NCBI GenBank assembly: GCA_017307505.1
Contig: JAFKEE010000016.1
Span: 434,001-498,000 of the forward strand
Length of the DNA stretch: 64,000 nt
Direction: 5' to 3'
DNA from: Acidobacteriota bacterium
Lineage (GTDB): Bacteria > Acidobacteriota > Terriglobia > Bryobacterales > Bryobacteraceae
In this document: one piece after another, positions 1-64,000 of the stretch
Layout of the letters: every line of letters begins with the position of its first letter
How positions within the stretch are numbered: the stretch's first letter is position 1
Translations under genes and position numbers: made by a program
Notes under the pieces: model-generated
The model's input: the letters and a program-made list of their open reading frames with translations, nothing else
What the model was told of the DNA's origin: nothing
The model's database searches: none

Positions 1-3000
1 CTGCAACGCTTCGGCCTTTTCATTGCCCGTGGCCGAAAGCCTGACCCGGATGGAAACCAGCGAAGGAAAATTCACTCGGGCCAGCTCGAGCGGAATGATC
101 TCCTGAATGTTCAGCTTGACCGTTCCGTCTTCCTCGGGCATCGCCTTGCCGCGCACCAGCACGGCCTTGTCCTCTTCAATCTCTTTTTGCAGGTGCTCGT
201 AGCGCGTGGCGAAACACAACGCTTCGACAGAACCGTTCCAGTCCTCGAGCTGCGTGATCGCCCAAGGCTTCTGTTCCTTGTTGCGCCGCCTCTGCACGCT
301 GCGCAGAATGCCGCAGACCGCCACTTCCATGCCTTTTTCGAGCCCCGCCAGATTCTCGGTGGTGTACTGCGTGAGTTCCGTCACCTTCCAGCGGAACTCG
401 TCCAGCGGATGGCCGCTGACGTAGAAACCAATGGTCTCCTTCTCACCGCGCAGCTTCTCCGCCTGGCTCCAATCGTTCAGCTTCGGCAGCGCCCGCGAAG
501 ACGAGGGCGAATCATCGGCCAGCAATTCACCAAACAAGCCGGTCTGCCCGCTGAGCTTGTCTTTCTGCGCACGCTGGCCGGACTCGATGCAGTCTTCGAT
601 GATCGCGAACAGCTGTGAGCGGTAACCGTTCAGGCTGTCCATCGCCCCGGCCTTGATCAGGCTTTCCATCACACGGCGGTTGACTGCCGAGAGATCGACA
701 CGCTCGCAGAAGTCATCCAGCGACTTGAAGACACCGCCTTCATCGCGAGCCTTCACAATGGCTTCCACCGCGCCCACACCGACGTTCTTCACGGCGCCCA
801 ACCCGAATCGGATCTTGTCGCGGCCCACGGGCGTGAAGTTCAGGTCCGACTGGTTCACATCGGGCTGCAACACCTCGATGCCCAATGCACGGCACTCGTT
901 GATGTACTTGACGACCTTATCGGTGTTGCCCGTTTCCGAGGTCAACAGCGCCGCCAGGAACTCGACCGTGTAATGCGCCTTCAGATACCCGGTGAGATAA
1001 GCAAGATACCCATAGGCAGCCGAGTGCGACTTGTTGAAACCATACTCGGCGAACTTCGCCAGCAGGTCGAACAACGCCTCGGCCTTCTTGGGTGGATGGC
1101 CATTCTTCTTCGCGCCGTCGAGGAAACGGGCGCGCTGCTTGTCCATCTCCTCCTTTTTCTTCTTGCCCATCGCGCGGCGCAGAAGATCGGCTTCACCCAG
1201 CGAGTAGCCGGCAATACGCTGCGCTACCTGCATGACCTGCTCCTGGTAGATCACCAGGCCGTAGGTCTCTTCCAGCAGCGACTTCAACTCAGGCAGGTCG
1301 TAGGTGACCGGCTTGCGGCCCAGCTTGCGATCGACATAGTCGTCGACGAAGCCGTTCTGAATCGGGCCCGGACGATACAGGGCGTTGAGGGCGATGAGGT
1401 CCTCAATGCGTTCGGGATGCGAGCGCCGCAGCACGTCCTTCATGCCCGACGATTCAAACTGAAAGACGCCATCGGTCAGACCTTGGCCGAAGATGCGCTC
1501 ATACGCGTCTTTATCGTCCAGGGGAAGATCTTCCAGCACCAGCGTCTCGCCGCGCGTCTTCTTGATCAGAGACAACGCCTCATGCACGATAGTCAGCGTG
1601 GTGAGACCCAGGAAGTCCATCTTGAGCAGCCCGAGTTTCTCGAGCATGGACATTTCAAACTGGGTGACAATTTCCTCTTTGTTGGTGCGGTAGAGAGGAA
1701 CGATCTCCGCGAGCGGCACTGGTGAGATGACGACGCCTGCCGCGTGCACACCCGAGTTGCGGGCCATGCCCTCCAGGCGCTGCGCGATGTCGAGAATCTC
1801 TTTGACCTTCGGATCTTTCGCCGCCGCCTCAAGGATCGCGGGCTCCTCATCCAGAGCCTTCTTCAATGTCATCTTCGGATCGGCCGGAATCAGCTTCGAC
1901 AGCTTATCCACTTCTCCGAAGCTCATGTCCAGCACACGGCCCACGTCCTTGATCGCGGCCTTCGGAGCCAGCGTGCCGAACGTGATGATCTGCGCCACCT
2001 GCTCGCGCCCGTACTTCTCCGTGACGTACTGGATGACCTCACCACGGCGGTTCGTACAGAAGTCCACGTCGATATCAGGCATGCTGACGCGTTCCGGATT
2101 CAGGAAGCGCTCAAACAGCAGTCCGTAGTGCAGCGGATCCACATCCGTGATCCCCATGCAGTAGCCCACCAGCGATCCGGCGGCCGAACCGCGGCCTGGC
2201 CCCACTGGCACGCCCGTCGACTTCGCATAGCGGATGAAGTCCCACACGATCAGGAAGTAGCCCGAGAACTTCATCTGCTGGATCAGCTTGATCTCCCGAT
2301 CCAGGCGCTCGATGTACTCGGCCATGTCGAAGCGCAACTGGCCCGCCGCCGCCATCTTGTCCAGTTTGGTTCGGCGTTTCTCGAAGCCCTGCCGCGCCAC
2401 GTATTCGAAGTAGCTGTCGATCGTCTGGCCTTCGGGCACGTCGAACTTCGGGAAGGGTTCCTTCACCGGGTCCATCTTCACCTGGCAGCGTTGGGCGATC
2501 TCCCAGGTGCGGTCCAGTGCGTCTTCCACCTCGCCGAAGATGGTCATCATCTCGTCGCGAGACTTCAGGAAGAACTCGTTCGTGGTGAACTTCAGGCGCT
2601 TCTCATCGCTCACCAGCTTGCCGGACTGGATGCAGGTGAGAATATCCTGCGCGCGGTGGTCGCTGTGCTCCAGGTAATGCGCGTCGTTGCTGGCGACCAG
2701 CGGGATGCCCGTCTCGCGCGAGATGCGGTAGACCTGCGGCATTACGACCTTGTCTTCTTCCAGCCCGTGATCCTGAATCTCGAGGAAGAAGTTATCTTTG
2801 CCGAACAGATCGCGATACTCGTAGGCCAGCTTCTGCGCCTCGTCGTACTTGTCGTTCATCAACGTTTCGTTGATGTCGCCCTTGAGGCACGCCGACAACG
2901 CGATCAGGCCTTTGCTGTGTTGCGACAGCAGGTCTTTGTCGATACGAGGCTTGTAATAGAACCCGTCCAGGCTTGCGGTCGACACCAGCTTGATCAGGTT

Positions 3001-3303
3001 GCGATAACCTTCCTGGTTCTCGCACAACAGCACCAGGTGGTTGTAGCGGCGGTTTGTTTCGTCCTTGATCCGCCGGTCATTCGGAGTGATGTAGACTTCG
3101 CACCCAATTACCGGATGGACGCCGTTGTCCTTCGCCTTGAAGTAGAACTCCGCGGCGCCGAACAGATTGCCATGATCCGTCAACGCGACCGCCGGTTGGT
3201 TTTGCTTCACGGCGAGCTTCATCAGCTTGCCGATTTCGCAGGCCCCGTCCAGCAGCGAGTAGTCGGTGTGGCAGTGTAGATGGACGAACGGCTTGTCGGA
3301 CAT
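1..3303 (-). CDS. dnaE: DNA polymerase III alpha subunit, C-terminus cut by window edge
   Basis: Catalytic subunit of the replicative DNA polymerase. The reverse-strand frame is open from an ATG at 3303 to the window edge (1101 codons visible), so only the last part of the protein is missing. Near the N-terminus the PHP-domain motif HLHCHTDYSLLDG is visible (about residues 8-20). The polymerase active-site motif PDIDVDFC lies at residues 409-416 (nt 2056-2079), close to where the catalytic aspartates sit in E. coli DnaE. The start lies 18 nt after the tRNA-Arg gene on the same strand, so tRNA and dnaE may share a transcript. Long open frames on the opposite strand are antisense shadows of this gene. 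Confidence 0.96.
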   Translation of the reverse strand, partial: MSDKPFVHLHCHTDYSLLDGACEIGKLMKLAVKQNQPAVALTDHGNLFGAAEFYFKAKDNGVHPVIGCEVYITPNDRRIKDETNRRYNHLVLLCENQEGYRNLIKLVSTASLDGFYYKPRIDKDLLSQHSKGLIALSACLKGDINETLMNDKYDEAQKLAYEYRDLFGKDNFFLEIQDHGLEEDKVVMPQVYRISRETGIPLVASNDAHYLEHSDHRAQDILTCIQSGKLVSDEKRLKFTTNEFFLKSRDEMMTIFGEVEDALDRTWEIAQRCQVKMDPVKEPFPKFDVPEGQTIDSYFEYVARQGFEKRRTKLDKMAAAGQLRFDMAEYIERLDREIKLIQQMKFSGYFLIVWDFIRYAKSTGVPVGPGRGSAAGSLVGYCMGITDVDPLHYGLLFERFLNPERVSMPDIDVDFCTNRRGEVIQYVTEKYGREQVAQIITFGTLAPKAAIKDVGRVLDMSFGEVDKLSKLIPADPKMTLKKALDEEPAILEAAAKDPKVKEILDIAQRLEGMARNSGVHAAGVVISPVPLAEIVPLYRTNKEEIVTQFEMSMLEKLGLLKMDFLGLTTLTIVHEALSLIKKTRGETLVLEDLPLDDKDAYERIFGQGLTDGVFQFESSGMKDVLRRSHPERIEDLIALNALYRPGPIQNGFVDDYVDRKLGRKPVTYDLPELKSLLEETYGLVIYQEQVMQVAQRIAGYSLGEADLLRRAMGKKKKEEMDKQRARFLDGAKKNGHPPKKAEALFDLLAKFAEYGFNKSHSAAYGYLAYLTGYLKAHYTVEFLAALLTSETGNTDKVVKYINECRALGIEVLQPDVNQSDLNFTPVGRDKIRFGLGAVKNVGVGAVEAIVKARDEGGVFKSLDDFCERVDLSAVNRRVMESLIKAGAMDSLNGYRSQLFAIIEDCIESGQRAQKDKLSGQTGLFGELLADDSPSSSRALPKLNDWSQAEKLRGEKETIGFYVSGHPLDEFRWKVTELTQYTTENLAGLEKGMEVAVCGILRSVQRRRNKEQKPWAITQLEDWNGSVEALCFATRYEHLQKEIEEDKAVLVRGKAMPEEDGTVKLNIQEIIPLELARVNFPSLVSIRVRLSATGNEKAEALQ

Positions 3304-3321
3304 CGGTGATTTCGGCAGAAA

Positions 3322-3398
3322 TGGTAGGGACGGGCAGATTCGAACTGCCGACCTTCCGCTTAGGAGGCGGACGCTCTATCCAGCTGAGCTACGTCCCC
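3322..3398 (-). tRNA. tRNA-Arg (anticodon CCT)
   Basis: A 77-nt cloverleaf read on the reverse strand, with encoded CCA end. The acceptor stem pairs GGGGACG with CGTCCCT (one G-U pair at the end). The anticodon stem TCCGC/GCGGA closes a loop CTCCTAA, giving anticodon CCT, which reads AGG arginine codons. The T arm carries the usual GTTCGAATC. It sits between purD and dnaE, all on the reverse strand; a TAGAAT-like -10 box lies just upstream. Confidence 0.95.
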
Positions 3399-3444
3399 GG
3401 AACTTCTCTCTATTCTAACGCCCGCGGGCGGTGACCGTCTGCAC

Positions 3445-4716
3445 TTACCACCGCTTCAGACCCTTGGCTCCGATGTCCCGCCGGATCTGCATTCCGTCGA
3501 ACCGGATGGGCGCGCAAGCCGCGTAGACATTGTCGATCGCGGCCTGCAGGGTCGCTCCGCTGTGGGTCACGCCCAGCACGCGTCCGCCGGAGGTCACGAG
3601 TCTTCCATCCGTCATCCTGGTACCCGCATGGAACACGGTAGCGCCCGTGGCTTCTGCCTGTGCGATTCCGGTGATCTCATCCCCCGTGCGGACCTTGCCC
3701 GGGTAGCCATGCGCCGCCAGCACCACGCAGACGGAAGGATCCTGTTTGAACTTGAGCAGTTCAGGTTTCACCTGGCCGCTGGCCGCCGCGTGCAGCACCG
3801 CGCCGAAATCGCAATCCATTCGATGGAGCAGCGCTTGCGTCTCGGGATCGCCCAACCGAACGTTGAACTCCAGCACCATCGCGCCGCGCCCGGTCATCAT
3901 CAGCCCGGCATAGAGAAACCCGCGGAACGGGGTCCCTTCCGCCTTCATCTGCTGCACCGTGCGCTCCATCACGTCGCGCATCACCTCGTCGCGCTGCGCC
4001 GTGGGCAGAATCCGCGAATCCGAGTAAGCGCCCATCCCCCCGGTATTCGGCCCCTGGTCCCCTTCGTAGATGGTCTTGTGGTCCTGCGAAGGTTCCAACG
4101 GCAGCACGCGCTCCCCATCGCTCAGGCCGATGAAGCTGACCTCCTCGCCGCTGAGAAACTCCTCGATCACGACTTTGCCGCCGGCAGAGCCCACCAGGGC
4201 GCCACTAAACATGCCATCCAACGTCTCCTCGGCATGACGCCGGTCCGGGCTGATCACCACGCCCTTGCCCGCAGCCAGGCCGTCCGCTTTGATGACGACC
4301 GGATAGTCAAATCGATCCAACGACTTACGCGCCTCGGCAGGGTCCGATGTCGACACGAAACGAGCCGTGGGGATTCCGGCGCGCTCCATGAAGCGCTTCG
4401 AGAAGATCTTGCTGCCTTCCAATTGAGCCGCCGCCTGGGACGGTCCAAAGATCAGGCGCCCTTTGGATTCAAAGAGATCCACAACGCCGTCCACCAGAGG
4501 AGCCTCTGGCCCCACCACGGTGAGGTCCGCGCCAATTGATTCCGCCAGTTGTAGTAAATCTACAGGTGTAGTTGAAGATGACTTGAGACACGTCGCCACC
4601 GACTCGCAGCCAGGATTGCCAGGCGCTACATAAACCTCTGAAACAGAAGGGCTTCGCTTCAACCGCCAAGCGATGGCGTGCTCACGGCCGCCGCTGCCCA
4701 GAACCAGAACTTTCAC
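3445..4716 (-). CDS. purD: Phosphoribosylamine-glycine ligase
   Basis: Joins glycine to phosphoribosylamine with ATP in the second step of purine synthesis. The 423-residue length matches the family (about 420-430). The N-terminus MKVLVLGSGGREHAIAWRL is the typical PurD start, and the ATP-grasp part carries GLAAGKGVVI and the conserved GDPETQ segment. I chose the GTG at 4716: an AGAGGAG ribosome-binding site lies 7 nt before it. The longer open frame to 4818 would add 34 residues with no family resemblance and would run into mnmG. It is divergent from mnmG, with a 57-bp gap that must hold both promoters. Confidence 0.96.
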   Translation of the reverse strand: MKVLVLGSGGREHAIAWRLKRSPSVSEVYVAPGNPGCESVATCLKSSSTTPVDLLQLAESIGADLTVVGPEAPLVDGVVDLFESKGRLIFGPSQAAAQLEGSKIFSKRFMERAGIPTARFVSTSDPAEARKSLDRFDYPVVIKADGLAAGKGVVISPDRRHAEETLDGMFSGALVGSAGGKVVIEEFLSGEEVSFIGLSDGERVLPLEPSQDHKTIYEGDQGPNTGGMGAYSDSRILPTAQRDEVMRDVMERTVQQMKAEGTPFRGFLYAGLMMTGRGAMVLEFNVRLGDPETQALLHRMDCDFGAVLHAAASGQVKPELLKFKQDPSVCVVLAAHGYPGKVRTGDEITGIAQAEATGATVFHAGTRMTDGRLVTSGGRVLGVTHSGATLQAAIDNVYAACAPIRFDGMQIRRDIGAKGLKRW

Positions 4717-4773
4717 CGCGTAACTCCTCTCGCTACAATTAACTAGGATATCTGGGAACCCCCTCCACTGCCA

Positions 4774-6645
4774 ATGCGACAGATTAACTACGACGTTGTG
4801 ATCATCGGTGCCGGTCATGCCGGATGTGAGGCGGCTCGCGCCTGCTCACGGATGGGACTGCGAACCGCGATGGTTACGATGAACATCGACCTCATCGCCC
4901 AGATGTCCTGCAACCCGGCAATCGGCGGCATCGCCAAGGGCCATCTCGTTCGCGAGGTCGACGCGCTCGGCGGAGTCATGGCCGAAGTGGCCGACCAGAT
5001 CGGGATCCAGTTCCGTCTCCTGAACACCAGCCGGGGTCCGGCGGTCTGGAGCCCCCGCGCCCAGATGGACAAGAAGCAGTACCGCTTTAAGATGCGGGAG
5101 ACTCTCGAGCAGGAACCGAACCTGCGTATCCTTCAAGCCGAAGTCGCCGAGATCGAATACGATGATCTGCCGGCCGGCCGGCGTAAAGTGAAGTCCATCC
5201 GGTTGTCGGATGGACGCTCTCTGCAGACCAGGACCGTCGTCGTCACCACAGGGACCTTTCTCAATGGCCTGGCTCATGTCGGAGAAACCAAGTCAAACTG
5301 TGGCCGGAGCGGGGAAGCACCCTCCAACCTCCTGGGCCACCACCTGCGCAGCCTCGGTCTTCAGTGGACTCGCCTCAAGACCGGTACCCCGCCGCGCCTC
5401 GACGGCCGCACCATCCAATGGGACCAGTTCGAACCGCAACCCGGCGACGCGACGCCCACTCCGTTCTCGTTCCTAACCCCAAAGATCGACCGGCCCCAGA
5501 TCGAATGCCACATCGCCTACACCACCGAGGAGACCCATCGCATCCTCCAGGCGGCGATACCGCGCTCCCCTCTCTATAGCGGCCAGATTGAGGGCATCGG
5601 CCCCCGCTATTGCCCGTCTATTGAAGACAAGATCGTCAAATTCCCCGATAAGACCCGCCACCAGATCTTCCTGGAGCCCGAAGGTCTGGATACGTACGAA
5701 GTCTATGTGAACGGCATGTCTACGAGCATGCCCATCGATGTACAGGAAGCGATGGTCGCCTCCATCCCCGGTTTGGAGAATGCGGAGATGATCCGCCCCG
5801 GGTATGCCATCGAATACGATGCCATCGACCCTCGGGAACTGAACCACGCCCTGGAAGTGAAGAAGATCGACGGTTTGTTCCTCGCGGGCCAGATCAATGG
5901 CACCTCGGGCTACGAAGAAGCCGCTTGCCAGGGCCTTTTGGCCGGAATCAACGCCGGATGCCAGGTAAAGGGCATCGATCCCATCGTTTTGCGCCGCAAT
6001 GAGGCCTATGCCGGGATCCTGGTGGATGATCTGGTGACTAAAGGGGCCGATGAGCCCTACCGCATGTTCACCTCGCGTGCTGAATTCCGCCTGTTTCTCC
6101 GCATCGACAACGCAGATGAGCGGCTGACGGCGGAAGGACGCCGCGTCGGTCTGGTGACGGACGAACGTTGGGCCGTTTACGAGAAGAAACTGGCGCAGAA
6201 AGCGCAGGTGCTCCGTCTGCTGGAGACAAACAGAGTCACACCCGAGCATTTCTCCAATTTGGAGCTCCCGGCGGACGAAAGACCAATGCTTCAGGTCTGG
6301 CTACGCCGTCCCGACGCCAAAATCGACCAGATCCGCCCCTGGCTGGAGAACCAACTGGGAGAACCGGCGGTTGCCGCCGTTTTGACCACGGTAGAGACGG
6401 AAGTGAAGTACGAAGGCTACCTTCACCAGCAGGAACGGCAGATTCAGCGCCTGAAAGACTCCGAAGGGCGCCAAATTCCCGCTGGATTCGCATTTCGCGG
6501 CATTCCGGGCCTCAGCCGTGAGATTTGCGATAAGTTGGAGCGCGTCCAACCCGAAACACTGGGTCAGGCAGCCCGGATTCCCGGTGTGACTCCTGCGGCG
6601 GTCGCAGTTCTTGATTGCTATCTCAGCCTCAACCGCCAATCCTAG
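4774..6645 (+). CDS. mnmG: tRNA uridine 5-carboxymethylaminomethyl modification enzyme MnmG
   Basis: FAD-dependent subunit which, with MnmE, modifies the wobble uridine of several tRNAs. The 623-residue length is normal. The FAD-binding [10 protein letters not shown] motif is at residues 12-21. Both family signatures are present: [12 protein letters not shown] in the middle and [17 protein letters not shown] near residue 370. In many bacteria mnmG is followed by rsmG (gidB) and then parA-parB. Here rsmG is absent, and mnmG is followed directly by the parS cluster and parA. It could share upstream signals with divergent purD. Confidence 0.97.
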
Positions 6646-6648
6646 GAT

Positions 6649-6664
6649 TGTTCCACGTGGAACA
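6649..6664. promoter_or_regulatory. parS centromere site 1
   Basis: The sequence TGTTCCACGTGGAACA is a perfect 16-bp palindrome. It matches the bacterial parS pattern TGTTnCACGTGnAACA bound by ParB. It starts 4 nt after the mnmG stop codon and is the first of three copies before parA. Confidence 0.9.
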
Positions 6665-6707
6665 TCCACGCGCCCCATTTCCCCCTTCCACACCACGAAA
6701 CCATCCA

Positions 6708-6723
6708 TGTTCCACGTGGAACA
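6708..6723. promoter_or_regulatory. parS centromere site 2
   Basis: A second perfect TGTTCCACGTGGAACA, 59 bp downstream of the first (start to start). Confidence 0.9.
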
Positions 6724-6743
6724 CCCTCAGTTGGACCTCTCTG

Positions 6744-6759
6744 TGTTCCACGTGGAACG
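6744..6759. promoter_or_regulatory. parS centromere site 3 (one mismatch)
   Basis: TGTTCCACGTGGAACG, differing from the other two only in the last base, 36 bp after site 2. The three sites lie within 111 bp and occupy the mnmG-parA gap. ParB bound here could also influence transcription of parA-parB. Confidence 0.85.
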
Positions 6760-6883
6760 TACGTGGTAGGATAGCGGTTTCGGCGACGCTCCGGAGCTAA
6801 CCCTCGCGTTAGCACCTTACCCCAGGATGGAATCCCGGATTGCCGCCGGCACGCCATTCCTCCGTATAGATTAAGGACGCCCC

Positions 6884-7666
6884 ATGGGCAAAGTCATCGC
6901 AATAGCAAACCAAAAAGGCGGGGTCGGCAAAACGACCACAGCCATCAATCTCGCGGCCTCCCTGGCCTCGAACGACCTCAGAATCCTTCTCATCGACATG
7001 GATCCCCAGGGGAATTGCACCACCGGGGTCGGCATCTCCAAAGAACCGGGCATGCCTACCATCTATGACGCCCTCATGGGTGCCCATTCCCTCGCCGAAA
7101 CCATCGTTAATACCGATTTCGACGGCCTCCAACTCGTGCCCGCCGATAAGAACCTCGTCGCCGGCAACTTGGACCTCGTCGATATGGAGCGTCGTGAGTT
7201 CCGCCTCCGCGATGCCCTCGACGCGATCAAGGAACAGTTCCACTACATCCTCATCGACTGCCCCCCGGCCCTCGACCTCCTCACCGTCAACTCCATGGTG
7301 GCCGCCGACTCCGTCCTCGTCCCCATTCAGTGCGAATTCTTCGCCCTGGAGGGCATTTCCCAGTTGATCGACACCGTCGAGCGCCTCAAAGAGTCCCTCC
7401 AGCCCAATCTGAAGCTCGAAGGCGTTCTTTTGACCATGTACGACGAGCGCACCAACCTCACCCGCCAGGTCGCCAAGGATCTGCGGGATTTCTTCAAGGA
7501 AGAGGTCTTCCAGACGGTCATCCCCCGCAGCATCCGCCTCGCCGAAGCCCCCAGCTTCGGAAAACCCATCCTGAGCTACGACGTCAGTTCCCGCGGCGCC
7601 GAAAGCTATATCAAACTCGCCAAGGAGATACTCGGTCATGAGCAACCAACCGGATCAGCCGCGTAA
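6884..7666 (+). CDS. parA: Chromosome partitioning ATPase ParA (Soj)
   Basis: Deviant Walker-A ATPase that binds DNA non-specifically and positions ParB-parS complexes during origin segregation. The KGGVGKTT motif is at residues 11-18, followed by the Walker A' segment LLIDMDPQGN and then LIDCPPALDLLTVNS (Walker B region). At 260 residues it is a chromosomal, short-type ParA with no N-terminal HTH extension. An AAGGA lies about 6 nt before the ATG. The last 29 bp overlap the start of parB, implying translational coupling. The parS cluster lies immediately upstream. Confidence 0.97.
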   Translation: MGKVIAIANQKGGVGKTTTAINLAASLASNDLRILLIDMDPQGNCTTGVGISKEPGMPTIYDALMGAHSLAETIVNTDFDGLQLVPADKNLVAGNLDLVDMERREFRLRDALDAIKEQFHYILIDCPPALDLLTVNSMVAADSVLVPIQCEFFALEGISQLIDTVERLKESLQPNLKLEGVLLTMYDERTNLTRQVAKDLRDFFKEEVFQTVIPRSIRLAEAPSFGKPILSYDVSSRGAESYIKLAKEILGHEQPTGSAA

Positions 7667-8561
7667 AGCGCTGGGCAAAGGGCTCTCCTCCCTCCTCCCG
7701 TCGAACCGGTCCACGACCCCGGCGCCCGCTCCGGTTGCGCCGCCTCCTCCTCCGGCGCCACAGCCAGCCAGCGGCCCGCTCCAGGTCGAGATCGAACTGA
7801 TTGACGCCAATCCGCTCCAGCCGCGCACCGTTTTCCAGGAAGAGCGCCTCAACGAACTGTCCCAGTCCATCAAAGAGAATGGGATCATCCAGCCCCTGGT
7901 CGTCAGGAAGTCCGGCGCACGCTATCAGTTGATCGCCGGCGAACGCCGCCTCCGAGCCTCCAAACTGGCTGGTCTCGTCAAAGTCCCTGTCGTTGTCCAG
8001 GACTTCGCCGATGATCGCCTCATGGAGATCACTCTCATTGAGAACATCCAGCGCGAGGATCTCAACCCCATCGAAGTGGCCCACGCCTTCGAACGCCTCG
8101 CTCGCGAGTTCAACCTCTCCCATGAGCAGATCGCCCAACGCACAGGCAAGGAGCGCAGCACCATCACCAACATGCTCCGCCTTCTCCGCTTGCCCGACCC
8201 GGTGCAGGTCCTCCTGGCCGAGCAACGCCTGTCAATGGGACATGCCCGCGCCATCGTCGGTTTGACGAGCACGGACGCTCAGGTGGAGATTGCCAACAAG
8301 ACCGTGTCGGAAGGGCTCTCCGTCCGCCAGGTCGAGAAGCTCGTCCAGAAGGCGTCCGCACCCCACCTCGACAAGGAAGAGGAAAAGAAGGAAGAGCTCC
8401 GTATCGACCCCAACATCAAGGCCGCCCTCCAGGAACTGGAGCGCACCCTCGGCACCAGGGTCCGCCTCGTCCAGCGCGATGAGAATCGCGGCCGCCTCGA
8501 GATCGAGTACTACTCGATGGACGACCTCACCCGCATCTACGAAAGTATCGTTGGCAGCTGA
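7638..8561 (+). CDS. parB: Chromosome partitioning protein ParB
   Basis: CTP-dependent DNA clamp that loads at parS. At 307 residues it has a Pro/Ala-rich N-terminal tail (about residues 25-50). The ParB N-domain follows, with the CTP-binding GERRLRA motif near residue 97 and the loading segment ENIQREDLNPIE. Next comes the HTH that reads parS (HEQIAQRTGKERSTITN), and finally a C-terminal dimerisation part. The start ATG lies inside the end of parA, out of frame with it. The matching parS sites are about 0.9 kb upstream, as expected for a complete parABS system. Confidence 0.97.
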   Translation: MSNQPDQPRKALGKGLSSLLPSNRSTTPAPAPVAPPPPPAPQPASGPLQVEIELIDANPLQPRTVFQEERLNELSQSIKENGIIQPLVVRKSGARYQLIAGERRLRASKLAGLVKVPVVVQDFADDRLMEITLIENIQREDLNPIEVAHAFERLAREFNLSHEQIAQRTGKERSTITNMLRLLRLPDPVQVLLAEQRLSMGHARAIVGLTSTDAQVEIANKTVSEGLSVRQVEKLVQKASAPHLDKEEEKKEELRIDPNIKAALQELERTLGTRVRLVQRDENRGRLEIEYYSMDDLTRIYESIVGS

Positions 8562-8570
8562 CTCACAGAC

Positions 8571-8588
8571 GGGCCGCGCAAGCGGCCC
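8571..8588 (+). terminator. Hairpin downstream of parB, possible terminator
   Basis: GGGCCGC-GCAA-GCGGCCC forms a 7-bp perfect stem with a 4-nt loop, starting 9 nt after the parB stop. It lacks a T-run (TCCCC follows), so it is not a canonical intrinsic terminator. It could end transcripts before the convergent tRNA-Met. Confidence 0.45.
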
Positions 8589-8677
8589 TCCCCATCCCTC
8601 GGCGCACCCGCGCCTGAATGGCACTCAACTCGAATAAATAGTGGGGAATACCCGTGGGTTCACAGGCAGGAAAGAAG

Positions 8678-8753
8678 TGGTGCCGGCGGGAGGATTTGAA
8701 CCTCCGACCTACGGATTATGAGACCGTCGCTCTAACCCCTGAGCTACACCGGC
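8678..8753 (-). tRNA. tRNA-Met (anticodon CAT)
   Basis: A 76-nt reverse-strand cloverleaf with encoded CCA. The acceptor stem GCCGGTG pairs with CGCCGGC, the anticodon loop is CTCATAA, and the T arm is GGAGG-TTCAAAT-CCTCC. The fully paired first base argues against an initiator tRNA. The CAT anticodon fits elongator Met; a lysidine-modified tRNA-Ile2 cannot be excluded from anticodon alone. Confidence 0.88.
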
Positions 8754-8766
8754 AGCTCCAGCTACC

Positions 8767-8796
8767 AGAGTAGGAAAGCAGACCCCACTCTGTCAA
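8767..8796 (-). promoter_or_regulatory. Probable promoter of tRNA-Met
   Basis: On the reverse strand a perfect TTGACA (8796-8791) is followed after 18 nt by TACTCT (8772-8767), a weak -10 box. Initiation would fall a few bases before the tRNA 5' end at 8753. Confidence 0.45.
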
Positions 8797-9305
8797 ATTC
8801 GGATACTAGACTCCTAAATACTGGAAAGCGCGCCGTACAGCATTTGGGGTATTGACACAAATGACATACGGGTCCATATTGTAGCCAGAGATTCGGTCTC
8901 GGGACAGAATTTCCGCCATTGGTTGGCCGGCAAAGGGCTGGTCAGCATGGCAATCTGCTTGGCTGGATAGCCAGGCTCACAGAGGAGGTTGACCCATAGA
9001 GATAGACCACCTCACAGGGCGGCTACCGATTACCTGATCCGCCCGTGTGCGCGCCTCCAGCGTCCACCCGGCCTCACCTAGGCCCAGACGCGCGGACCAT
9101 TGCACCGCTGATAAGAGGCTCCCCGCATCACGGACCAAATCCAAGTCTAAAGAGACGAAGATTGCGGTATGGGATCGGCGGTCGCCCTGTTGCTCATTTA
9201 TCCCCTGAATTGACACGCACTTATGCGGTTCAGTAGAGTCGAATTAGGATCCGGCTGTTCCTGGGCCGGCCTCGCGATCGATTTCTGCCGGACCGTGACA
9301 CCGCC
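8797..9305. other. Intergenic region before the glycan cluster
   Basis: About 500 bp without a convincing gene. The small open frames here have no family resemblance or ribosome-binding site. Two promoter-like pairs are visible on the + strand. The first is TTGACA at 8852-8857 with CATATT at 8875-8880 (17-bp spacer). The second is TTGACA at 9210-9215 with TAGAGT at 9234-9239 (18-bp spacer). The second is well placed to drive the ABC ATPase gene starting at 9306. Confidence 0.4.
9210..9239 (+). promoter_or_regulatory. Possible promoter of the glycan export/assembly operon
   Basis: TTGACA at 9210-9215, an 18-bp spacer and TAGAGT (4 of 6 bases match TATAAT) at 9234-9239. The leader to the GTG start at 9306 would be about 60 nt. 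Confidence 0.35.
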
Positions 9306-10616
9306 GTGAGCCTGATCCAATTCCAGGCCGTCTCCAAGAGTTACCCCATCTATAGCTCTCCGAGCGACCGACTCAAAGAGCTTCTCACCTTCAATCGCCG
9401 CAAGTTCCATGAGGACTTCTGGGCGCTGCGGGATGTGTCCTTCGAAATCCCGCGCGGTGAAACCTTTTGTATTGTTGGTGAAAACGGTTCCGGCAAAAGT
9501 ACGCTCCTCCAGATCGTCGCCGGGATTCTCTCCCCCTCCTCGGGTAGCGCAGCCGTGAACGGGCGAGTCTCCGCCCTCCTCGAACTGGGCTCTGGTTTCA
9601 ATCCCGAATTCTCCGGCCGCGACAACGTCTACCTCAACGCCGCCATCCTCGGCTTCTCCTCCGCGCAGATCGACCGCGTTTACCGCCAGATCGAAGAGTT
9701 CGCTGAAATCGGCGACTTCATCAATCAGCCGGTCAAAACCTACTCCAGCGGCATGGTTGTCCGGCTCGCCTTCGCCGTAGCCATCCACGTCGACCCGGAA
9801 ATCCTCATCGTCGACGAAGCTCTTGCCGTTGGAGACATCTACTTCCGCCAGCGCTGCCTGCGCAAGGTCCACGAAATGCGAGCCCGCGGCGTCACCATCC
9901 TCTTTGTCTCCCACGCAGCAGGCGATGTGAAAGCCCTCGGCGACCGGACAATGTGGCTCGACAAGGGCCGGGTCCGCGAATTGGGCAATACCGACATGGT
10001 CGTCGCCAAGTATCTGGCCGCAATGGTAGAGAAAGACACCGGCTATCTCGAGTTGAAGCACCGGGATCCCGTCGATCGCAGCGGCCCCGTGCATGCGCCC
10101 GAGGTCGTCACGGAAATCCCAAACATCGACCATCGTTACGGCGACAACCGGGCGGAAATCATAGGCATAGCGGTACTCGACCCCTACGGCCGCAAACTGC
10201 CGCTTCTGGAGCCTCACAGCGATATCGTCGTCCGCATCAGTATTCGCGCCAAATCCTCCCTGCAGATGCCGAACGTCGGCTTCATGTTGCGCAATCACCT
10301 GGGCGTCGATTTTGCCGGAACCAATACGACCCGCGAAGATATCGAACTGCCGCCCATGGAAGCCGGCGACGTCTATACAGTCGATTTCCATCTCGAGGTG
10401 CCCGACCTCTATCCCGGGTCGTTCTCCTTCTCGCCGGCCGTCGCCGATGGAACTCTGATCAACTACCAGATGTGCGACTGGATCGATAATGCCGTGTCGC
10501 TGCAGATGGCGCCCGGGAAGGGTCAGGTCTATGGTTTCATGCACCTGCCCTGTAAAGTCGAGGTGAATGCCCGGCTCGACGACAATCGGAAGGTCGCGGA
10601 GGCGCAACTTGGTTGA
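9306..10616 (+). CDS. Wzt-like polysaccharide ABC transporter ATP-binding protein with C-terminal extension
   Basis: ATPase half of an exporter for O-antigen, capsule or teichoic-type polymer, working at the inner membrane. Residues 1-245 form the ATPase: Walker A GENGSGKST (58-66), signature YSSGMVVRLAFA, Walker B EILIVDEALAVGD. Residues about 270-430 form a beta-rich extension like the Wzt C-terminal domain that recognises the modified non-reducing end of the glycan in E. coli O9a/O8. The start is GTG. No membrane partner (Wzm/permease) is in this window; it must be encoded elsewhere. The next gene overlaps by 8 bp and encodes a methyltransferase, which fits a terminal-modification-dependent export system. 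Confidence 0.9.
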   Translation: MSLIQFQAVSKSYPIYSSPSDRLKELLTFNRRKFHEDFWALRDVSFEIPRGETFCIVGENGSGKSTLLQIVAGILSPSSGSAAVNGRVSALLELGSGFNPEFSGRDNVYLNAAILGFSSAQIDRVYRQIEEFAEIGDFINQPVKTYSSGMVVRLAFAVAIHVDPEILIVDEALAVGDIYFRQRCLRKVHEMRARGVTILFVSHAAGDVKALGDRTMWLDKGRVRELGNTDMVVAKYLAAMVEKDTGYLELKHRDPVDRSGPVHAPEVVTEIPNIDHRYGDNRAEIIGIAVLDPYGRKLPLLEPHSDIVVRISIRAKSSLQMPNVGFMLRNHLGVDFAGTNTTREDIELPPMEAGDVYTVDFHLEVPDLYPGSFSFSPAVADGTLINYQMCDWIDNAVSLQMAPGKGQVYGFMHLPCKVEVNARLDDNRKVAEAQLG

Positions 10617-11865
10617 GTTCACCGGTGAGCGGTTAGTCCCGGGCCAGGTCGATCGGGACCTGCTGAATGAGCACATGTCGCGCTACGCCTTTGCCGCCCG
10701 CCTGGCAAGGAACAAGCGCGTGCTCGATATCGCCTGCGGCATGGGCTACGGGTCATTCGAGTTGTCGAAACACGCAGCCCGCGTCGTTGGTCTGGATGTC
10801 TCGGACGAAGCCGTCCGCTCCGCGCGCGAGAACTATCAGGCCGCCAACCTTGAATTCGTCACCGCGCCCGCCCAGCAGATCCCATTCGACGATCACGCCT
10901 TCGACCTCATCGTTGCATTTGAAGTGATCGAACATCTCTCCGATTGGGACGCCTTGCTGGCTCAAGCCAAACGGCTTCTGGCCCCCGGTGGACAGTTTAT
11001 CGTCTCCACGCCGAACAAGACCTTCTACGCCGAAACGCGTCGCCTCGCTGGGCCTAACCCCTTTCATGTCCACGAGTTCGAGTTCTCTGAGTTCCATGCC
11101 GAGCTCAGCCGGTTCTTCCCCTCGGTGACCATGTTCCTGCAGAATCATGTGCAGGCCATCTCGTTCCAACCCACGCCGGGCGGCTCCGGACTGGTTGCTG
11201 AGCTCGAAACCGGCAGCAAACCGGCTCAACCCGAGACCAGCCACTTCTTCCTCGCAGTCTGCGCACTGGCGCCCCAAACCGGATCACCCGTCTATCTCTA
11301 TCTCCCCACCTCTTCCAACCTCCTGCGCGAACGGGAAAAGCACATCGCGCTGCTCGAGTCGGAACTGGCCAGCAAAAACGCCTGGCTCGAGGAGCTGCAG
11401 GACGACCACGCCCGGCTCAACACCCTGCACGCCGAGTTGCGAGCCGAATCGGATCAGAAAGCAAAGTGGGCCCTGGATCTGGAGCAGGAACTGGCGGCGG
11501 CTCAACAGCGCATCGTACAGGTCCAGGAGGAACTGGCGTCCGAACAGGACGCCGCGGTCAAGGTGGTCACCGCCTACGAAGCGAAGATCGGGGAACTGCA
11601 CGCTGAGATGCAAGCCAATGCGGAGGAAACCCAGAGAGTGCTGGACCATGCGGAAGCGGCTATGCAGGAAAAGGGAGCCGACCTGGCCAAATGCATCGAG
11701 TTGCTCGATGTGGCCGAGGAAACCGTAAAGGAACGTACCCTTTGGGCGCAAAGCCTGCAAACTCGTGTGGAGCAGCTGGAACAGATGCTCGCCCTGGCAC
11801 AGTCCTCCCGTTGGGTCCGCCTTGGACGCCGGATTGGCATTGGCCCGGATCTTCATAACTCCTAA
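10609..11865 (+). CDS. SAM-dependent methyltransferase with long C-terminal coiled coil
   Basis: Residues 1-200 are a class I methyltransferase: SAM-binding VLDIACGMGYGS (about 36-47), VGLDVSDEAV, and the FDLIVAFEVIEHL motif. Residues about 235-390 are a long heptad-rich helix full of E, A, Q and L, which predicts a coiled coil. I placed the start at TTG 10609: GGAGG lies 6 nt before it, and the family-like sequence begins there (VEFTGERLVPG). The upstream ATG at 10567 lies deep inside the previous gene. The product is 418 residues. The layout recalls WbdD, which methylates the glycan end and uses its coiled coil to set chain length. That function is inferred from context, and no kinase domain is seen here. 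Confidence 0.82.
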   Translation: MVEFTGERLVPGQVDRDLLNEHMSRYAFAARLARNKRVLDIACGMGYGSFELSKHAARVVGLDVSDEAVRSARENYQAANLEFVTAPAQQIPFDDHAFDLIVAFEVIEHLSDWDALLAQAKRLLAPGGQFIVSTPNKTFYAETRRLAGPNPFHVHEFEFSEFHAELSRFFPSVTMFLQNHVQAISFQPTPGGSGLVAELETGSKPAQPETSHFFLAVCALAPQTGSPVYLYLPTSSNLLREREKHIALLESELASKNAWLEELQDDHARLNTLHAELRAESDQKAKWALDLEQELAAAQQRIVQVQEELASEQDAAVKVVTAYEAKIGELHAEMQANAEETQRVLDHAEAAMQEKGADLAKCIELLDVAEETVKERTLWAQSLQTRVEQLEQMLALAQSSRWVRLGRRIGIGPDLHNS

Positions 11866-14199
11866 ATGTCAGCCTTGTTACGCCGAATTGCCTGGCAACT
11901 GCCGCTCGCCTTGCTCTCGCCCCTTTTTGTCCTGGTGGCGCTGCCCGCGTTGTGGCTCACTGATCTCCTCTGGAAACTCCTCGGTTCGCGCCGCACAGCG
12001 CAAAACACCCGCCCGGACGTGACCGCCGCCAGCGTCGTCATTCCGAACTGGAACGGCAAGCATCTGCTTGAGAAATACCTGCCCAGCGTTGTGACCGCCA
12101 TGAGCGGCAATCCGAACAATGAAGTCATCGTGGTCGACAACGGCTCCGCCGACGGCAGCGCCGACTTCCTTCGCGAATGCTTCCCCACCGTCCGCTGCGT
12201 CGCCCTCCCCCAAAACCTCGGCTTCGGCGGCGGCTCGAACACCGGCTTCCGGGAAGCCAAAAATGACATCGTCGTCCTGCTCAACAGCGACATGCGGGTC
12301 GATCCCGGTTTCCTGCAGCCTCTGCTCGACGGCTTCACAGACGAGAAGGTTTTCGCCGTCTCCTGCCAGATTTTCTTCAGCGACCCCAGCAAGCGCCGCG
12401 AAGAGACCGGACTCACCCAGGGCTGGTGGAGCGAGGGCGCTCTGCGCGTCCGGCACTGTGAGGACAATGAAGTGGACCGGCCGTTCCCCTGCTTCTACGG
12501 CGGCGGCGGCTCGTGCGCGTTCGATCGCCGGAAATTCCTGGAACTGGGCGGCTTCGACCACGTCCTGAAGCCGTTCTATCTCGAGGACACCGATCTCGGT
12601 TACATGGCCTGGAAACGTGGTTGGAAGGTTCTTTACCAACCACTCAGTAAGGTTTGGCACGAACACCAGGGCACCATCGGTAAGAAATTCTCCCGGCAGT
12701 ACATCGAGAACATCGTCAACAAAAACTTCCTCCTCTTCGCCTGGAAGAATATACACGAGCCCGTCAGGTTAGCAGGTCATTTCTTCCATGCCTGGACAGG
12801 TGCTTTACTCAGCCTCTTCGCCGGAGATTCGCGCGAACGCGCCAGCATCGGCGGGCTGAGCCGCGCGTTTCTCCAATTGCCCGGAGCCATGGCGGCCCGC
12901 TGGAACGCACGGTCCCTCTCGGTGATCGACGACTCCGAAGCCTTCCGCCGGCCCATGGGCGGGTACTTCCGGGACCGCTTCGAAACCGTCGAGAAGAACC
13001 CGGAATGCCTCAACGTTCTGTTCCTCTCTCCCTACGCCATCTGTCCGCCTATCCATGGCGGCGGCGTGTTCATGTACGAGACCGTCCGGCAATTGGGCCT
13101 GAGAACAAATCTGCACCTCATCGTTATGCTCGACGACCCCAAAGAGCGGCAGGCCCATGCGGCGATCACGCCCACCACACAGTCGATTGAGTTCAGCATC
13201 CGGCGGGAAGGTCACCCCAAGGGGGTCGGGGCCATCACTCCCTATGCTGTCCGCGAGTTCTACGATCGCGATTTCGAATGGATGGTCCACCGCCAGATCC
13301 TGCTGAAACAGATCGACGTGGTCCAGGTGGAATACACGAACATGGGCCAGTATGCGGGCCCTTACCGGCAGATTGTATGGACGCTCTTCGAACACGACGT
13401 CTATTTCCAGTCCATCGGCCGAACGATGAAGAGCTTCGGACCCGCCGGCCAAGTGAAGGCCTTCATGGAGTATTTGCGCGCCATCCGCTATGAGCTCCGC
13501 ATGCTGACGGGAATGGACGAGATCCAGACCTGCACCCAGGAAAACACGGACTATCTCCTTTCCTTTCTGCCGGAGCTGAAAGGCCGCGTCCATCACCATC
13601 TGCGCGCCGGCATCGACACCAGCGACTACGAGTTCCGTCCTGACGGCCGCCAACCCAAAACGATGCTGTTCCTGGGCAGTTTCCGCCATCTGCCCAATCA
13701 GGCTGCGCTGCGCTGGTTTCTGAATGAGGTTATGCCCCTGGTCTTGGAGCGGGAACCGGAGGCGAAACTCAAAGTGATCGGCTCCGATCCGCCGGCCCAC
13801 CATACCATCCCGAACTTCGACGGCGCGGTGGAGCTGATTGGCTTCGTGGAGAACATCCGCCAGCCGCTCAGCGAATATGCGGTCTTCATCTGCCCCATCC
13901 TGAGCGGCTCCGGCGTGCGCGTTAAGTTATTGGAAGCATTTGCCTCGGGCATCCCGACTGTGTCGACACGCATCGGGGCTGAAGGCTTAGGCGGGGAGGA
14001 CGGTCTCTACTGCTCGCTAGCTGACGATCCCGGGGAGTTTGCGGCGAAGATCGTCCAGTTGTTTCACGATCCGGAAGGAGCTGCCGGCATGGCCCGCCGG
14101 GCCAGGGACTTCGTCACGGGAAATCGGGATATCGGCCGGATGACCGAATCGCTCGAAACTACTTATCGGGCCGCACTCGCGGCCAAGGGCGAGAACTAG
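11866..14199 (+). CDS. Two-domain glycosyltransferase (GT2 plus GT4)
   Basis: A 777-residue protein joining two sugar transferases. Residues about 9-33 form a hydrophobic, probably membrane-anchoring helix. Residues 50-330 are a family-2 domain: VVIPNWNG, EVIVVDNGSADGS, the NSDM motif in place of DXD, and FYLEDTDLGYMAWKRGW. From about residue 382 (NVLFLSPYAICPPIHGG) to the end is a GT-B fold family-4 domain, with the late LSGSGVRVKLLEAFASGIP motif that contacts the nucleotide sugar. The ATG directly abuts the stop of the methyltransferase gene. It probably adds two sugars in sequence to the same surface glycan; donors and acceptors cannot be read from sequence. Confidence 0.85.
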   Translation: MSALLRRIAWQLPLALLSPLFVLVALPALWLTDLLWKLLGSRRTAQNTRPDVTAASVVIPNWNGKHLLEKYLPSVVTAMSGNPNNEVIVVDNGSADGSADFLRECFPTVRCVALPQNLGFGGGSNTGFREAKNDIVVLLNSDMRVDPGFLQPLLDGFTDEKVFAVSCQIFFSDPSKRREETGLTQGWWSEGALRVRHCEDNEVDRPFPCFYGGGGSCAFDRRKFLELGGFDHVLKPFYLEDTDLGYMAWKRGWKVLYQPLSKVWHEHQGTIGKKFSRQYIENIVNKNFLLFAWKNIHEPVRLAGHFFHAWTGALLSLFAGDSRERASIGGLSRAFLQLPGAMAARWNARSLSVIDDSEAFRRPMGGYFRDRFETVEKNPECLNVLFLSPYAICPPIHGGGVFMYETVRQLGLRTNLHLIVMLDDPKERQAHAAITPTTQSIEFSIRREGHPKGVGAITPYAVREFYDRDFEWMVHRQILLKQIDVVQVEYTNMGQYAGPYRQIVWTLFEHDVYFQSIGRTMKSFGPAGQVKAFMEYLRAIRYELRMLTGMDEIQTCTQENTDYLLSFLPELKGRVHHHLRAGIDTSDYEFRPDGRQPKTMLFLGSFRHLPNQAALRWFLNEVMPLVLEREPEAKLKVIGSDPPAHHTIPNFDGAVELIGFVENIRQPLSEYAVFICPILSGSGVRVKLLEAFASGIPTVSTRIGAEGLGGEDGLYCSLADDPGEFAAKIVQLFHDPEGAAGMARRARDFVTGNRDIGRMTESLETTYRAALAAKGEN

Positions 14200-14206
14200 C
14201 CTGCCC

Positions 14207-14833
14207 TTACCAGGGCCGCCAGCCCTTCTTGCCGGCGGCAACTTTCCCTTCGCTCTTCACGGTGGACACCAGCCGTTCCACAACGTCCTTCGCCGTATCA
14301 TTGAGGGCATCGGCCTGGTTGGTCCGGCTCCTCTCGTAGGTCGACCACATCACATTCCGGCTCACTCGGTTGACGAGGAAGTAGGTGCCCCGGCCTTTGC
14401 CGCCCCCGCCGCCCAACCGGTCCTGCGGTACGATCGGGATCTTGATGGCAACGTCGCCAGGGGAGGCACTGGGGTCGTCCTGCTCCTTTTCTGGCCGGTC
14501 CGGCTGGAGATCGGGTTTCGCCACAGGATAAAGTTCATCCAATTTGGACTCAAACGTCTTGCCCAACCGGTCGGTAAAGATGGCATCCGCCTTGGCCGGA
14601 TCCGTCACCACCTGATATAAACCACTACGGGTCAGATGGTTAGCCAGATACTGGTCGAACGAATAGCTCATCGGCAGGAAGTAGACATATCGCACCTGCA
14701 GCAACTCGCTCGCATGGGGCGGCGCCGGCGCCGGGGCAACCGACGGAGCTGACGGGGGAGCAGGCGGCGCGGCCGGAGCCTGCGGCGCGGCAGGCGCCTG
14801 CATCATCAAAAAAAGAAACGCGGAAGTCAGCAT
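14207..14833 (-). CDS. Secreted or periplasmic protein of unknown function
   Basis: A 208-residue protein that I do not recognise. It begins with a short hydrophobic signal-like stretch (MLTSAFLFLMMQ), followed by a Pro/Ala-rich linker (about residues 13-42) and a mixed alpha/beta part with HASELLQVRYVYFLPMSYSFDQ. A Gly-rich stretch (GGGGGKGRG) lies near residue 143, before the segment TYFLVNRVSRNVMWSTYE. It is convergent with the glycosyltransferase gene (8-bp gap) and interrupts an otherwise forward-running glycan cluster. It may act on an envelope process. The segment on loss or gain of DNA-binding residues is not informative; no catalytic motif is visible. Confidence 0.7.
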   Translation of the reverse strand: MLTSAFLFLMMQAPAAPQAPAAPPAPPSAPSVAPAPAPPHASELLQVRYVYFLPMSYSFDQYLANHLTRSGLYQVVTDPAKADAIFTDRLGKTFESKLDELYPVAKPDLQPDRPEKEQDDPSASPGDVAIKIPIVPQDRLGGGGGKGRGTYFLVNRVSRNVMWSTYERSRTNQADALNDTAKDVVERLVSTVKSEGKVAAGKKGWRPW

Positions 14834-14904
14834 GTCGACACCTCAATCATATCCCGGCACACATACAATAGACGTTTTGGGCCGCTCGAAAGACGAACTG
14901 CCGC

Positions 14905-15582
14905 GTGTATAAGAATCTGAGCATCACAGTAGTCATCCCTTGCCTGAATGAAGAGCAGGGCATTGAAAAAGTTCTGAGCCGCATGCCGGAGTTCGTCGAC
15001 GAAGTGATCGTCGTTGACAATGGCTCCACGGACCGCACAGCAGACGTGGCCCGAAGTTTTGGGGCCCAGGTGATTCGCGAAGATGTCCGCGGGTATGGGC
15101 GCAGCTACAAAAAGGGCTTCTCGCTGGCCACCGGCGACGTCATCGTCACGCTCGACGGAGACCACAGCTACCCGCCCGATGCGATCAGCTATCTGCTGGA
15201 GGCCTACCTGCACCTTGAGGCCGACTTCCTGAACGCCTCCCGCTTTCCCGTCCGCGACCGCCGGGCCATGAGCTTCAAACACAAGTTCGGCAACCTGGTG
15301 CTCTCCGTCATGATGTCCATGCTGTTCTTTCGCTGGATTCACGACTCGCAGAGCGGTATGTGGGTATTCAGCCGCAAGATTCTAAAGGACATGGTCCTCG
15401 AGTCAGACGGCATGGCCTTCTCCGAGGAGATCAAAATCGAGGCATTGCTGCACCCCACGGCGCGGTTCGAAGAGATCTCCATCATGTACACCTCCCGTCT
15501 GGGCGAAATCAAACTCAACCCGTGGCGGGACGGGTTCCAGAATCTGTTCTTCCTACTCAAGAAGCGCTTTGCGAGACGCTGA
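14905..15582 (+). CDS. Family-2 glycosyltransferase, DPM1/polyprenyl-phosphate type
   Basis: A 225-residue GT-A enzyme, close to the size of the catalytic domain of dolichyl-phosphate mannose synthases. Visible motifs are VVIPCLNEEQGI at the N-terminus, VDEVIVVDNGSTDRT, and the metal-binding TLDGDHSYPPD. No membrane helix follows the catalytic part. It probably transfers a sugar from a nucleotide donor to a lipid carrier or glycan. The GTG start has no strong ribosome-binding site. It begins a second run of forward glycosyltransferase genes after the reverse gene at 14207-14833. Confidence 0.88.
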   Translation: MYKNLSITVVIPCLNEEQGIEKVLSRMPEFVDEVIVVDNGSTDRTADVARSFGAQVIREDVRGYGRSYKKGFSLATGDVIVTLDGDHSYPPDAISYLLEAYLHLEADFLNASRFPVRDRRAMSFKHKFGNLVLSVMMSMLFFRWIHDSQSGMWVFSRKILKDMVLESDGMAFSEEIKIEALLHPTARFEEISIMYTSRLGEIKLNPWRDGFQNLFFLLKKRFARR

Positions 15583-15590
15583 TCCGGCAC

Positions 15591-16559
15591 ATGCTCTCCG
15601 ACGTATCGATTGTGATTCCGAACTGGAACGGAGCCGGCCGGCTTACCCGGGCCATCCGGTCCGCACAATCGCAAACTCTTGCACCGAAAGAGATTCTGGT
15701 CGTGGACAACGGCTCCACGGATTCCTCCTGTCAGGACGCCACCGACGCCGGAGCGCTCGTCCTGCGCTTTGAACAGAACACCGGCTTCAGCCGCGCCGTG
15801 AATGCGGGCGTCGGCGAGTGCTCCACCCAATGGGTCGCCATCGTGAATAATGACGTCGTCCTGGAACCCACCTGGCTCGAGAATCTTCTGGAGGGCTGCG
15901 GGCCCGATACCGCCTATGCTTCGGGTAAAATTCTCAATGCAGGCGAACATTCGGTGATCGACGGCACCTACGATCTGCTGTCGTGGTCCGGGTGCGCCTG
16001 GCGGGCCGGCCATGGAGCAAGCGCCGTGTTGTTCAACGAACCCCGCGATGTTCATTTCGTCCCCTTAACGGCAGCGCTCGTACAGCGCGACATCTTCCTG
16101 CGCATAGGTGGCTTGGATACCCGCTTTGAGTCCTACCTGGAAGACATCGACTTCTGCCTGACCTGCGCAACCACCGGTCTGAAGGGGCGCTACGTCCCTC
16201 AAGCCATCGCCTACCACGAGGGCAGCGCCACGCTCGGCGCCTGGAGCCCGAGGATGGTCGAGTTGCTGTCCCGCAACCAGGTATATCTCGTGGCCAAGCA
16301 CTTTCCTAACCGTTTGACCCGGGCCGTGTTAGCCGGACAACTGCTATGGGGCTTGCTGGCCTGGAAACGCGGAACTGGAATGGCTTGGCTGAAAGGCAAG
16401 TGGAGGGGCCTGAAGTCCGCGCACAGCCTGCGCCCGTCGAAGATCGAAGCGGCTCTTCTGCGGTCCATCCTGCAGGAATCGGAGGATGAGATCCGGAAAC
16501 TCCAAACAGGGCAGAACGATACCTTCTGGGAGCAGTATTTCCGCTGGAGGGGCCGGTGA
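15591..16559 (+). CDS. Family-2 glycosyltransferase (rhamnosyltransferase-like)
   Basis: 322 residues. The GT-A core shows VSIVIPNWNGAGRL at the start, LVVDNGSTDSS, the NND motif (VAIVNNDVVLE) in the DXD position, and a YLEDIDFCLTCATTGL acceptor-side motif near residue 185. I chose ATG 15591, 8 nt after the previous stop. The frame is open upstream to 15360, but that part lies antisense-free inside the preceding gene and has no glycosyltransferase resemblance. It ends with a 4-bp overlap (GTGA) with the next gene, so the two are translationally coupled. Confidence 0.87.
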   Translation: MLSDVSIVIPNWNGAGRLTRAIRSAQSQTLAPKEILVVDNGSTDSSCQDATDAGALVLRFEQNTGFSRAVNAGVGECSTQWVAIVNNDVVLEPTWLENLLEGCGPDTAYASGKILNAGEHSVIDGTYDLLSWSGCAWRAGHGASAVLFNEPRDVHFVPLTAALVQRDIFLRIGGLDTRFESYLEDIDFCLTCATTGLKGRYVPQAIAYHEGSATLGAWSPRMVELLSRNQVYLVAKHFPNRLTRAVLAGQLLWGLLAWKRGTGMAWLKGKWRGLKSAHSLRPSKIEAALLRSILQESEDEIRKLQTGQNDTFWEQYFRWRGR

Positions 16560-17497
16560 GATTAGGCGCGGTTCTCGTCGCCTTCAACTCCGCTGATCAT
16601 ATCGAAAAGTGTATAGAGTCATGCCTGCAGTTCCGGACTGAGTTCGCAGCGGGCATTGTCGTCATCGACAATGCATCCACCGATGGAACCGCTGCAATAT
16701 CGCGGTCGCGTGACGGTGTGTGGACCGTGGAAAACCCCACCAATCGCGGATTCGCGGGAGCGGTGAACCAGGGCATCGGCCTGCTGAGTTCCGCCGACGC
16801 CATCCTGATCCTGAATCCCGATGTGATCCTCCTCGACAGCCCATCTATTCTGGCAGCCGAGTTTGCCGACGCCAAAGTGGCGGCCGCCGGCGGCCAGCTG
16901 CTCAATTCGAATGGCGAAGCTCAGGCCGGATTCCAGGTGCGCCGGTTTCCCAGTGCCCTCACACTGGTTTTTGAAAACCTGGGCCTCAACAAAATTTGGC
17001 CGGGCAATCTGGTGAATCGACGCTATCGGTGTCTCGATCTCCAACCGGGAAAAACCGCCGACGTGGAACAGCCCGCGGGCGCATGTTTATTGCTGCGCAG
17101 AGAAGCCTGGGCCGCTGTGCGAGGCATGGATGAAGGTTTCTTTCCTGTTTGGTTCGAAGATGTGGATCTGCTGCGGAGATTGGCGTCAGTAGGGTGGAAG
17201 GCCCGCTATGTATCTTCGTTTTCAGCCCGTCACGAAGGAGGGCATTCCGTCAACGCAGTAGAGTGGAGCAACCGGCAGCTATACTGGTGTGGTAGTCTGC
17301 TGAGGTATGCAGCAATCCACTGCTCCACGATTGGGTTGTGGGCGGTCGGGGTTTCTGTATTGTTGGGTTGGATTCCGCGAGCGGTAACGGGGATGTTTCT
17401 GCAGCGGTCTTTCCGGCATTTGATTGAGTATGTAAAACTGTTTAGGCTTGTAGGTGCCTATCTAACGGCGGGACGCTCGGAGGCGCGCCTGCCCTAG
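16556..17497 (+). CDS. Family-2 glycosyltransferase
   Basis: 313 residues with GTG start overlapping the previous stop. GT-A motifs are GAVLVAFNSADHI, VVIDNASTDGT, LILNPDVILLD (NPD in place of DXD) and WFEDVDLLRRLASVGWKARY. A hydrophobic C-terminal stretch (about residues 255-285, LWAVGVSVLLGWIPRAVTG) could associate with the membrane. The protein belongs to the same broad rhamnosyl/galactofuranosyl-transferase-like group as its neighbours. Confidence 0.86.
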   Translation: MRLGAVLVAFNSADHIEKCIESCLQFRTEFAAGIVVIDNASTDGTAAISRSRDGVWTVENPTNRGFAGAVNQGIGLLSSADAILILNPDVILLDSPSILAAEFADAKVAAAGGQLLNSNGEAQAGFQVRRFPSALTLVFENLGLNKIWPGNLVNRRYRCLDLQPGKTADVEQPAGACLLLRREAWAAVRGMDEGFFPVWFEDVDLLRRLASVGWKARYVSSFSARHEGGHSVNAVEWSNRQLYWCGSLLRYAAIHCSTIGLWAVGVSVLLGWIPRAVTGMFLQRSFRHLIEYVKLFRLVGAYLTAGRSEARLP

Positions 17498-17577
17498 AAG
17501 GACTTACCGGTCAGATCAGGGGACTGTGGGCCTAACGGTTCTTGAGAGGGAACCCATGGGCAGGATGCCAAAACTGC

Positions 17578-18639
17578 ATGGCAAGTAACGACTTAGTCTC
17601 GGTCACGTTAGTGACCTACAACAGCGGCCGATATATCAAGCGGTGCCTGGAATCGGTACTGGCCCAAAAGGGACCACAGATCGAGATTGTCGTAGTCGAC
17701 AATAACTCGACGGACGGCACACGCGACATTCTCGAACAATACGAGGACCGCTGCCATATACTTTACAACTCCAGCAATTTGGGGTTTGCAGCCGCACAGA
17801 ATCAGGCCATTCAACTTTCCCGCGGGGATTGGGTTCTGACCCTGAACCCTGATGTGTTGTTGATGCCCTCCTTTATCCAGGCCCTGCTGGAAGCAGGGCG
17901 CCTCGATAATCGTATCGGCACAGTCTGCGGAAAACTGTTGACCATGAGCCCTGATTTCGACATCGACGCCAGGCCTCGAGTCGATTCTACGGGCATCTAC
18001 TTCACCCCCAACCTGCGGCACCTCGACCGCGGCAGCCTGGAAATTGATAACGGCCACTACCTGAAGCGCGAGTATGTGTTCGGCGCAACAGCGGCGGCGG
18101 CCCTCTACCGGCGATCCATGATTGAGGACATCGCCATCGACGGCGAGTTCTTCGACACGGATTTCTTTGTCTACCGGGAAGATGCCGATGTCGCCTGGCG
18201 GGCGCAACTTCTGGGCTGGCGTTGTCTTTACACCCCCTATGCGCGCGGCTATCACGTGCGCGCGGTTCTGCCGGGCAACCGGCGGGCCTTACCGAAGCAG
18301 ATCAACATGCATTCGGTGAAGAATCGCTTCCTCATGCGCATCAAGAACATGACAGGCGATCTCTACAGGAAGCACTGGTTGTCGATCACCGCTCGGGATC
18401 TGGTGGTGGTAACCTGCTGCCTCGTCTACGAACACTATTCGCTGCGGGCCTTTGCCAAGGTCCTCCAGTCGTGGAAACGGGTCTGGTCCAAGCGCAGCGA
18501 AATCATGGCGCGGCGCCGCGTCACCGACGAGTATATGGCCGGCTGGTTCCACTACAATCCGGTCAGCCGTCCGGCTCCCAAGAAGGGCTCGGCGGCGATG
18601 GCCCCGGCCCGTTCCGATACGCAAGTGGCGGAGAGTTGA
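17578..18639 (+). CDS. Family-2 glycosyltransferase
   Basis: 353 residues from ATG 17578 (MASNDLVSVTLVTYNSGRY). A TTG at 17542 could add 12 residues, but these do not resemble the family. GT-A motifs are VTLVTYNSGRYI, IVVVDNNSTDGT, LTLNPDVLLMP and FFVYREDADVAWRAQLLGWRCLY. The gene is separated from the preceding one by 80 bp, so a separate promoter is possible. The C-terminal tail is basic and rich in small residues. Confidence 0.85.
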   Translation: MASNDLVSVTLVTYNSGRYIKRCLESVLAQKGPQIEIVVVDNNSTDGTRDILEQYEDRCHILYNSSNLGFAAAQNQAIQLSRGDWVLTLNPDVLLMPSFIQALLEAGRLDNRIGTVCGKLLTMSPDFDIDARPRVDSTGIYFTPNLRHLDRGSLEIDNGHYLKREYVFGATAAAALYRRSMIEDIAIDGEFFDTDFFVYREDADVAWRAQLLGWRCLYTPYARGYHVRAVLPGNRRALPKQINMHSVKNRFLMRIKNMTGDLYRKHWLSITARDLVVVTCCLVYEHYSLRAFAKVLQSWKRVWSKRSEIMARRRVTDEYMAGWFHYNPVSRPAPKKGSAAMAPARSDTQVAES

Positions 18640-18649
18640 CTGCGGGCCG

Positions 18650-19762
18650 GTGGAGAGCACTACCCATTCCGGTTCGCTTCGCATAGCACTGCTGGGCACA
18701 CGCGGCATTCCTGCCCGTTACGGCGGGTTTGAGACGTTCGCCGAGGAATTGTCCACTCGGCTGGTCCAACGTGGCCACGAGGTGACCGTTTATTGCCGGG
18801 ATGAACACGAACAGGCAGAGTATCGCGGGGTGCACTTGCGCCACATCCCCCCTGTTCGGCATAAGTACCTGGAAACGCTGGTCCACACCTTTGTCTCGAC
18901 CATCGATTTGATGCGCCGCCCAAAACAGGTGGCACTCTACTGCAACGGCGCGAATGCCATCTTCACTGCGTTCGCGCGCCTCGCCGGCATGCCGACCGCG
19001 CTGAATGTGGACGGACTGGAACGGAAGCGGAAGAAGTGGAATGCTCTGGCGCGCGCGTGGTATCTGATGTCCGAGGCGCTGTCCACGTTCTGTCCCACAG
19101 AGATCGTCACCGATGCTGTGCAGATTCGTGAGTACTACCGCTCCCGATATGGGGCCGACTCAACATTTATCTCCTACGGAGCGCCCACGGGAACGGTCGA
19201 GACCGACGAAGCGCTGAGACAACTTGGCCTGGAACGCCGCCGGTACTTTCTCTATGTCACACGCTTCGAACCGGAGAACAATCCGTTGATGGTGCGGCGG
19301 GCATTCGAAAGGGTGGAAACGGACCTCAAACTTGCTTTGATCGGCGACGCACCCTATGCGGCGGACTACATCCGCCAAGTCCGTGACACGACCGACCCGC
19401 GAGTTGTCCTCCCCGGTACAATCTTCGGCGAAGGCTATCACGAACTGCAATCACACAGCTTCGCCTACATTCATGCAACGGAAGTGGGGGGAACCCACCC
19501 CGCGCTCATCGAAGCGATGGGCCGGGGCGCCTTAATCCTGTATCTCATGACGCCCGAGAATCACGAAGTGGCCGGAGGAGCAGGACTGCCCTTCCACAAT
19601 GAAGTGGAGCTCTCCGAATTGATTCGCGAAGTGCTGCGAATGCCGGAGGAGGAACGCGAACGTCGACGAGCAGCGTCTCTCAAACGGGTACAGGAGCGCT
19701 ACAGTTGGGATGCGGTAACCGATGCCTATGAGGACCTGTTCCGGCGCCTTCTGGCGCGTTAG
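18650..19762 (+). CDS. Family-4 glycosyltransferase with DUF1972 N-terminus
   Basis: 370 residues. The N-terminus LRIALLGTRGIPARYGGFET is the signature of the DUF1972/rhamnosyltransferase (WchF, Cps2T-like) group of GT-B enzymes. The C-terminal domain has the ATEVGGTHPALIEAMGRGA motif for nucleotide-sugar binding. I chose the GTG at 18650, 10 nt after the previous stop. The open frame reaching back to 18452 would add an Arg/Pro/Ser-rich shadow of the previous gene. In related pathways such enzymes add the second sugar (often rhamnose) to a lipid-linked glucose; the donor here is unknown. Confidence 0.85.
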   Translation: MESTTHSGSLRIALLGTRGIPARYGGFETFAEELSTRLVQRGHEVTVYCRDEHEQAEYRGVHLRHIPPVRHKYLETLVHTFVSTIDLMRRPKQVALYCNGANAIFTAFARLAGMPTALNVDGLERKRKKWNALARAWYLMSEALSTFCPTEIVTDAVQIREYYRSRYGADSTFISYGAPTGTVETDEALRQLGLERRRYFLYVTRFEPENNPLMVRRAFERVETDLKLALIGDAPYAADYIRQVRDTTDPRVVLPGTIFGEGYHELQSHSFAYIHATEVGGTHPALIEAMGRGALILYLMTPENHEVAGGAGLPFHNEVELSELIREVLRMPEEERERRRAASLKRVQERYSWDAVTDAYEDLFRRLLAR

Positions 19763-19764
19763 CC

Positions 19765-20883
19765 ATGTACCGCATCTGGGTTGAAATCTCGCTCGACCAA
19801 CTGGCGGCCAACTACCACGCCGTGCGGCTGGTGGTGGGCGAGGGCGTGGTGGTGGCTCCGGTGCTGAAAGCGGATGCCTACCGGCACGGGTCCGTGGAAG
19901 TCGCTCACCGGCTGCAGCAGGAAGGGGCCCAGTGGGTCGCTGTGAGCAATGCCGAAGAGGGTGTCGTCCTGCGCGAATCCGGCATACGGCTGCGCATTCT
20001 GGTGATGGGCGATTTCCTGCCCCATGAGCGGGACGCTTTGGTCGAATATTCTCTCACTCCGGTAATCCACTCCCTGGAGCGACTGAAAGAGTACGATCGG
20101 ATGGCCGAAGCCCTGGATCGCATCCTGCCCTGCCACCTAAAACTCGATACGGGTATGGGGCGGCTGGGCGTGCGGGCGACTCCGCAGCAGACGGCTGAGT
20201 CCGTGGCCGCCGCGCGCCATCTGTACGTGGAAGGTCTGATGACACACTTTGCCTCTGCCTCAGACTTCAGCACATCCCAGACCGCCGAACAGATCGCCCG
20301 CTACGAGGATGTGTTGCAAACAATGGGGCAAATGGGCATCCAGCCTCCGTTGCAGCACCTGGGCAGCAGCGCGACGATCGCCTATGGAATCCGCCAGGCG
20401 TTCGGGACGATGGTCCGCCCGGGGCTGGCCATCTATGGGTACATCACGCCCAGCAAGGGTGCTGCCCCTCAACCCGAGCTCAATGTGCTGCCCGCCCTGA
20501 CGTGGAAGAGCCGTCTGGTGGAGATCAAGGAGATCCCGGAGGGAGCCCAGGTCGGCTATGGAGCAACCTGGCGGACCCAGCGCACAACCCGGCTGGGCAT
20601 CGTGGCCGCCGGGTACGCCGACGGCATCCCGCATGCGCTGTCGAACCGCGGCCAGGTGATTGTGGACGGTTACCTGGCTCCAATCGTCGGTGCCGTTTCC
20701 ATGGATCTCATCACCGTCGACCTCAACGGTGTTCCGCCGGCCCGGGTTGGAGACACGGTCACGCTGTTGGGACGAGAGAACGGCGTCCGGTGGGACGCCG
20801 AAGACATCGCAGCCGCGGCTGGAACCATCAGCTATTCGGTCTTGTGCGGGATCGGCAACCGGGTCAAACGGGTCTACGTGTGA
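19765..20883 (+). CDS. alr: Alanine racemase
   Basis: PLP enzyme that makes D-alanine for peptidoglycan. At 372 residues it has normal length. The PLP lysine lies in VLKADAYRHG (K35), and the second-half catalytic-tyrosine region reads GYGATWRTQRTTRLGIVAAGYADG. The C-terminal part has VSMDLITVDL and GDTVTLLGRE, typical of the beta-domain. It starts 2 nt after the glycosyltransferase stop and so is probably co-transcribed with the glycan genes. It is convergent with the sensor kinase (10-bp gap). Confidence 0.95.
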   Translation: MYRIWVEISLDQLAANYHAVRLVVGEGVVVAPVLKADAYRHGSVEVAHRLQQEGAQWVAVSNAEEGVVLRESGIRLRILVMGDFLPHERDALVEYSLTPVIHSLERLKEYDRMAEALDRILPCHLKLDTGMGRLGVRATPQQTAESVAAARHLYVEGLMTHFASASDFSTSQTAEQIARYEDVLQTMGQMGIQPPLQHLGSSATIAYGIRQAFGTMVRPGLAIYGYITPSKGAAPQPELNVLPALTWKSRLVEIKEIPEGAQVGYGATWRTQRTTRLGIVAAGYADGIPHALSNRGQVIVDGYLAPIVGAVSMDLITVDLNGVPPARVGDTVTLLGRENGVRWDAEDIAAAAGTISYSVLCGIGNRVKRVYV

Positions 20884-20893
20884 GGGCAGGGCA

Positions 20894-22948
20894 TTAGACC
20901 TTGCGATCCCTGTCGGGCACCCAGCGCTCGAGCACGGCAGCCAGGCCGGCCATCTGTATGGGCTTGGCCAGATAGTCGGACATTCCGGCCTGCAGGCACT
21001 GCTCACGATCGCCGTGCATCGCATTCGCTGTCAACGCAATGATGGGCACCTGGTGTTCCTCAATCAGATTCCTGCGCAAAAGCCTCGTCGTTTCAAGCCC
21101 ATCCATTCCGGGCAGGCGCCAATCCATCAGAATCAGATCAAAGGTGAACGACTGCGCCTTCCGCAGGGCTTCATGACCATCGCCGGCTACATCCACTTCG
21201 CAGCCCAGCCGTTCCAGCATCCTCTGCACAAGCCTCTGGTTGATCGCGTTGTCTTCGACAACAAGAACACGGGCCATGGACGAACTCAGCTGTTCGGCGG
21301 GCCGGACATCGTTGTGTTGCTCCATCGTGTTATCGGCCGGGCGCAAGGGCAGGGCGAGAGTAAATTGCGACCCTTCACCTGGCCTGGAATTGACCTCAAT
21401 TGTCCCGCCCATCAGAGCGGCCAGCTTGCGCGAGATCACGAGGCCCAGTCCCGTGCCGTCGTGGCGCCGGGAGGGTGAGGAATCCAGTTGGATGAAGCTC
21501 TGGAACAACTGGGGCAGTTTCGAGGCGGGGATGCCGCTGCCCGTGTCGCGGACCTGGATGCTCAGGTCCACCAGGTCCTTGGCGCGCGGAAAGACCTCGA
21601 CCCGGACCGTGACACTGCCCCGGTCTGTGAATTTGACAGCATTGCCAACCAGATTGGCAACAATCTGGCGGATCCGCAGTTCATCGCCAACCAGAACAGG
21701 CAGCCGCGCCGGCATTTCCACATCGAGCGAAATCCCCTTGTGCAAAGCTTTGGGGCGGAACAACCGGACCACTTCCTGGCAGACTTCGGCTACCCGGAAG
21801 GGTGTCGCCTGAACCTGCAGCTTGCCCGATTCCACTTTGGCGAGATCGAGAATGTCGTTGATCAGGTCCAGCAGGCGGCGGCCGGAGACGTCGATGGTCT
21901 CGGCATACTCACGCTGCTCAGCGGTCAGCGGCGTGCGGAGCATCAACTCGGCCATGCCCAATACTCCGTTCATGGGCGTGCGGATCTCATGGCTCATATT
22001 CGCCAGAAAGGCCGACTTCGCCCGGCTGGCTTCTTCCGCGGCGCGTTTGGAAGCGAACAGGCGGCGCTCTTCCCAGACCAGAATCAGGACTGTGCAGATC
22101 AGGATCCCGAGGCACCATTTCAGCAGCCAGGTCTGGCGCTTCAGATCCTGCAGGGCGAAGAGGGCGACGCTTTGGCCACTGGCTAAGGTATTCCAATTTA
22201 GAACGATGGAGGCGAAGGTGCCATCCGTGACCATACGGCCAATCTCTTCGTGAAAGACATCGGCCACCTGTTGAGCGGCACGATCGTCCCTTCGCGCACC
22301 GACCCCGTAGTAGCCCGCAGCCTCTTCGAGATGATGGAGACGGACCCGCATGTCACTGCAGGCTTCCCTCTTGAGGTTGAGGACGGAATCACCCATTCCA
22401 TCCCCCACCAATGCCACGTCCACCTCGCCCTTGCACATCGCCTGCATGGCCGCGGTCTGGTCGGGCGGGCGGATGATCTGTCCTCCGGGCGCCAGCCGCT
22501 CAATCACGCCATCGATGACCACTCCTGCCCGGGCTGCCACCTTTTTCCCGGCGAAGTTTCCGTCGAACGGCACTCCGTCCCTGGTGATCGCCCAAAAGGT
22601 GATCTTCATGTAGGGATCGCTGAGATAGTAAAGCTTGCGCGTCTCCGGAAAGTCACCAACCAGAGGCCAGATGTCCAGATTGTGCCGGTTGTTCGGATCG
22701 CGAGGCCCCTCGGGGGCATAGACCCATTCCAGCCGGATCCCCCGCCGCTGCGCCGCGACGGAGATGGTCTCGATGATGGAGCCGTGGGGTTTGCCGTCCG
22801 GACCGAGTTTGGAACCGGGCGGCCAGTTGCCGAAGCCGACACGAAAGGTCCGGCTGTGAGTCTGGTCACGGAGCTGCCACAGTCCGGCCGCGCCTAACAG
22901 GCACACGATGACCAGAGAAACCCACCAATACCGCCGCGCAGAACTCAC
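20894..22948 (-). CDS. Hybrid sensor histidine kinase with periplasmic solute-binding sensor
   Basis: 684 residues. Order of parts: membrane helix (about 10-25); periplasmic type-3 solute-binding-like domain (34-255); second helix (273-291); HisKA with [15 protein letters not shown] (phospho-His320); HATPase with DTGSGIP and DGTGLGL; and a C-terminal receiver with VLVVEDN and [10 protein letters not shown] (phospho-Asp609). It should sense an external small molecule, by family often an amino acid or organic acid, and pass phosphate to its own receiver. No separate output regulator or phosphotransfer protein is next to it, so its target is unknown. It lies convergent to alr. Confidence 0.92.
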
Positions 22949-23003
22949 CTTGAGAGTCTATCGACGGATCCCGGTGAAACCTATACAACCAGTCCAGTAT
23001 TGA

Positions 23004-25421
<2,418 letters not shown>

Positions 25422-25452
25422 CTAATCCTTGTTTCCACCGCTCGCATCATGG

Positions 25453-26568
25453 TCAGATGCGCATGGGCATCACGACATAGCGGTACTTGTAGTCAACGCC
25501 TTCGCCGGAGGGGGTCAACTCGCCGGCGCTTTGCGCGTCCTTGAAGTGGAAGGCCACCTTGGCCTCGGGCACGGCGCGCAGGAACTCCAACAGATACTGT
25601 GCATTGAAACCGATCTCGACCGTGGGGCCGCCGTATTCCACTGCCAGGCTCTCTTCCGACTCGCCGCTCTCCGAGAGCGAGGAATGAATGGTGGCTTCGT
25701 TGTCGGCGAAGCGCACTTTGATGGCGCGAGAGCGCTCATCGGAAAACTGGGCCACGCGTTCAATGGAGGCGCGGAGTTCGTCCCGTTCAATGGCCACAGT
25801 GTGGCTGTGGGACTTCGGCAGAACGCGTTCGAAATCGGGGAAGTTGCCGGTGAGCTTCCTGCTGATCAGCAGGCGGGCGCCAACCTGGAAGAACAGGTGA
25901 TTGTCATCGCCCGAGAAGTCGACCGCAGCATCCTTCGTTTCGGAATCCGAAGCCAGCTTAAGGATCTCAGCCATGGCCTTACGGGGCAGCAGAGCCTTGT
26001 AGTTGGTCTCGCTCTGCATGGGGTTCTCACACTCGACCAAAGCCAGGCGGTGACCGTCGGTGGCGACCATCGTGATGGTCTTGCCCTTCACCTGTAGTAA
26101 GGCTCCGTTGAGCGTAAACCGGGATTCCTCTGCAGAAATGGCGAAAATCGTCTTGGAAATCATGCTGCTGAGCAGCGCGAGAGGAAGCTGGGCGAGCGCT
26201 TCCGGCATTTCGGGCAGCTCGGGGTAGCTTTCCCTGGACATGCCGGCGATGCGCGTTTTGGACCGGCCACAGGTGAGGCTGGCCCAGTGGTTGTCACTGA
26301 ACTTGACCACCACATCGGCGTCGGGCAAGAGGCGGACATAGTCCAGCAGCTTCTTGGCGGGGATGGTGCCGGCTCCGGCCGACTTCACTTTCGCGGGTGT
26401 CGAACAACGGATGCCCAACTCCAGGTCCGTGGCGGTCAGCGTGAGCCGCTCACCGGACAGCTCCAGCAGGACATTCGAAAGGATTGGAATCGTAGTCTTC
26501 TTCTCAACCACGCCTTGCGACAGATTCAGCTCGCGAACGAGATCGGCTTTGCTGACGGTGAACTCCAT
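25453..26568 (-). CDS. dnaN: DNA polymerase III sliding clamp (beta subunit)
   Basis: Ring-shaped processivity clamp. At 371 residues it has the usual length, and the N-terminus MEFTVSKADLVRELNLSQGV and the C-terminal YRYVVMPMRI match the family. The middle carries FTLNGALLQVKG and VATDGHRLAL. It follows dnaA with a 256-bp gap holding DnaA-box-like nonamers, and precedes gyrB. Confidence 0.97.
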   Translation of the reverse strand: MEFTVSKADLVRELNLSQGVVEKKTTIPILSNVLLELSGERLTLTATDLELGIRCSTPAKVKSAGAGTIPAKKLLDYVRLLPDADVVVKFSDNHWASLTCGRSKTRIAGMSRESYPELPEMPEALAQLPLALLSSMISKTIFAISAEESRFTLNGALLQVKGKTITMVATDGHRLALVECENPMQSETNYKALLPRKAMAEILKLASDSETKDAAVDFSGDDNHLFFQVGARLLISRKLTGNFPDFERVLPKSHSHTVAIERDELRASIERVAQFSDERSRAIKVRFADNEATIHSSLSESGESEESLAVEYGGPTVEIGFNAQYLLEFLRAVPEAKVAFHFKDAQSAGELTPSGEGVDYKYRYVVMPMRI

Positions 26569-26824
26569 GGAACCGTTTCCCCTTCTGGTCGGACCCTACG
26601 CCTACTGCTATCTCTCTCTCATTGAACAGATCCTATTGCTTCTAGGATTCGTAGGACCTGTGGAAATGTAGATTTCTCTCTAAATTATACAAAACTCTGA
26701 GCCTTGACGGATCCGCGAAGTGTGAAAAGTAACGTTGGAACCGCCGGATCTTCCGGCGGGCTCCCAGATCCTCACAGGAGTGCAAAGGGTCTGTGGAGCC
26801 GCCGTTGTGGAAAACTGTGGAAAT
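26569..26824. other. dnaN-dnaA gap with DnaA-box-like repeats, possible part of oriC
   Basis: TGTGGAAAT (reverse complement ATTTCCACA) occurs at 26659-26667 and 26816-26824, and TGTGGAAAA at 26806-26814. These differ from the E. coli DnaA box TTATCCACA by one or two bases. An AT-rich stretch (about 26670-26700, with TAAATTATAC) lies between them and could be an unwinding element. The same nonamer recurs upstream of dnaA. The dnaN promoter must also be in this gap. Confidence 0.6.
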
Positions 26825-28168
26825 CTAATTGAATGAATCGGATACGCTGTGGATCAGCCTGTTCAAATCAGGGTCGGACTGACGCAGCTCCTCCACTTTC
26901 CGAATGGAATGGAGGACCGTGGTGTGGTGCTTACCCCCAAAGTGGCGTCCGATCTCGGGCAGGGAAGCAGGCGTGAGCTCTTTGCAGATGTACATAGCCA
27001 CCTGGCGCGGCCGGGCGATCTCGTGGGCGTTCGTCTTCTGTTTCAGTTGGGATGGCTGCAGGTTGTAGCGTTCGGCCACGGCGCGGACGACGGCGTCGAT
27101 TGTGATGCGGCGCTCCGGTCCCGGCAACAGCTGCTTAAGGGCCTGCTGGGCCATCGGCAGATTGATTGGGATATTGGTGACCGAGGAGTACGCCAGAAGC
27201 TTCGTCCAGGCGCCTTCCAGTTCACGCACGCTCGACTTCGTTTTGGTGGCGATGTAGATGCGGACATCCTCGGGCAGACGGATGCCTTCCATCTCGGCCT
27301 TCTTATCGAGAATGGCCATTTTGGTCTCCAGGTCAGGCGGCTGGACGTCGACCATCAGACCCCATTCGAACCGCGAACGGAGACGCTCGACCAGGCCCGG
27401 GGTGTTTTTGGGCATCTGGTCACTGCTGATCACGATCTGCTTCTGGTGGTCGTAGAGCTCATTGAAGGTGTGGAAGAACTCTTCCTGGGTGCGTTCCTTG
27501 CCGGCCAGCGAATGGATGTCGTCAATCAGCAGGGCATCGGCGGTGCGATAGTGCTGATGAAAGGCGGCCATGCGATCGGTGCGAATGCAATGGATCATCT
27601 CATTCATAAACCGCTCACCCGAGGTGTAGACCAGGCGCAGGGCGCCGTGGTTGTCGATGAGGGCGCGGCCGATGGCATGGATGAGGTGAGTCTTGCCCAT
27701 ACCGCTTCCGCCGTATATGAAGAGAGGGTTGTAGCTCTTGGAGGGTGAGTTGGCAACCGCCAGGGAAGCCGCATGAGCAAACTGATTGCAGGAACCCACC
27801 ACGAAGGACGAAAACGTGAGGCGGGGGTTCAACTGACTGTTGACGGCCGGGAATTCAGGCGCGGGCGCGGCGGCGGTCCCACTGACGGGCCGGGCGGCAT
27901 GGCGGTCAACGAGCGGCGCCGACAACGGGGCGAGCTCATAATGGATTTCTGCGACGGGAAGCTGCAGTTCACGGATGGCCGTGGCCACCTTCGGCGCATA
28001 CTCGCTCTCCAGCCAGATCTTTGTCACCTCGTCTGGTACTGCCACGCGTAACCTTGATCCGTCCAGTTCCAGGAACTCTGTGCGAGAAACCCAGTTCTGG
28101 TAGGCCTCCGAGGTTAACTTGTGGTGGAGCTGTTCTTTGATTGCTTCCCACGTATTCTTTTCCAACAT
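26825..28168 (-). CDS. dnaA: Chromosomal replication initiator DnaA
   Basis: AAA+ initiator that binds DnaA boxes and opens oriC. With the ATG at 28168 it has 447 residues. Domain I starts MLEKNTWEAIKEQLHHKL. The ATPase has GGSGMGKTHLIHAIG and ALLIDDIHSLAGKERTQEE, and domain IV has the signature ARPRQVAMYICKELT followed by GGKHHTTVLHSIRKVEEL. A GTG at 28198 would add 10 residues; I prefer the inner ATG because the family normally starts with this helix, and GGGAG lies upstream of it. One DnaA-box-like nonamer overlaps the longer start. Confidence 0.97.
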   Translation of the reverse strand: MLEKNTWEAIKEQLHHKLTSEAYQNWVSRTEFLELDGSRLRVAVPDEVTKIWLESEYAPKVATAIRELQLPVAEIHYELAPLSAPLVDRHAARPVSGTAAAPAPEFPAVNSQLNPRLTFSSFVVGSCNQFAHAASLAVANSPSKSYNPLFIYGGSGMGKTHLIHAIGRALIDNHGALRLVYTSGERFMNEMIHCIRTDRMAAFHQHYRTADALLIDDIHSLAGKERTQEEFFHTFNELYDHQKQIVISSDQMPKNTPGLVERLRSRFEWGLMVDVQPPDLETKMAILDKKAEMEGIRLPEDVRIYIATKTKSSVRELEGAWTKLLAYSSVTNIPINLPMAQQALKQLLPGPERRITIDAVVRAVAERYNLQPSQLKQKTNAHEIARPRQVAMYICKELTPASLPEIGRHFGGKHHTTVLHSIRKVEELRQSDPDLNRLIHSVSDSFN

Positions 28169-28511
28169 CGAGTCACAATACTCCCACGGAATTTCCACAG
28201 GGTGGAAAAGTCGACAGAAACAGATTTATGGATTGGCTGGAGGCGACCGTTCTGTCTGGCGTCGTTGATCGGGAGTGTCCTCCCGCAGCGTACGCCGCCG
28301 CCCAAGCGAAGATCAGAATAGCACAATTCACAGGGCATCAAGCACCGCCTCTCACATATTTGTAACCGTTTAAAAACAAAGGAATATCTACGTTTGAAGG
28401 GGTTGTGGAAATCGCTCGCATTTCCGTCGGATTTTGTTCTGGGGAAGCTGCAAGAGGCTGAACGGATTGGTACTATCCGAGCCTTCGGTAACGGCGGCCG
28501 GAAGCCCGGAT
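28169..28511. other. Region upstream of dnaA with DnaA-box-like repeats, possible oriC half
   Basis: ATTTCCACA lies at 28191-28199 and its reverse complement TGTGGAAAT at 28404-28412. An AT-rich stretch (28360-28392, with GTTTAAAAACAAAGGAATAT) lies between them. With the copies in the dnaN-dnaA gap this suggests origin elements on both sides of dnaA, as in Bacillus. No gene is visible in this stretch. The dnaA promoter must also lie here. Confidence 0.55.
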
Positions 28512-28541
28512 TTGACAGATCGGGGGTGGTCGAGCCACAAT
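28512..28541 (+). promoter_or_regulatory. Probable promoter of tRNA-Gly
   Basis: TTGACA at 28512-28517, an 18-bp spacer and CACAAT at 28536-28541 (4 of 6 matches). The tRNA starts 17 nt downstream. Confidence 0.5.
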
Positions 28542-28557
28542 TAAAAAGTCACAGCGA

Positions 28558-28633
28558 GCGGGAGTAACTCAGCTGGTAGAGTGCGACCTTGCCAAGGTCG
28601 ATGTCGCCGGTTCGAATCCGGTCTCCCGCTCCA
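28558..28633 (+). tRNA. tRNA-Gly (anticodon GCC)
   Basis: A 76-nt cloverleaf with encoded CCA. The acceptor stem GCGGGAG pairs with CTCCCGC. The anticodon stem CGACC/GGTCG closes loop TTGCCAA, giving anticodon GCC. The T arm is CCGG-TTCGAAT-CCGG. It is the first gene on the right side of the presumed origin. Confidence 0.95.
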
Positions 28634-28743
28634 ATTCGACCACCTCTTCCCCCTTCGATAGCCTCCGTTCGATCCCCCTATCCGCGCTGCGCGCCCAACT
28701 CCACTGTCAACCTGATCTTCACAAACATCGTCAGTATCGGTGT

Positions 28744-30174
28744 ATGCGACGACTGCTGTTCCTCCTGGCCATTCCGCTGGCTGCCGCGGCTCCGCAACTG
28801 ACGGAAGAACAACGCATCGAACATCTGCTGGCCCGGGCCACTTTCGGGGCACGGCCGGGAGATGTGGAGAACATGAAGCAAGTCGGATGGAAAAAGTGGC
28901 TGGACCTGCAGCTCCATCCTGGACGTCTTCAGGAGGATTCGCAGTTAGAGGAGCGCCTACGGCCGCTGGAGTCGCTGCGCATGTCGAGCGAGGAGCTTGC
29001 CCGGACATATCCCAGGCCCAAACCCAAAAAAAATTTTTCGGCGGCGGACGCTCCGCGTCCGCCCCGGCCTAATCGGCCGGGCTTCCGCATGGCGGAAGCA
29101 ACCACACAGCAACGTCGCGACTTCCTTCTGGAACAGGCGCCTCCGCGGGTGATTGCCTACGATCTATCGGAGGCTAAAGTGCTGCGGGCCGTGTATTCCA
29201 ACCGCCAGTTGGAGGAGGTCCTCACGGATTTCTGGTTCAACCACTTCAATGTGTTTTTCGACAAGGGCGCCGACCGTTACCTCATCACTTCGTACGAGCG
29301 GGACGCCATCCGTCCCAACGTTCTCGGCAAATTCAAGGATCTGCTGATTGCGACGGCCAGACACCCGGCGATGCTCTTTTATCTGGACAACTGGCAGTCC
29401 GTTGCGCCGGGCTCGCAGCCTCGTCAAAAGCAGCGTGGTTTGAATGAGAATTATGCCCGCGAGCTCATGGAGCTTCACACTCTGGGGGTGGATGGGGGCT
29501 ATTCCCAAAAGGACATCGTCGAGGTGGCGCGCTGTTTCACGGGCTGGACGATCCGGCGGCCCCAACAGGGTGGGGAATTTTACTTCGCGCCGCGGTTGCA
29601 CGATAGGGGGGAGAAGACAGTCCTGGGCGTCAGGATCCCCGCTGGCGGCGGCGAGGAGGATGGCCTCAAGGTTCTGGACCTTCTGGCCAGGCACCCTTCC
29701 ACCGCTCGTTTTCTGAGCCACGAACTGGCTGTGCGCTTCGTCAGCGACAACCCACCTGCGGCGTTCGTGGACCGAATGGCGAAGGAGTATCTGAAAAGCG
29801 GCGGAGATCTGCGCGCAGTAGTCCGGACGATGTTTGAGTCAAAGGAATTCTGGTCGGCCGAGGCCTACAAGAGCAAAATAAAATCGCCTTTAGAATTCGT
29901 CGCCAGCGCTGTTCGCGCTGGCGAAGCGAACGTCACCTTCGGCTTCGGCCTCGCCCAAGTTGTGGACCGCCTGGGGCAGCCGTTGTACCGGAAGGCTGAG
30001 CCTACGGGCTACTCGAACAAATCGGAAGAATGGGTGAATTCCTCGGGGCTCGTAGCCCGCCTGAACTTCGCCAGTGCTCTGGCGGCGAATCGCGTGCCGG
30101 GGATCAAGGTGGATGCGGCGAAATACAAGGACGCCGGCGCAGTGTGGGGCTCGCCGGAATTCCAGAAACGTTGA
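28744..30174 (+). CDS. DUF1800 family protein
   Basis: A 476-residue secreted protein (signal MRRLLFLLAIPLAAAA). The family motif HLLARATFGARPGDVE is near residue 25, and VLTDFWFNHFNVFFDKG, NENYARELMELHTLGVDGGY and DIVEVARCFTGWT mark the core. Biochemical function is not established; such genes are nearly always paired with a DUF1501 gene, as here (14-bp gap). Around residues 100-119 a low-complexity Pro/Arg segment is encoded by three perfect hairpins in a row (29043-29099), which looks like an in-frame palindromic insertion. Confidence 0.9.
   Translation: MRRLLFLLAIPLAAAAPQLTEEQRIEHLLARATFGARPGDVENMKQVGWKKWLDLQLHPGRLQEDSQLEERLRPLESLRMSSEELARTYPRPKPKKNFSAADAPRPPRPNRPGFRMAEATTQQRRDFLLEQAPPRVIAYDLSEAKVLRAVYSNRQLEEVLTDFWFNHFNVFFDKGADRYLITSYERDAIRPNVLGKFKDLLIATARHPAMLFYLDNWQSVAPGSQPRQKQRGLNENYARELMELHTLGVDGGYSQKDIVEVARCFTGWTIRRPQQGGEFYFAPRLHDRGEKTVLGVRIPAGGGEEDGLKVLDLLARHPSTARFLSHELAVRFVSDNPPAAFVDRMAKEYLKSGGDLRAVVRTMFESKEFWSAEAYKSKIKSPLEFVASAVRAGEANVTFGFGLAQVVDRLGQPLYRKAEPTGYSNKSEEWVNSSGLVARLNFASALAANRVPGIKVDAAKYKDAGAVWGSPEFQKR
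29043..29099 (+). repeat. Three tandem perfect hairpins inside the DUF1800 gene
   Basis: GGCGGACG/CGTCCGCC (29043-29063, 5-nt loop), CCGGCC/GGCCGG (29064-29080, 5-nt loop) and GCTTCCGC/GCGGAAGC (29081-29099, 3-nt loop) follow one another without spacing. The translation of this part is low-complexity and not typical of the protein family. It resembles a REP/palindromic mobile element within a reading frame. Confidence 0.65.
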
Positions 30175-30187
30175 AAGGGGCTTGGCG

Positions 30188-31381
30188 ATGTCGACACGTA
30201 GGGTATTCCTCAAGAATTCCGCGCTGGCTCTGTTCGGCGTGGGGGCGGCTCCTCAATGGCTGGCACGAGCCGCGGGCGGTCCAGAGCGGAAGAAGATTCT
30301 GGTAGCGGTGCTGCAGCGTGGAGCGGCGGACGGCCTGAACATCGTCGTGCCGCATGGCGACAGGCGGTATGCCGAATTGCGGCCCACCATCGGCATCGCG
30401 CGAGACAAGGTGATCGACCTTGATGGCTTCTTCGGCCTGCATCCGCAGCTGGAGCCGTTGAAGCCGTTATACGACGCGAAGCAGATCGCCATCGTACACG
30501 CCACGGGCTCGCCAGATGCGACAAGGTCGCATTTCGATGCGCAGGACTACATGGAAAGCGGGACGCCGGGCTTGAAGTCCACCAGCGACGGTTGGATGAA
30601 CCGCGCGCTACCGCGCGAAACGAACCCATCCCCGCTGCGGGCGGTGAGCGCCAGCGGGAATCTTGCGAAGACACTGCGCGGGCCGCAGGCCGCTGTTGCC
30701 ATCGGGAACCTAAACGACTTCCAGGTCCGCGACCGCAAGATGGCGGGAGACTACCAGTCCATGTACGAGACCTCCGGCGACGCGCGGCTGCAGACCGCCG
30801 GCAAGGAGACGTTCGAGGCGATTCGCATGCTGGAGTCCGTCCGGCGCGCGAATCCTTCTCCGGAGAATGGAGCAGTGTATCCGCGCGGACGGCTGGGCCG
30901 GAGCCTGCACCAGGTCGCGCAGCTTGTGAAGGGCAACGTCGGCCTGGAAGCGGCCTTCGCCGACATGGGCGGCTGGGATCATCACACCAACGAAGTTCCG
31001 CAGATGGAGAACCAGTTGCGCGAGTTCGGGCAGGCGCTGGCGGCGTTCCACCGCGATCTAGGCGATCGCATGGAAGAGGTAGTCGTCGTCACGATGTCGG
31101 AGTTCGGACGGACCGCGCGCGAGAACGGAACGCGCGGTACCGACCATGGCCATGCCAATGTGATGTTCGCGTTGGGCGGCAGCATTCACGGCGGCCGGGT
31201 TGCCGGGCGGTGGCCAAGTCTTGAGGCCGCACAGCTCTATGAAGGCCGCGATCTCGCCGTCACCACGGACTTCCGTGATGTGCTGGGCGAGATTGTGACG
31301 ACACACCTTGGGCGCAGGGATCTACAGACCGTATTTCCGGGGTTCCGGACCGGCGCTGCACCTGGGTTGTTTCAGGGTTGA
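30188..31381 (+). CDS. DUF1501 family protein, twin-arginine exported
   Basis: 397 residues from ATG 30188, which has AAAGGGG upstream. The longer open frame to 30074 only adds a shadow of the DUF1800 gene. The N-terminus STRRVFLKNSALALFGVG is a twin-arginine signal, so export is folded through Tat. Core motifs are VVVLQRGAADGLN-like (VAVLQRGAADGLNIV), MGGWDHHTNE and VVVVTMSEFGRTARENG with GTDHGHANVMFALGG, resembling the alkaline-phosphatase/sulfatase fold. It is coupled to the DUF1800 gene and probably works with it in the envelope; activity is unknown. Confidence 0.9.
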   Translation: MSTRRVFLKNSALALFGVGAAPQWLARAAGGPERKKILVAVLQRGAADGLNIVVPHGDRRYAELRPTIGIARDKVIDLDGFFGLHPQLEPLKPLYDAKQIAIVHATGSPDATRSHFDAQDYMESGTPGLKSTSDGWMNRALPRETNPSPLRAVSASGNLAKTLRGPQAAVAIGNLNDFQVRDRKMAGDYQSMYETSGDARLQTAGKETFEAIRMLESVRRANPSPENGAVYPRGRLGRSLHQVAQLVKGNVGLEAAFADMGGWDHHTNEVPQMENQLREFGQALAAFHRDLGDRMEEVVVVTMSEFGRTARENGTRGTDHGHANVMFALGGSIHGGRVAGRWPSLEAAQLYEGRDLAVTTDFRDVLGEIVTTHLGRRDLQTVFPGFRTGAAPGLFQG

Positions 31382-31386
31382 GTGGT

Positions 31387-31629
31387 TTAAGCGGCCCGGC
31401 CTAAGGGCGGTTGTCCGGCGGGCTGAGCGGTCACCCGCACAGGCAGAGTTGTTACCGTGTGAACCGGCTTACGCTGCTCTTCCCACGGGACAGCATAGGT
31501 GCGGAGGCATTCAGGGCAGCGATATTGACCATTGACGGGCCACATGGGTGCAGGATGCATGGCCCGGCACCAGGCTGTGGCGGCCTTTTCCCAAAGTTGT
31601 GAAGACCGATTGTTCCAGGAGTGGAACAT
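31387..31629 (-). CDS. Small Cys/His-containing protein of unknown function
   Basis: 80 residues from ATG 31629, which has a strong GGGAGGGG site 5 nt upstream. The open frame runs to 31845, but that extension overlaps the next gene's start and has no ribosome-binding site. A possible metal-binding set CRAMHPAPMWP then YRCPECLRTYAVPW lies at about residues 20-48 (one Cys, one His, then a CxxC pair). The C-terminal half is Thr/Pro-rich. It could be a zinc-ribbon adaptor. I do not recognise a named family. It is divergent from the following secreted-protein gene. Confidence 0.6.
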   Translation of the reverse strand: MFHSWNNRSSQLWEKAATAWCRAMHPAPMWPVNGQYRCPECLRTYAVPWEEQRKPVHTVTTLPVRVTAQPAGQPPLGRAA

Positions 31630-31729
31630 AAAGGCCCCTCCCTTCATTCCTATTGATGAGAGCGCAACCTTCGGGGTTTCATCGTCGTTGGATGTACCGG
31701 CACCAGACTGCGCGGCATATGATAGACGC

Positions 31730-32356
31730 ATGCGACGCCGAAGCCTGTTTGCCCTGCCCGCCCTGTTGCCTGCCGCCCTGGCGGCCCCGAAGACACCGCC
31801 CCTGGCTGAGAAGATCAGTGCCTTCGGGTTGGAGTGGGACGTCATCGCCGCCGCCGATTGGAAGGTCAGCGCTTCGGAGTTGGAACTGGTGGTGCCCCGG
31901 CCGCAGGAAGCGAATCCGCGTCGGCCGGTTCAGTTCGCTCTGGCGCAGACTGAGCCGCTCGCAAAGTTCACGCTGGACGTGGAAGTCAAGCGCAAGCCGG
32001 GCAAGGGCTCGCTGGTGCTGGTTTACGCGTGGCAGAAGGACGGGTACTTCGACTATGTCCACCTGTCGAACGACTCGCCGGAGAAGGTCGAGGTGCACAA
32101 TGGCATCTTCCATTGCTTCAATGGAGACCGCGTGCGCATCAGTCCCACCAAGGGGCCAGGCACTCTGTTGTCAGAGGACTGGTACAAGGTGAAGATCACC
32201 TACGACGCCTCCAAGGGCCTTGTGGAGTGTTGGGTCAACGCGCAGACATCGCCCGCGCTGAAGGGGATCGATCTGAGCCTGGGCGCCGGCCGCATCGGGC
32301 TCGGCAGCTTCTTCGATACAGGTTCCTTCCGCAATTTCAAACTGACCAAGGGCTAA
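31730..32356 (+). CDS. Secreted LamG/DUF1080-like beta-sandwich protein
   Basis: 208 residues from ATG 31730; the frame is open upstream to 31532, but the signal peptide MRRRSLFALPALLPAALAA begins here. The mature part shows the pattern of concanavalin-like (DUF1080, 3-keto-disaccharide-hydrolase-like) domains: KFTLDVEVKRKPGKGSLVL, then WYKVKITYDASKGLVECWVN, and a C-terminal GRIGLGSFFDTGSFRNFKL. It probably binds or acts on a carbohydrate outside the cytoplasm. The stop is 6 bp from that of the convergent lipoprotein gene. Confidence 0.72.
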   Translation: MRRRSLFALPALLPAALAAPKTPPLAEKISAFGLEWDVIAAADWKVSASELELVVPRPQEANPRRPVQFALAQTEPLAKFTLDVEVKRKPGKGSLVLVYAWQKDGYFDYVHLSNDSPEKVEVHNGIFHCFNGDRVRISPTKGPGTLLSEDWYKVKITYDASKGLVECWVNAQTSPALKGIDLSLGAGRIGLGSFFDTGSFRNFKLTKG

Positions 32357-32362
32357 GCCCGG

Positions 32363-33529
32363 CTACCACGACACCTGCTCGCCGCCGGTGAAGACGAACA
32401 TGAGAATGCCGTCGCCGGCATTGCTCAGGTCGACGGGCACAAGCTTGCCTTCATATGGCTTGCTGATCTTCAAAGTCGACAGGACCTTCTTTGGCTCACG
32501 AACACCCGCGGCGCGAAACAGGTCGCCCAGGCTTCCGCCGACCGGCACATACAGACTGCGCTGATTGGCCTGCACGAGAAGTTCAGGGCCGATGACCGTA
32601 TCTTTGGGGACGCCGACACAGGCGATGCCGCGCGTGCCGGCCGTGGCGCAGAATGCTTCCGGATTCTCATTGAATTCCGCGGTGGCGGATTCCAGCGCCG
32701 CCTGCGATCCAGCGGCAAGGACGGCAATTCGGCGGTCGGCCTGGATGCTCCAGGATCGGAAGAACAGGCGCAGATAGGTTGCCCCGGCCGGCAGGTGCAG
32801 CAGTTCGGAATCGACGGCCGCACCTTGTGTGATAGTGCCGGCGGTGTTGCTCTCCGAAGTTCCGGCTGAGACTTCCACGCCTCCGCGAGTGGCGGGCTTC
32901 AGCAGATAGAATGAGGTCCGGTAGCCGGTGACCTGGCCGTTGGAGCGGATTGGTTCGACGCCCGTCAGGCGGAACTTCGCATCCACATCGATGTAGCCGT
33001 TCATGGCGAACTCGCCATAGCGCAGGCGGAAGGCCGTCGATGTAGGAATGGGGAGGTTGTCGATGACCCGCTGGGCGAGCTGTGGGATCTCGGTGGGCGC
33101 GAGACAGCCTTCTGTTTGCTGTTTGACCAAAGATGGCAGGAAGTCTTCGCGGAACCAGTTTCGGGCGAGGACAGTCTCACTCGAGAGACCTTGCGGTCCT
33201 TTGCTTCCTTCCGCGGCGACCAGCGATCCCGGTGTGGCGACGAGCGAATCCGGCAAAGCGCGCACCACGGCATTGCGGCCCTTCCAGCGGAACGACACCT
33301 CGCGCGCCTCCAGGCGGCAGGCCGCATTCCTGGTTTTGGCGGCGCGCGCGTTCCTGAGCGTGAACTCGGGCCCTGGCGGGCGCGGCGGGTTTAGCGTCAA
33401 AGTGCGGCCCGTACCGACGAGGCGCCACGTCTTCGCGCCAGGTTGCCGGGCTGCGCAGCCCGTGAGGAGGAGTGCGCCCAGGCTGGCAGCTGACGCAAGA
33501 ATCAGGCCTGTTCGTCTGCGATTGATCAT
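32363..33529 (-). CDS. Lipoprotein of unknown function
   Basis: 388 residues. The N-terminus has an Arg-rich start, a hydrophobic helix and lipobox LLLTGC with Cys25, so it is lipid-anchored. The rest looks like a beta-rich secreted protein, with YIDVDAKFRLTGVEPI and ATYLRLFFRSWSIQADRRIAVLAAGS. I do not recognise the family. It is convergent with the beta-sandwich protein gene. Confidence 0.7.
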   Translation of the reverse strand: MINRRRTGLILASAASLGALLLTGCAARQPGAKTWRLVGTGRTLTLNPPRPPGPEFTLRNARAAKTRNAACRLEAREVSFRWKGRNAVVRALPDSLVATPGSLVAAEGSKGPQGLSSETVLARNWFREDFLPSLVKQQTEGCLAPTEIPQLAQRVIDNLPIPTSTAFRLRYGEFAMNGYIDVDAKFRLTGVEPIRSNGQVTGYRTSFYLLKPATRGGVEVSAGTSESNTAGTITQGAAVDSELLHLPAGATYLRLFFRSWSIQADRRIAVLAAGSQAALESATAEFNENPEAFCATAGTRGIACVGVPKDTVIGPELLVQANQRSLYVPVGGSLGDLFRAAGVREPKKVLSTLKISKPYEGKLVPVDLSNAGDGILMFVFTGGEQVSW

Positions 33530-33789
33530 ACGGAGAAATCCATGCTGAGGATTTGGACACCGCTGGTAGCCGTCCCGGTTTCCATTTGTCTGGCCCAGCC
33601 AGGGGCAGTGTACTTCAGGCGCGTGGCGCCCTGAACCCGCCGCTGTGTAGACGAAGGCGGCAGAGCCATCTACCGCAACGACCTAAACTGAGATCCGAAG
33701 CGGTGTGGATTGGAGCGATTCCAGCGAAACCCGGTCCTCCAGCGATTTCCCGGCAGGTAGGGCACTGCTATCCTGGTACTTTCCCTGGC

Positions 33790-34386
33790 ATGTTCCTCAA
33801 AATACTGTCGCACCCTGTCTTTGTCCAACTGAACTTCCATATGCCGATCGTGGTGGATCTGACGCATCCGCTCGTCCTGCTTACTGGGGAGAACGGCTGC
33901 GGCAAGTCGACGCTGCTGCATTCCATCTACTACGCCCTGCAAGGCGAGCAGATCGAGGGCTACATCTACCGCTTCGAAAAGCAGGTGGAAGCGCCGAAGA
34001 TCTTTCTGTTCGACGCGGAACAGCACAACCCACGGATGCACCCGGAATTGTTTGAGGGAAATCCGCAGATGCAGGAGTTCATCCAGGCCGCGAGCCATGG
34101 GCAGGTGATGCTGTCGATGTTCCGCGAGACCTTCCCGGCGCTCCCGGAAGGTACCATCCTCCTGTTGGACGAGCCCGAGATGGCGTTGTCCGTTTCGAAC
34201 CAGCGCCGCATCCTGAAGATGCTGATGGAGCTGGTGCAGGAGAAGAAGTTCCGCATCATCTGCGCGACGCATTCTCCCACGCTGATCGAAGCGCCGGAGA
34301 CCTATGTGATCAACCTGGACAACCACATCAATAAGAATGTGGCGAGTACCGACATGGGGATTCAGGGCTCCAGCACGATCCAGTAA
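33790..34386 (+). CDS. Standalone AAA/SMC-like ATPase
   Basis: 198 residues from ATG 33790 (MFLKILSHPV); the frame is open upstream to 33553 but without family resemblance. Walker A is LLTGENGCGKST (31-41) and Walker B ILLLDEPEMALS, with CATHSPTLIEAP as the H-loop. The layout is that of small ABC-like ATPases related to predicted ATP-binding (YncG/RecF-like) proteins, without coiled-coil insert, TOPRIM or nuclease partner. It lies 12 bp before the acyl-CoA synthetase gene and may be coupled to it. Role unknown. Confidence 0.75.
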   Translation: MFLKILSHPVFVQLNFHMPIVVDLTHPLVLLTGENGCGKSTLLHSIYYALQGEQIEGYIYRFEKQVEAPKIFLFDAEQHNPRMHPELFEGNPQMQEFIQAASHGQVMLSMFRETFPALPEGTILLLDEPEMALSVSNQRRILKMLMELVQEKKFRIICATHSPTLIEAPETYVINLDNHINKNVASTDMGIQGSSTIQ

Positions 34387-34398
34387 GGTTGGCAGTGC

Positions 34399-36888
34399 AT
34401 GGTGCGTGAAACGCTGCTGGACTACTTCCGCACGGTCGCGGAGTTGGAAGGCGAATATCTCGTCTATGACGACGGCTTCCGGCCGCGCGCCTACAGCTAT
34501 GCCGGACTGGCGCGCGCGGCGCGCAACTTCGCGGCGAAACTGCAGGCGGCCGGCATCGGCAGCGGCGACCGCATCATCCTGTGGAGCGAGAACCGGCCCG
34601 CGTGGGTCGCGGCCTTCTGGGGCTGCGTCCTGCGCGGCGTGGCCGTCGCGCCCATCGACGAACATCATTCCCCGGAGTTCCTGGAGCGCGTGATGCGCAT
34701 CACCTCCGCGAAGGCGATCGCTGCCGGGGACGAGGTGAAAGTGCCGGTGCTCGAAGGCGGGCCCCCGGTCTGGCGGCTCTCCGATCTCGACTGGAAGACC
34801 CCGGATGCGCAGTTCGAGGAAGTAGCCGCGAAGCCCGACGACATCGCCGAGATCCTGTTCACCTCGGGTGCGACCGCGGAACCCAAGGGCGTGATCATCA
34901 CGCACCGCAACATCCTGGCGAACATCGTGCCGGTGGAGCGCGAGGTGCTGAAGTACCGCAAGTACGCGCGGCCATTCTCGCCCATCCGCTTCCTGAACCT
35001 GCTGCCGCTGAGCCACATGTTCGGCCAGGCGATGGCTATTTTCATTCCGCCCATGATTTCGGGCACGGTGATCTTCCAGCGCAGCCAGGATCCGCGCGAG
35101 ATCGTGCGGCAGATCAAGTCCCGCAAGATCTCCGTGCTGGTATCGGTGCCGAAGATCCTCGATGTCCTGAAAGAGTACCTGAAGGGCGTTGTGCCGGAGA
35201 CAGCGCAGAATGCTCCGGCCGGGGAGAAGTTCTGGTGGCGCTGGTGGCGCTATCGCCGGGCGCACCGGTTGTTCGGGTATAAGTTCTGGAGCTTCGTGGT
35301 GGGCGGCGCGGCGCTTGATCCGGGACTGGAAGAGTTCTGGGGCAATCTGGGCTGGGCGGTGATCCAGGGCTATGGATTGACGGAAGCCGCTCCGATTGTC
35401 ACGTTGAACCACCCCTTCCACTCGCGGCGCGGCACCGTAGGCAAGCCCATCGCGGGTGTCCAGATCCGCATTGCCGACGACGGCGAAGTGCTGGTGCGGG
35501 GCGGCAACGTGACCTCCGGCTACTTCAACAATCCCGAGGCCACTGCCGAGGCCTTCGAGAATGGCTGGTTCCATACCGGCGATATCGGCGAGCTGGACGA
35601 CTCCGGCCGGCTGATGATCAAGGGCCGCAAGAAGGAGATGATCGTGCTGCCCGACGGGCGGAACGTGTTCCCGGAGGACGTCGAGCGCGTGTTGAACGGG
35701 ATTGCCGGCGTGAAAGAGAGCGCCGTCATCGGACTCAAAGCCGATGGCGGGGAGCGGGTGCATGCGGCCATCGTCCTGGAGCCTTCCGTCCGCGCGGAAC
35801 AGGTGGTCGCCCAGGCCAATTCCGTGCTGGAAGAGCATCAGAAAGTACGCAGCTACACGGTCTGGAGCGAGCCGGAACTGCCGCGCACCGAAGGGACGCG
35901 CAAACTGCGCCGGCGCGAGATTCGCGCCCGCCTCAGCGGCGAGGCGCGCCAGACGGGTCCTGGAAAAGACGCCACCGGAATGGAAGCGCTATTAGGCAAA
36001 TGGACGACCGGCCGCGAAGTCAGTTCAGGGACGTCGCTCGACGATCTCGGTTTGTCTTCTCTGGACCGCGTCGAACTGCTGGTGGCCTTGGAGCGGGAAC
36101 TGGGCGCGCCGGTCGACGAGAAGGCGTTTTCCAACGCAAAGACGATTGCGGATCTGGAGGCATTGAAATCGGCTCCCTCAGGTCCTGCGGGTCCAGCGGA
36201 GGTGATGGACTTCCCCTCCTGGAACCGGTCGAAGTGGGCGCTCTGGTCGCGCATCTTCCACCTCAATGTGTGGCTGCTGAATCTGGCGCGGATCTTTGCC
36301 TGGGTCCGAGTGGAAGGCCGTGAGAACCTGCGCGCCATCGACGGGCCCGTGATCTTCGCGTCGAACCATCAGGGCTATTTCGACGCACCCATCCTGTTCA
36401 TCGCCATGCCGTGGAAGTGGCGCCATAAACTGGCTCCTGCCATGCGCAAGGAGTTCTTCGACGCACACTACCATCCGGAGCGGCACGGCCTGTTTTCCCG
36501 GCTCACCAGCAATCTCAACTACTACCTGTCGTGCCTGATGTTCAATGCTCTGCCGATCCCGCAGCGGGAGGCCGGCACGCGGCAAACGCTGCGCTATATC
36601 GGCGAGATGGTGGAAGAGGGCTGGTGTCCGCTCATCTTTCCGGAAGGAAAGCACAGCTACGACGATAGTGTGGGCCACTTCCAGGCCGGCGCCGCGATGA
36701 TGGCGTCCCGGCTGAAAGTTCCTGTGGTGCCGGTGAGAATCCATGGGTCGAACCGTGTTCTCCATCCAACCTGGTCGTTCCCGAGGCCCGGTGTGGTCCG
36801 GGTTGTCATCGGAAAGCCGGTGCGCTTGGAAGGGGATGATTATCTTGAACTTAGTAAACAACTTGAAGTACTCATTAAGTCCATGTAA
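34399..36888 (+). CDS. Acyl-CoA synthetase / acyl carrier / acyltransferase fusion
   Basis: An 829-residue three-part enzyme. Residues 1-500 are an AMP-forming ligase with FTSGATAEPKGVIITHRN (about 155) and the late YGLTEAAP and GWFHTGDIGELDDSGRL motifs. Residues about 515-600 are an acyl-carrier domain with LDDLGLSSLDRVELLVAL, where Ser554 would carry the phosphopantetheine arm. Residues 620-829 are a PlsC-type acyltransferase with SNHQGYFD (about 655-662) and LIFPEGKHS. It could activate a fatty acid, load it onto its own carrier and transfer it to a lysophospholipid, as Aas does without a carrier. Distance to the TPR gene is 12 bp. Confidence 0.85.
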   Translation: MVRETLLDYFRTVAELEGEYLVYDDGFRPRAYSYAGLARAARNFAAKLQAAGIGSGDRIILWSENRPAWVAAFWGCVLRGVAVAPIDEHHSPEFLERVMRITSAKAIAAGDEVKVPVLEGGPPVWRLSDLDWKTPDAQFEEVAAKPDDIAEILFTSGATAEPKGVIITHRNILANIVPVEREVLKYRKYARPFSPIRFLNLLPLSHMFGQAMAIFIPPMISGTVIFQRSQDPREIVRQIKSRKISVLVSVPKILDVLKEYLKGVVPETAQNAPAGEKFWWRWWRYRRAHRLFGYKFWSFVVGGAALDPGLEEFWGNLGWAVIQGYGLTEAAPIVTLNHPFHSRRGTVGKPIAGVQIRIADDGEVLVRGGNVTSGYFNNPEATAEAFENGWFHTGDIGELDDSGRLMIKGRKKEMIVLPDGRNVFPEDVERVLNGIAGVKESAVIGLKADGGERVHAAIVLEPSVRAEQVVAQANSVLEEHQKVRSYTVWSEPELPRTEGTRKLRRREIRARLSGEARQTGPGKDATGMEALLGKWTTGREVSSGTSLDDLGLSSLDRVELLVALERELGAPVDEKAFSNAKTIADLEALKSAPSGPAGPAEVMDFPSWNRSKWALWSRIFHLNVWLLNLARIFAWVRVEGRENLRAIDGPVIFASNHQGYFDAPILFIAMPWKWRHKLAPAMRKEFFDAHYHPERHGLFSRLTSNLNYYLSCLMFNALPIPQREAGTRQTLRYIGEMVEEGWCPLIFPEGKHSYDDSVGHFQAGAAMMASRLKVPVVPVRIHGSNRVLHPTWSFPRPGVVRVVIGKPVRLEGDDYLELSKQLEVLIKSM

Positions 36889-36900
36889 GATGCTGGAAAC

Positions 36901-39009
36901 ATGAGGAGGAAAACGCCCGCTATATTTGTGCTGGTACTGGGCGGGCTATTGTTCACTCTCTCCGGGCAGGTGGATCGTCGGGCTGCTGCGACGCTGTACG
37001 AACGCGGAGTTCGCGCCGAAGCCGCGGGTCAACTGGACGATGCCCTCGACCGCTACACCGAAGTTCTCAATGTGGATCCACGATCTTCCGGAGCTCTCCG
37101 GCGGCGCGGGATCATTCTCTATAAACAGGGAAAATTTCAGCAGGCTGCGGCCGATCTGTCCCTCGCCTCGGAGATCACCTCGAACGATATGGAGGTGCTG
37201 CACTTCCTTGGCGACGCGCGCCTTGCTTTGAAGCAGTATCCCGAAGCCGCGGCCGCCTTTCAACGCATGCTGGAATTGCGCCCGGGGGGCTCGACCGTCT
37301 ACCGCAGCCTGGCGGAGGCCTACGCCGGCATCGGCGACATCCCCAAAGCGCTCGACGCCTTTTCGGAGTGCATCCGGCTCAAGCTCGATAATCCGGAACC
37401 CTACTTCGAGAGGGGCCGTCTCTACGCGAAGCAGTCGAAGTATCGCGACGCCCTCGAGGATTACGACCGGGCCATCGCCTTGAAGCCCGACTATGCGGAG
37501 GCCTTCTACGCGCGCGGTCATGCACAAGGCCAGCTTGGCTATTTCGACAAAGCAGCCGCGGACTTCACGCGGGCCCTGGAACTGCATCCGGAACCGGAGT
37601 GGCCCGATCGCGCCACGGCCCTCATGTTCCGAGCCGCTGCGCGCGAGTCGTTGGGCCGGACCGACGAGGCCTTGTCAGACTACGCTGCTTCCCTGCAGGC
37701 GAATCCTCAGAATGTTCGTGCCCTGTTGGCGCGGGCCGATCTGATGGCCCGACTGGGGCGTACGAAAGAAGCGTTTGAGGACCGCAACAAAGCGGTTGAG
37801 GTGGATCCCACGAATGGCATGGCCTACATTGCTCGAGGCAGCAGCTACCATTCGATGGGCGAGCACCAGAAGGGGATGGCGGACCGCACGAAAGCCATCG
37901 ATCTGGATCCCAACAATGCCTTGGCTTGGTTCTCGAGGGGAAGCGCCCATTTTCTGCTGCACGAATACCGGTCGGCGGCCTCCGATCTCAGTATTGCGGA
38001 GCGCCTGGACCCTTCGAATGCCGAGATCCATGAAGTCTCAGCCAAGGCACAGGCGGCGTTGGAACAGTTGATCGCGAGCGAGTCGGCCGCGCAGCCCGAG
38101 AAGCAGCCTGCGCCCGAGGCGCCCGGTACTCCGGCGCCCGTGGTGCGAGCGCCCGCATCGCCCGTCCGGGGAGAAGCCAAGGCCGGGCCAGTGGCGGAAG
38201 TTCCGGCGCCGGTCCGCGCAGCTGTCCCTGCACCGGCACCCAAGACTCCGTTGATCAGTGAAGCGGAAGCCCGCCGCGCATCAAGCCTGAAACTGCTGGC
38301 TAGCGCCGATCTTCTGATCCAACAGGGACGTCCTGAAGAAGCCCTGGCGGAGCGGGCGAAAGCCATTGAGGCCGATCCCACCAACGCGCAGGCTTACATC
38401 GCGCGGGGCGCCAGCTACCATTCCATGGGCGAGCATCAGAAGGGGCTGGCCGACCGTTCCAAGGCGATCGAACTCGATCCTGGCAACGCGGAATCCTGGT
38501 ATCTCCGGGGCAGTGCTCGCTTTCTGTTACGGGATTACGAGAACGCCTGGTCCGATCTCAGCAACGCCGCGAAGCTCAGCCCTTCAAACGCGCAATACCG
38601 GGAAGCTGCGGAGAAGGCGAGAACGGTGCTGCAGGCGGAGAGGACGCGCGAAACTGGCGGCGCTCCGGCGAAGCGGTCCACTGCCCAAGCCGCCCGTCCG
38701 GCAGCCGCAGGGCAGGGGAGTGCGGCGTCACCCAATCCACAGGACTCCGGCAATGCCGAAGCGCATCATCAGGCCGGCCGGAACCTGCTGCAGAGCGGTA
38801 AGTTCCAGCAGGCGGTGGAGGAACTCACCTTGGCTGTCCAGATGAACCCCCGGCTGGCGCTGGCGTGGAATGCGCGGGGCTATGCCTACATGCGCATGGG
38901 CCAATGGGAGAAGGCGATCTCCGACTTTGACCAGGCGCTGAGCATTAATCCGAATTATGCGAATGCGCGACGCAATCGGGAGTCCGCCGCGGCCCAGGTC
39001 AGGAAGTAG
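36901..39009 (+). CDS. TPR-repeat protein with internal duplication
   Basis: 702 residues. The N-terminus has a signal-like hydrophobic stretch (IFVLVLGGLLFTLSGQ), followed by many TPR units (LYERGVRAEAAGQLDDALDRYTEVL and so on). A Pro/Ala-rich linker (about residues 395-455) separates two TPR blocks. About 90 residues before the linker (nt 37792-38070) and about 90 after it (nt 38362-38635) are near-identical, a recent internal duplication. It probably scaffolds proteins in the periplasm or envelope. The last 11 bp overlap the convergent SDR gene. Confidence 0.85.
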   Translation: MRRKTPAIFVLVLGGLLFTLSGQVDRRAAATLYERGVRAEAAGQLDDALDRYTEVLNVDPRSSGALRRRGIILYKQGKFQQAAADLSLASEITSNDMEVLHFLGDARLALKQYPEAAAAFQRMLELRPGGSTVYRSLAEAYAGIGDIPKALDAFSECIRLKLDNPEPYFERGRLYAKQSKYRDALEDYDRAIALKPDYAEAFYARGHAQGQLGYFDKAAADFTRALELHPEPEWPDRATALMFRAAARESLGRTDEALSDYAASLQANPQNVRALLARADLMARLGRTKEAFEDRNKAVEVDPTNGMAYIARGSSYHSMGEHQKGMADRTKAIDLDPNNALAWFSRGSAHFLLHEYRSAASDLSIAERLDPSNAEIHEVSAKAQAALEQLIASESAAQPEKQPAPEAPGTPAPVVRAPASPVRGEAKAGPVAEVPAPVRAAVPAPAPKTPLISEAEARRASSLKLLASADLLIQQGRPEEALAERAKAIEADPTNAQAYIARGASYHSMGEHQKGLADRSKAIELDPGNAESWYLRGSARFLLRDYENAWSDLSNAAKLSPSNAQYREAAEKARTVLQAERTRETGGAPAKRSTAQAARPAAAGQGSAASPNPQDSGNAEAHHQAGRNLLQSGKFQQAVEELTLAVQMNPRLALAWNARGYAYMRMGQWEKAISDFDQALSINPNYANARRNRESAAAQVRK

Positions 39010-39775
39010 CGCGCTTGTAGACTTCCATCGTGAAACATCCGGCAGCACTCGCTCCGCCGTCCAGGTGCAGTACCTGGCCCGTCATGTAGCCCGCTGCGGG
39101 CGATAGCAGGTAAAGCGCGAGTTCCGCCACCTCAGAGGCCTCGGCCATTCGCTGCATTGGAATCGTGCGGCAGCGCTCGGCGAGTTTTTCGGGACCGTAA
39201 AGGTGCTCCATCATGTCATTCCAGACCGGTCCCGGTGCGATGCAGTTGACGGAGATCTTGTGCTGGGCAAGTTCAACGGCCATCACCCTGGTGAGCGCTT
39301 CGACGCCAGCCTTCACCGGGGCGTAGGCAGCGAAGCCAAACTGGCCGAACGAAGCGGCAATCGTCGAAACATTGAGGATTCGGCCACCACCGGCCTGCGC
39401 CATGACTCTTGCGGCGGCCTGGGCACAATAGAAGGCTCCGCTGAGGTGGACATCCACCAGGCGCTGCCAGACGCCGACTTCGAATTCGAGGAACGGCTGC
39501 ATTTTGACGACCCCGGCATTATTGACCAGGATATCCAGACGCCCATATTTCTTGACTGCAAAGTCCATTAACTTGATAGCGGTGGGTTGGTCGGCGATAT
39601 CGCCCAGAAAGATCTCGGCATTTGCACCGCAAGCCTGGCGGACTTCTTCCGCGCGATGGGCATCCATGCCGTGAATCACCACACGGCAGCCTTCCGCCGC
39701 GAAGCGTATCGCCATTTCCCGGCCCAGGCCCTTGGTGGAACCTGTGATGACCGCCACCTGTTGATCCAGTCTCAT
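38999..39775 (-). CDS. Short-chain dehydrogenase/reductase
   Basis: 258 residues with the Rossmann glycine motif TGSTKGLGREMA (about 12-23), NNAG near residue 87, and the catalytic YxxxK as YAPVK. It is close to FabG and 3-oxoacyl-ACP/glucose dehydrogenase-type SDRs; the substrate is unknown. The C-terminal YMTGQVLHLDGGASAAGCF is typical of the family. It overlaps the end of the TPR gene tail to tail by 11 bp. Confidence 0.9.
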   Translation of the reverse strand: MRLDQQVAVITGSTKGLGREMAIRFAAEGCRVVIHGMDAHRAEEVRQACGANAEIFLGDIADQPTAIKLMDFAVKKYGRLDILVNNAGVVKMQPFLEFEVGVWQRLVDVHLSGAFYCAQAAARVMAQAGGGRILNVSTIAASFGQFGFAAYAPVKAGVEALTRVMAVELAQHKISVNCIAPGPVWNDMMEHLYGPEKLAERCRTIPMQRMAEASEVAELALYLLSPAAGYMTGQVLHLDGGASAAGCFTMEVYKRATS

Positions 39776-40205
39776 GGAGCTTTGATATCACACCTGAGGC
39801 TCTGCTTTGTAGCCGCAGCTTGGGCGAAGACAAGACAAAGCTATTGCAGGGGCCCGGAGCTCAACCGTGTTTAATGTGAACAGTTCGTAACAATAGCTCA
39901 CCAATGGGTCAAGTTAGCGGGGCGTAAACGCTCCGGAGTTACAGAATCGAGGCATAACTGTAACGCAACCGCATATTCCGTCTGCTATTCTCATAGATGT
40001 TGAGTCTTCAGGGAAGGAAAGCTCTGTTCGAACAAGGTCACGCGAACGGCTTGTTGTTCAGGCACTGGCGTGAACTGTCGTCTCTAGCTCCGAGGACCGC
40101 CCGGGAAAACCGTGACGTTCCCCCGCAGGCGGATAGCAATCCACCATCCACCGGCTGTAGTGCGCAGTTTACCTTACCTCGTTACAGCAATTGGGAGATT
40201 CCGAT
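39776..40205. other. Intergenic region before the Oar-like receptor
   Basis: About 430 bp without a supported gene. It should hold the promoter and leader of the receptor gene at 40206 and the promoter of the reverse SDR gene. The short open frames have no ribosome-binding site. I see no clear -35/-10 pair. Confidence 0.5.
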
Positions 40206-43200
40206 ATGAAAATAAGAATATTTTTCCTCTCGGTCGTACTGGTCCTGGCGGCAACCTCCGCCTGGGCGCAGGCCGTCGCGGGATTGGCTGGTGTTTCCGG
40301 CAGCGTCCGGGACGAGTCAGGCTCTGCCGTTCCTGGCGCGAGCGTGGTCGTTTCCAACGATTCTCTAGGTATCCGCCGCACGATGGACACGAACGAATCG
40401 GGCGCCTTCAGTGCTCCTTCGCTTCCTCCTGCCAGCGGCTATGCCGTTTCGGTCAAGAAGCAAGGTTTCGCCTTGTGGGAAGTCAAGGACTTCCAGCTGC
40501 AAGTCGGTGCCACCCAGAGCTTTAACGTGACACTGTCGGTTGCCACGACGGCGACGACGGTGGAAGTCACCTCGGCCGCGCCGCTGGTGTCCGACACCAA
40601 TGTGGGCGTATCCCAGGTGGTAGGTCAGTCGCAGATCGACAACCTGCCCATCAATGGCCGCCGCGTCGATTCTTTCGTGCTGCTGACCCCGGCCGTCGTG
40701 AACGACGGCACGTTTGGGCTGGTTGCTTTCCGCGGCATTGCCATGGGCAACTCGTTCCTGACGGATGGCAATGATACGACGAATAGCTTCTATAACGAGA
40801 ACGCCGGCCGCACCCGCATCTCCACCCAGATCTCCCAGGATGCCGTGCAGGAGTTCCAGGTTCTCTCGAATGGTTTCTCGGCCGAGTTCGGACGCGCCAT
40901 GGGTGGTGTCATTAATACAGTCACCCGCAGCGGAACCAACTCGACGCACGGAACAGCTTACTGGTTCTTCCGCAATCGCACGCTGAACGCGACCGACCGC
41001 TATGCGAATGGTCTGAACGCGCCGGAATGGCGGCACCAGGCTGGCGCCAGCCTCGGCGGCTCTCTGAAGAAGGATAAGCTCTTCTACTTCGGCAACTTTG
41101 AAACGGTGAAGCGCAACTTCCCGGGCCAGAACCGCATCGTCAACAACAACCTGACGGATCCCACCGGCAACTTCATCCCGGTGTCGAGCTGCACGGCCAC
41201 GGCTGAACAGTGCACCGCGGCTATCAACTTCATCCAGAAGCAGATGAACAAGCTCGTGCCCCGCACGGTGAGCTCGATCATGGGCTTCGCGAAACTGGAC
41301 TATCGTCCCAATGATAGGGATTCGTTCAGCATCAGCCTGAACGCCATGCACTGGCGCTCGCCATACGGCATTCAGACCCAGGCCGTTCTCACCAACGGCA
41401 ACATGCTGGGCAACAACGGCAACTCGACCGTGGAGACGCGGTATGGCAAGGCGTCCTGGACCCGCATTATCACCCCAAACCTGGTCAACGAAGTTCGCTA
41501 TGGCTGGTTCAAGGATCGTCTGTCCGATCCGGGCGCTTCCGATCTGTGGCCCGAAACCGGTGGCCTGTACATCACCGTGGCCGGCTCCACCGTCGGTGCC
41601 GCCCAGGCTTATCCCCGCACCTACCCGAGCGAAATGCGGCACCAGCTTGTCGATAACCTGAGCTGGACCTACGGCAGCCACTCACTGAAGTTCGGTCTGG
41701 ATTTCCAGACCACGCAGGACTGGATGAACCAGCTCTTCAACGGCAACGGTTCCTACAGCTACGCCAACATCACTGCGTTTGCCAAGGACTTCTCGGGCAA
41801 TACGGCGAATGCCAAAAACTACCAGACCTTTTCCCAGGCGTTCGGCAACCCGATCCACACTCTGCGCACCTCCGACATCAATGCCTACATCCAGGATGTC
41901 TGGAGACTGAACAAGAAGCTGACGCTCAGCTATGGTCTGCGCTACGAGAAGAGCTTCCTGCCGCAGCCGACGATGGTCAACCCGGCCTGGCCACAGACCG
42001 GACATGTGCCCTCGTCCAATCTGAATTTTGCCCCACGCTTCAGCCTTGCTTACAACCTGAACGAGAAAACGGTCGTCCGTGCCGGGTATGGCATCTTCTA
42101 CGCCCGCATGCACGGGAACATGTTGGACACTCTGTTCCTGGGCAATGGCCTCTATCAGACCTCCATCTCCATCAACAATACGCAGGCCGGCGCTCCGGTC
42201 TTCCGGAATACGCTGCCCAGCGCGGCCGGGCTGCCCGCAGGCTCTGTTCAGCTGGGGTTTGCTTCCACCGGACTGCACAACCCCTATTCCCAGCAGGGGA
42301 ATGTCAGCATTGAGCGTCAGCTCGGCAAGGACTTGGGCCTGACCGCGAACTACATCTGGAGCCGCGGCATCGGCATCTTTACCCAGCGGGACCTGAATCT
42401 CGGCGCCCCGGGGCCGACGGTCACCTATCAGATCCAGGACGCCTCCGGTAACCAGGTCGGACTGTTCCCGACGGTCACCTACCTGTTCGCGAACCGCGTG
42501 GACAAGAACTTCAGCAAGATCATCCAGGTGGAGAACGGCGGCCAGTCCTGGTACAACGCTCTGGCTCTGCAGTTGCAGAAGCGCATGTCCCACGGGTTGA
42601 TCGCCCAGGTTTCCTATACCTGGTCGCATGCCATCGACACTGCCAACCAGCAGGGTGCGAGCTGGAACATCGGGTCCAACTTCATCAACTCCACTTACCC
42701 TGGCGGCTACAGCTTCGACAAGGGCACTTCCACCCTGGACCAGCGCCACCGGGCAGTGATCAACTGGCTGTGGGCCCCCACCTTTACAAAGAACGATTCG
42801 CTGTTTAATCGCTTCTTTGTCAACGGCTGGGAACTCTCCTCCATTACGACCATGGCCTCTTCGCAGCCGGTTACGGGGACGGTCACGTTCTCCGGTAACA
42901 CCAGCAGCCAGTTCCCTGGCGTGAACCTGGCGTACACCACGCTGAACGGCTCGGGTGGCTGGAACCGCGTACCCTTCCTGCCGACCGGCAACATCGACAT
43001 CGACCGCGTGTTCCGTGTGGACGCGCGCATCGTGCGCTCGTTGCCGTTTACTGAGCGGGTGAAGGCGAACCTGATGTTTGAAGCGTTCAATGCCTTCAAC
43101 ACCCAGTACAACACGGCCGTGAATACCTCTTCCTATACGGCGGCGGCGGGCATCCTGAAGCCGATCGCCAATGTGGGCAACGGCACGCAGTCGCAAGGGT

Positions 43201-43256
43201 TCCCGGACGGAACCAACGCGCGCCGCATGCAGGTTGCGTTCCGCCTGAATTTCTAA
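40206..43256 (+). CDS. TonB-dependent receptor-like outer membrane protein with carboxypeptidase-regulatory domain (Oar-like)
   Basis: A 1016-residue outer-membrane protein. I chose ATG 40206, 5 codons after the frame's first start, because GGGAG lies before it and the signal MKIRIFFLSVVLVLAATSAWA begins there. After the signal peptide comes a beta-sandwich CarboxypepD_reg domain (about 28-115; GSVRDESGSAVPGASVVV), then a plug with VVGQSQIDNLPINGRR, and a long beta-barrel ending in aromatic FRLNF, as expected for BAM insertion. Such Oar-like receptors are abundant in Acidobacteriota; the substrate is unknown and I see no TonB box. Confidence 0.92.
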   Translation: MKIRIFFLSVVLVLAATSAWAQAVAGLAGVSGSVRDESGSAVPGASVVVSNDSLGIRRTMDTNESGAFSAPSLPPASGYAVSVKKQGFALWEVKDFQLQVGATQSFNVTLSVATTATTVEVTSAAPLVSDTNVGVSQVVGQSQIDNLPINGRRVDSFVLLTPAVVNDGTFGLVAFRGIAMGNSFLTDGNDTTNSFYNENAGRTRISTQISQDAVQEFQVLSNGFSAEFGRAMGGVINTVTRSGTNSTHGTAYWFFRNRTLNATDRYANGLNAPEWRHQAGASLGGSLKKDKLFYFGNFETVKRNFPGQNRIVNNNLTDPTGNFIPVSSCTATAEQCTAAINFIQKQMNKLVPRTVSSIMGFAKLDYRPNDRDSFSISLNAMHWRSPYGIQTQAVLTNGNMLGNNGNSTVETRYGKASWTRIITPNLVNEVRYGWFKDRLSDPGASDLWPETGGLYITVAGSTVGAAQAYPRTYPSEMRHQLVDNLSWTYGSHSLKFGLDFQTTQDWMNQLFNGNGSYSYANITAFAKDFSGNTANAKNYQTFSQAFGNPIHTLRTSDINAYIQDVWRLNKKLTLSYGLRYEKSFLPQPTMVNPAWPQTGHVPSSNLNFAPRFSLAYNLNEKTVVRAGYGIFYARMHGNMLDTLFLGNGLYQTSISINNTQAGAPVFRNTLPSAAGLPAGSVQLGFASTGLHNPYSQQGNVSIERQLGKDLGLTANYIWSRGIGIFTQRDLNLGAPGPTVTYQIQDASGNQVGLFPTVTYLFANRVDKNFSKIIQVENGGQSWYNALALQLQKRMSHGLIAQVSYTWSHAIDTANQQGASWNIGSNFINSTYPGGYSFDKGTSTLDQRHRAVINWLWAPTFTKNDSLFNRFFVNGWELSSITTMASSQPVTGTVTFSGNTSSQFPGVNLAYTTLNGSGGWNRVPFLPTGNIDIDRVFRVDARIVRSLPFTERVKANLMFEAFNAFNTQYNTAVNTSSYTAAAGILKPIANVGNGTQSQGFPDGTNARRMQVAFRLNF

Positions 43257-43292
43257 GGCGGGCCGGATCGCGCTATACTGGACAATTGGCGG

Positions 43293-43325
43293 ACCCGCGC
43301 TCCACTCGGGGCGCGGGTTCTTTTA
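43293..43325 (+). terminator. Intrinsic terminator after the Oar-like receptor gene
   Basis: ACCCGCGC (43293-43300) pairs with GCGCGGGT (43311-43318) over a 10-nt loop and is followed by TCTTTTAT. Stem, loop and T-run fit a Rho-independent terminator between the receptor gene and secG. Confidence 0.8.
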
Positions 43326-43340
43326 TGTAGGAATACCCCA

Positions 43341-43781
43341 ATGATTATCCTGTTCACCATCGTGCACGTGATCGTATGTCTGTTCCTGGTCATCGTGGTC
43401 CTGCTGCAAAGCGGCAAAGCGGCCGACCTGGCCGGTGCGTTCGGCGGCATGGGTTCGCAGACGGCGTTTGGCCCGCGCGGCGCGGCCACGGTCCTGTCGA
43501 AAGCCACGACGATCTCAGCGGCACTCTTCATGGTCACCTCGTTGACGTTGTCGGTGCTTTATACGCGAGCCGGTGGCGGCTCGACCGGCACGTCGGTTCT
43601 TGAGAAGGCGCCGATCACGCAGTCGGCTCCGGCAACTAAGCAGGCGGCTCCGGCCCAGCAAGGTCCCATGAAGGTCGATCTTCAGACCGAGGACGGCAAG
43701 ACGGTCTCCACGCAGGAGATTCCGCTTCCGAACGCGCCGAAGCCGGCGCCCGCGCAGACTCCGGCCGCGCCGAAGAAGTAG
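43341..43781 (+). CDS. secG: Preprotein translocase subunit SecG
   Basis: Small inner-membrane part of the SecYEG channel. The 146 residues hold two membrane helices: MIILFTIVHVIVCLFLVIVV (1-20), continuing into VLLQSGK, and about 50-72 after the conserved GAFGGMGSQTAFG loop. The long Pro/Ala/Thr/Gln-rich C-terminal tail (about 80-146) is larger than in E. coli SecG (110 residues). The promoter must lie between the terminator and the ATG, so the gap is very short (15 nt), and initiation may partly depend on read-through. Confidence 0.92.
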   Translation: MIILFTIVHVIVCLFLVIVVLLQSGKAADLAGAFGGMGSQTAFGPRGAATVLSKATTISAALFMVTSLTLSVLYTRAGGGSTGTSVLEKAPITQSAPATKQAAPAQQGPMKVDLQTEDGKTVSTQEIPLPNAPKPAPAQTPAAPKK

Positions 43782-43805
43782 TCGCTATCCCCGGTGAGTT
43801 CGGTT

Positions 43806-43811
43806 TATAAT
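43806..43811 (+). promoter_or_regulatory. Probable -10 box of tRNA-Leu
   Basis: A perfect TATAAT 45 nt upstream of the tRNA 5' end. No good -35 box is visible at the usual distance. Confidence 0.4.
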
Positions 43812-43855
43812 TGAGTTTTGCCAAAGGGCTTGAAGGCAGCTTCGAGCCCAGCAAT

Positions 43856-43942
43856 GCGGTCGTGGCGGAATTGGCAGACGCACTAGCTTGAGGTGCTAGC
43901 GGGAGCAATCTCGTGGAGGTTCAAGTCCTCTCGACCGCACCA
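43856..43942 (+). tRNA. tRNA-Leu (anticodon GAG)
   Basis: An 87-nt long-variable-arm tRNA with encoded CCA. The acceptor stem GCGGTCG pairs with CGACCGC. The anticodon stem CTAGC/GCTAG closes loop TTGAGGT, giving GAG for CTC/CTT leucine codons. A variable arm follows, as in class II tRNAs. Genes change character immediately downstream, so this is a likely integration site for the island at 43943-64000. Confidence 0.94.
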
Positions 43943-44742
43943 GTTTCAGTAAGTTACAGCCAACGGCAGTTGGCGTAACGCACTAGTTCGAGCATCGATG
44001 ATGCGTTATTTGGGCGACCGGTTGGACCTGTTATCAATAGGTTACGGTCGCCCAAACTGCATTCGCACTAGTTTTTTTGCCCGTTTTGTGACGTGATTGT
44101 GCCAACTGAGATTTGATCTTCTTGGCCACGTATATTAAACCTCATCGTATCAATAATTTGCATTACTGATATTTCAATTTAGTCCGTCACAAACATCCCC
44201 ACCGCCGACGGACAGAAGAGTATGAGCGCCGTTGTTCTTTGCTCAGTATTCTTCCCGACACCACAGGTGCGGGTTACCCAAAGAACTACGTTCATCGCTT
44301 CGTGGGCGCAATCAGCGAGGCACGCCCGAGTTCTTGCCTCCATGCACTATGTTCATGGCCCACCAACTCCAACTGGGCAATGCCAGGAGTTTCCACCAAG
44401 TCCTGATCTCGGAGCAGTTGCCCATAGTGAGATCCAATCCTGCCTACCGTTGACGACGATCACTGCTTTGTCTTGGTGTTAGGCTGCTGCGAACACGCAA
44501 TGTCGAGGAGCTTTCTAGAGCACCTACAGAAAAGGCTCGAACTGATGATCTCTCTGGCGACGGGAGGGATACTGTGCCGAGAGTTGCTGCGGACAGTTGG
44601 GCCACACCACTTGGTTGTCTTCCTGCGATCCTTGATAGGGCATCAACTCTTCGCCGGCCATTCCGGCCTGGCTCTATGATCTTGTCAAAATAGTTCCATT
44701 GTGGAAAGATATTGGCAGGAGTGCGATCCGGAACAAGCCGCT
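43943..44742. other. Gene-poor start of the island
   Basis: About 800 bp between tRNA-Leu and the AbiEi gene. It is visibly more AT-rich than the left flank. It holds a 12-bp inverted repeat at 44009-44056, and a partial repeat of the tRNA anticodon region 100 bp downstream of the original: ACGCACTAG-TTCGAG at 43978-43992 versus ACGCACTAG-CTTGAG at 43878-43892. CGCACTAGTT recurs at 44064-44073. Two short forward frames (44222-44482, 44473-44679) have no family resemblance and may be relics. Confidence 0.5.
44009..44056. repeat. 12-bp inverted repeat near the tRNA-Leu end
   Basis: TTTGGGCGACCG (44009-44020) and CGGTCGCCCAAA (44045-44056) are perfect inverted repeats with a 24-nt spacer. A run of seven T starts at 44072, 15 nt after the second arm, too far for a standard terminator. 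It could be a recombinase-binding or regulatory hairpin. Confidence 0.5.
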
Positions 44743-45354
44743 ATGCCACGCTCGCGTTTCGACGAACTTGCTGCCATTGCGCAGGAGCATGACGGGCTGC
44801 TGACCTCGAAAGAGGCGAGGGACGCCGGAATCACCGATTCGGTACTTGCCCGGCTCACACAACGGGGCCGTCTCGAAAGGGTGGCGCGCGGCGTCTACAG
44901 GCTGCCGTACTTTTCACCCGATCGCCTCTCACAGTACCGAGAAATCGTACTTTGGGCTAAGGGGAATCGAGGCCCTGAGGCGGTCGCCTTGTCGCATTTG
45001 ACGGCCCTCGCTCTCTACGGGATCTCTGATGCGAATCCCGACTCGATCCATCTCACAGTCCCCAAACAGGCGCGGCTGCGCCGTCAGATTCCGCGTGGTG
45101 TGGTGATCCACCGCGAGGACCTCGCTCCAGGCGACATTGCCATTGAGGAAGATCTGCCCGTTACAACAGTTGGAAGGACAGTTGTGGACTTGCTGCAATC
45201 CGGAGGCAGAATCGACTTGATCCAGCAGGCAGTCCGGGATGCCCGGCGAGACGGACTCATCACGGACGCAGAGTCCCGGCGATTGCTGCGGCAAGTGGAA
45301 GCACATCTGAGAGCGCTGCGAGAGAATCGGCAGCGGGAGACACAAAACGCATGA
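44743..45354 (+). CDS. Type IV toxin-antitoxin antitoxin AbiEi
   Basis: About 203 residues from ATG 44743 (MPRSRFDELAAIAQEHDG); a GTG at 44701 could add 14 residues, and no strong ribosome-binding site favours either. The N-terminal winged helix (LLTSKEARDAGITDSVLARLTQRGRLERVARGVYRL) is the AbiEi DNA-binding part, followed by the AbiEi C-terminal domain. By family it represses its own operon. It overlaps the toxin gene by 4 bp. Confidence 0.85.
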   Translation: MPRSRFDELAAIAQEHDGLLTSKEARDAGITDSVLARLTQRGRLERVARGVYRLPYFSPDRLSQYREIVLWAKGNRGPEAVALSHLTALALYGISDANPDSIHLTVPKQARLRRQIPRGVVIHREDLAPGDIAIEEDLPVTTVGRTVVDLLQSGGRIDLIQQAVRDARRDGLITDAESRRLLRQVEAHLRALRENRQRETQNA

Positions 45355-46190
45355 ACACCCGGCCAAGGCCGCCCGAGCGCCTGGAGAAGACATTGGCGCG
45401 TGTGGCTCGGGAAATGGGCATCAACCAGGAGCGGTTGCGACACTGGGTTTCTTTCCTCGCCCTGTGCGGTGTGCTCGAACGGGCCCGCCAGGAAGGGATT
45501 GTGGGCGTCTACTATCTCAAAGGCGGTGTGGCCCTCGAACTACGCTTCGCCCTAAAGGCTCGCGCAACGAGGGATCTGGACTTGGGGATGGCCGGGTCAC
45601 GCGCAGATCGATTGCAGACGCTATCGCGAGCACTGCGGCTCGGATTTGACCAGTTCACGTTCCGGCTCAAGGCCCAGCAGTTGGAAATGGAGAATGCGGA
45701 TGCGGTTCGGGTGCAGGTCGCAATCCAATATCGGACGCGTGCCTGGCAGACCATTGACGTCGACCTCGGATCTGTTACCGCAGGCGAAGTCGACCTGGTA
45801 GCGCCGAATGTGCAGGGTTTGGCAGAGCTGGGGATCCCGGTAATCTCGCCGGTGCGGTGTTTGAACCTTTCCGATCAGCTCGCGCAGAAACTTCACGCCT
45901 GCACAGGCCCCGCATCCGCGGGAAGGGCGAGAGATGTGCTGGACATTCTGGTCATGGATTCCCTCGGCGGGATCAACTACTCCCAAGCTGGCGCTGCAGC
46001 CAGGCGAGTGTTCGAAGTTCGAGCTACCCATCCGTTCCCGCCAGTCTTCGTGATGCCTCCGGAATGGCGTCCTGAAGTAGAAGCACTGGCGCAAGAGCTC
46101 CAGTTTCCGATTACGACCGCTGAGACAATTGAACGGCAGTTCGTGAGGATCATCGACCGACTGGCAACTCCGGCCGGTGGTCATGCCTGA
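45351..46190 (+). CDS. AbiEii-type nucleotidyltransferase toxin
   Basis: 279 residues. The nucleotidyltransferase core shows YYLKGGVALELR and, about 15 residues later, ATRDLDLGM with the two catalytic aspartates of the DxD motif. A VDLGSV and DLVAPNV segment follows. In known AbiE systems this toxin is countered by the AbiEi protein, and the pair halts growth after phage attack. Its end overlaps the primase-helicase gene by 8 bp, suggesting one transcript for all three genes. Confidence 0.85.
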   Translation: MNTRPRPPERLEKTLARVAREMGINQERLRHWVSFLALCGVLERARQEGIVGVYYLKGGVALELRFALKARATRDLDLGMAGSRADRLQTLSRALRLGFDQFTFRLKAQQLEMENADAVRVQVAIQYRTRAWQTIDVDLGSVTAGEVDLVAPNVQGLAELGIPVISPVRCLNLSDQLAQKLHACTGPASAGRARDVLDILVMDSLGGINYSQAGAAARRVFEVRATHPFPPVFVMPPEWRPEVEALAQELQFPITTAETIERQFVRIIDRLATPAGGHA

Positions 46191-48579
46191 CGAGCAAGAG
46201 CGCCTGCGCCGCGAGAATCTGCGGCTGAAGGCTCTTCTGGCAAAACACGGTATCGAGATTCCGAAAGAGGACACAGGCGATCCGCACTTCGGATCCCCTG
46301 AGACGCACGCGCTGGGCTCTGAAGAGAAGATCCAGTTGTTCCGCAGCCTGTTCAGAGGGCGAGACGACGTGTACGCCGTCCGTTGGGAGAGCCCGGATGG
46401 CCGCAAGGGATACAGCCCACGCTACGAGCGTGACTGGAAGGCCTACTACGCGGCGGCGCCCAAAGATCGCACACGGGTAGACAAGGAGACCCGCAAGTAC
46501 CTGCCCCTGACTGATTCTGTCGTCGAAGAGCACCTGAAGGGACGAATCACTGTGGGGCTGTATCCGCTACTTCCAGACGACACGTGTTGGTTCCTGGCGG
46601 CGGACTTCGACAAGGAAGCGTGGCAGGAGGATGCAGCCGCATTCCTTGATGTGTGCCGGGAATGGGCCGTGCCGGCCGCGTTAGAGCGGTCCAGGTCAGG
46701 TAACGGCGGCCATGTCTGGATATTCTTCGAACAACGGATCTCCGCGATGCTGGCGCGGAAGCTCGGGTGCGCGCTGCTGACCCGCGCGATGGAGCGACGC
46801 CATCAGATCGGACTCAGTTCGTACGACCGCTTCTTCCCGAACCAGGACACGATGCCGAAGGGAGGATTCGGCAATCTCATCGCGCTGCCGCTGCAAAAGG
46901 GTCCGCGCCAATTGGGGAACAGCATCTTCATTGATGACCACTTCGAGCCCTATGCCGATCAGTGGGCATTTCTAGGTTCCCTTTCCAGGATCAGTGCACA
47001 GTCTGCGGAGAATCTCGTGCAGGAAGCGCAGCGTCGAGGCGATCTGGTCGGCGTGCGGATCAGTATCACCGAGGATGATGAAGAACCCGATCCTTGGACC
47101 CTTCCTCCATCCCGCAAGCGAAAGGATCCGGTCATTGCCGGCCCTCTACCCACGACAGTGAACATCGTGAGGGCGAATCTTCTCTTCATTGAGAAGATGG
47201 GGCTTCCTCCGGCAATGTTGAATCGGCTGCTGCGCGTCGCGGCATTCCAGAACCCCGAATTCTACAAGGCGCAATCGATGCGTCTTCCCGTCTACGACAA
47301 GCCTCGGGTGATCGCCTGCGGGGAGGATCTACCGAAGTATCTCGCCCTCCCGCGTGGATGCCTGACCGAGTTGACGGACCTCTTGGAATCCCACCGGATC
47401 CGGCCTGTGATTCGCGATGAGCGATTTGGTGGGGTGCCGCTCGCAGTCGAGTTTCAAGGTGCGCTTCGTGAAGCGCAGACCACCGCGGCACAGTCGATGG
47501 TCGCCCACGACGAAGGAATCCTCTGCGCGCCGACCGCATTTGGGAAGACCGCAGTTGCGGCCTGGCTGATCGCGCACCGGAAAGTGAATGCGATAGTGCT
47601 CGTCCACCGGCAGCAATTACTGGATCAATGGCGTGCCCGGCTGGCGATGTTCCTTGGGCTACCGGTCGATGAGATTGGACAGATCGGCGGCGGTAAGACG
47701 ACTCGGACGGGCTGCATCGACGTAGCGGTGATTCAGAGCCTTCACGAGAAAGAAGGGGTCAAGAACTTTGTTGCGGAGTACGGCCATGTAATCGTCGATG
47801 AGTGCCATCATCTGTCGGCTGTCACGTTCGAGCAAGTGATGCGTTCGATCAAGGCGAAGTACGTTGTTGGGCTTACGGCGACGCCCACACGAAAGGACGG
47901 ACATCACCCGATCATCTCCATGCAGTGCGGTCCAATCCGGTTCAGGATGCAGTCCCGGGCGATGACCGATTCGACGCCCTTCGATCACATCGTCGTGAGG
48001 CGCCCAACTGACTTCAGAATGAACGATGAGGCAAGGGAGTTCACGATTCAGGACGTGTACGGCGCACTCGTCGGTGATGATGCCCGGAACGACATGATTG
48101 TGGCGGACGTCATTCGGGCGGTTCAGTCAGGACGCTCTCCCCTGCTGCTGACCGGCAGAACAGAGCATGTGGAAGTACTCCGCGATAGGCTCGCTCGACA
48201 TATGAATAGCATTTTCGTGCTCCAGGGTGGCCTTGGCCGTAAGCAACGCAAAACAGTCATGGACGAATTGGCCGGCTTGCCGGAAACCGAGCCCAGGGTG
48301 ATCCTGGCGACTGGGAGCTACATCGGGGAAGGCTTCGATGACTCGCGCTTGGACACGCTATTCCTCGCGATGCCGAACTCGTGGAAGGGGACTCTCCAGC
48401 AATATGTGGGGCGGCTTCATCGTTTGCACGACAACAAGCAAGTCGTTGAAGTGTACGACTACGTGGACGGGAATGTGCGAATGCTCGCGCGGATGTATGA
48501 GCGCCGGCTGAAAGGATACTCGGACATGGGCTACAGGATCTTCGATTCAACGCTAAACCAGCAAGGACTTCCTATCTGA
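46183..48579 (+). CDS. AEP primase-SF2 helicase fusion (TOTE-type)
   Basis: 798 residues from ATG 46183. A short leucine-rich helix (RLRRENLRLKALLAKHGI) opens the protein. Residues about 100-310 form an archaeo-eukaryotic primase domain: catalytic AADFD with D141 and D143, then the GGHVWIFFE histidine motif and GNLIALPLQ. This is the kind named TOTE conflict-system primase. The second part is a superfamily-2 helicase: CAPTAFGKTAVAA (about 450), VDECHHL, LTATPTRKDG and QQYVGRLHR. It could make primers or scan DNA during conflict. It overlaps the AbiEii gene, and no separate partner protein is visible nearby. Confidence 0.8.
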   Translation: MPDEQERLRRENLRLKALLAKHGIEIPKEDTGDPHFGSPETHALGSEEKIQLFRSLFRGRDDVYAVRWESPDGRKGYSPRYERDWKAYYAAAPKDRTRVDKETRKYLPLTDSVVEEHLKGRITVGLYPLLPDDTCWFLAADFDKEAWQEDAAAFLDVCREWAVPAALERSRSGNGGHVWIFFEQRISAMLARKLGCALLTRAMERRHQIGLSSYDRFFPNQDTMPKGGFGNLIALPLQKGPRQLGNSIFIDDHFEPYADQWAFLGSLSRISAQSAENLVQEAQRRGDLVGVRISITEDDEEPDPWTLPPSRKRKDPVIAGPLPTTVNIVRANLLFIEKMGLPPAMLNRLLRVAAFQNPEFYKAQSMRLPVYDKPRVIACGEDLPKYLALPRGCLTELTDLLESHRIRPVIRDERFGGVPLAVEFQGALREAQTTAAQSMVAHDEGILCAPTAFGKTAVAAWLIAHRKVNAIVLVHRQQLLDQWRARLAMFLGLPVDEIGQIGGGKTTRTGCIDVAVIQSLHEKEGVKNFVAEYGHVIVDECHHLSAVTFEQVMRSIKAKYVVGLTATPTRKDGHHPIISMQCGPIRFRMQSRAMTDSTPFDHIVVRRPTDFRMNDEAREFTIQDVYGALVGDDARNDMIVADVIRAVQSGRSPLLLTGRTEHVEVLRDRLARHMNSIFVLQGGLGRKQRKTVMDELAGLPETEPRVILATGSYIGEGFDDSRLDTLFLAMPNSWKGTLQQYVGRLHRLHDNKQVVEVYDYVDGNVRMLARMYERRLKGYSDMGYRIFDSTLNQQGLPI

Positions 48580-48963
48580 TGGAGCGGTCTACTGGATCAT
48601 GTACTCCGCTCTCACCGATGCTGTCTGCAATGGTTCAAACAAATCGAAGCCGATAGCCCAGCCACAGCTACTCTCAGGCATTCCAAAAGTCCTCTGAGCC
48701 CAATAGCTTGCTGGTTCAGCGAGGATGGCGAGTGGAGTTCAGACCCGCGACGTCCAGCTTGGGAAAATAGAAAGACCATGAAAATGAACAACTTATGCGT
48801 TTTTGGCGTTCATCCAGACCACCTAAGGCCACCGAGTTTCAACAACTTCCGAGAAAAAGCCGCTTAAGGTAGTAATGGTAGTAAACAGCGGCAGCTGCGT
48901 TTAGCGCCCTCATTTTGACCCTCCAAAACTCGCCTTGATCACGCGCCCTGAGCGCGTCACGAG
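48580..48963. other. Gap before the RepA-like gene
   Basis: About 385 bp with no supported gene. A hairpin ACGCGC-CCTGA-GCGCGT (48941-48957) lies just before the GTG of the RepA-like gene and could regulate it. Clear iterons (regular direct repeats of 17-22 bp) are not visible, although short GCGTTT and GGTAGTAA repeats occur. Confidence 0.4.
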
Positions 48964-49938
48964 GTGATCGTTTTGTCGCAATTCCACTACTCGGGTCTTC
49001 AGCCCGCCGGAGCCATCCTCCGGGGGACCTGCCCAGACCTGATCGTATCGAAACAGAAGCTGAAACAGGCGGAGCGGATTCAGTTGGTCCGGCAGAACCG
49101 GGAGCAGGCCACCCAGACGCTCTGCTTCAACTCGCGGCCGTTCGTCCTGTGCGGTCTTCCGGTTCGGCGTCTCCCGAAAGATCAGTTGCTTTACGAGCGG
49201 CGGAATGGCCGGTTCGTTCTCCAGGTGACTGGGCATCCAGAGTTCGGGGTGCCGTTTGGCCAAGACCGCCTGGTCCCGATCTTCCTGGCAACGCTCGCCG
49301 TCCAGCAGAAGAGCCAAACGATCCGATTCCGCACGGCAGCCGAAATGCTGGAGACCTTCGGGATGCAGACGGGCGGGAAGGAATACCGACGGCTAGTCGG
49401 TGCCTTCGAGCGGGTCTTCGGTGCCACCATCTTCTTCGGAACCGACGCGATGAAGGGCTCCGCCAAAGTGGTCCAGCGCTCCCGCTTCAACTTCATGCGC
49501 GAGGCTCAGATCTGGTACAGCCGGTCTCCGGAGCAGCGGCCGATCTCCAGCGAGTTCGAGAACGTAGTCGTCCTCAGCGACGACTTCTATCAGGAGATTC
49601 TGGCCCATCCTGTCCCGAACGACCTTGAGGCGGTGAAGGTCCTTGCGGCGTCGCCGGCCATTCTCGACCTCTACATGTGGCTCAGTTACCGCAGCTTCAA
49701 GGCGAAAGGGACCGAGTCGATCCCGATATTCGGCGAGTTTGGCCTCGCTAATCAGTTGGGATGCGTTGAATACAGCCGACCGCGGCGGTTCCGCGCCATG
49801 CTCGAACAATGGCTCGAATCGATACGCGCGATCTGGCCGCAGTGTCCCGCCCGGATCGTGTCGAATGGCCAGAGCATCGAGATCCGGAATGCGACAGCCG
49901 TACGTGAACAGCATTCCTCACAAATGGCCGTTCGGTGA
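48964..49938 (+). CDS. Plasmid replication initiator, RepA-type
   Basis: About 324 residues. The stretch GQDRLVPIFLATLAV, then TIRFRTAAEMLETFGMQTGGKEYRRL and AFERVFGATIFFGTDA, matches the plasmid-encoded RepA family (RepA_C). The start GTG 48964 is uncertain: a stop at 48949 limits the upstream reach, and a TTG at 48973 is possible. Finding a plasmid initiator in a chromosomal segment next to a tRNA gene suggests the island derives from a plasmid or integrative conjugative element. Whether it is active is unknown. Confidence 0.75.
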   Translation: MIVLSQFHYSGLQPAGAILRGTCPDLIVSKQKLKQAERIQLVRQNREQATQTLCFNSRPFVLCGLPVRRLPKDQLLYERRNGRFVLQVTGHPEFGVPFGQDRLVPIFLATLAVQQKSQTIRFRTAAEMLETFGMQTGGKEYRRLVGAFERVFGATIFFGTDAMKGSAKVVQRSRFNFMREAQIWYSRSPEQRPISSEFENVVVLSDDFYQEILAHPVPNDLEAVKVLAASPAILDLYMWLSYRSFKAKGTESIPIFGEFGLANQLGCVEYSRPRRFRAMLEQWLESIRAIWPQCPARIVSNGQSIEIRNATAVREQHSSQMAVR

Positions 49939-50206
49939 GCCGGTACCCCGTCCTTTTCGCCGCCCGTCCGACCGACTGCTGAAGATCAGGCGTCGTCTGG
50001 ACAAAGGCGTCTCCCCCGACCAATGTCGTCCATATGCGCCAGTTCGAGCGATTGTTCAGACGCCGTCTGGACGATCCTAGCCGCATTGGGTTCGACTGAT
50101 GTCGCCGCATTTCGCGGGTCGACTCACGAGGTTATGTTGACACCCAAGTCGATGCAGATTGCATCCTCGAACATTTGGCGCGGCTGGCCGCAAAACAGCA
50201 AGCTGC

Positions 50207-50686
50207 TCAGCCAAGGTGTGACCAAGGTTGCGCGACTGAGCGTGGAGCTTGTCTACGACGACCGATGGAATTGTACTGATACTTCAGGAAAGTGCTTGGG
50301 CCTTGGATCTCGATTCCCAAGGGCGCGGTCGCGGCGGGTGGGAAGTGCCGCTTGTTGTAGGTGACGATCACAGTCGCCCCGGACTTCACCGCGGTGGCCA
50401 GCACATGACAATCCTTGGGATCGTTCGTCATCTGCTCGACCAGCGGTTCGTAGCCGGGTACCCAGGCATCTCCGAGATCTTCGCGAAGTTGACCGACGAG
50501 GTATGCCGTCTTCTGTGCGGACAGGCCAATCCGGTTTTCGAGCGTCCGAACCGTTTCCGCGATGATTTCATTCGACCATTGCGGAATATACGGCCTCGGG
50601 GGCTCAGCGAGTCTGAGCAGCGTGTCACACAGCGGTGCCTGCACCAGGACGCACGCGTCCAGAACCGCAGGAAAGTCGGCGGTCAC
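50207..50686 (-). CDS. PIN-domain toxin (VapC-like)
   Basis: 159 residues. The PIN fold shows the first acidic VLDACVLVQ near residue 8, the conserved WSNEIIAET Glu, and NDPKDCHVLATAVKSGATVIVTYNKRHF with the last acidic residue. By family these are ribonucleases that cut tRNA or mRNA. It overlaps the HTH gene by 4 bp and probably pairs with it. C-terminal residues (from about 135) are low-complexity and may be a read-through extension. Confidence 0.8.
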   Translation of the reverse strand: MTADFPAVLDACVLVQAPLCDTLLRLAEPPRPYIPQWSNEIIAETVRTLENRIGLSAQKTAYLVGQLREDLGDAWVPGYEPLVEQMTNDPKDCHVLATAVKSGATVIVTYNKRHFPPAATAPLGIEIQGPSTFLKYQYNSIGRRRQAPRSVAQPWSHLG

Positions 50687-51147
50687 TCGTCTTCGGCCGC
50701 CTCTGGAACGACGACCTTGTCGTATGTGCCGGCCTCCATCTCTGAACGGGCCATGTTGTTGATGGCCTGATGGCGGGCGGCATCGCGCCGGCGCTTATAG
50801 TCGAGCAGATCGCGCAGGTAGATCCTGCGATGGGAACCGACCATGTGGAATGGCATATCGCCGCTTTCCAGCAGCCGGACTAAAAATGGCCGGGACACGC
50901 CGAGGATGTCCGCGGCCCGCTGCGTCGTGAGTTGTTGATGCTCCGGAACGATCGAGACCGCCTTTCCGGCCTGCAAGTTCTTCAGAATCATCAACAGTAG
51001 ATCGTGGACCGGTTCCGGAATCGTGATTTGATTCCCGTCTGGCCCCAAGAGTTTCGCGTTCCCCTGCTGAACCAGGCGGCGCAGATCCCGGATCTGTGCT
51101 TCCTGGGTCTCCGGAATCGAAATCGGGTCGGAAAGAGTCGAATCCAT
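50683..51147 (-). CDS. HTH (excisionase-type) antitoxin for the PIN toxin
   Basis: 154 residues from ATG 51147, with GAGGA 5 nt upstream; the longer frame to 51252 only adds a shadow. An excisionase/MerR-type helix-turn-helix (LTTQRAADILGVSRPFLVRLLES, then GSHRRIYLRDLLDY) lies at about residues 75-125. Together with the overlapping PIN gene it forms a toxin-antitoxin operon, probably self-repressed through the operator repeats at 51174-51206. Confidence 0.75.
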   Translation of the reverse strand: MDSTLSDPISIPETQEAQIRDLRRLVQQGNAKLLGPDGNQITIPEPVHDLLLMILKNLQAGKAVSIVPEHQQLTTQRAADILGVSRPFLVRLLESGDMPFHMVGSHRRIYLRDLLDYKRRRDAARHQAINNMARSEMEAGTYDKVVVPEAAEDE

Positions 51148-51173
51148 ACTGTCCTCGTCCAATCCTGACACAA

Positions 51174-51206
51174 ACGAATCATTCGAACCATTCGAAACCG
51201 TCGAAC
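51174..51206. promoter_or_regulatory. Operator-like repeats upstream of the HTH/PIN operon
   Basis: Two TTCGAA palindromes 9 bp apart (51182-51187 and 51191-51196) and a near-palindrome CGAATCATTCG (51175-51185) lie 30-60 bp upstream of the ATG at 51147. They fit binding sites for the HTH antitoxin. Confidence 0.5.
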
Positions 51207-51341
51207 ATTTTTGGCGCGCTCCACCATCCCCAAGACGTAGACTGCACCTCAACCTTCGGCCGTAAATTCAACGATTGGAGTTGCGCGAGGCGTGGGAGAG
51301 CGGAGGTTCCAAAAGTACTCTGCCCCAAGGACCACACTCAC

Positions 51342-54300
51342 CTAAGGTTGGCAAAAGATGCGCAGCGTAGCTCCCACAGAAGAAACCGCACCCCACGTGC
51401 TCTGAAGCAAGAACAACATCTGCAGAATATTTCCTTTGGGATGATCACTTTGTCGGGCCTTATTGAATTTGTCGATAGCCAGTCCTTGAGCCATCACAAT
51501 CCACACTTCTCGTGTAGTCGTAGGCAGGCGCAACAGTTCGTCTAGCTGCTCAAAAGACCGCTTCGCAGCAATATTTGGTGGTGCGAGTCGCACCCGACGG
51601 CTTACGGTCAAGACTTCGCCCGTCTTCTTTTTCGTTAACTTCCACGGAGAGTCCCATATCTCCTTATTGAATTTGCGATTCCACTGAGGCGTCATCACTC
51701 CTAAATTTTTAACCGCCTGCCCACACACATCGTGAAACGCGGCCGCCGAAAGGTCGCTATCCTCCTTCGCGGCTTTGGCGTGAATGAATATCACGGCAGG
51801 AGGAGTGCTTCGGAGCGCGATGAAATCAGCCCATTCATTCCCCAGGTCGTCACACAAGAGAATATCCGGCTTAAATGCTTGAGACGCAAACAGTTCTCCC
51901 TGGGGATCATCGATCAAGCCAAACACAGATGCCTTTTCCCAACCGGCACCACCTGGCGAGACAGGCTCTTTCTCTTTCTTGATCGCCTCCAACGCCTTTA
52001 CAGGGTGAAGTATCTTAAGGAGGTCTATCCGGTCCCCCTTTGACCTACCGTGAAGCGGGAATCGCGATCGGTAGAAGCGCCCATGCGCATATATGCCGCC
52101 GTCCTGTGTGATGACGCGAAAGGCCTGGGTAGCATTCAAATGGGCTAACAGCGTACGATGCCCCTGCGGTCCACCTGATTCTCTGAGCACAACCTGAGAC
52201 AGAAACTCGGACGTTAACTCGAACCGATGGTCCTTATACCCGATGGAAACCTCATGTTCCTTCCCGAACGCAGGTATCCTGAACTGGTCCTTCACAACGT
52301 CCCAGCAGCGATCATCTAGAAAGACAGGAGCGCCTCCAAGATTGTCGGCTCTTGGTACCGTCAGCTGGTCAAGCACATCGTCGATGTCTAGGAGGATATG
52401 ACTCGCCTGTGCCTTATCGGGTGCTTTCTGGTATAGAGCATAGCGGGCCAGCGCATCAACTTCCTGCGCGTTGTCCTTCTCCAGAACAGCCGAGATGCCG
52501 TCGACCCATTGAATGAATTTTCCATAATTCACGCGGCCGCCGGTGGGTTCGGAAAGACGAGATCTCGTGAAGCCCAGATAGCGACGCTTGACGGCGTCGC
52601 CATCTCTTAGTACCGCGGTCGCAGTTGAGCAAAATGACGCGTGGTCGCCAAGACCCGGAGCGAGCGCTGCTATCGAGGTTGCCGAGAGCATCCGTCGTCG
52701 AACGCTGTAAAGGGATAGGTCGGAGTTCATAAGCGTAACCGTCGAGACTCGGACATCACCAGCGCTGAGCGTCCGTTCGAGCTTACCTGGATCGACCTTC
52801 GTCCCATGAGTGGTCAGATATTCGGGCGTAATGCCCTGAGAGTCTTGAAAAAAGACATACCGGCCAGCCTTTCGTAAGGCCGAGAAGCCAAGTTGAAGTT
52901 CTAAGAACGTCTGATCAAGGAGCAGAGGCGATGGAGAGCAGCGAATGTATACAAAGATGCGAGTGTCGGAGTCAGGGGCGACCTCATTAAGAAGGAGCAA
53001 GTCTTCGTGGTCAAGGGTTTCACGGACCGACGCGGCACACTGCCCAACGTCATAGCTTGGCTCAGATTCATAGATGAGCGCAGTCTGCGGGTAGGCCAGG
53101 TGTTCATGGACGTCCTTCGCTTCAGGGTCGAAGCGCTCCCGAAACCGCCCTTCCAGGTAGTGATACTCGGCATGCTTGCCCAGTAGCGACGAAAAGATCT
53201 GGTCAGGCCCAAGCTCCACACCGCCCTGCGACAACCACTCTTCGTATCGCACATAAGCGGACCATGTCTTTGAAACACCCGCAGATACATGGCTGAAAAC
53301 CCACGCCGTCTGATTAGGTGACCTGTTCGGATTTCGAAGTACGCGACCGATCTGTTGGACTAGTCCTCGATCATTCCCAAATGTTTGGTATATCGCCACG
53401 AGCCCAAAACGGGGATCGTCAAGGCCCTCGATGAGCTTGTTCTGATGAACCCAAAACAGCGCAGTGTTCTTCTTAGGATCCGGAACCTTGTTGAGGTACG
53501 TTTCCTCTTCGTCCACGCCGAAGTTGTCGTGGACCGCCATAACCGAATATCCCTTCGCCTTGATTGCGGCGGCGACTTCCTGTACACTCGCCTGGGTTGC
53601 GCACCGGACAATCACTCGTTCGGCGGACTTCGGCGCCCGTTTCTTATACGGTCCTTGGTAGAAGGCGATCAGCGCCCGCACGAACGCTTCGGGTCCGGCG
53701 TCGAATTGTTGCTCCTCAAATTTAACGTCTCGAATAAAGCGCTCGCGGACCGCCTCTGGGAAATAGAAGGCGGATGTGAATCCTGGATTCAATCTGAACA
53801 ACCGCCAGTCGTTCCGGTATGGGGTAGCGGTGAAGAGTACGGTCGGGTGTTCAAGATTGCGGACTGCCTCCGCCCACGCCGGCGCCGGCTCGCGGTGACC
53901 CTCGTCGACAAGAACCAAGTCAACCTGCTTCTTCAGCGCCTCGTAAACCGGGGACATGGTTGACTGAAGGAGTGCGAGTCCTTGAGCAGTGCAAACGAGA
54001 ACCTTGGGCGTGGTGTTCTTCAGTTGCTTAGCGAATTCGGACGGCACGGCCGGCGATGCTGGCTTCAATTCCTTCGGAGCAGAGCCTAGCTTCTCCCAAA
54101 AGCGTTCAGAGAGTTCAGATGCGATCTGTCCCTTTAGGTGCGCCCATGGTGCAACGACAAGGATGTTCTGCGTATCAGAGAATCCTTGTGCCAAGGCTGC
54201 CATGATGCCGGTCTTACCAGTTCCGGTCGGCATTCTGACCAGTGCCGCACCGGATTCGCCACTCGCCTGGAATTTTCGAACGACATCGACAGCTTTACGT

Positions 54301-54347
54301 TGATGTGGCCAAATCGCGTCACGCCACGTGATTGTTTTGGTTGCCAT
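51342..54347 (-). CDS. DEAD/DEAH helicase with possible C-terminal nuclease
   Basis: 1001 residues from ATG 54347 (MATKTITWRDAIWPHQRKAV); the frame's first GTG at 54392 is part of an upstream palindrome. SF2 helicase motifs are RMPTGTGKTGIMAAL (Lys46), VLVDEGHREP and QQIGRVLRNPN. The C-terminal half has no helicase motif but holds a restriction-endonuclease-like pattern at about residues 826-858: LLCDDLGNEWADFIAL, then VIFIHAKA with a possible catalytic Lys858. This nuclease reading is tentative. It is not coupled to the next gene upstream (149-bp gap) and has its own palindromic operator. Confidence 0.7.
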   Translation of the reverse strand: MATKTITWRDAIWPHQRKAVDVVRKFQASGESGAALVRMPTGTGKTGIMAALAQGFSDTQNILVVAPWAHLKGQIASELSERFWEKLGSAPKELKPASPAVPSEFAKQLKNTTPKVLVCTAQGLALLQSTMSPVYEALKKQVDLVLVDEGHREPAPAWAEAVRNLEHPTVLFTATPYRNDWRLFRLNPGFTSAFYFPEAVRERFIRDVKFEEQQFDAGPEAFVRALIAFYQGPYKKRAPKSAERVIVRCATQASVQEVAAAIKAKGYSVMAVHDNFGVDEEETYLNKVPDPKKNTALFWVHQNKLIEGLDDPRFGLVAIYQTFGNDRGLVQQIGRVLRNPNRSPNQTAWVFSHVSAGVSKTWSAYVRYEEWLSQGGVELGPDQIFSSLLGKHAEYHYLEGRFRERFDPEAKDVHEHLAYPQTALIYESEPSYDVGQCAASVRETLDHEDLLLLNEVAPDSDTRIFVYIRCSPSPLLLDQTFLELQLGFSALRKAGRYVFFQDSQGITPEYLTTHGTKVDPGKLERTLSAGDVRVSTVTLMNSDLSLYSVRRRMLSATSIAALAPGLGDHASFCSTATAVLRDGDAVKRRYLGFTRSRLSEPTGGRVNYGKFIQWVDGISAVLEKDNAQEVDALARYALYQKAPDKAQASHILLDIDDVLDQLTVPRADNLGGAPVFLDDRCWDVVKDQFRIPAFGKEHEVSIGYKDHRFELTSEFLSQVVLRESGGPQGHRTLLAHLNATQAFRVITQDGGIYAHGRFYRSRFPLHGRSKGDRIDLLKILHPVKALEAIKKEKEPVSPGGAGWEKASVFGLIDDPQGELFASQAFKPDILLCDDLGNEWADFIALRSTPPAVIFIHAKAAKEDSDLSAAAFHDVCGQAVKNLGVMTPQWNRKFNKEIWDSPWKLTKKKTGEVLTVSRRVRLAPPNIAAKRSFEQLDELLRLPTTTREVWIVMAQGLAIDKFNKARQSDHPKGNILQMLFLLQSTWGAVSSVGATLRIFCQP

Positions 54348-54348
54348 G

Positions 54349-54378
54349 TTTATCCGGTGTACTAGCTTAGCTAAGCTA
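54349..54378. promoter_or_regulatory. Shared 17-bp element and 16-bp palindrome upstream of the DEAD helicase gene
   Basis: TTTATCCGGTGTACTAG (54349-54365) is followed by the perfect palindrome TAGCTTAGCTAAGCTA (54363-54378). A 15/17 match of the first part recurs at 61933-61949. Both lie directly upstream of the coding start. They look like transcription-factor or promoter elements. Confidence 0.5.
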
Positions 54379-54496
54379 TGTGCCACCAACACTCCAGTGC
54401 CCCGCGGGTAGTTTGAGTCTCGTTGATTGCGCCCATCCTGACATCTTTAGGAACCGTGGTCAGGCCTCTGGTCTAAATGCAAATACGCCCAATCGG

Positions 54497-54898
54497 CTAC
54501 ATCTGGTCCCTACCTGTGAGGACGTATTCGAATCGGTCGCACTCCTGCGCGAGGGCGATTAGGTATGCTTCCAGCTCGGCACGGTCCAGCGATTCGGTGA
54601 CGTGCTCGATTCGCCCTACTAGCCGGCCCAATTCATCGATGGCGAATTCGACGACGTCCGTTGAACGATTTCGCGCCCAGATCATGCGAGCAACGGCTGC
54701 CAACCCGATATTGCCGACTCGCGCACTTCCAACCACACGAGAAGTCAGCTGATAGCGACCGTTCGCCTCTCGAATATAGATCACCTGAGAACGGCCACTG
54801 GGAAAGGAGATGGTGGCCTGGCCATTGGTATACGAAATCTTCAAGCTGGTACCTGACAGCACCCGCGTATCCCGGAGCAGCTGGCTAATTCTGTCCAT
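54497..54898 (-). CDS. Small protein, YbjN/T3S-chaperone-like
   Basis: 133 residues from ATG 54898, one base after the stop of the SNF2 helicase gene; the open frame to 54979 only overlaps that gene. A beta-strand-rich first half (LKISYTNGQATISFPSG, then YIREANGRYQLTSRV) is followed by a helical second half that ends LGRLVGRIEHVTESLDRAELEA and CDRFEYVLTG. This resembles YbjN/type III chaperone-like folds, but I am not certain. It is probably a partner or regulator of the large helicase. Confidence 0.5.
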   Translation of the reverse strand: MDRISQLLRDTRVLSGTSLKISYTNGQATISFPSGRSQVIYIREANGRYQLTSRVVGSARVGNIGLAAVARMIWARNRSTDVVEFAIDELGRLVGRIEHVTESLDRAELEAYLIALAQECDRFEYVLTGRDQM

Positions 54899-54899
54899 A

Positions 54900-57800
54900 C
54901 TACGCACCAGCCTCCTCTGCGAGCCAGCCTTCTGAAATCTCGTCGCTTCCGAACACACGATCTTCAAGTTCGTCCGCACACATCAAGACGGAAAGCAAGG
55001 CATTCTCGGCTTCGAGCAGGTCAGTCGTCCGAGGATCGAACACCACGTGGGTCTCGGCGGCTAGAGAGAGTGTGTCATCGTTCTCGTCCAAGACTGAACA
55101 GAGCTTGGTGCGGCCGAGCTTCTGATGCGTGGATAACAGCTCACAAATCGTTTCGTCGTCATCGTTCGACACCTTGCCGACAGGGCTCGCACAACGAAGC
55201 AACACGTGGCCCCCGGTGACTGACGTCCGCAGGGACGCTGTGAAGGGCTGGCGACGAGAGAACGTCGGCAGAGCATCCCGTCTCAGGACACTACGGTTTG
55301 CCAAGCGCGCAACGCCGGACCGAGTGAGATCGTTCCGCTTGCCTGTCCACTCGATCTGCCAGCGCGTTGAGAACTCATCCAAAATCCGATTAAACAGCTG
55401 AATCGTATCGGAGACGTTGGGAGTATCAGCTATTGCACCCGAACCGCTTGCGCCTTGAAGCAGCTTCGGATCTATAGCGAAAGAGCTTCGTAGAGGTTGT
55501 CGGTTTGGCGGAATTACCCTGGTAGACGCGACGATCCTTTGGGTAATGTCGATCGACGAGGCACCCAAGTCGCCTTTCTGAATAGCCTCGTGCATCAGGT
55601 CCAAGAACCGATTCATTCGCCGGAACACTTCTTGGACCTGCACAACTTCGACGGTATCGGGCAGAAACGGGAACAATACCTGGAGGTAATCGTCCTCGGT
55701 AATTCCGCTTGCGCCATCGAGTCGGCGATGCGCCTTGGACCCGATCCGATCGACCCTCCCTGTGCGCTGCTCCATAGCGGATGGAGTCCACGTGATGCCG
55801 TAATGAACGACTCTGGAACAGAAAGTATGGAGGTCTTCGCCTTCCTGCACCACGTCGGTCGTGATCAGGACGTACGGGTAGCCTGGCATCCTAAACTGAC
55901 TAACCATTTGCTGGTTGAAAGAACCCCACATTCCTCCAACTGGGGTCTGCCGCTGCATCGCGGCCCGGTAGTAGCCGGGCAGCTCTTGTATCGGTCGTGT
56001 CTGCAACTCGGGGAAGTTCACGTTCAGAATCAACTCAAAGTGCCGCCCGATCTCCTCCAACTCGCGCCACGAATTAAGTCCCGGCTGATCTCTCTGCGAG
56101 GCGAGCAGATCCAAAAAAGCATTCGCCATCGCCTCAGGAGTCTCCTCGCCGCGCTCACCCGCCCCGCGTCGTATCGAGGGTAGTCGGCGAACTGCGAGCA
56201 ACCAGAGGTCGATCATCGGATGTCCGAGAGTGATCGCAGAGGTCAGCAACTCGCGGCGCTGTTCACGAGACCTAAACCAGCTTCGATAGTCCGCACCGCC
56301 TTCATCGGGAAAAAGCGGCGCATGCAACTCTGGACGCAAGGCGAGTTCGGTGAAGAATGTCCTTGAGTCCAAACTGTCGTTTGGTTCAGGGAAGCTTTCT
56401 GGAGTCGCCGGAACAACGTTGGGAAAAGGCTCGTTGAACCTCTCCTCGACTACAACTCCGGCGCGGGCGCCGATCTCGCCGTCGCATGCCATCAGGAGCC
56501 TAAGAGCGGCTTCCTGGTACGCGAAATATACGCGGCGCCGCGGGAACTTCTTTTGCTTGGATCTCCGGAATATCTGGTATGCCAAACTTCGAAGTTCGGT
56601 TCGAGAACAGTTTGTGCACTCCGCCTCCCAACGGCTGAGCACCGCTCCCGAATCGGCTGCCTCGCCCAAAACTAGGGCGACGTAGTTCTCTTCGAAAAAG
56701 GTCGCCAGTGCCGCGCCTTCGCTACCAAGCCGGATCTTGCGGAATGAAGCGCCTGAAATGAGTCCAGCCGGGCCTTCGCCTCGAAAGAACCACGCGAAGA
56801 AATTGTCTAGCCCTCCAGTGTCGTCGTCTGCCGGAGTGTTCTCGTCAAGTCTCGCCTCCGCCTCGCTGCTCTCGGAAGACACCGCGGGCAGCGGACCCGT
56901 GACGCGACGAACGTGAGCGTCACCATACTCAGCAACAGCTCGCTCGAAATCCATCAATACTCCCGGATTGGCGTCCAGCCGGGACCGGATGTAGTCAAAT
57001 AGCCACCGATCGTACTCGTGGGCGATCTTGTCACGCAGTTCCTTGACGCTTGCGATCCTGCGGACGAACACTAGCGACTTCTCTCCACGCAGTACCCAGG
57101 CCCAAAGCTGGCGTCCCACCATGTCCATCTTGGGATGCGGCATCGGCTCTCCGAATCGTTGCTCATATGCGCGGCTGATTTTCGCAATGGAGGGAGTGTC
57201 GATTCCGTCCTTCTCGACTGACGTGCTGGCCTGCTCATCCTGATCGAATGTGGCCTCCTGGTCGGACTCGGTCCGCACCTTCGCAGTTTGCAGGAAGCTC
57301 TCGAACGAAGACAGCATTCCAATTTGAAAACTGCGACTGAAGTGCCCATCAACTTTGCGGCCAGTCTTTTGAAAGACTTCCGATACCTTCTTCTGAATGA
57401 GCGCAACGATGAGGCGCTGAGCAGTGTCGGCAACCTCCATCGGGCTGTCGAACACCGACACGCCACCGCCACGCCATTCGCGGCGATACATGTTTTTGGT
57501 GTGGGCGAGTCCGTTGATCTTTAAATCCGCGACGCGGCGAACGAGATACCGTGACGCAATATTCTTCTTTTCGCTGTCGTCCCGATCTTCTTCGGCCAGC
57601 GCCGGAGCGAGGTCACCAAGACAAAGCACGTCCATCTGATTCCACAACTCGCGGAAGGTGGTCTCAATGGGCGTAGCCGATAATGCGAGCACTCGATCAG
57701 CTTTGACGGTGCACCCGTTTACTATTGGTGCATCCGCGTCCGGGTGGCCGAGCGCCAGGGCCAACAGCCGGTTTCTAGAGGAAACGTTTGCCCCAAACCC

Positions 57801-58448
57801 ATGCTTCAGGTTATGCGCCTCGTCGACCACCAGCAGATCGAACTCCGGCATGACTGAGTTCACCGCGCGGGCGAAAGCATCCTTGAAGGCAGCCTTGTTA
57901 CGGAGGTCGAACAGATTCGGGGAAATCCACGGCAGTTCAGCCAGGACCTTGTCCCTGAGTTCGACCCACTTCGCTGTCTGACCGGCGAGCGGGAGGCTGA
58001 AGCTGCTCATTCGCAGCAGAAAGTCCCGATTGGAATTCAGCGCCGTCTCACGGATGAACTCCAGCAGGTTCCCGCAGGAGAACAGTTCGCGTGCCGGCGT
58101 GTCTTGAAATGTCTTTACGCGGTGGTCGACTTGAAGCCAGTTCTTGGCTGCGAAGTTCCGCGCCTCCTTCTGCCATTTCCTCTGTAGATTCTCCTTTGGG
58201 ACAACGTACAGGACACGAAAGCCAGGGTTGAAATGCCGAAGCAGTCCGATGGTTCCGAGTGCCACGTACGTCTTCCCCATCCCAACTTCATCGGCTATAT
58301 AGGCGAACCGTTCCGCCGCGAGCAAGTTGTGCAGGGCAACAGCGCCCTCAAGCTGCTGGCGGGCGAAAGAGAACGCACTGCCGCCTCGGCCGCGGAAATT
58401 GACCAACTTCTCCGCAGTCGCTACGTCTATCGGCTCGATGCGTCTCAT
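54900..58448 (-). CDS. Large SNF2/DEAD-type helicase
   Basis: 1182 residues. RecA-like motifs are YIADEVGMGKTYVALG (Lys59), LLVVDEAHNLKHGFG (about 205), LALSATPIETTFREL and QRTGRVDRIGS. A large insertion of about 400 residues (roughly 280-690), partly charged and poorly conserved in appearance, separates the two lobes. It resembles the SNF2-like helicases found in phage-defence islands (DrmD of DISARM, or the Dpd helicases). The start overlaps the PLD gene by 4 bp, and the small protein starts one base before its stop region. It probably moves along DNA to expose or sense targets. Confidence 0.8.
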   Translation of the reverse strand: MRRIEPIDVATAEKLVNFRGRGGSAFSFARQQLEGAVALHNLLAAERFAYIADEVGMGKTYVALGTIGLLRHFNPGFRVLYVVPKENLQRKWQKEARNFAAKNWLQVDHRVKTFQDTPARELFSCGNLLEFIRETALNSNRDFLLRMSSFSLPLAGQTAKWVELRDKVLAELPWISPNLFDLRNKAAFKDAFARAVNSVMPEFDLLVVDEAHNLKHGFGANVSSRNRLLALALGHPDADAPIVNGCTVKADRVLALSATPIETTFRELWNQMDVLCLGDLAPALAEEDRDDSEKKNIASRYLVRRVADLKINGLAHTKNMYRREWRGGGVSVFDSPMEVADTAQRLIVALIQKKVSEVFQKTGRKVDGHFSRSFQIGMLSSFESFLQTAKVRTESDQEATFDQDEQASTSVEKDGIDTPSIAKISRAYEQRFGEPMPHPKMDMVGRQLWAWVLRGEKSLVFVRRIASVKELRDKIAHEYDRWLFDYIRSRLDANPGVLMDFERAVAEYGDAHVRRVTGPLPAVSSESSEAEARLDENTPADDDTGGLDNFFAWFFRGEGPAGLISGASFRKIRLGSEGAALATFFEENYVALVLGEAADSGAVLSRWEAECTNCSRTELRSLAYQIFRRSKQKKFPRRRVYFAYQEAALRLLMACDGEIGARAGVVVEERFNEPFPNVVPATPESFPEPNDSLDSRTFFTELALRPELHAPLFPDEGGADYRSWFRSREQRRELLTSAITLGHPMIDLWLLAVRRLPSIRRGAGERGEETPEAMANAFLDLLASQRDQPGLNSWRELEEIGRHFELILNVNFPELQTRPIQELPGYYRAAMQRQTPVGGMWGSFNQQMVSQFRMPGYPYVLITTDVVQEGEDLHTFCSRVVHYGITWTPSAMEQRTGRVDRIGSKAHRRLDGASGITEDDYLQVLFPFLPDTVEVVQVQEVFRRMNRFLDLMHEAIQKGDLGASSIDITQRIVASTRVIPPNRQPLRSSFAIDPKLLQGASGSGAIADTPNVSDTIQLFNRILDEFSTRWQIEWTGKRNDLTRSGVARLANRSVLRRDALPTFSRRQPFTASLRTSVTGGHVLLRCASPVGKVSNDDDETICELLSTHQKLGRTKLCSVLDENDDTLSLAAETHVVFDPRTTDLLEAENALLSVLMCADELEDRVFGSDEISEGWLAEEAGA

Positions 58449-60514
58449 GCGGACTGCTCCTCCGCTTCCGGAACTGGGATTTCGAGGAAGAACATGCGTT
58501 CAAACCAATCCACGAATTCAGCACCGCGGCCGTTGAGGAGCGGCACCAACTCCCCTCTGGAGCTGTCCAGCGATTCGCGCAGCAAGTCCCGAAGGCCTTT
58601 GATCGCCTTGGCCTCCTTCGAGGCGAACTCCGCATTTTGCTCCGGTAGTCCCTTCAACACCTGTAGAGCGCATAGCAGCGTTATGTAGCGGTTGACCGGA
58701 TCGGCGTCCGTCGCAGCCGTGATGCGCTCGATGAGAGTCTTGAGCGAATCGTACTTCGAGCCAAAAAGCAGACACCGGACTTCACGGTCGTTTCCAGCGT
58801 TGAAAGCGTCTTCGACAAGGTTCGCCAAGCACGAAAACGCATGGAAGATGCCCGCGAAACGGTCAAAAATAGAGCGCCGTTCCAATTCGGTGGGCTTCGG
58901 CGCGTTTGAGTCCAATTCCGGGGTGTTCGGTGGTTGCGCAACCAGCGCTTCCAGCTTCCTGCTTAGGAACGCCGACTTCTGCTCGGGAGAGAAGAGCGAC
59001 CAGTACTCTAGAATCTCCTCTGGTGTAAGCGTGACGGACAGGGAAGGCTTGTATTCCATCCGCTCCTCGCGCACGAGCACCCGCTGGGAAGGCAGCGCAC
59101 CGGCGAGCACTTCCAGGAATGAACAGGAGCGCAGTGCTTCTCTGAAGCGCTTTGGATCGTCGGGGATCAATTCGACCCACGAATCGAACTCAATCGGGCT
59201 GATGAACATGGGAGACGTAGATCGGTGACGGATCTGGGCCTGCTTGATGTCTCCGCTGCCGCGGACCCAGTAGTACGACAGAGCGTCCGTTTGCCAGTCG
59301 TACCGGAAAGAGACATTGTGGCAGGCGAGTGTGCTCGGCTCGTCCGATCCGGGCTCTTCGAAAGCACCGATCTGGAAAGAATCCTCCAACTGCGAAAGCC
59401 ACCAGTCAAGGCGAGTGCGCCCTGGTGCGCTCTGGAAGAACACTGCCGATTCGAAGTTCCCGGTGTTTGCAGTGGAGTGGGCAGCCAGGGTCAGATTCAC
59501 TGAGCCCACGAGAAGGTATTCCTGGTTCAGCTTCGGCGAAAAGAATCGGTAAACTTTCGCATGAACAAATCGAGACGGGGAGTCGTCGCGCGACTTCGCG
59601 TAGGACGTGAAGTTACGCGGCAGGAGCCCCCAGGAAACGCGTGGGATGCTGGCGACGGCTTCGTAGTACGGCTTCCGGCACAGCGCCGCCCCGACCTCGG
59701 TTGTCGGCAGGAATATACGCGTCGCTCGCGGATTCAGCTCGTCGACCAACGAGACTACCGCCTTCGCCTCGTCTGTGTTGTCAAAGTAGGGTGAGATGAT
59801 CTCCAGATTGAAGTCCTGAGGGTCGATTTGCAGATCTTCGGTCACGAAGCGTGGCAGCGACTTTTGGCCCACGTACAACCGCGGCCTCAAAACCCCATTG
59901 TGGGAACGCTGGCTTGCGGTCTCGGTTCGATACCGCAGGAATTTCCGGATCTCCTCGATTGCCTGATGCTCGGCGCTCGTCTTGTCGTGCTTGATCACTC
60001 GCGAGAGCAGCCCATTGTCGCCGAGCAAATCATCCCGCAGCAAGGATTTGGAGTTCTCCGGTATCTCTATGATGTGCGCGGCTTCAAGATTCTCCCACCA
60101 TCCCGACCGGGTAAGGTTCGCAGAAGTTGTCAAAACCAGCAAGCTCAACGATTTCTGGGTCTCGTCGTCCTGATCGAGGAGGAGCAGGACGTTCTTAGGA
60201 TGGAATACACCGCCGGGGCGATCGACACCGAATCGCCGATAATCCAGGCTCGCGGACGACGCAGCCGGCGGGATTCCCCGCTGATCGTAGTACACGGCCA
60301 GGTGGTCCACTTGACGAAGCACATCCTCGGCCTGCGCAAGCGCCACGTTTCGATTCCGGCTCCAATCGTGGTCGAACAGCGTCTGTAGAATCTCGGTCTC
60401 GAAGAATGCCGGGTCGAATTCGTAGGTGAGAAATACGGCTACGCGCACGCGTCGAGCCCCGATCCGATCGCGCAGCTGGTCCGAGAGTGGAGACTGCGGA
60501 GGAAGATCGCTCAC
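58445..60514 (-). CDS. Phospholipase D-family (double HKD) protein
   Basis: 689 residues with two HKD half-motifs: VFHPKNVLLLL and TTSANLTRSGWW (about residues 105-137), and FVHAKVYRFFS with VGSVNLTLAA near residue 317. This is the nuclease/phospholipase fold used by many defence nucleases. The C-terminal half (from about 400) carries long helices. It overlaps both neighbours by 4 bp (ATGA junctions), so the three genes are translationally coupled. It probably cuts nucleic acid in the same complex as the SNF2-like helicase. Confidence 0.8.
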   Translation of the reverse strand: MSDLPPQSPLSDQLRDRIGARRVRVAVFLTYEFDPAFFETEILQTLFDHDWSRNRNVALAQAEDVLRQVDHLAVYYDQRGIPPAASSASLDYRRFGVDRPGGVFHPKNVLLLLDQDDETQKSLSLLVLTTSANLTRSGWWENLEAAHIIEIPENSKSLLRDDLLGDNGLLSRVIKHDKTSAEHQAIEEIRKFLRYRTETASQRSHNGVLRPRLYVGQKSLPRFVTEDLQIDPQDFNLEIISPYFDNTDEAKAVVSLVDELNPRATRIFLPTTEVGAALCRKPYYEAVASIPRVSWGLLPRNFTSYAKSRDDSPSRFVHAKVYRFFSPKLNQEYLLVGSVNLTLAAHSTANTGNFESAVFFQSAPGRTRLDWWLSQLEDSFQIGAFEEPGSDEPSTLACHNVSFRYDWQTDALSYYWVRGSGDIKQAQIRHRSTSPMFISPIEFDSWVELIPDDPKRFREALRSCSFLEVLAGALPSQRVLVREERMEYKPSLSVTLTPEEILEYWSLFSPEQKSAFLSRKLEALVAQPPNTPELDSNAPKPTELERRSIFDRFAGIFHAFSCLANLVEDAFNAGNDREVRCLLFGSKYDSLKTLIERITAATDADPVNRYITLLCALQVLKGLPEQNAEFASKEAKAIKGLRDLLRESLDSSRGELVPLLNGRGAEFVDWFERMFFLEIPVPEAEEQSA

Positions 60515-61860
60515 TCAGCCACCTCCTTCATGAAGACTGCCGCCCCCACCTCTTTCAGCGCGTTCAGGAAGTAGGTGTTGTGCCATCCTTCCGGCAGTTC
60601 GGACCGATCCATCGGCTCACCAGTTTGGTCGGAATACCTGACCTCGATGCGACTATTTTTGACAGCGGCCCATGCTCCACCGGATCGCCGCTGCATCACC
60701 CGCTCATTGTGCTGCAGGATGAGTTCAATCGCGTTGTCGAACCTTCCCTCGATGAGACTTGCTGCGATGATGCGCAAGGTCGATGGATCTCCCGCCGCCT
60801 GTGTGATTTCTGTTGCCAGTTCCGAAATCCGTGTCGGCTCCAGGTGACCAAAGGCACCGCGCCACCGTCTGCCCAGTTCCGCCGCGACCGCGGTTACGGT
60901 TTGTCCCCGCTGGCCCAGGACGAAATCGAAGATCTGCTCTGAAGGTACGAGCACGCGTTCCAATACTCGGATATTGTCGAGACCCGCGGCCAAGACTCGG
61001 TCCAGGGTGTCGTGTGATTCTTGGCACTTCGAAACGATGGCTGACAGCTCGTTCATGTCGAAGGCTCGCCACTTCTTCCGGCCGTTAATCTGTTCGATGT
61101 GGCGCCAGAGACGCTCCTGCCGGCCATCCGGATGACAGTGGGAGCCGTTCACCAACTGCCGGCCGTAGAAATCGCGTTCCGCCTCCTCAAACTTGGGACC
61201 GTATAGGTTCGAAAGTGTTCGCCCCAGGTCCTTGTCTTTTCCGCGGGGCTCAAACTGTAGCTCACGCGCGGAAAGCAAGCGCCCGATGCCTTCGACTCCA
61301 CCCCACTTTCGCTGATCCAGGGCACCGAGAAGATTCTCTTCAACAAAATGAGCAGCGCGCGTCGTCAGGCCTAGCCGGGACGGTTGCAGCAATCCGCTAC
61401 TGGTAGCCGCAACGCTGTAAAGACCCCAAAGGCCATAGGTTTTCTGATTCGAGAGAATCTGGCCGTCGCGGTCGGACGCAATGCGCACACGGCCGTTTCC
61501 GTTCTTGTAGCGCGCTTCGACACGGCGAATACCTCGGATCGTGTTTACCGCGTCGCCAGTCTCGTCAGCCCACGCGAATCGACTATAAGCCGAGATCTGC
61601 TCGAACCGCAGAAACGGATCGATATACTCGGCTGCCGGCACGGCACCGCTTTCAACCAGGCTGCTGGCGAAATGATGCCCTAGAAGCAGGGTAGTGAACC
61701 CGCGAACGGAGGTCGTCACCGTCGTCAGGTTCCCTACAAGCTTGCGGCCGAAATAGCTCCAGATCGGTTGGAACCCGAGCGGGTCCCGGGAATCCTTCAG
61801 CTTGATCTCAGGATCGAGTTCCGTGAAGAAAAAACAGCCCTCCATGGGACTAGCGGTCAC
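60511..61860 (-). CDS. Protein of unknown function in the PLD/helicase operon
   Basis: 449 residues. I chose GTG 61860: GAGGAGGT lies 7 nt before it. An upstream ATG at 61896 would add 12 residues without a ribosome-binding site. The N-terminal half has GFQPIWSYFGRKLVGNLTTVT and a segment AARAHF-like TRAAHFVEENLLGALD. The C-terminal half is helical (VLERVLVPSEQIFDFVLGQRG). I do not recognise a family. It is the first gene of the coupled unit with PLD and helicase, so it may be a recognition or regulatory subunit. Confidence 0.7.
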   Translation of the reverse strand: MTASPMEGCFFFTELDPEIKLKDSRDPLGFQPIWSYFGRKLVGNLTTVTTSVRGFTTLLLGHHFASSLVESGAVPAAEYIDPFLRFEQISAYSRFAWADETGDAVNTIRGIRRVEARYKNGNGRVRIASDRDGQILSNQKTYGLWGLYSVAATSSGLLQPSRLGLTTRAAHFVEENLLGALDQRKWGGVEGIGRLLSARELQFEPRGKDKDLGRTLSNLYGPKFEEAERDFYGRQLVNGSHCHPDGRQERLWRHIEQINGRKKWRAFDMNELSAIVSKCQESHDTLDRVLAAGLDNIRVLERVLVPSEQIFDFVLGQRGQTVTAVAAELGRRWRGAFGHLEPTRISELATEITQAAGDPSTLRIIAASLIEGRFDNAIELILQHNERVMQRRSGGAWAAVKNSRIEVRYSDQTGEPMDRSELPEGWHNTYFLNALKEVGAAVFMKEVAE

Positions 61861-61932
61861 AGTCGCTACCTCCTCGGTTGAAAGGCCTGCCTCCAATCTC
61901 GTCGTCTGGTGCCCTCATAAGAACACACGCAT

Positions 61933-61949
61933 TTTATCCGGTCTACTCG
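61933..61949. promoter_or_regulatory. Second copy of the 17-bp element
   Basis: TTTATCCGGTCTACTCG, 15/17 identical to 54349-54365, lies about 73 bp before the GTG of the unknown-protein gene. On the reverse strand it is followed directly by an ATG that opens a 5-codon frame. The two copies frame the coupled operon and suggest shared regulation. Confidence 0.5.
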
Positions 61950-62127
61950 ATTCCTGCAGCGGCTCATGAGACTCACGCTTGACACCAGGAGAACGCAATC
62001 CCGCAGCGGACCCGCGTGAAGGGTTAGCAGTCTTCAAGAGCACTCAAAAGCCCCATCAAGGCCTCTTCCCGGACCCGGATCTTCGCAAAGGAGTCCGGTG
62101 GAAAACGCAACCTGTACAACGCTACGA

Positions 62128-64000
62128 TCAGACGTCCTCGGCATTGACAACGACCTTGAAATCGACTCCGAGGGCCTCGAAGTGCTTCATTCCGCAGCGC
62201 ACCTTATCCGCCTCGCTCGTTCTCAGCTTTAGGAAATCCTTGGTACTCTTCGTTTCCCGCACGAGATACATTGCTTGGCCGTCGTCTTTGAGAATGGCCC
62301 AGTCCGGATTATACTTACCAACTGGCGTGTCGACTTCAAACCAGGAAGGCAGCTTCACGAACAATCTGATGTCCTCTCGCTGGTCAAGTTTTCTGGCGAA
62401 CTCGCGTTCGACTTCCGACTCGTAGGTCACATATTCATACAATGAATGCTTAACCTGCAACGCCATTAAGTAGCTGATCAGCTCTTCGCTCTTGAACAGC
62501 ACCATTTCCCATTCGGCGTCGCTTCCGTTGCCGTCAAGGCGCTCGTATTTTATGCCATCAACGAGAAGGCGATGAAGCTCGTACTTAAGGATACCGGCAA
62601 CCGCATCCATAAACCGTTGTGGATCTGTGAAGAGATCACCGAGTCTACCTGATTCTTTGAGGATACGGACTAGCGTCGATCGGGTTAGCTCCGTTTCATT
62701 TTGAAGGTAGGCCAGGATATCCGGCACCCGAAGGGGCAGGGCGGGCACGCGTTCCTCGGAGGCGCTCAGGGCTGTGGCGGTGATACCGCCGCGTTTCACA
62801 CCGAGTTGGCCGATACTGACCGTGATCTTAGGCGCTTCGACCTTGCTCATCCGCTTTAACGCTTCAACCGCCCGCTGGACGAGCGCATTCGTTTCGAATT
62901 CGACGCGATAGCTCGTCTTCGGCTTGATTCGCCCCCACAGTTCCTTGAACTCGGCGCTTAGCTGAACTTCCTTCCTGAGCTTGTTTAGGCCCTCGTCCTG
63001 GTCCTTCCGGATATGGCGCTCTATTTGGTACGAAGCCAACAGGTCGACCACTGCGGGCGCTAAGCTCGCATACTCTTGCGGGAGATTGATCTTGAATCCT
63101 TGCCTTTTCGGGTCGAACGCCAACTGTATACGGCCCTCCGCATCCAGCATCCCTTCATCAACCAGCGCCTTACGAATCGTCTCGGCGGCGTCTCTGCCAA
63201 CCGGACGCTCTTCAGAATCAACAATGTGCATGAGACGCGCGATAGCTGTAAGCGGGACTTTACCGAACGTCACCCCGCAGTCTTCTTCATACTCGCTCTG
63301 GAGCGCTCTCGCGAAGTCTTCATAGTTCTCGTTCGCTACCACGAGAAGCTTGTTGACGGATTCGTCGAATACCCGCTGGCCATGCTGATCGACCGGGAGC
63401 CGCAATCCACGTCCTATTTCTTGTCGCTTCTTAACGGTGCTCTTAGTCTCGTTGAGCGTACAAATCTGAAAAACGTTTGGGTTATCCCATCCTTCGCGAA
63501 GAGCGGAGTGGCTGAAAATGAAACGCAGCGGCTCATCAGCCGAAAGAAGTCGCTCCTTCTCCTTCATGATGAGGTTGTATACTTCATCATCCGCTTGGGT
63601 GTCGCCTCTCGTGTCCTTCAAGACACCCTTCTTGTCTTGGGCAAAATAGCCGTTGTGCAGAGAATCAAACGGAGCTTTGAGCCATTCGAGCGACGCGTAT
63701 CGCGGCTCCCTCGCGAATTCTGCGAGAGCGGCTTCAAATCCTTGAGCAAATTTCCCCTGGACCGGCCGCCCGGCTTCGTCGTACTCGCGGTAGTTCGCAA
63801 CACGATCAATGAAGAACAGGCTGAGAACCTTGATTCCCCGCTGCCGTACCTGAAGCTCCTTCTCAAGGTGCTTCTTTACAGTCGTTCTGATCTGGGCACG
63901 CCATATGTTGTCTCGCATTCCTCCGGACTCTGCGCCTAACCGGAGAACCCGCCCGCTATTGAACTGAACATACTCGTTCCCCGGCTCCGCGTTGATCTCG
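62128..64000 (-). CDS. Type III restriction enzyme Res subunit, N-terminus cut by window edge
   Basis: The frame is open from the window edge to a stop at 62128 (624 codons visible); the helicase Walker A part is outside. Visible helicase motifs include SHSALREGWDNPNVFQICTL and KKRQEIGRGLRLPVD. The C-terminal endonuclease shows the PD-(D/E)XK pattern YNPDWAILKDDG with VRETKSTKDFLK, typical of type III Res. A Mod methyltransferase would be expected to the right, outside the window. A 231-bp gap separates it from the PLD operon, so the two could be independent units. Confidence 0.85.
   Translation of the reverse strand, partial: EINAEPGNEYVQFNSGRVLRLGAESGGMRDNIWRAQIRTTVKKHLEKELQVRQRGIKVLSLFFIDRVANYREYDEAGRPVQGKFAQGFEAALAEFAREPRYASLEWLKAPFDSLHNGYFAQDKKGVLKDTRGDTQADDEVYNLIMKEKERLLSADEPLRFIFSHSALREGWDNPNVFQICTLNETKSTVKKRQEIGRGLRLPVDQHGQRVFDESVNKLLVVANENYEDFARALQSEYEEDCGVTFGKVPLTAIARLMHIVDSEERPVGRDAAETIRKALVDEGMLDAEGRIQLAFDPKRQGFKINLPQEYASLAPAVVDLLASYQIERHIRKDQDEGLNKLRKEVQLSAEFKELWGRIKPKTSYRVEFETNALVQRAVEALKRMSKVEAPKITVSIGQLGVKRGGITATALSASEERVPALPLRVPDILAYLQNETELTRSTLVRILKESGRLGDLFTDPQRFMDAVAGILKYELHRLLVDGIKYERLDGNGSDAEWEMVLFKSEELISYLMALQVKHSLYEYVTYESEVEREFARKLDQREDIRLFVKLPSWFEVDTPVGKYNPDWAILKDDGQAMYLVRETKSTKDFLKLRTSEADKVRCGMKHFEALGVDFKVVVNAEDV

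Follow-up and report, generated by a model that had tools for sequence, protein, structure and literature searches.

Azaca (ZacABC) is counted among the defence systems with a PLD-like domain (PMC10952713), and the helicase of this system is ZacC (PMC12278908). In Hachiman (HamAB), an effector nuclease is restrained by a sensor helicase (PMC12278908). DISARM and Dpd likewise combine a PLD enzyme with an SNF2 motor. A further candidate, PDC-M27, is represented by models in PADLOC, its name not being found in the literature searched; its canonical locus, located on a plasmid of Rhodoferax antarcticus, shows the gene order of the locus described here, with a shorter motor gene (869 aa). Finally, the TY-chaperone superfamily unites the chaperones of type III secretion systems and YbjN, and TY-Chap members have been reported in ADP-ribose conflict systems (PMC9503650).

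Here, we analyse a locus in a stretch of 64,000 nucleotides (the window) and compare it with these systems. Based on sequence comparisons we consider it fairly probable that four of its genes, A, B, C, and D, form a new four-component helicase-nuclease immune system, which would be a variant of the PDC-M27/Azaca-type (A-PLD-SNF2) systems.

Organization of the locus

The reading frames of all five genes (Table 1) are open. A and B as well as B and C overlap by 4 bp, D starts one base past the stop of C, and D and E are separated by a gap of 149 bp, i.e. the layout of five reverse-strand genes given in the earlier note agrees with both the coordinates and the frames. The GTG start of A is preceded by GAGGAGG, and an alternative TTG start at 61896 would extend the protein to 461 aa.

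Table 1. Genes of the locus (positions in the window).
Gene	Position	Strand	Description
A	60511-61860	-	GTG start, 449 aa, mostly helical, PDC-M27A family
B	58445-60514	-	689 aa, PLD superfamily, two HxK..N..E motifs, predicted nuclease
C	54900-58448	-	1182 aa, SNF2-type SF2 ATPase, long insertion separating the two lobes
D	54497-54898	-	133 aa, predicted type III secretion chaperone/YbjN (TY-chaperone) fold; unfused in this genome
E	51342-54347	-	1001 aa, DEAD/ResIII helicase, PDC-S71 domain at the C-terminus

Conservation of the A-B-C gene order

Genome contigs were scanned with C, which yielded 129 relatives, and the reading frames of the best 80 loci, which were kept, were then searched with profiles. 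As the loci were found via C, all counts describe the frequency of A, B, and D at loci with C, and not that of C at loci with A, B, or D. B is present in all 80 kept loci and A in 75, the contig starting inside B in the five loci without A; matches to A are partial in L047 and L084, both at contig ends, in L104, where the match is split, and in L109, where it is short. All 75 loci having the three genes show the order A-B-C on a single strand, no frame-to-frame junction being longer than 150 bp in 73 of them; the spacing between A and B is 1.3-1.4 kb in L078 and L080. A maximum-likelihood tree of C was built by a quick method from 79 rows; its long branches leave the details uncertain. Among these rows there are 15 phylum labels, with many rows coming from metagenome bins, and the phyla are intermingled, which is consistent with horizontal transfer. 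Given the B-C pair in every kept locus, A-B-C in 75 of them and the 15 phylum labels, the gene set is thus not a product of chance. The same genes recur in unrelated genomes, and A, called an unknown gene in the earlier note, belongs to the module. No relative was obtained when viral contigs were scanned with C, and a tblastn search of plasmids with A gave nothing at 1e-3.

Relationship of the A-B-C core to known systems

Known families were scanned for with the profile models of PADLOC-DB 2.0.0, and the assignment to PDC-M27 rests on matches to these models, not on PADLOC's system rule. C matches PDC-M27C with an E value of 4.6e-74, and A matches PDC-M27A over part of its length (E = 3e-18; 3.4e-18 for the 461-aa reading). 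B, again over part of its length, matches PDC-M27B (E = 2.5e-10, model positions 15-381 of 635), which is weaker than its match to ZacB of Azaca (E = 2.5e-13). The PDC-M27A model is matched at E 1e-3 by all 68 A proteins, i.e. the one in the window and those of 67 of the 75 A-bearing loci. The families of A, B, and C as well as the gene order are thus common to PDC-M27 and the window set and, judged from these matches, the A-B-C core is an already listed candidate phage defence, PDC-M27. With these hits, and with the match of B to ZacB, the term "undescribed" used in the earlier note does not fit the whole locus.

B is the gene that ties the PDC-M27 candidate to Azaca, the latter having the same order of an unknown gene, a PLD gene, and a helicase gene. 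B is homologous to ZacB, as an hhalign comparison extends over 311 columns covering both HxK motifs (probability 98.5, E = 2e-15), and it is also matched by Pfam PLDc_2. In the first motif H105, K107, S131, N133, and E144 are invariant in all 79 sequences that cover these columns, and in the second one H318, K320, G337, S338, N340, N353, and E355 are invariant in all 80 that do so (83 sequences aligned in both cases). Of the label "double-HKD PLD" given to B before, the two PLD motifs stand, but both are of the type HxK..N..E and lack the D of HKD, an arrangement that we take to resemble that of a BfiI-type PLD nuclease. In C, Walker A (GxGKT) and Walker B (DE) are present in all 83 sequences reaching the respective columns, and motif VI (EQxxGRxDR) is found in 79 of 79. 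As the motifs of B and the motor motifs of C are identical wherever the columns are reached, both enzymes should be catalytically active.

The C-terminal motor lobe of C also matches the PADLOC models of ZacC, DrmD, and others; the match to ZacC (E = 3.8e-21) has its best stretch at residues 851-909 round motif VI, and in a profile comparison the likeness of C and ZacC is limited to 59 columns round this motif. ZacA is annotated as DUF6361, and its model is matched at E 1e-3 by none of the 68 A proteins. Comparison of the A profile with ZacA gives 48 N-terminal columns with a probability of 13.6 and a score of 32.8, which exceeds both the maximum of 100 column shuffles (23.6) and the score of the reversed profile (18.3); D, as unrelated control, gives a probability of 0.5. 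This suggests that A and ZacA are distant homologues of weak similarity. The AlphaFold model of A (pLDDT 92.2) is mostly helical and has no Foldseek match at E<=0.001 in the PDB (best E = 1.1) or BFVD (best E = 0.69). Sequence searches with A, B, and C gave no convincing relative of solved structure.

C also has motif-level matches to DrmD of DISARM and DpdE of Dpd, but these span few residues and miss the NCBIfam cut-offs by a wide margin. Neither DrmB/DUF1998 nor a methyltransferase is among the matches listed for the five genes, and no 7-deazapurine gene of Dpd was found, DpdE and DpdF helicase models being the only Dpd models among the matches listed (ten + eight proteins). Membership in DISARM was rejected since the operon lacks DUF1998 and a methyltransferase, and membership in Dpd since it lacks a 7-deazapurine gene. 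Hence, the locus is a helicase-nuclease module distinct from both, in line with the original proposal.

Gene D and its coupling to C

Using an HMM that was iterated on the same survey loci, D is found directly after C in 45 of the 80 loci and as a C-terminal fusion to C in another 18, the D match sitting at the end of C in the fused frames. It is undetected in the remaining 17, in three of which (L078, L095, and L097) the contig ends inside C. As a check, a model built solely from the three seed D sequences was used, which at E<1e-5 recovers D from 61 of the 80 loci, including 16 fused cases (L064, among the 61, being the same contig as one of the seeds). Among the 14 loci left, the grouped C tails of five (L090, L092, L098, L102, and L103) match the D profile with a probability of 96.6, an E value of 5.7e-10, and a score of 60.6, as against 18.7 for the highest-scoring one of 50 column shuffles; the tail of L092 is poorly aligned with the other four, i.e. 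a D-like tail may hold for four only.

Where D is separate, its start lies between -32 and +15 bp from the C stop in 43 of 44 cases, and at -8 or -11 in 25, the start being defined as the start codon nearest to the C stop and thus chosen by that criterion. On the C tree, the label "fused" needs 8 changes (shuffled mean 16.5), at least 6 of which are forced by starred branches, and the label "separate" needs 7. Such repeated fusion or fission of C and D argues for a partnership of the two proteins. Judged from its position relative to C, D is a genuine fourth part of the gene set, and the earlier assumption that the small YbjN-like gene belongs to the module is well founded. At E 0.01 no PADLOC model, those of PDC-M27 included, matches any of 44 D proteins. 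Likewise, the D models have no match in the Rhodoferax PDC-M27 locus, in eight Azaca loci, or in five plasmid loci carrying relatives of E, and the tail of ZacC does not match D (probability 0.3). D is apparently an unrecorded component and seems to be a new part of the system; the candidate defence system would thereby gain a component that is recurrently fused to its helicase.

The AlphaFold2 model of D, based on 44 aligned sequences, has a pLDDT of 95.2. With E<=0.001 as threshold, a Foldseek search of the PDB yields 17 matches, and type III chaperones account for 13 of these entries, e.g. ExsC (best, 1.1e-5), SycH, SicP, and SpcU. The others are DR_1245 (twice), PA14_16140 (TM 0.72), and one Synechococcus protein, with AmyR and YbjN being next in the list (E = 2e-3 to 3e-3). 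At the sequence level, Pfam YbjN matches 17 of 44 D proteins at E 0.01 (best 6.4e-7), D of the window being below the cut-off, and TY-Chap1 matches 1 of 44. D is thus predicted to have the TY-chaperone (type III secretion chaperone/YbjN) fold, and the YbjN-like assignment made from the sequence fits the structural matches. While D would share this fold with type III chaperones, YbjN, and TY-Chap1, those proteins have secreted effectors or ADP-ribosylation systems as partners, whereas the apparent partner of D is an SNF2 ATPase.

These results also bear on the question whether the locus simply belongs to PDC-M27 or Azaca, D being an incidental or regulatory small protein. The matches of A, B, and C to the PDC-M27 models and of B to ZacB would fit such a reading, as would the Rhodoferax antarcticus and Azaca loci, which keep the gene order and have no D detectable by HMM. 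However, the failure of the ZacA model to match any A and the restriction of the C-ZacC likeness to the surroundings of motif VI speak against it, and D is conserved, coupled to C, and repeatedly fused to it, so that we regard simple membership as unlikely.

Possible mode of action

If A-B-C-D indeed constitutes a four-component immune system, it probably attacks foreign DNA using its helicase and its nuclease. C would translocate on or remodel invading duplex DNA, carrying A as recognition or loading factor, and this activity would deliver or unlock the nuclease B, which would then cut the DNA. Sensing may be a task of A or of the insertion in C, as suggested in the earlier note. D may serve as stoichiometric clamp on C or, alternatively and by analogy to type III secretion chaperones, as peptide-binding brake by which C and B are kept inactive until infection. 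Azaca, which has the helicase ZacC and a PLD-like domain, and Hachiman, being a helicase-nuclease pair too, may be regarded as precedents for the A-D set, although the helicase and nuclease of Hachiman differ from those of the set. In the ExsE-ExsC pair, partner switching senses secretion. By extension one may speculate that D is a new immune subunit, the chaperone fold of which clamps either A or the SNF2 motor at a flexible segment and silences the nuclease until a phage product displaces D, i.e. infection would be sensed by partner switching, and that A is a new nuclease-docking fold; we consider this combination distinctly unlikely. The alignments, models, and named loci, e.g. L058 of Dyella ginsengisoli LA-4 with A-B-C-D and L074 with fused C and D, are now ready for direct testing.

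Genomic surroundings

The A-D set is surrounded by AbiE, TOTE, a PIN/HTH pair, PDC-S71, type III R-M, a C5-methylase, and a DrmD-like gene. TOTE primase-helicase, RepA-like, and PIN/HTH genes form the left flank of A-E. On the other side, a type III restriction subunit (62128-65112) is encoded upstream of A on the same strand, with 267 bp between its stop and the start of A. Past the edge of the window come a type III methyltransferase, a C5-methyltransferase, and the DrmD-like SNF2 gene. The statement of the earlier note that there is no methyltransferase here thus holds inside the operon, but not for the region further upstream. Synteny with two genomes of the same genus stops at about 48585, and from there through A their DNA matches only the RepA-like gene and, in one genome, a small segment close to the HTH gene. 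A search at the DNA level, which distant protein relatives may escape, gives no match to A-E in either genome. The tRNA-Leu at 43856 was rejected as attachment site because no copy of its 3'-end is found in L018 and synteny passes it. A right border was not found; beyond 71.7 kb the sequence maps elsewhere in the two genomes.

At the other loci, the nearest neighbours, taken as stop-to-stop frames of at least 200 aa, some of which may not be genes, comprise six UvrD helicases among 69, two frames with Mrr_cat, two with ResIII, one with a specificity domain, and the rest, including metabolic genes. At 1e-10, 237 PADLOC models match among the 69 neighbours and 2 among 27 control ORFs (window 973-43256), these being counts of models, not of members. 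Nearly all of the 25 matches listed for the neighbours are GajB variants, which any UvrD helicase would match. With metabolic genes among the neighbours, the defence context outside the window is modest.

The UvrD helicases might hint at a housekeeping or DNA-repair complex instead of a defence system, all the more so as SNF2/RapA-like motors and PLD enzymes serve other DNA transactions, too. Nevertheless, the set is rare and patchy: of 297 genomes from the phylum, 3 match the PDC-M27A model, its own included, and DNA matches are absent from the two same-genus genomes; moreover, the C tree mixes phyla and the window set lies inside a cluster of defence-type genes, rendering a housekeeping role very unlikely.

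Gene E as a neighbour of the A-D set

All five genes may also be read as one defence operon with E as second motor-nuclease. The common strand and the 149-bp gap would fit this reading, as would the lack of promoter- or terminator-like sites between D and E on the coding strand, noted in a simple scan with totals not above chance. The reading is highly improbable and was rejected, i.e. largely refuted by sequence searches, as tblastn at 1e-8 finds E in none of the 80 A-B-C loci; in 63 of these, 4 kb or more of downstream sequence is available. A single weak helicase match to E (4e-6, profile search) occurs in L081. Furthermore, the C-terminal half of E matches the PADLOC model PDC-S71, a single-gene candidate (E = 2.8e-41, model positions 116-589 of 589), and among 151 related genomes the protein is present in its own only. 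E matches 101 plasmid records, 18 of them over at least 80% of its length. Five plasmid regions were inspected, in Bradyrhizobium, in Sinorhizobium beside AbiV, in Mycobacterium avium, in Sulfitobacter, and in E. coli near Avs4, and tblastn of these 21-kb regions gave no match to A-D. The 1001-residue helicase, taken for the fifth operon member in the earlier note, is by these comparisons an independent candidate defence gene that neighbours A-D and is not part of the A-D system, to which it would otherwise be mistakenly assigned. In its C-terminal half E838, D841, and K858 are conserved in six of six sequences, which is compatible with a PD-(D/E)xK-like nuclease.

Genomic surroundings of the A-B-C genes

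Synteny between the window and two genomes of the same genus stops directly past the TOTE-type primase-helicase gene, which is common to all three genomes. The AbiEi/AbiEii-type stretch is found at the same place in one of these two genomes and is mostly absent from the other. Past the synteny limit lies a RepA-like gene, and similar stretches are carried by three further sites in the same genome; the excisionase-type HTH and PIN-domain genes that come next probably constitute a toxin-antitoxin pair.

Restriction-modification genes lie beside A-B-C, the candidate defence set, and continue beyond the window. A further A-B-C locus, from Maribrevibacterium (L091), likewise has a type III pair, together with a match of DrmD-like kind.

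UvrD matches were found within seven of the 80 A-B-C loci, and a UvrD helicase gene and a PD-(D/E)XK nuclease gene precede two loci of Azaca (ZacABC). These may perhaps represent a recurrent accessory module.

Features around the A-B-C genes and at two Azaca loci (L018, own-genome sequence running past the window end)
Feature	Position	Remarks
AbiEi/AbiEii-type pair	window 44701-46190	adjoins tRNA-Leu
Archaeo-eukaryotic primase of TOTE type, helicase-fused	window 46177-48579	Pfam AEP-TOTE, 2.6e-96
Plasmid replication protein, RepA-like	window 48964-49938	on 636-kb contig
HTH protein of excisionase type, then PIN-domain protein	window 50207-51252	
Type III restriction-modification genes (restriction subunit, methyltransferase), followed by C5-methyltransferase and DrmD-like SNF2 gene	window 62128-64000, on to ~71631 (L018:2128-11631)	all on one strand
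Azaca locus, rhizobial plasmid	L112:2916-8983	PD-(D/E)XK nuclease and UvrD helicase genes ahead
Azaca locus, rhizobial plasmid	L113:2842-8897	PD-(D/E)XK nuclease and UvrD helicase genes ahead
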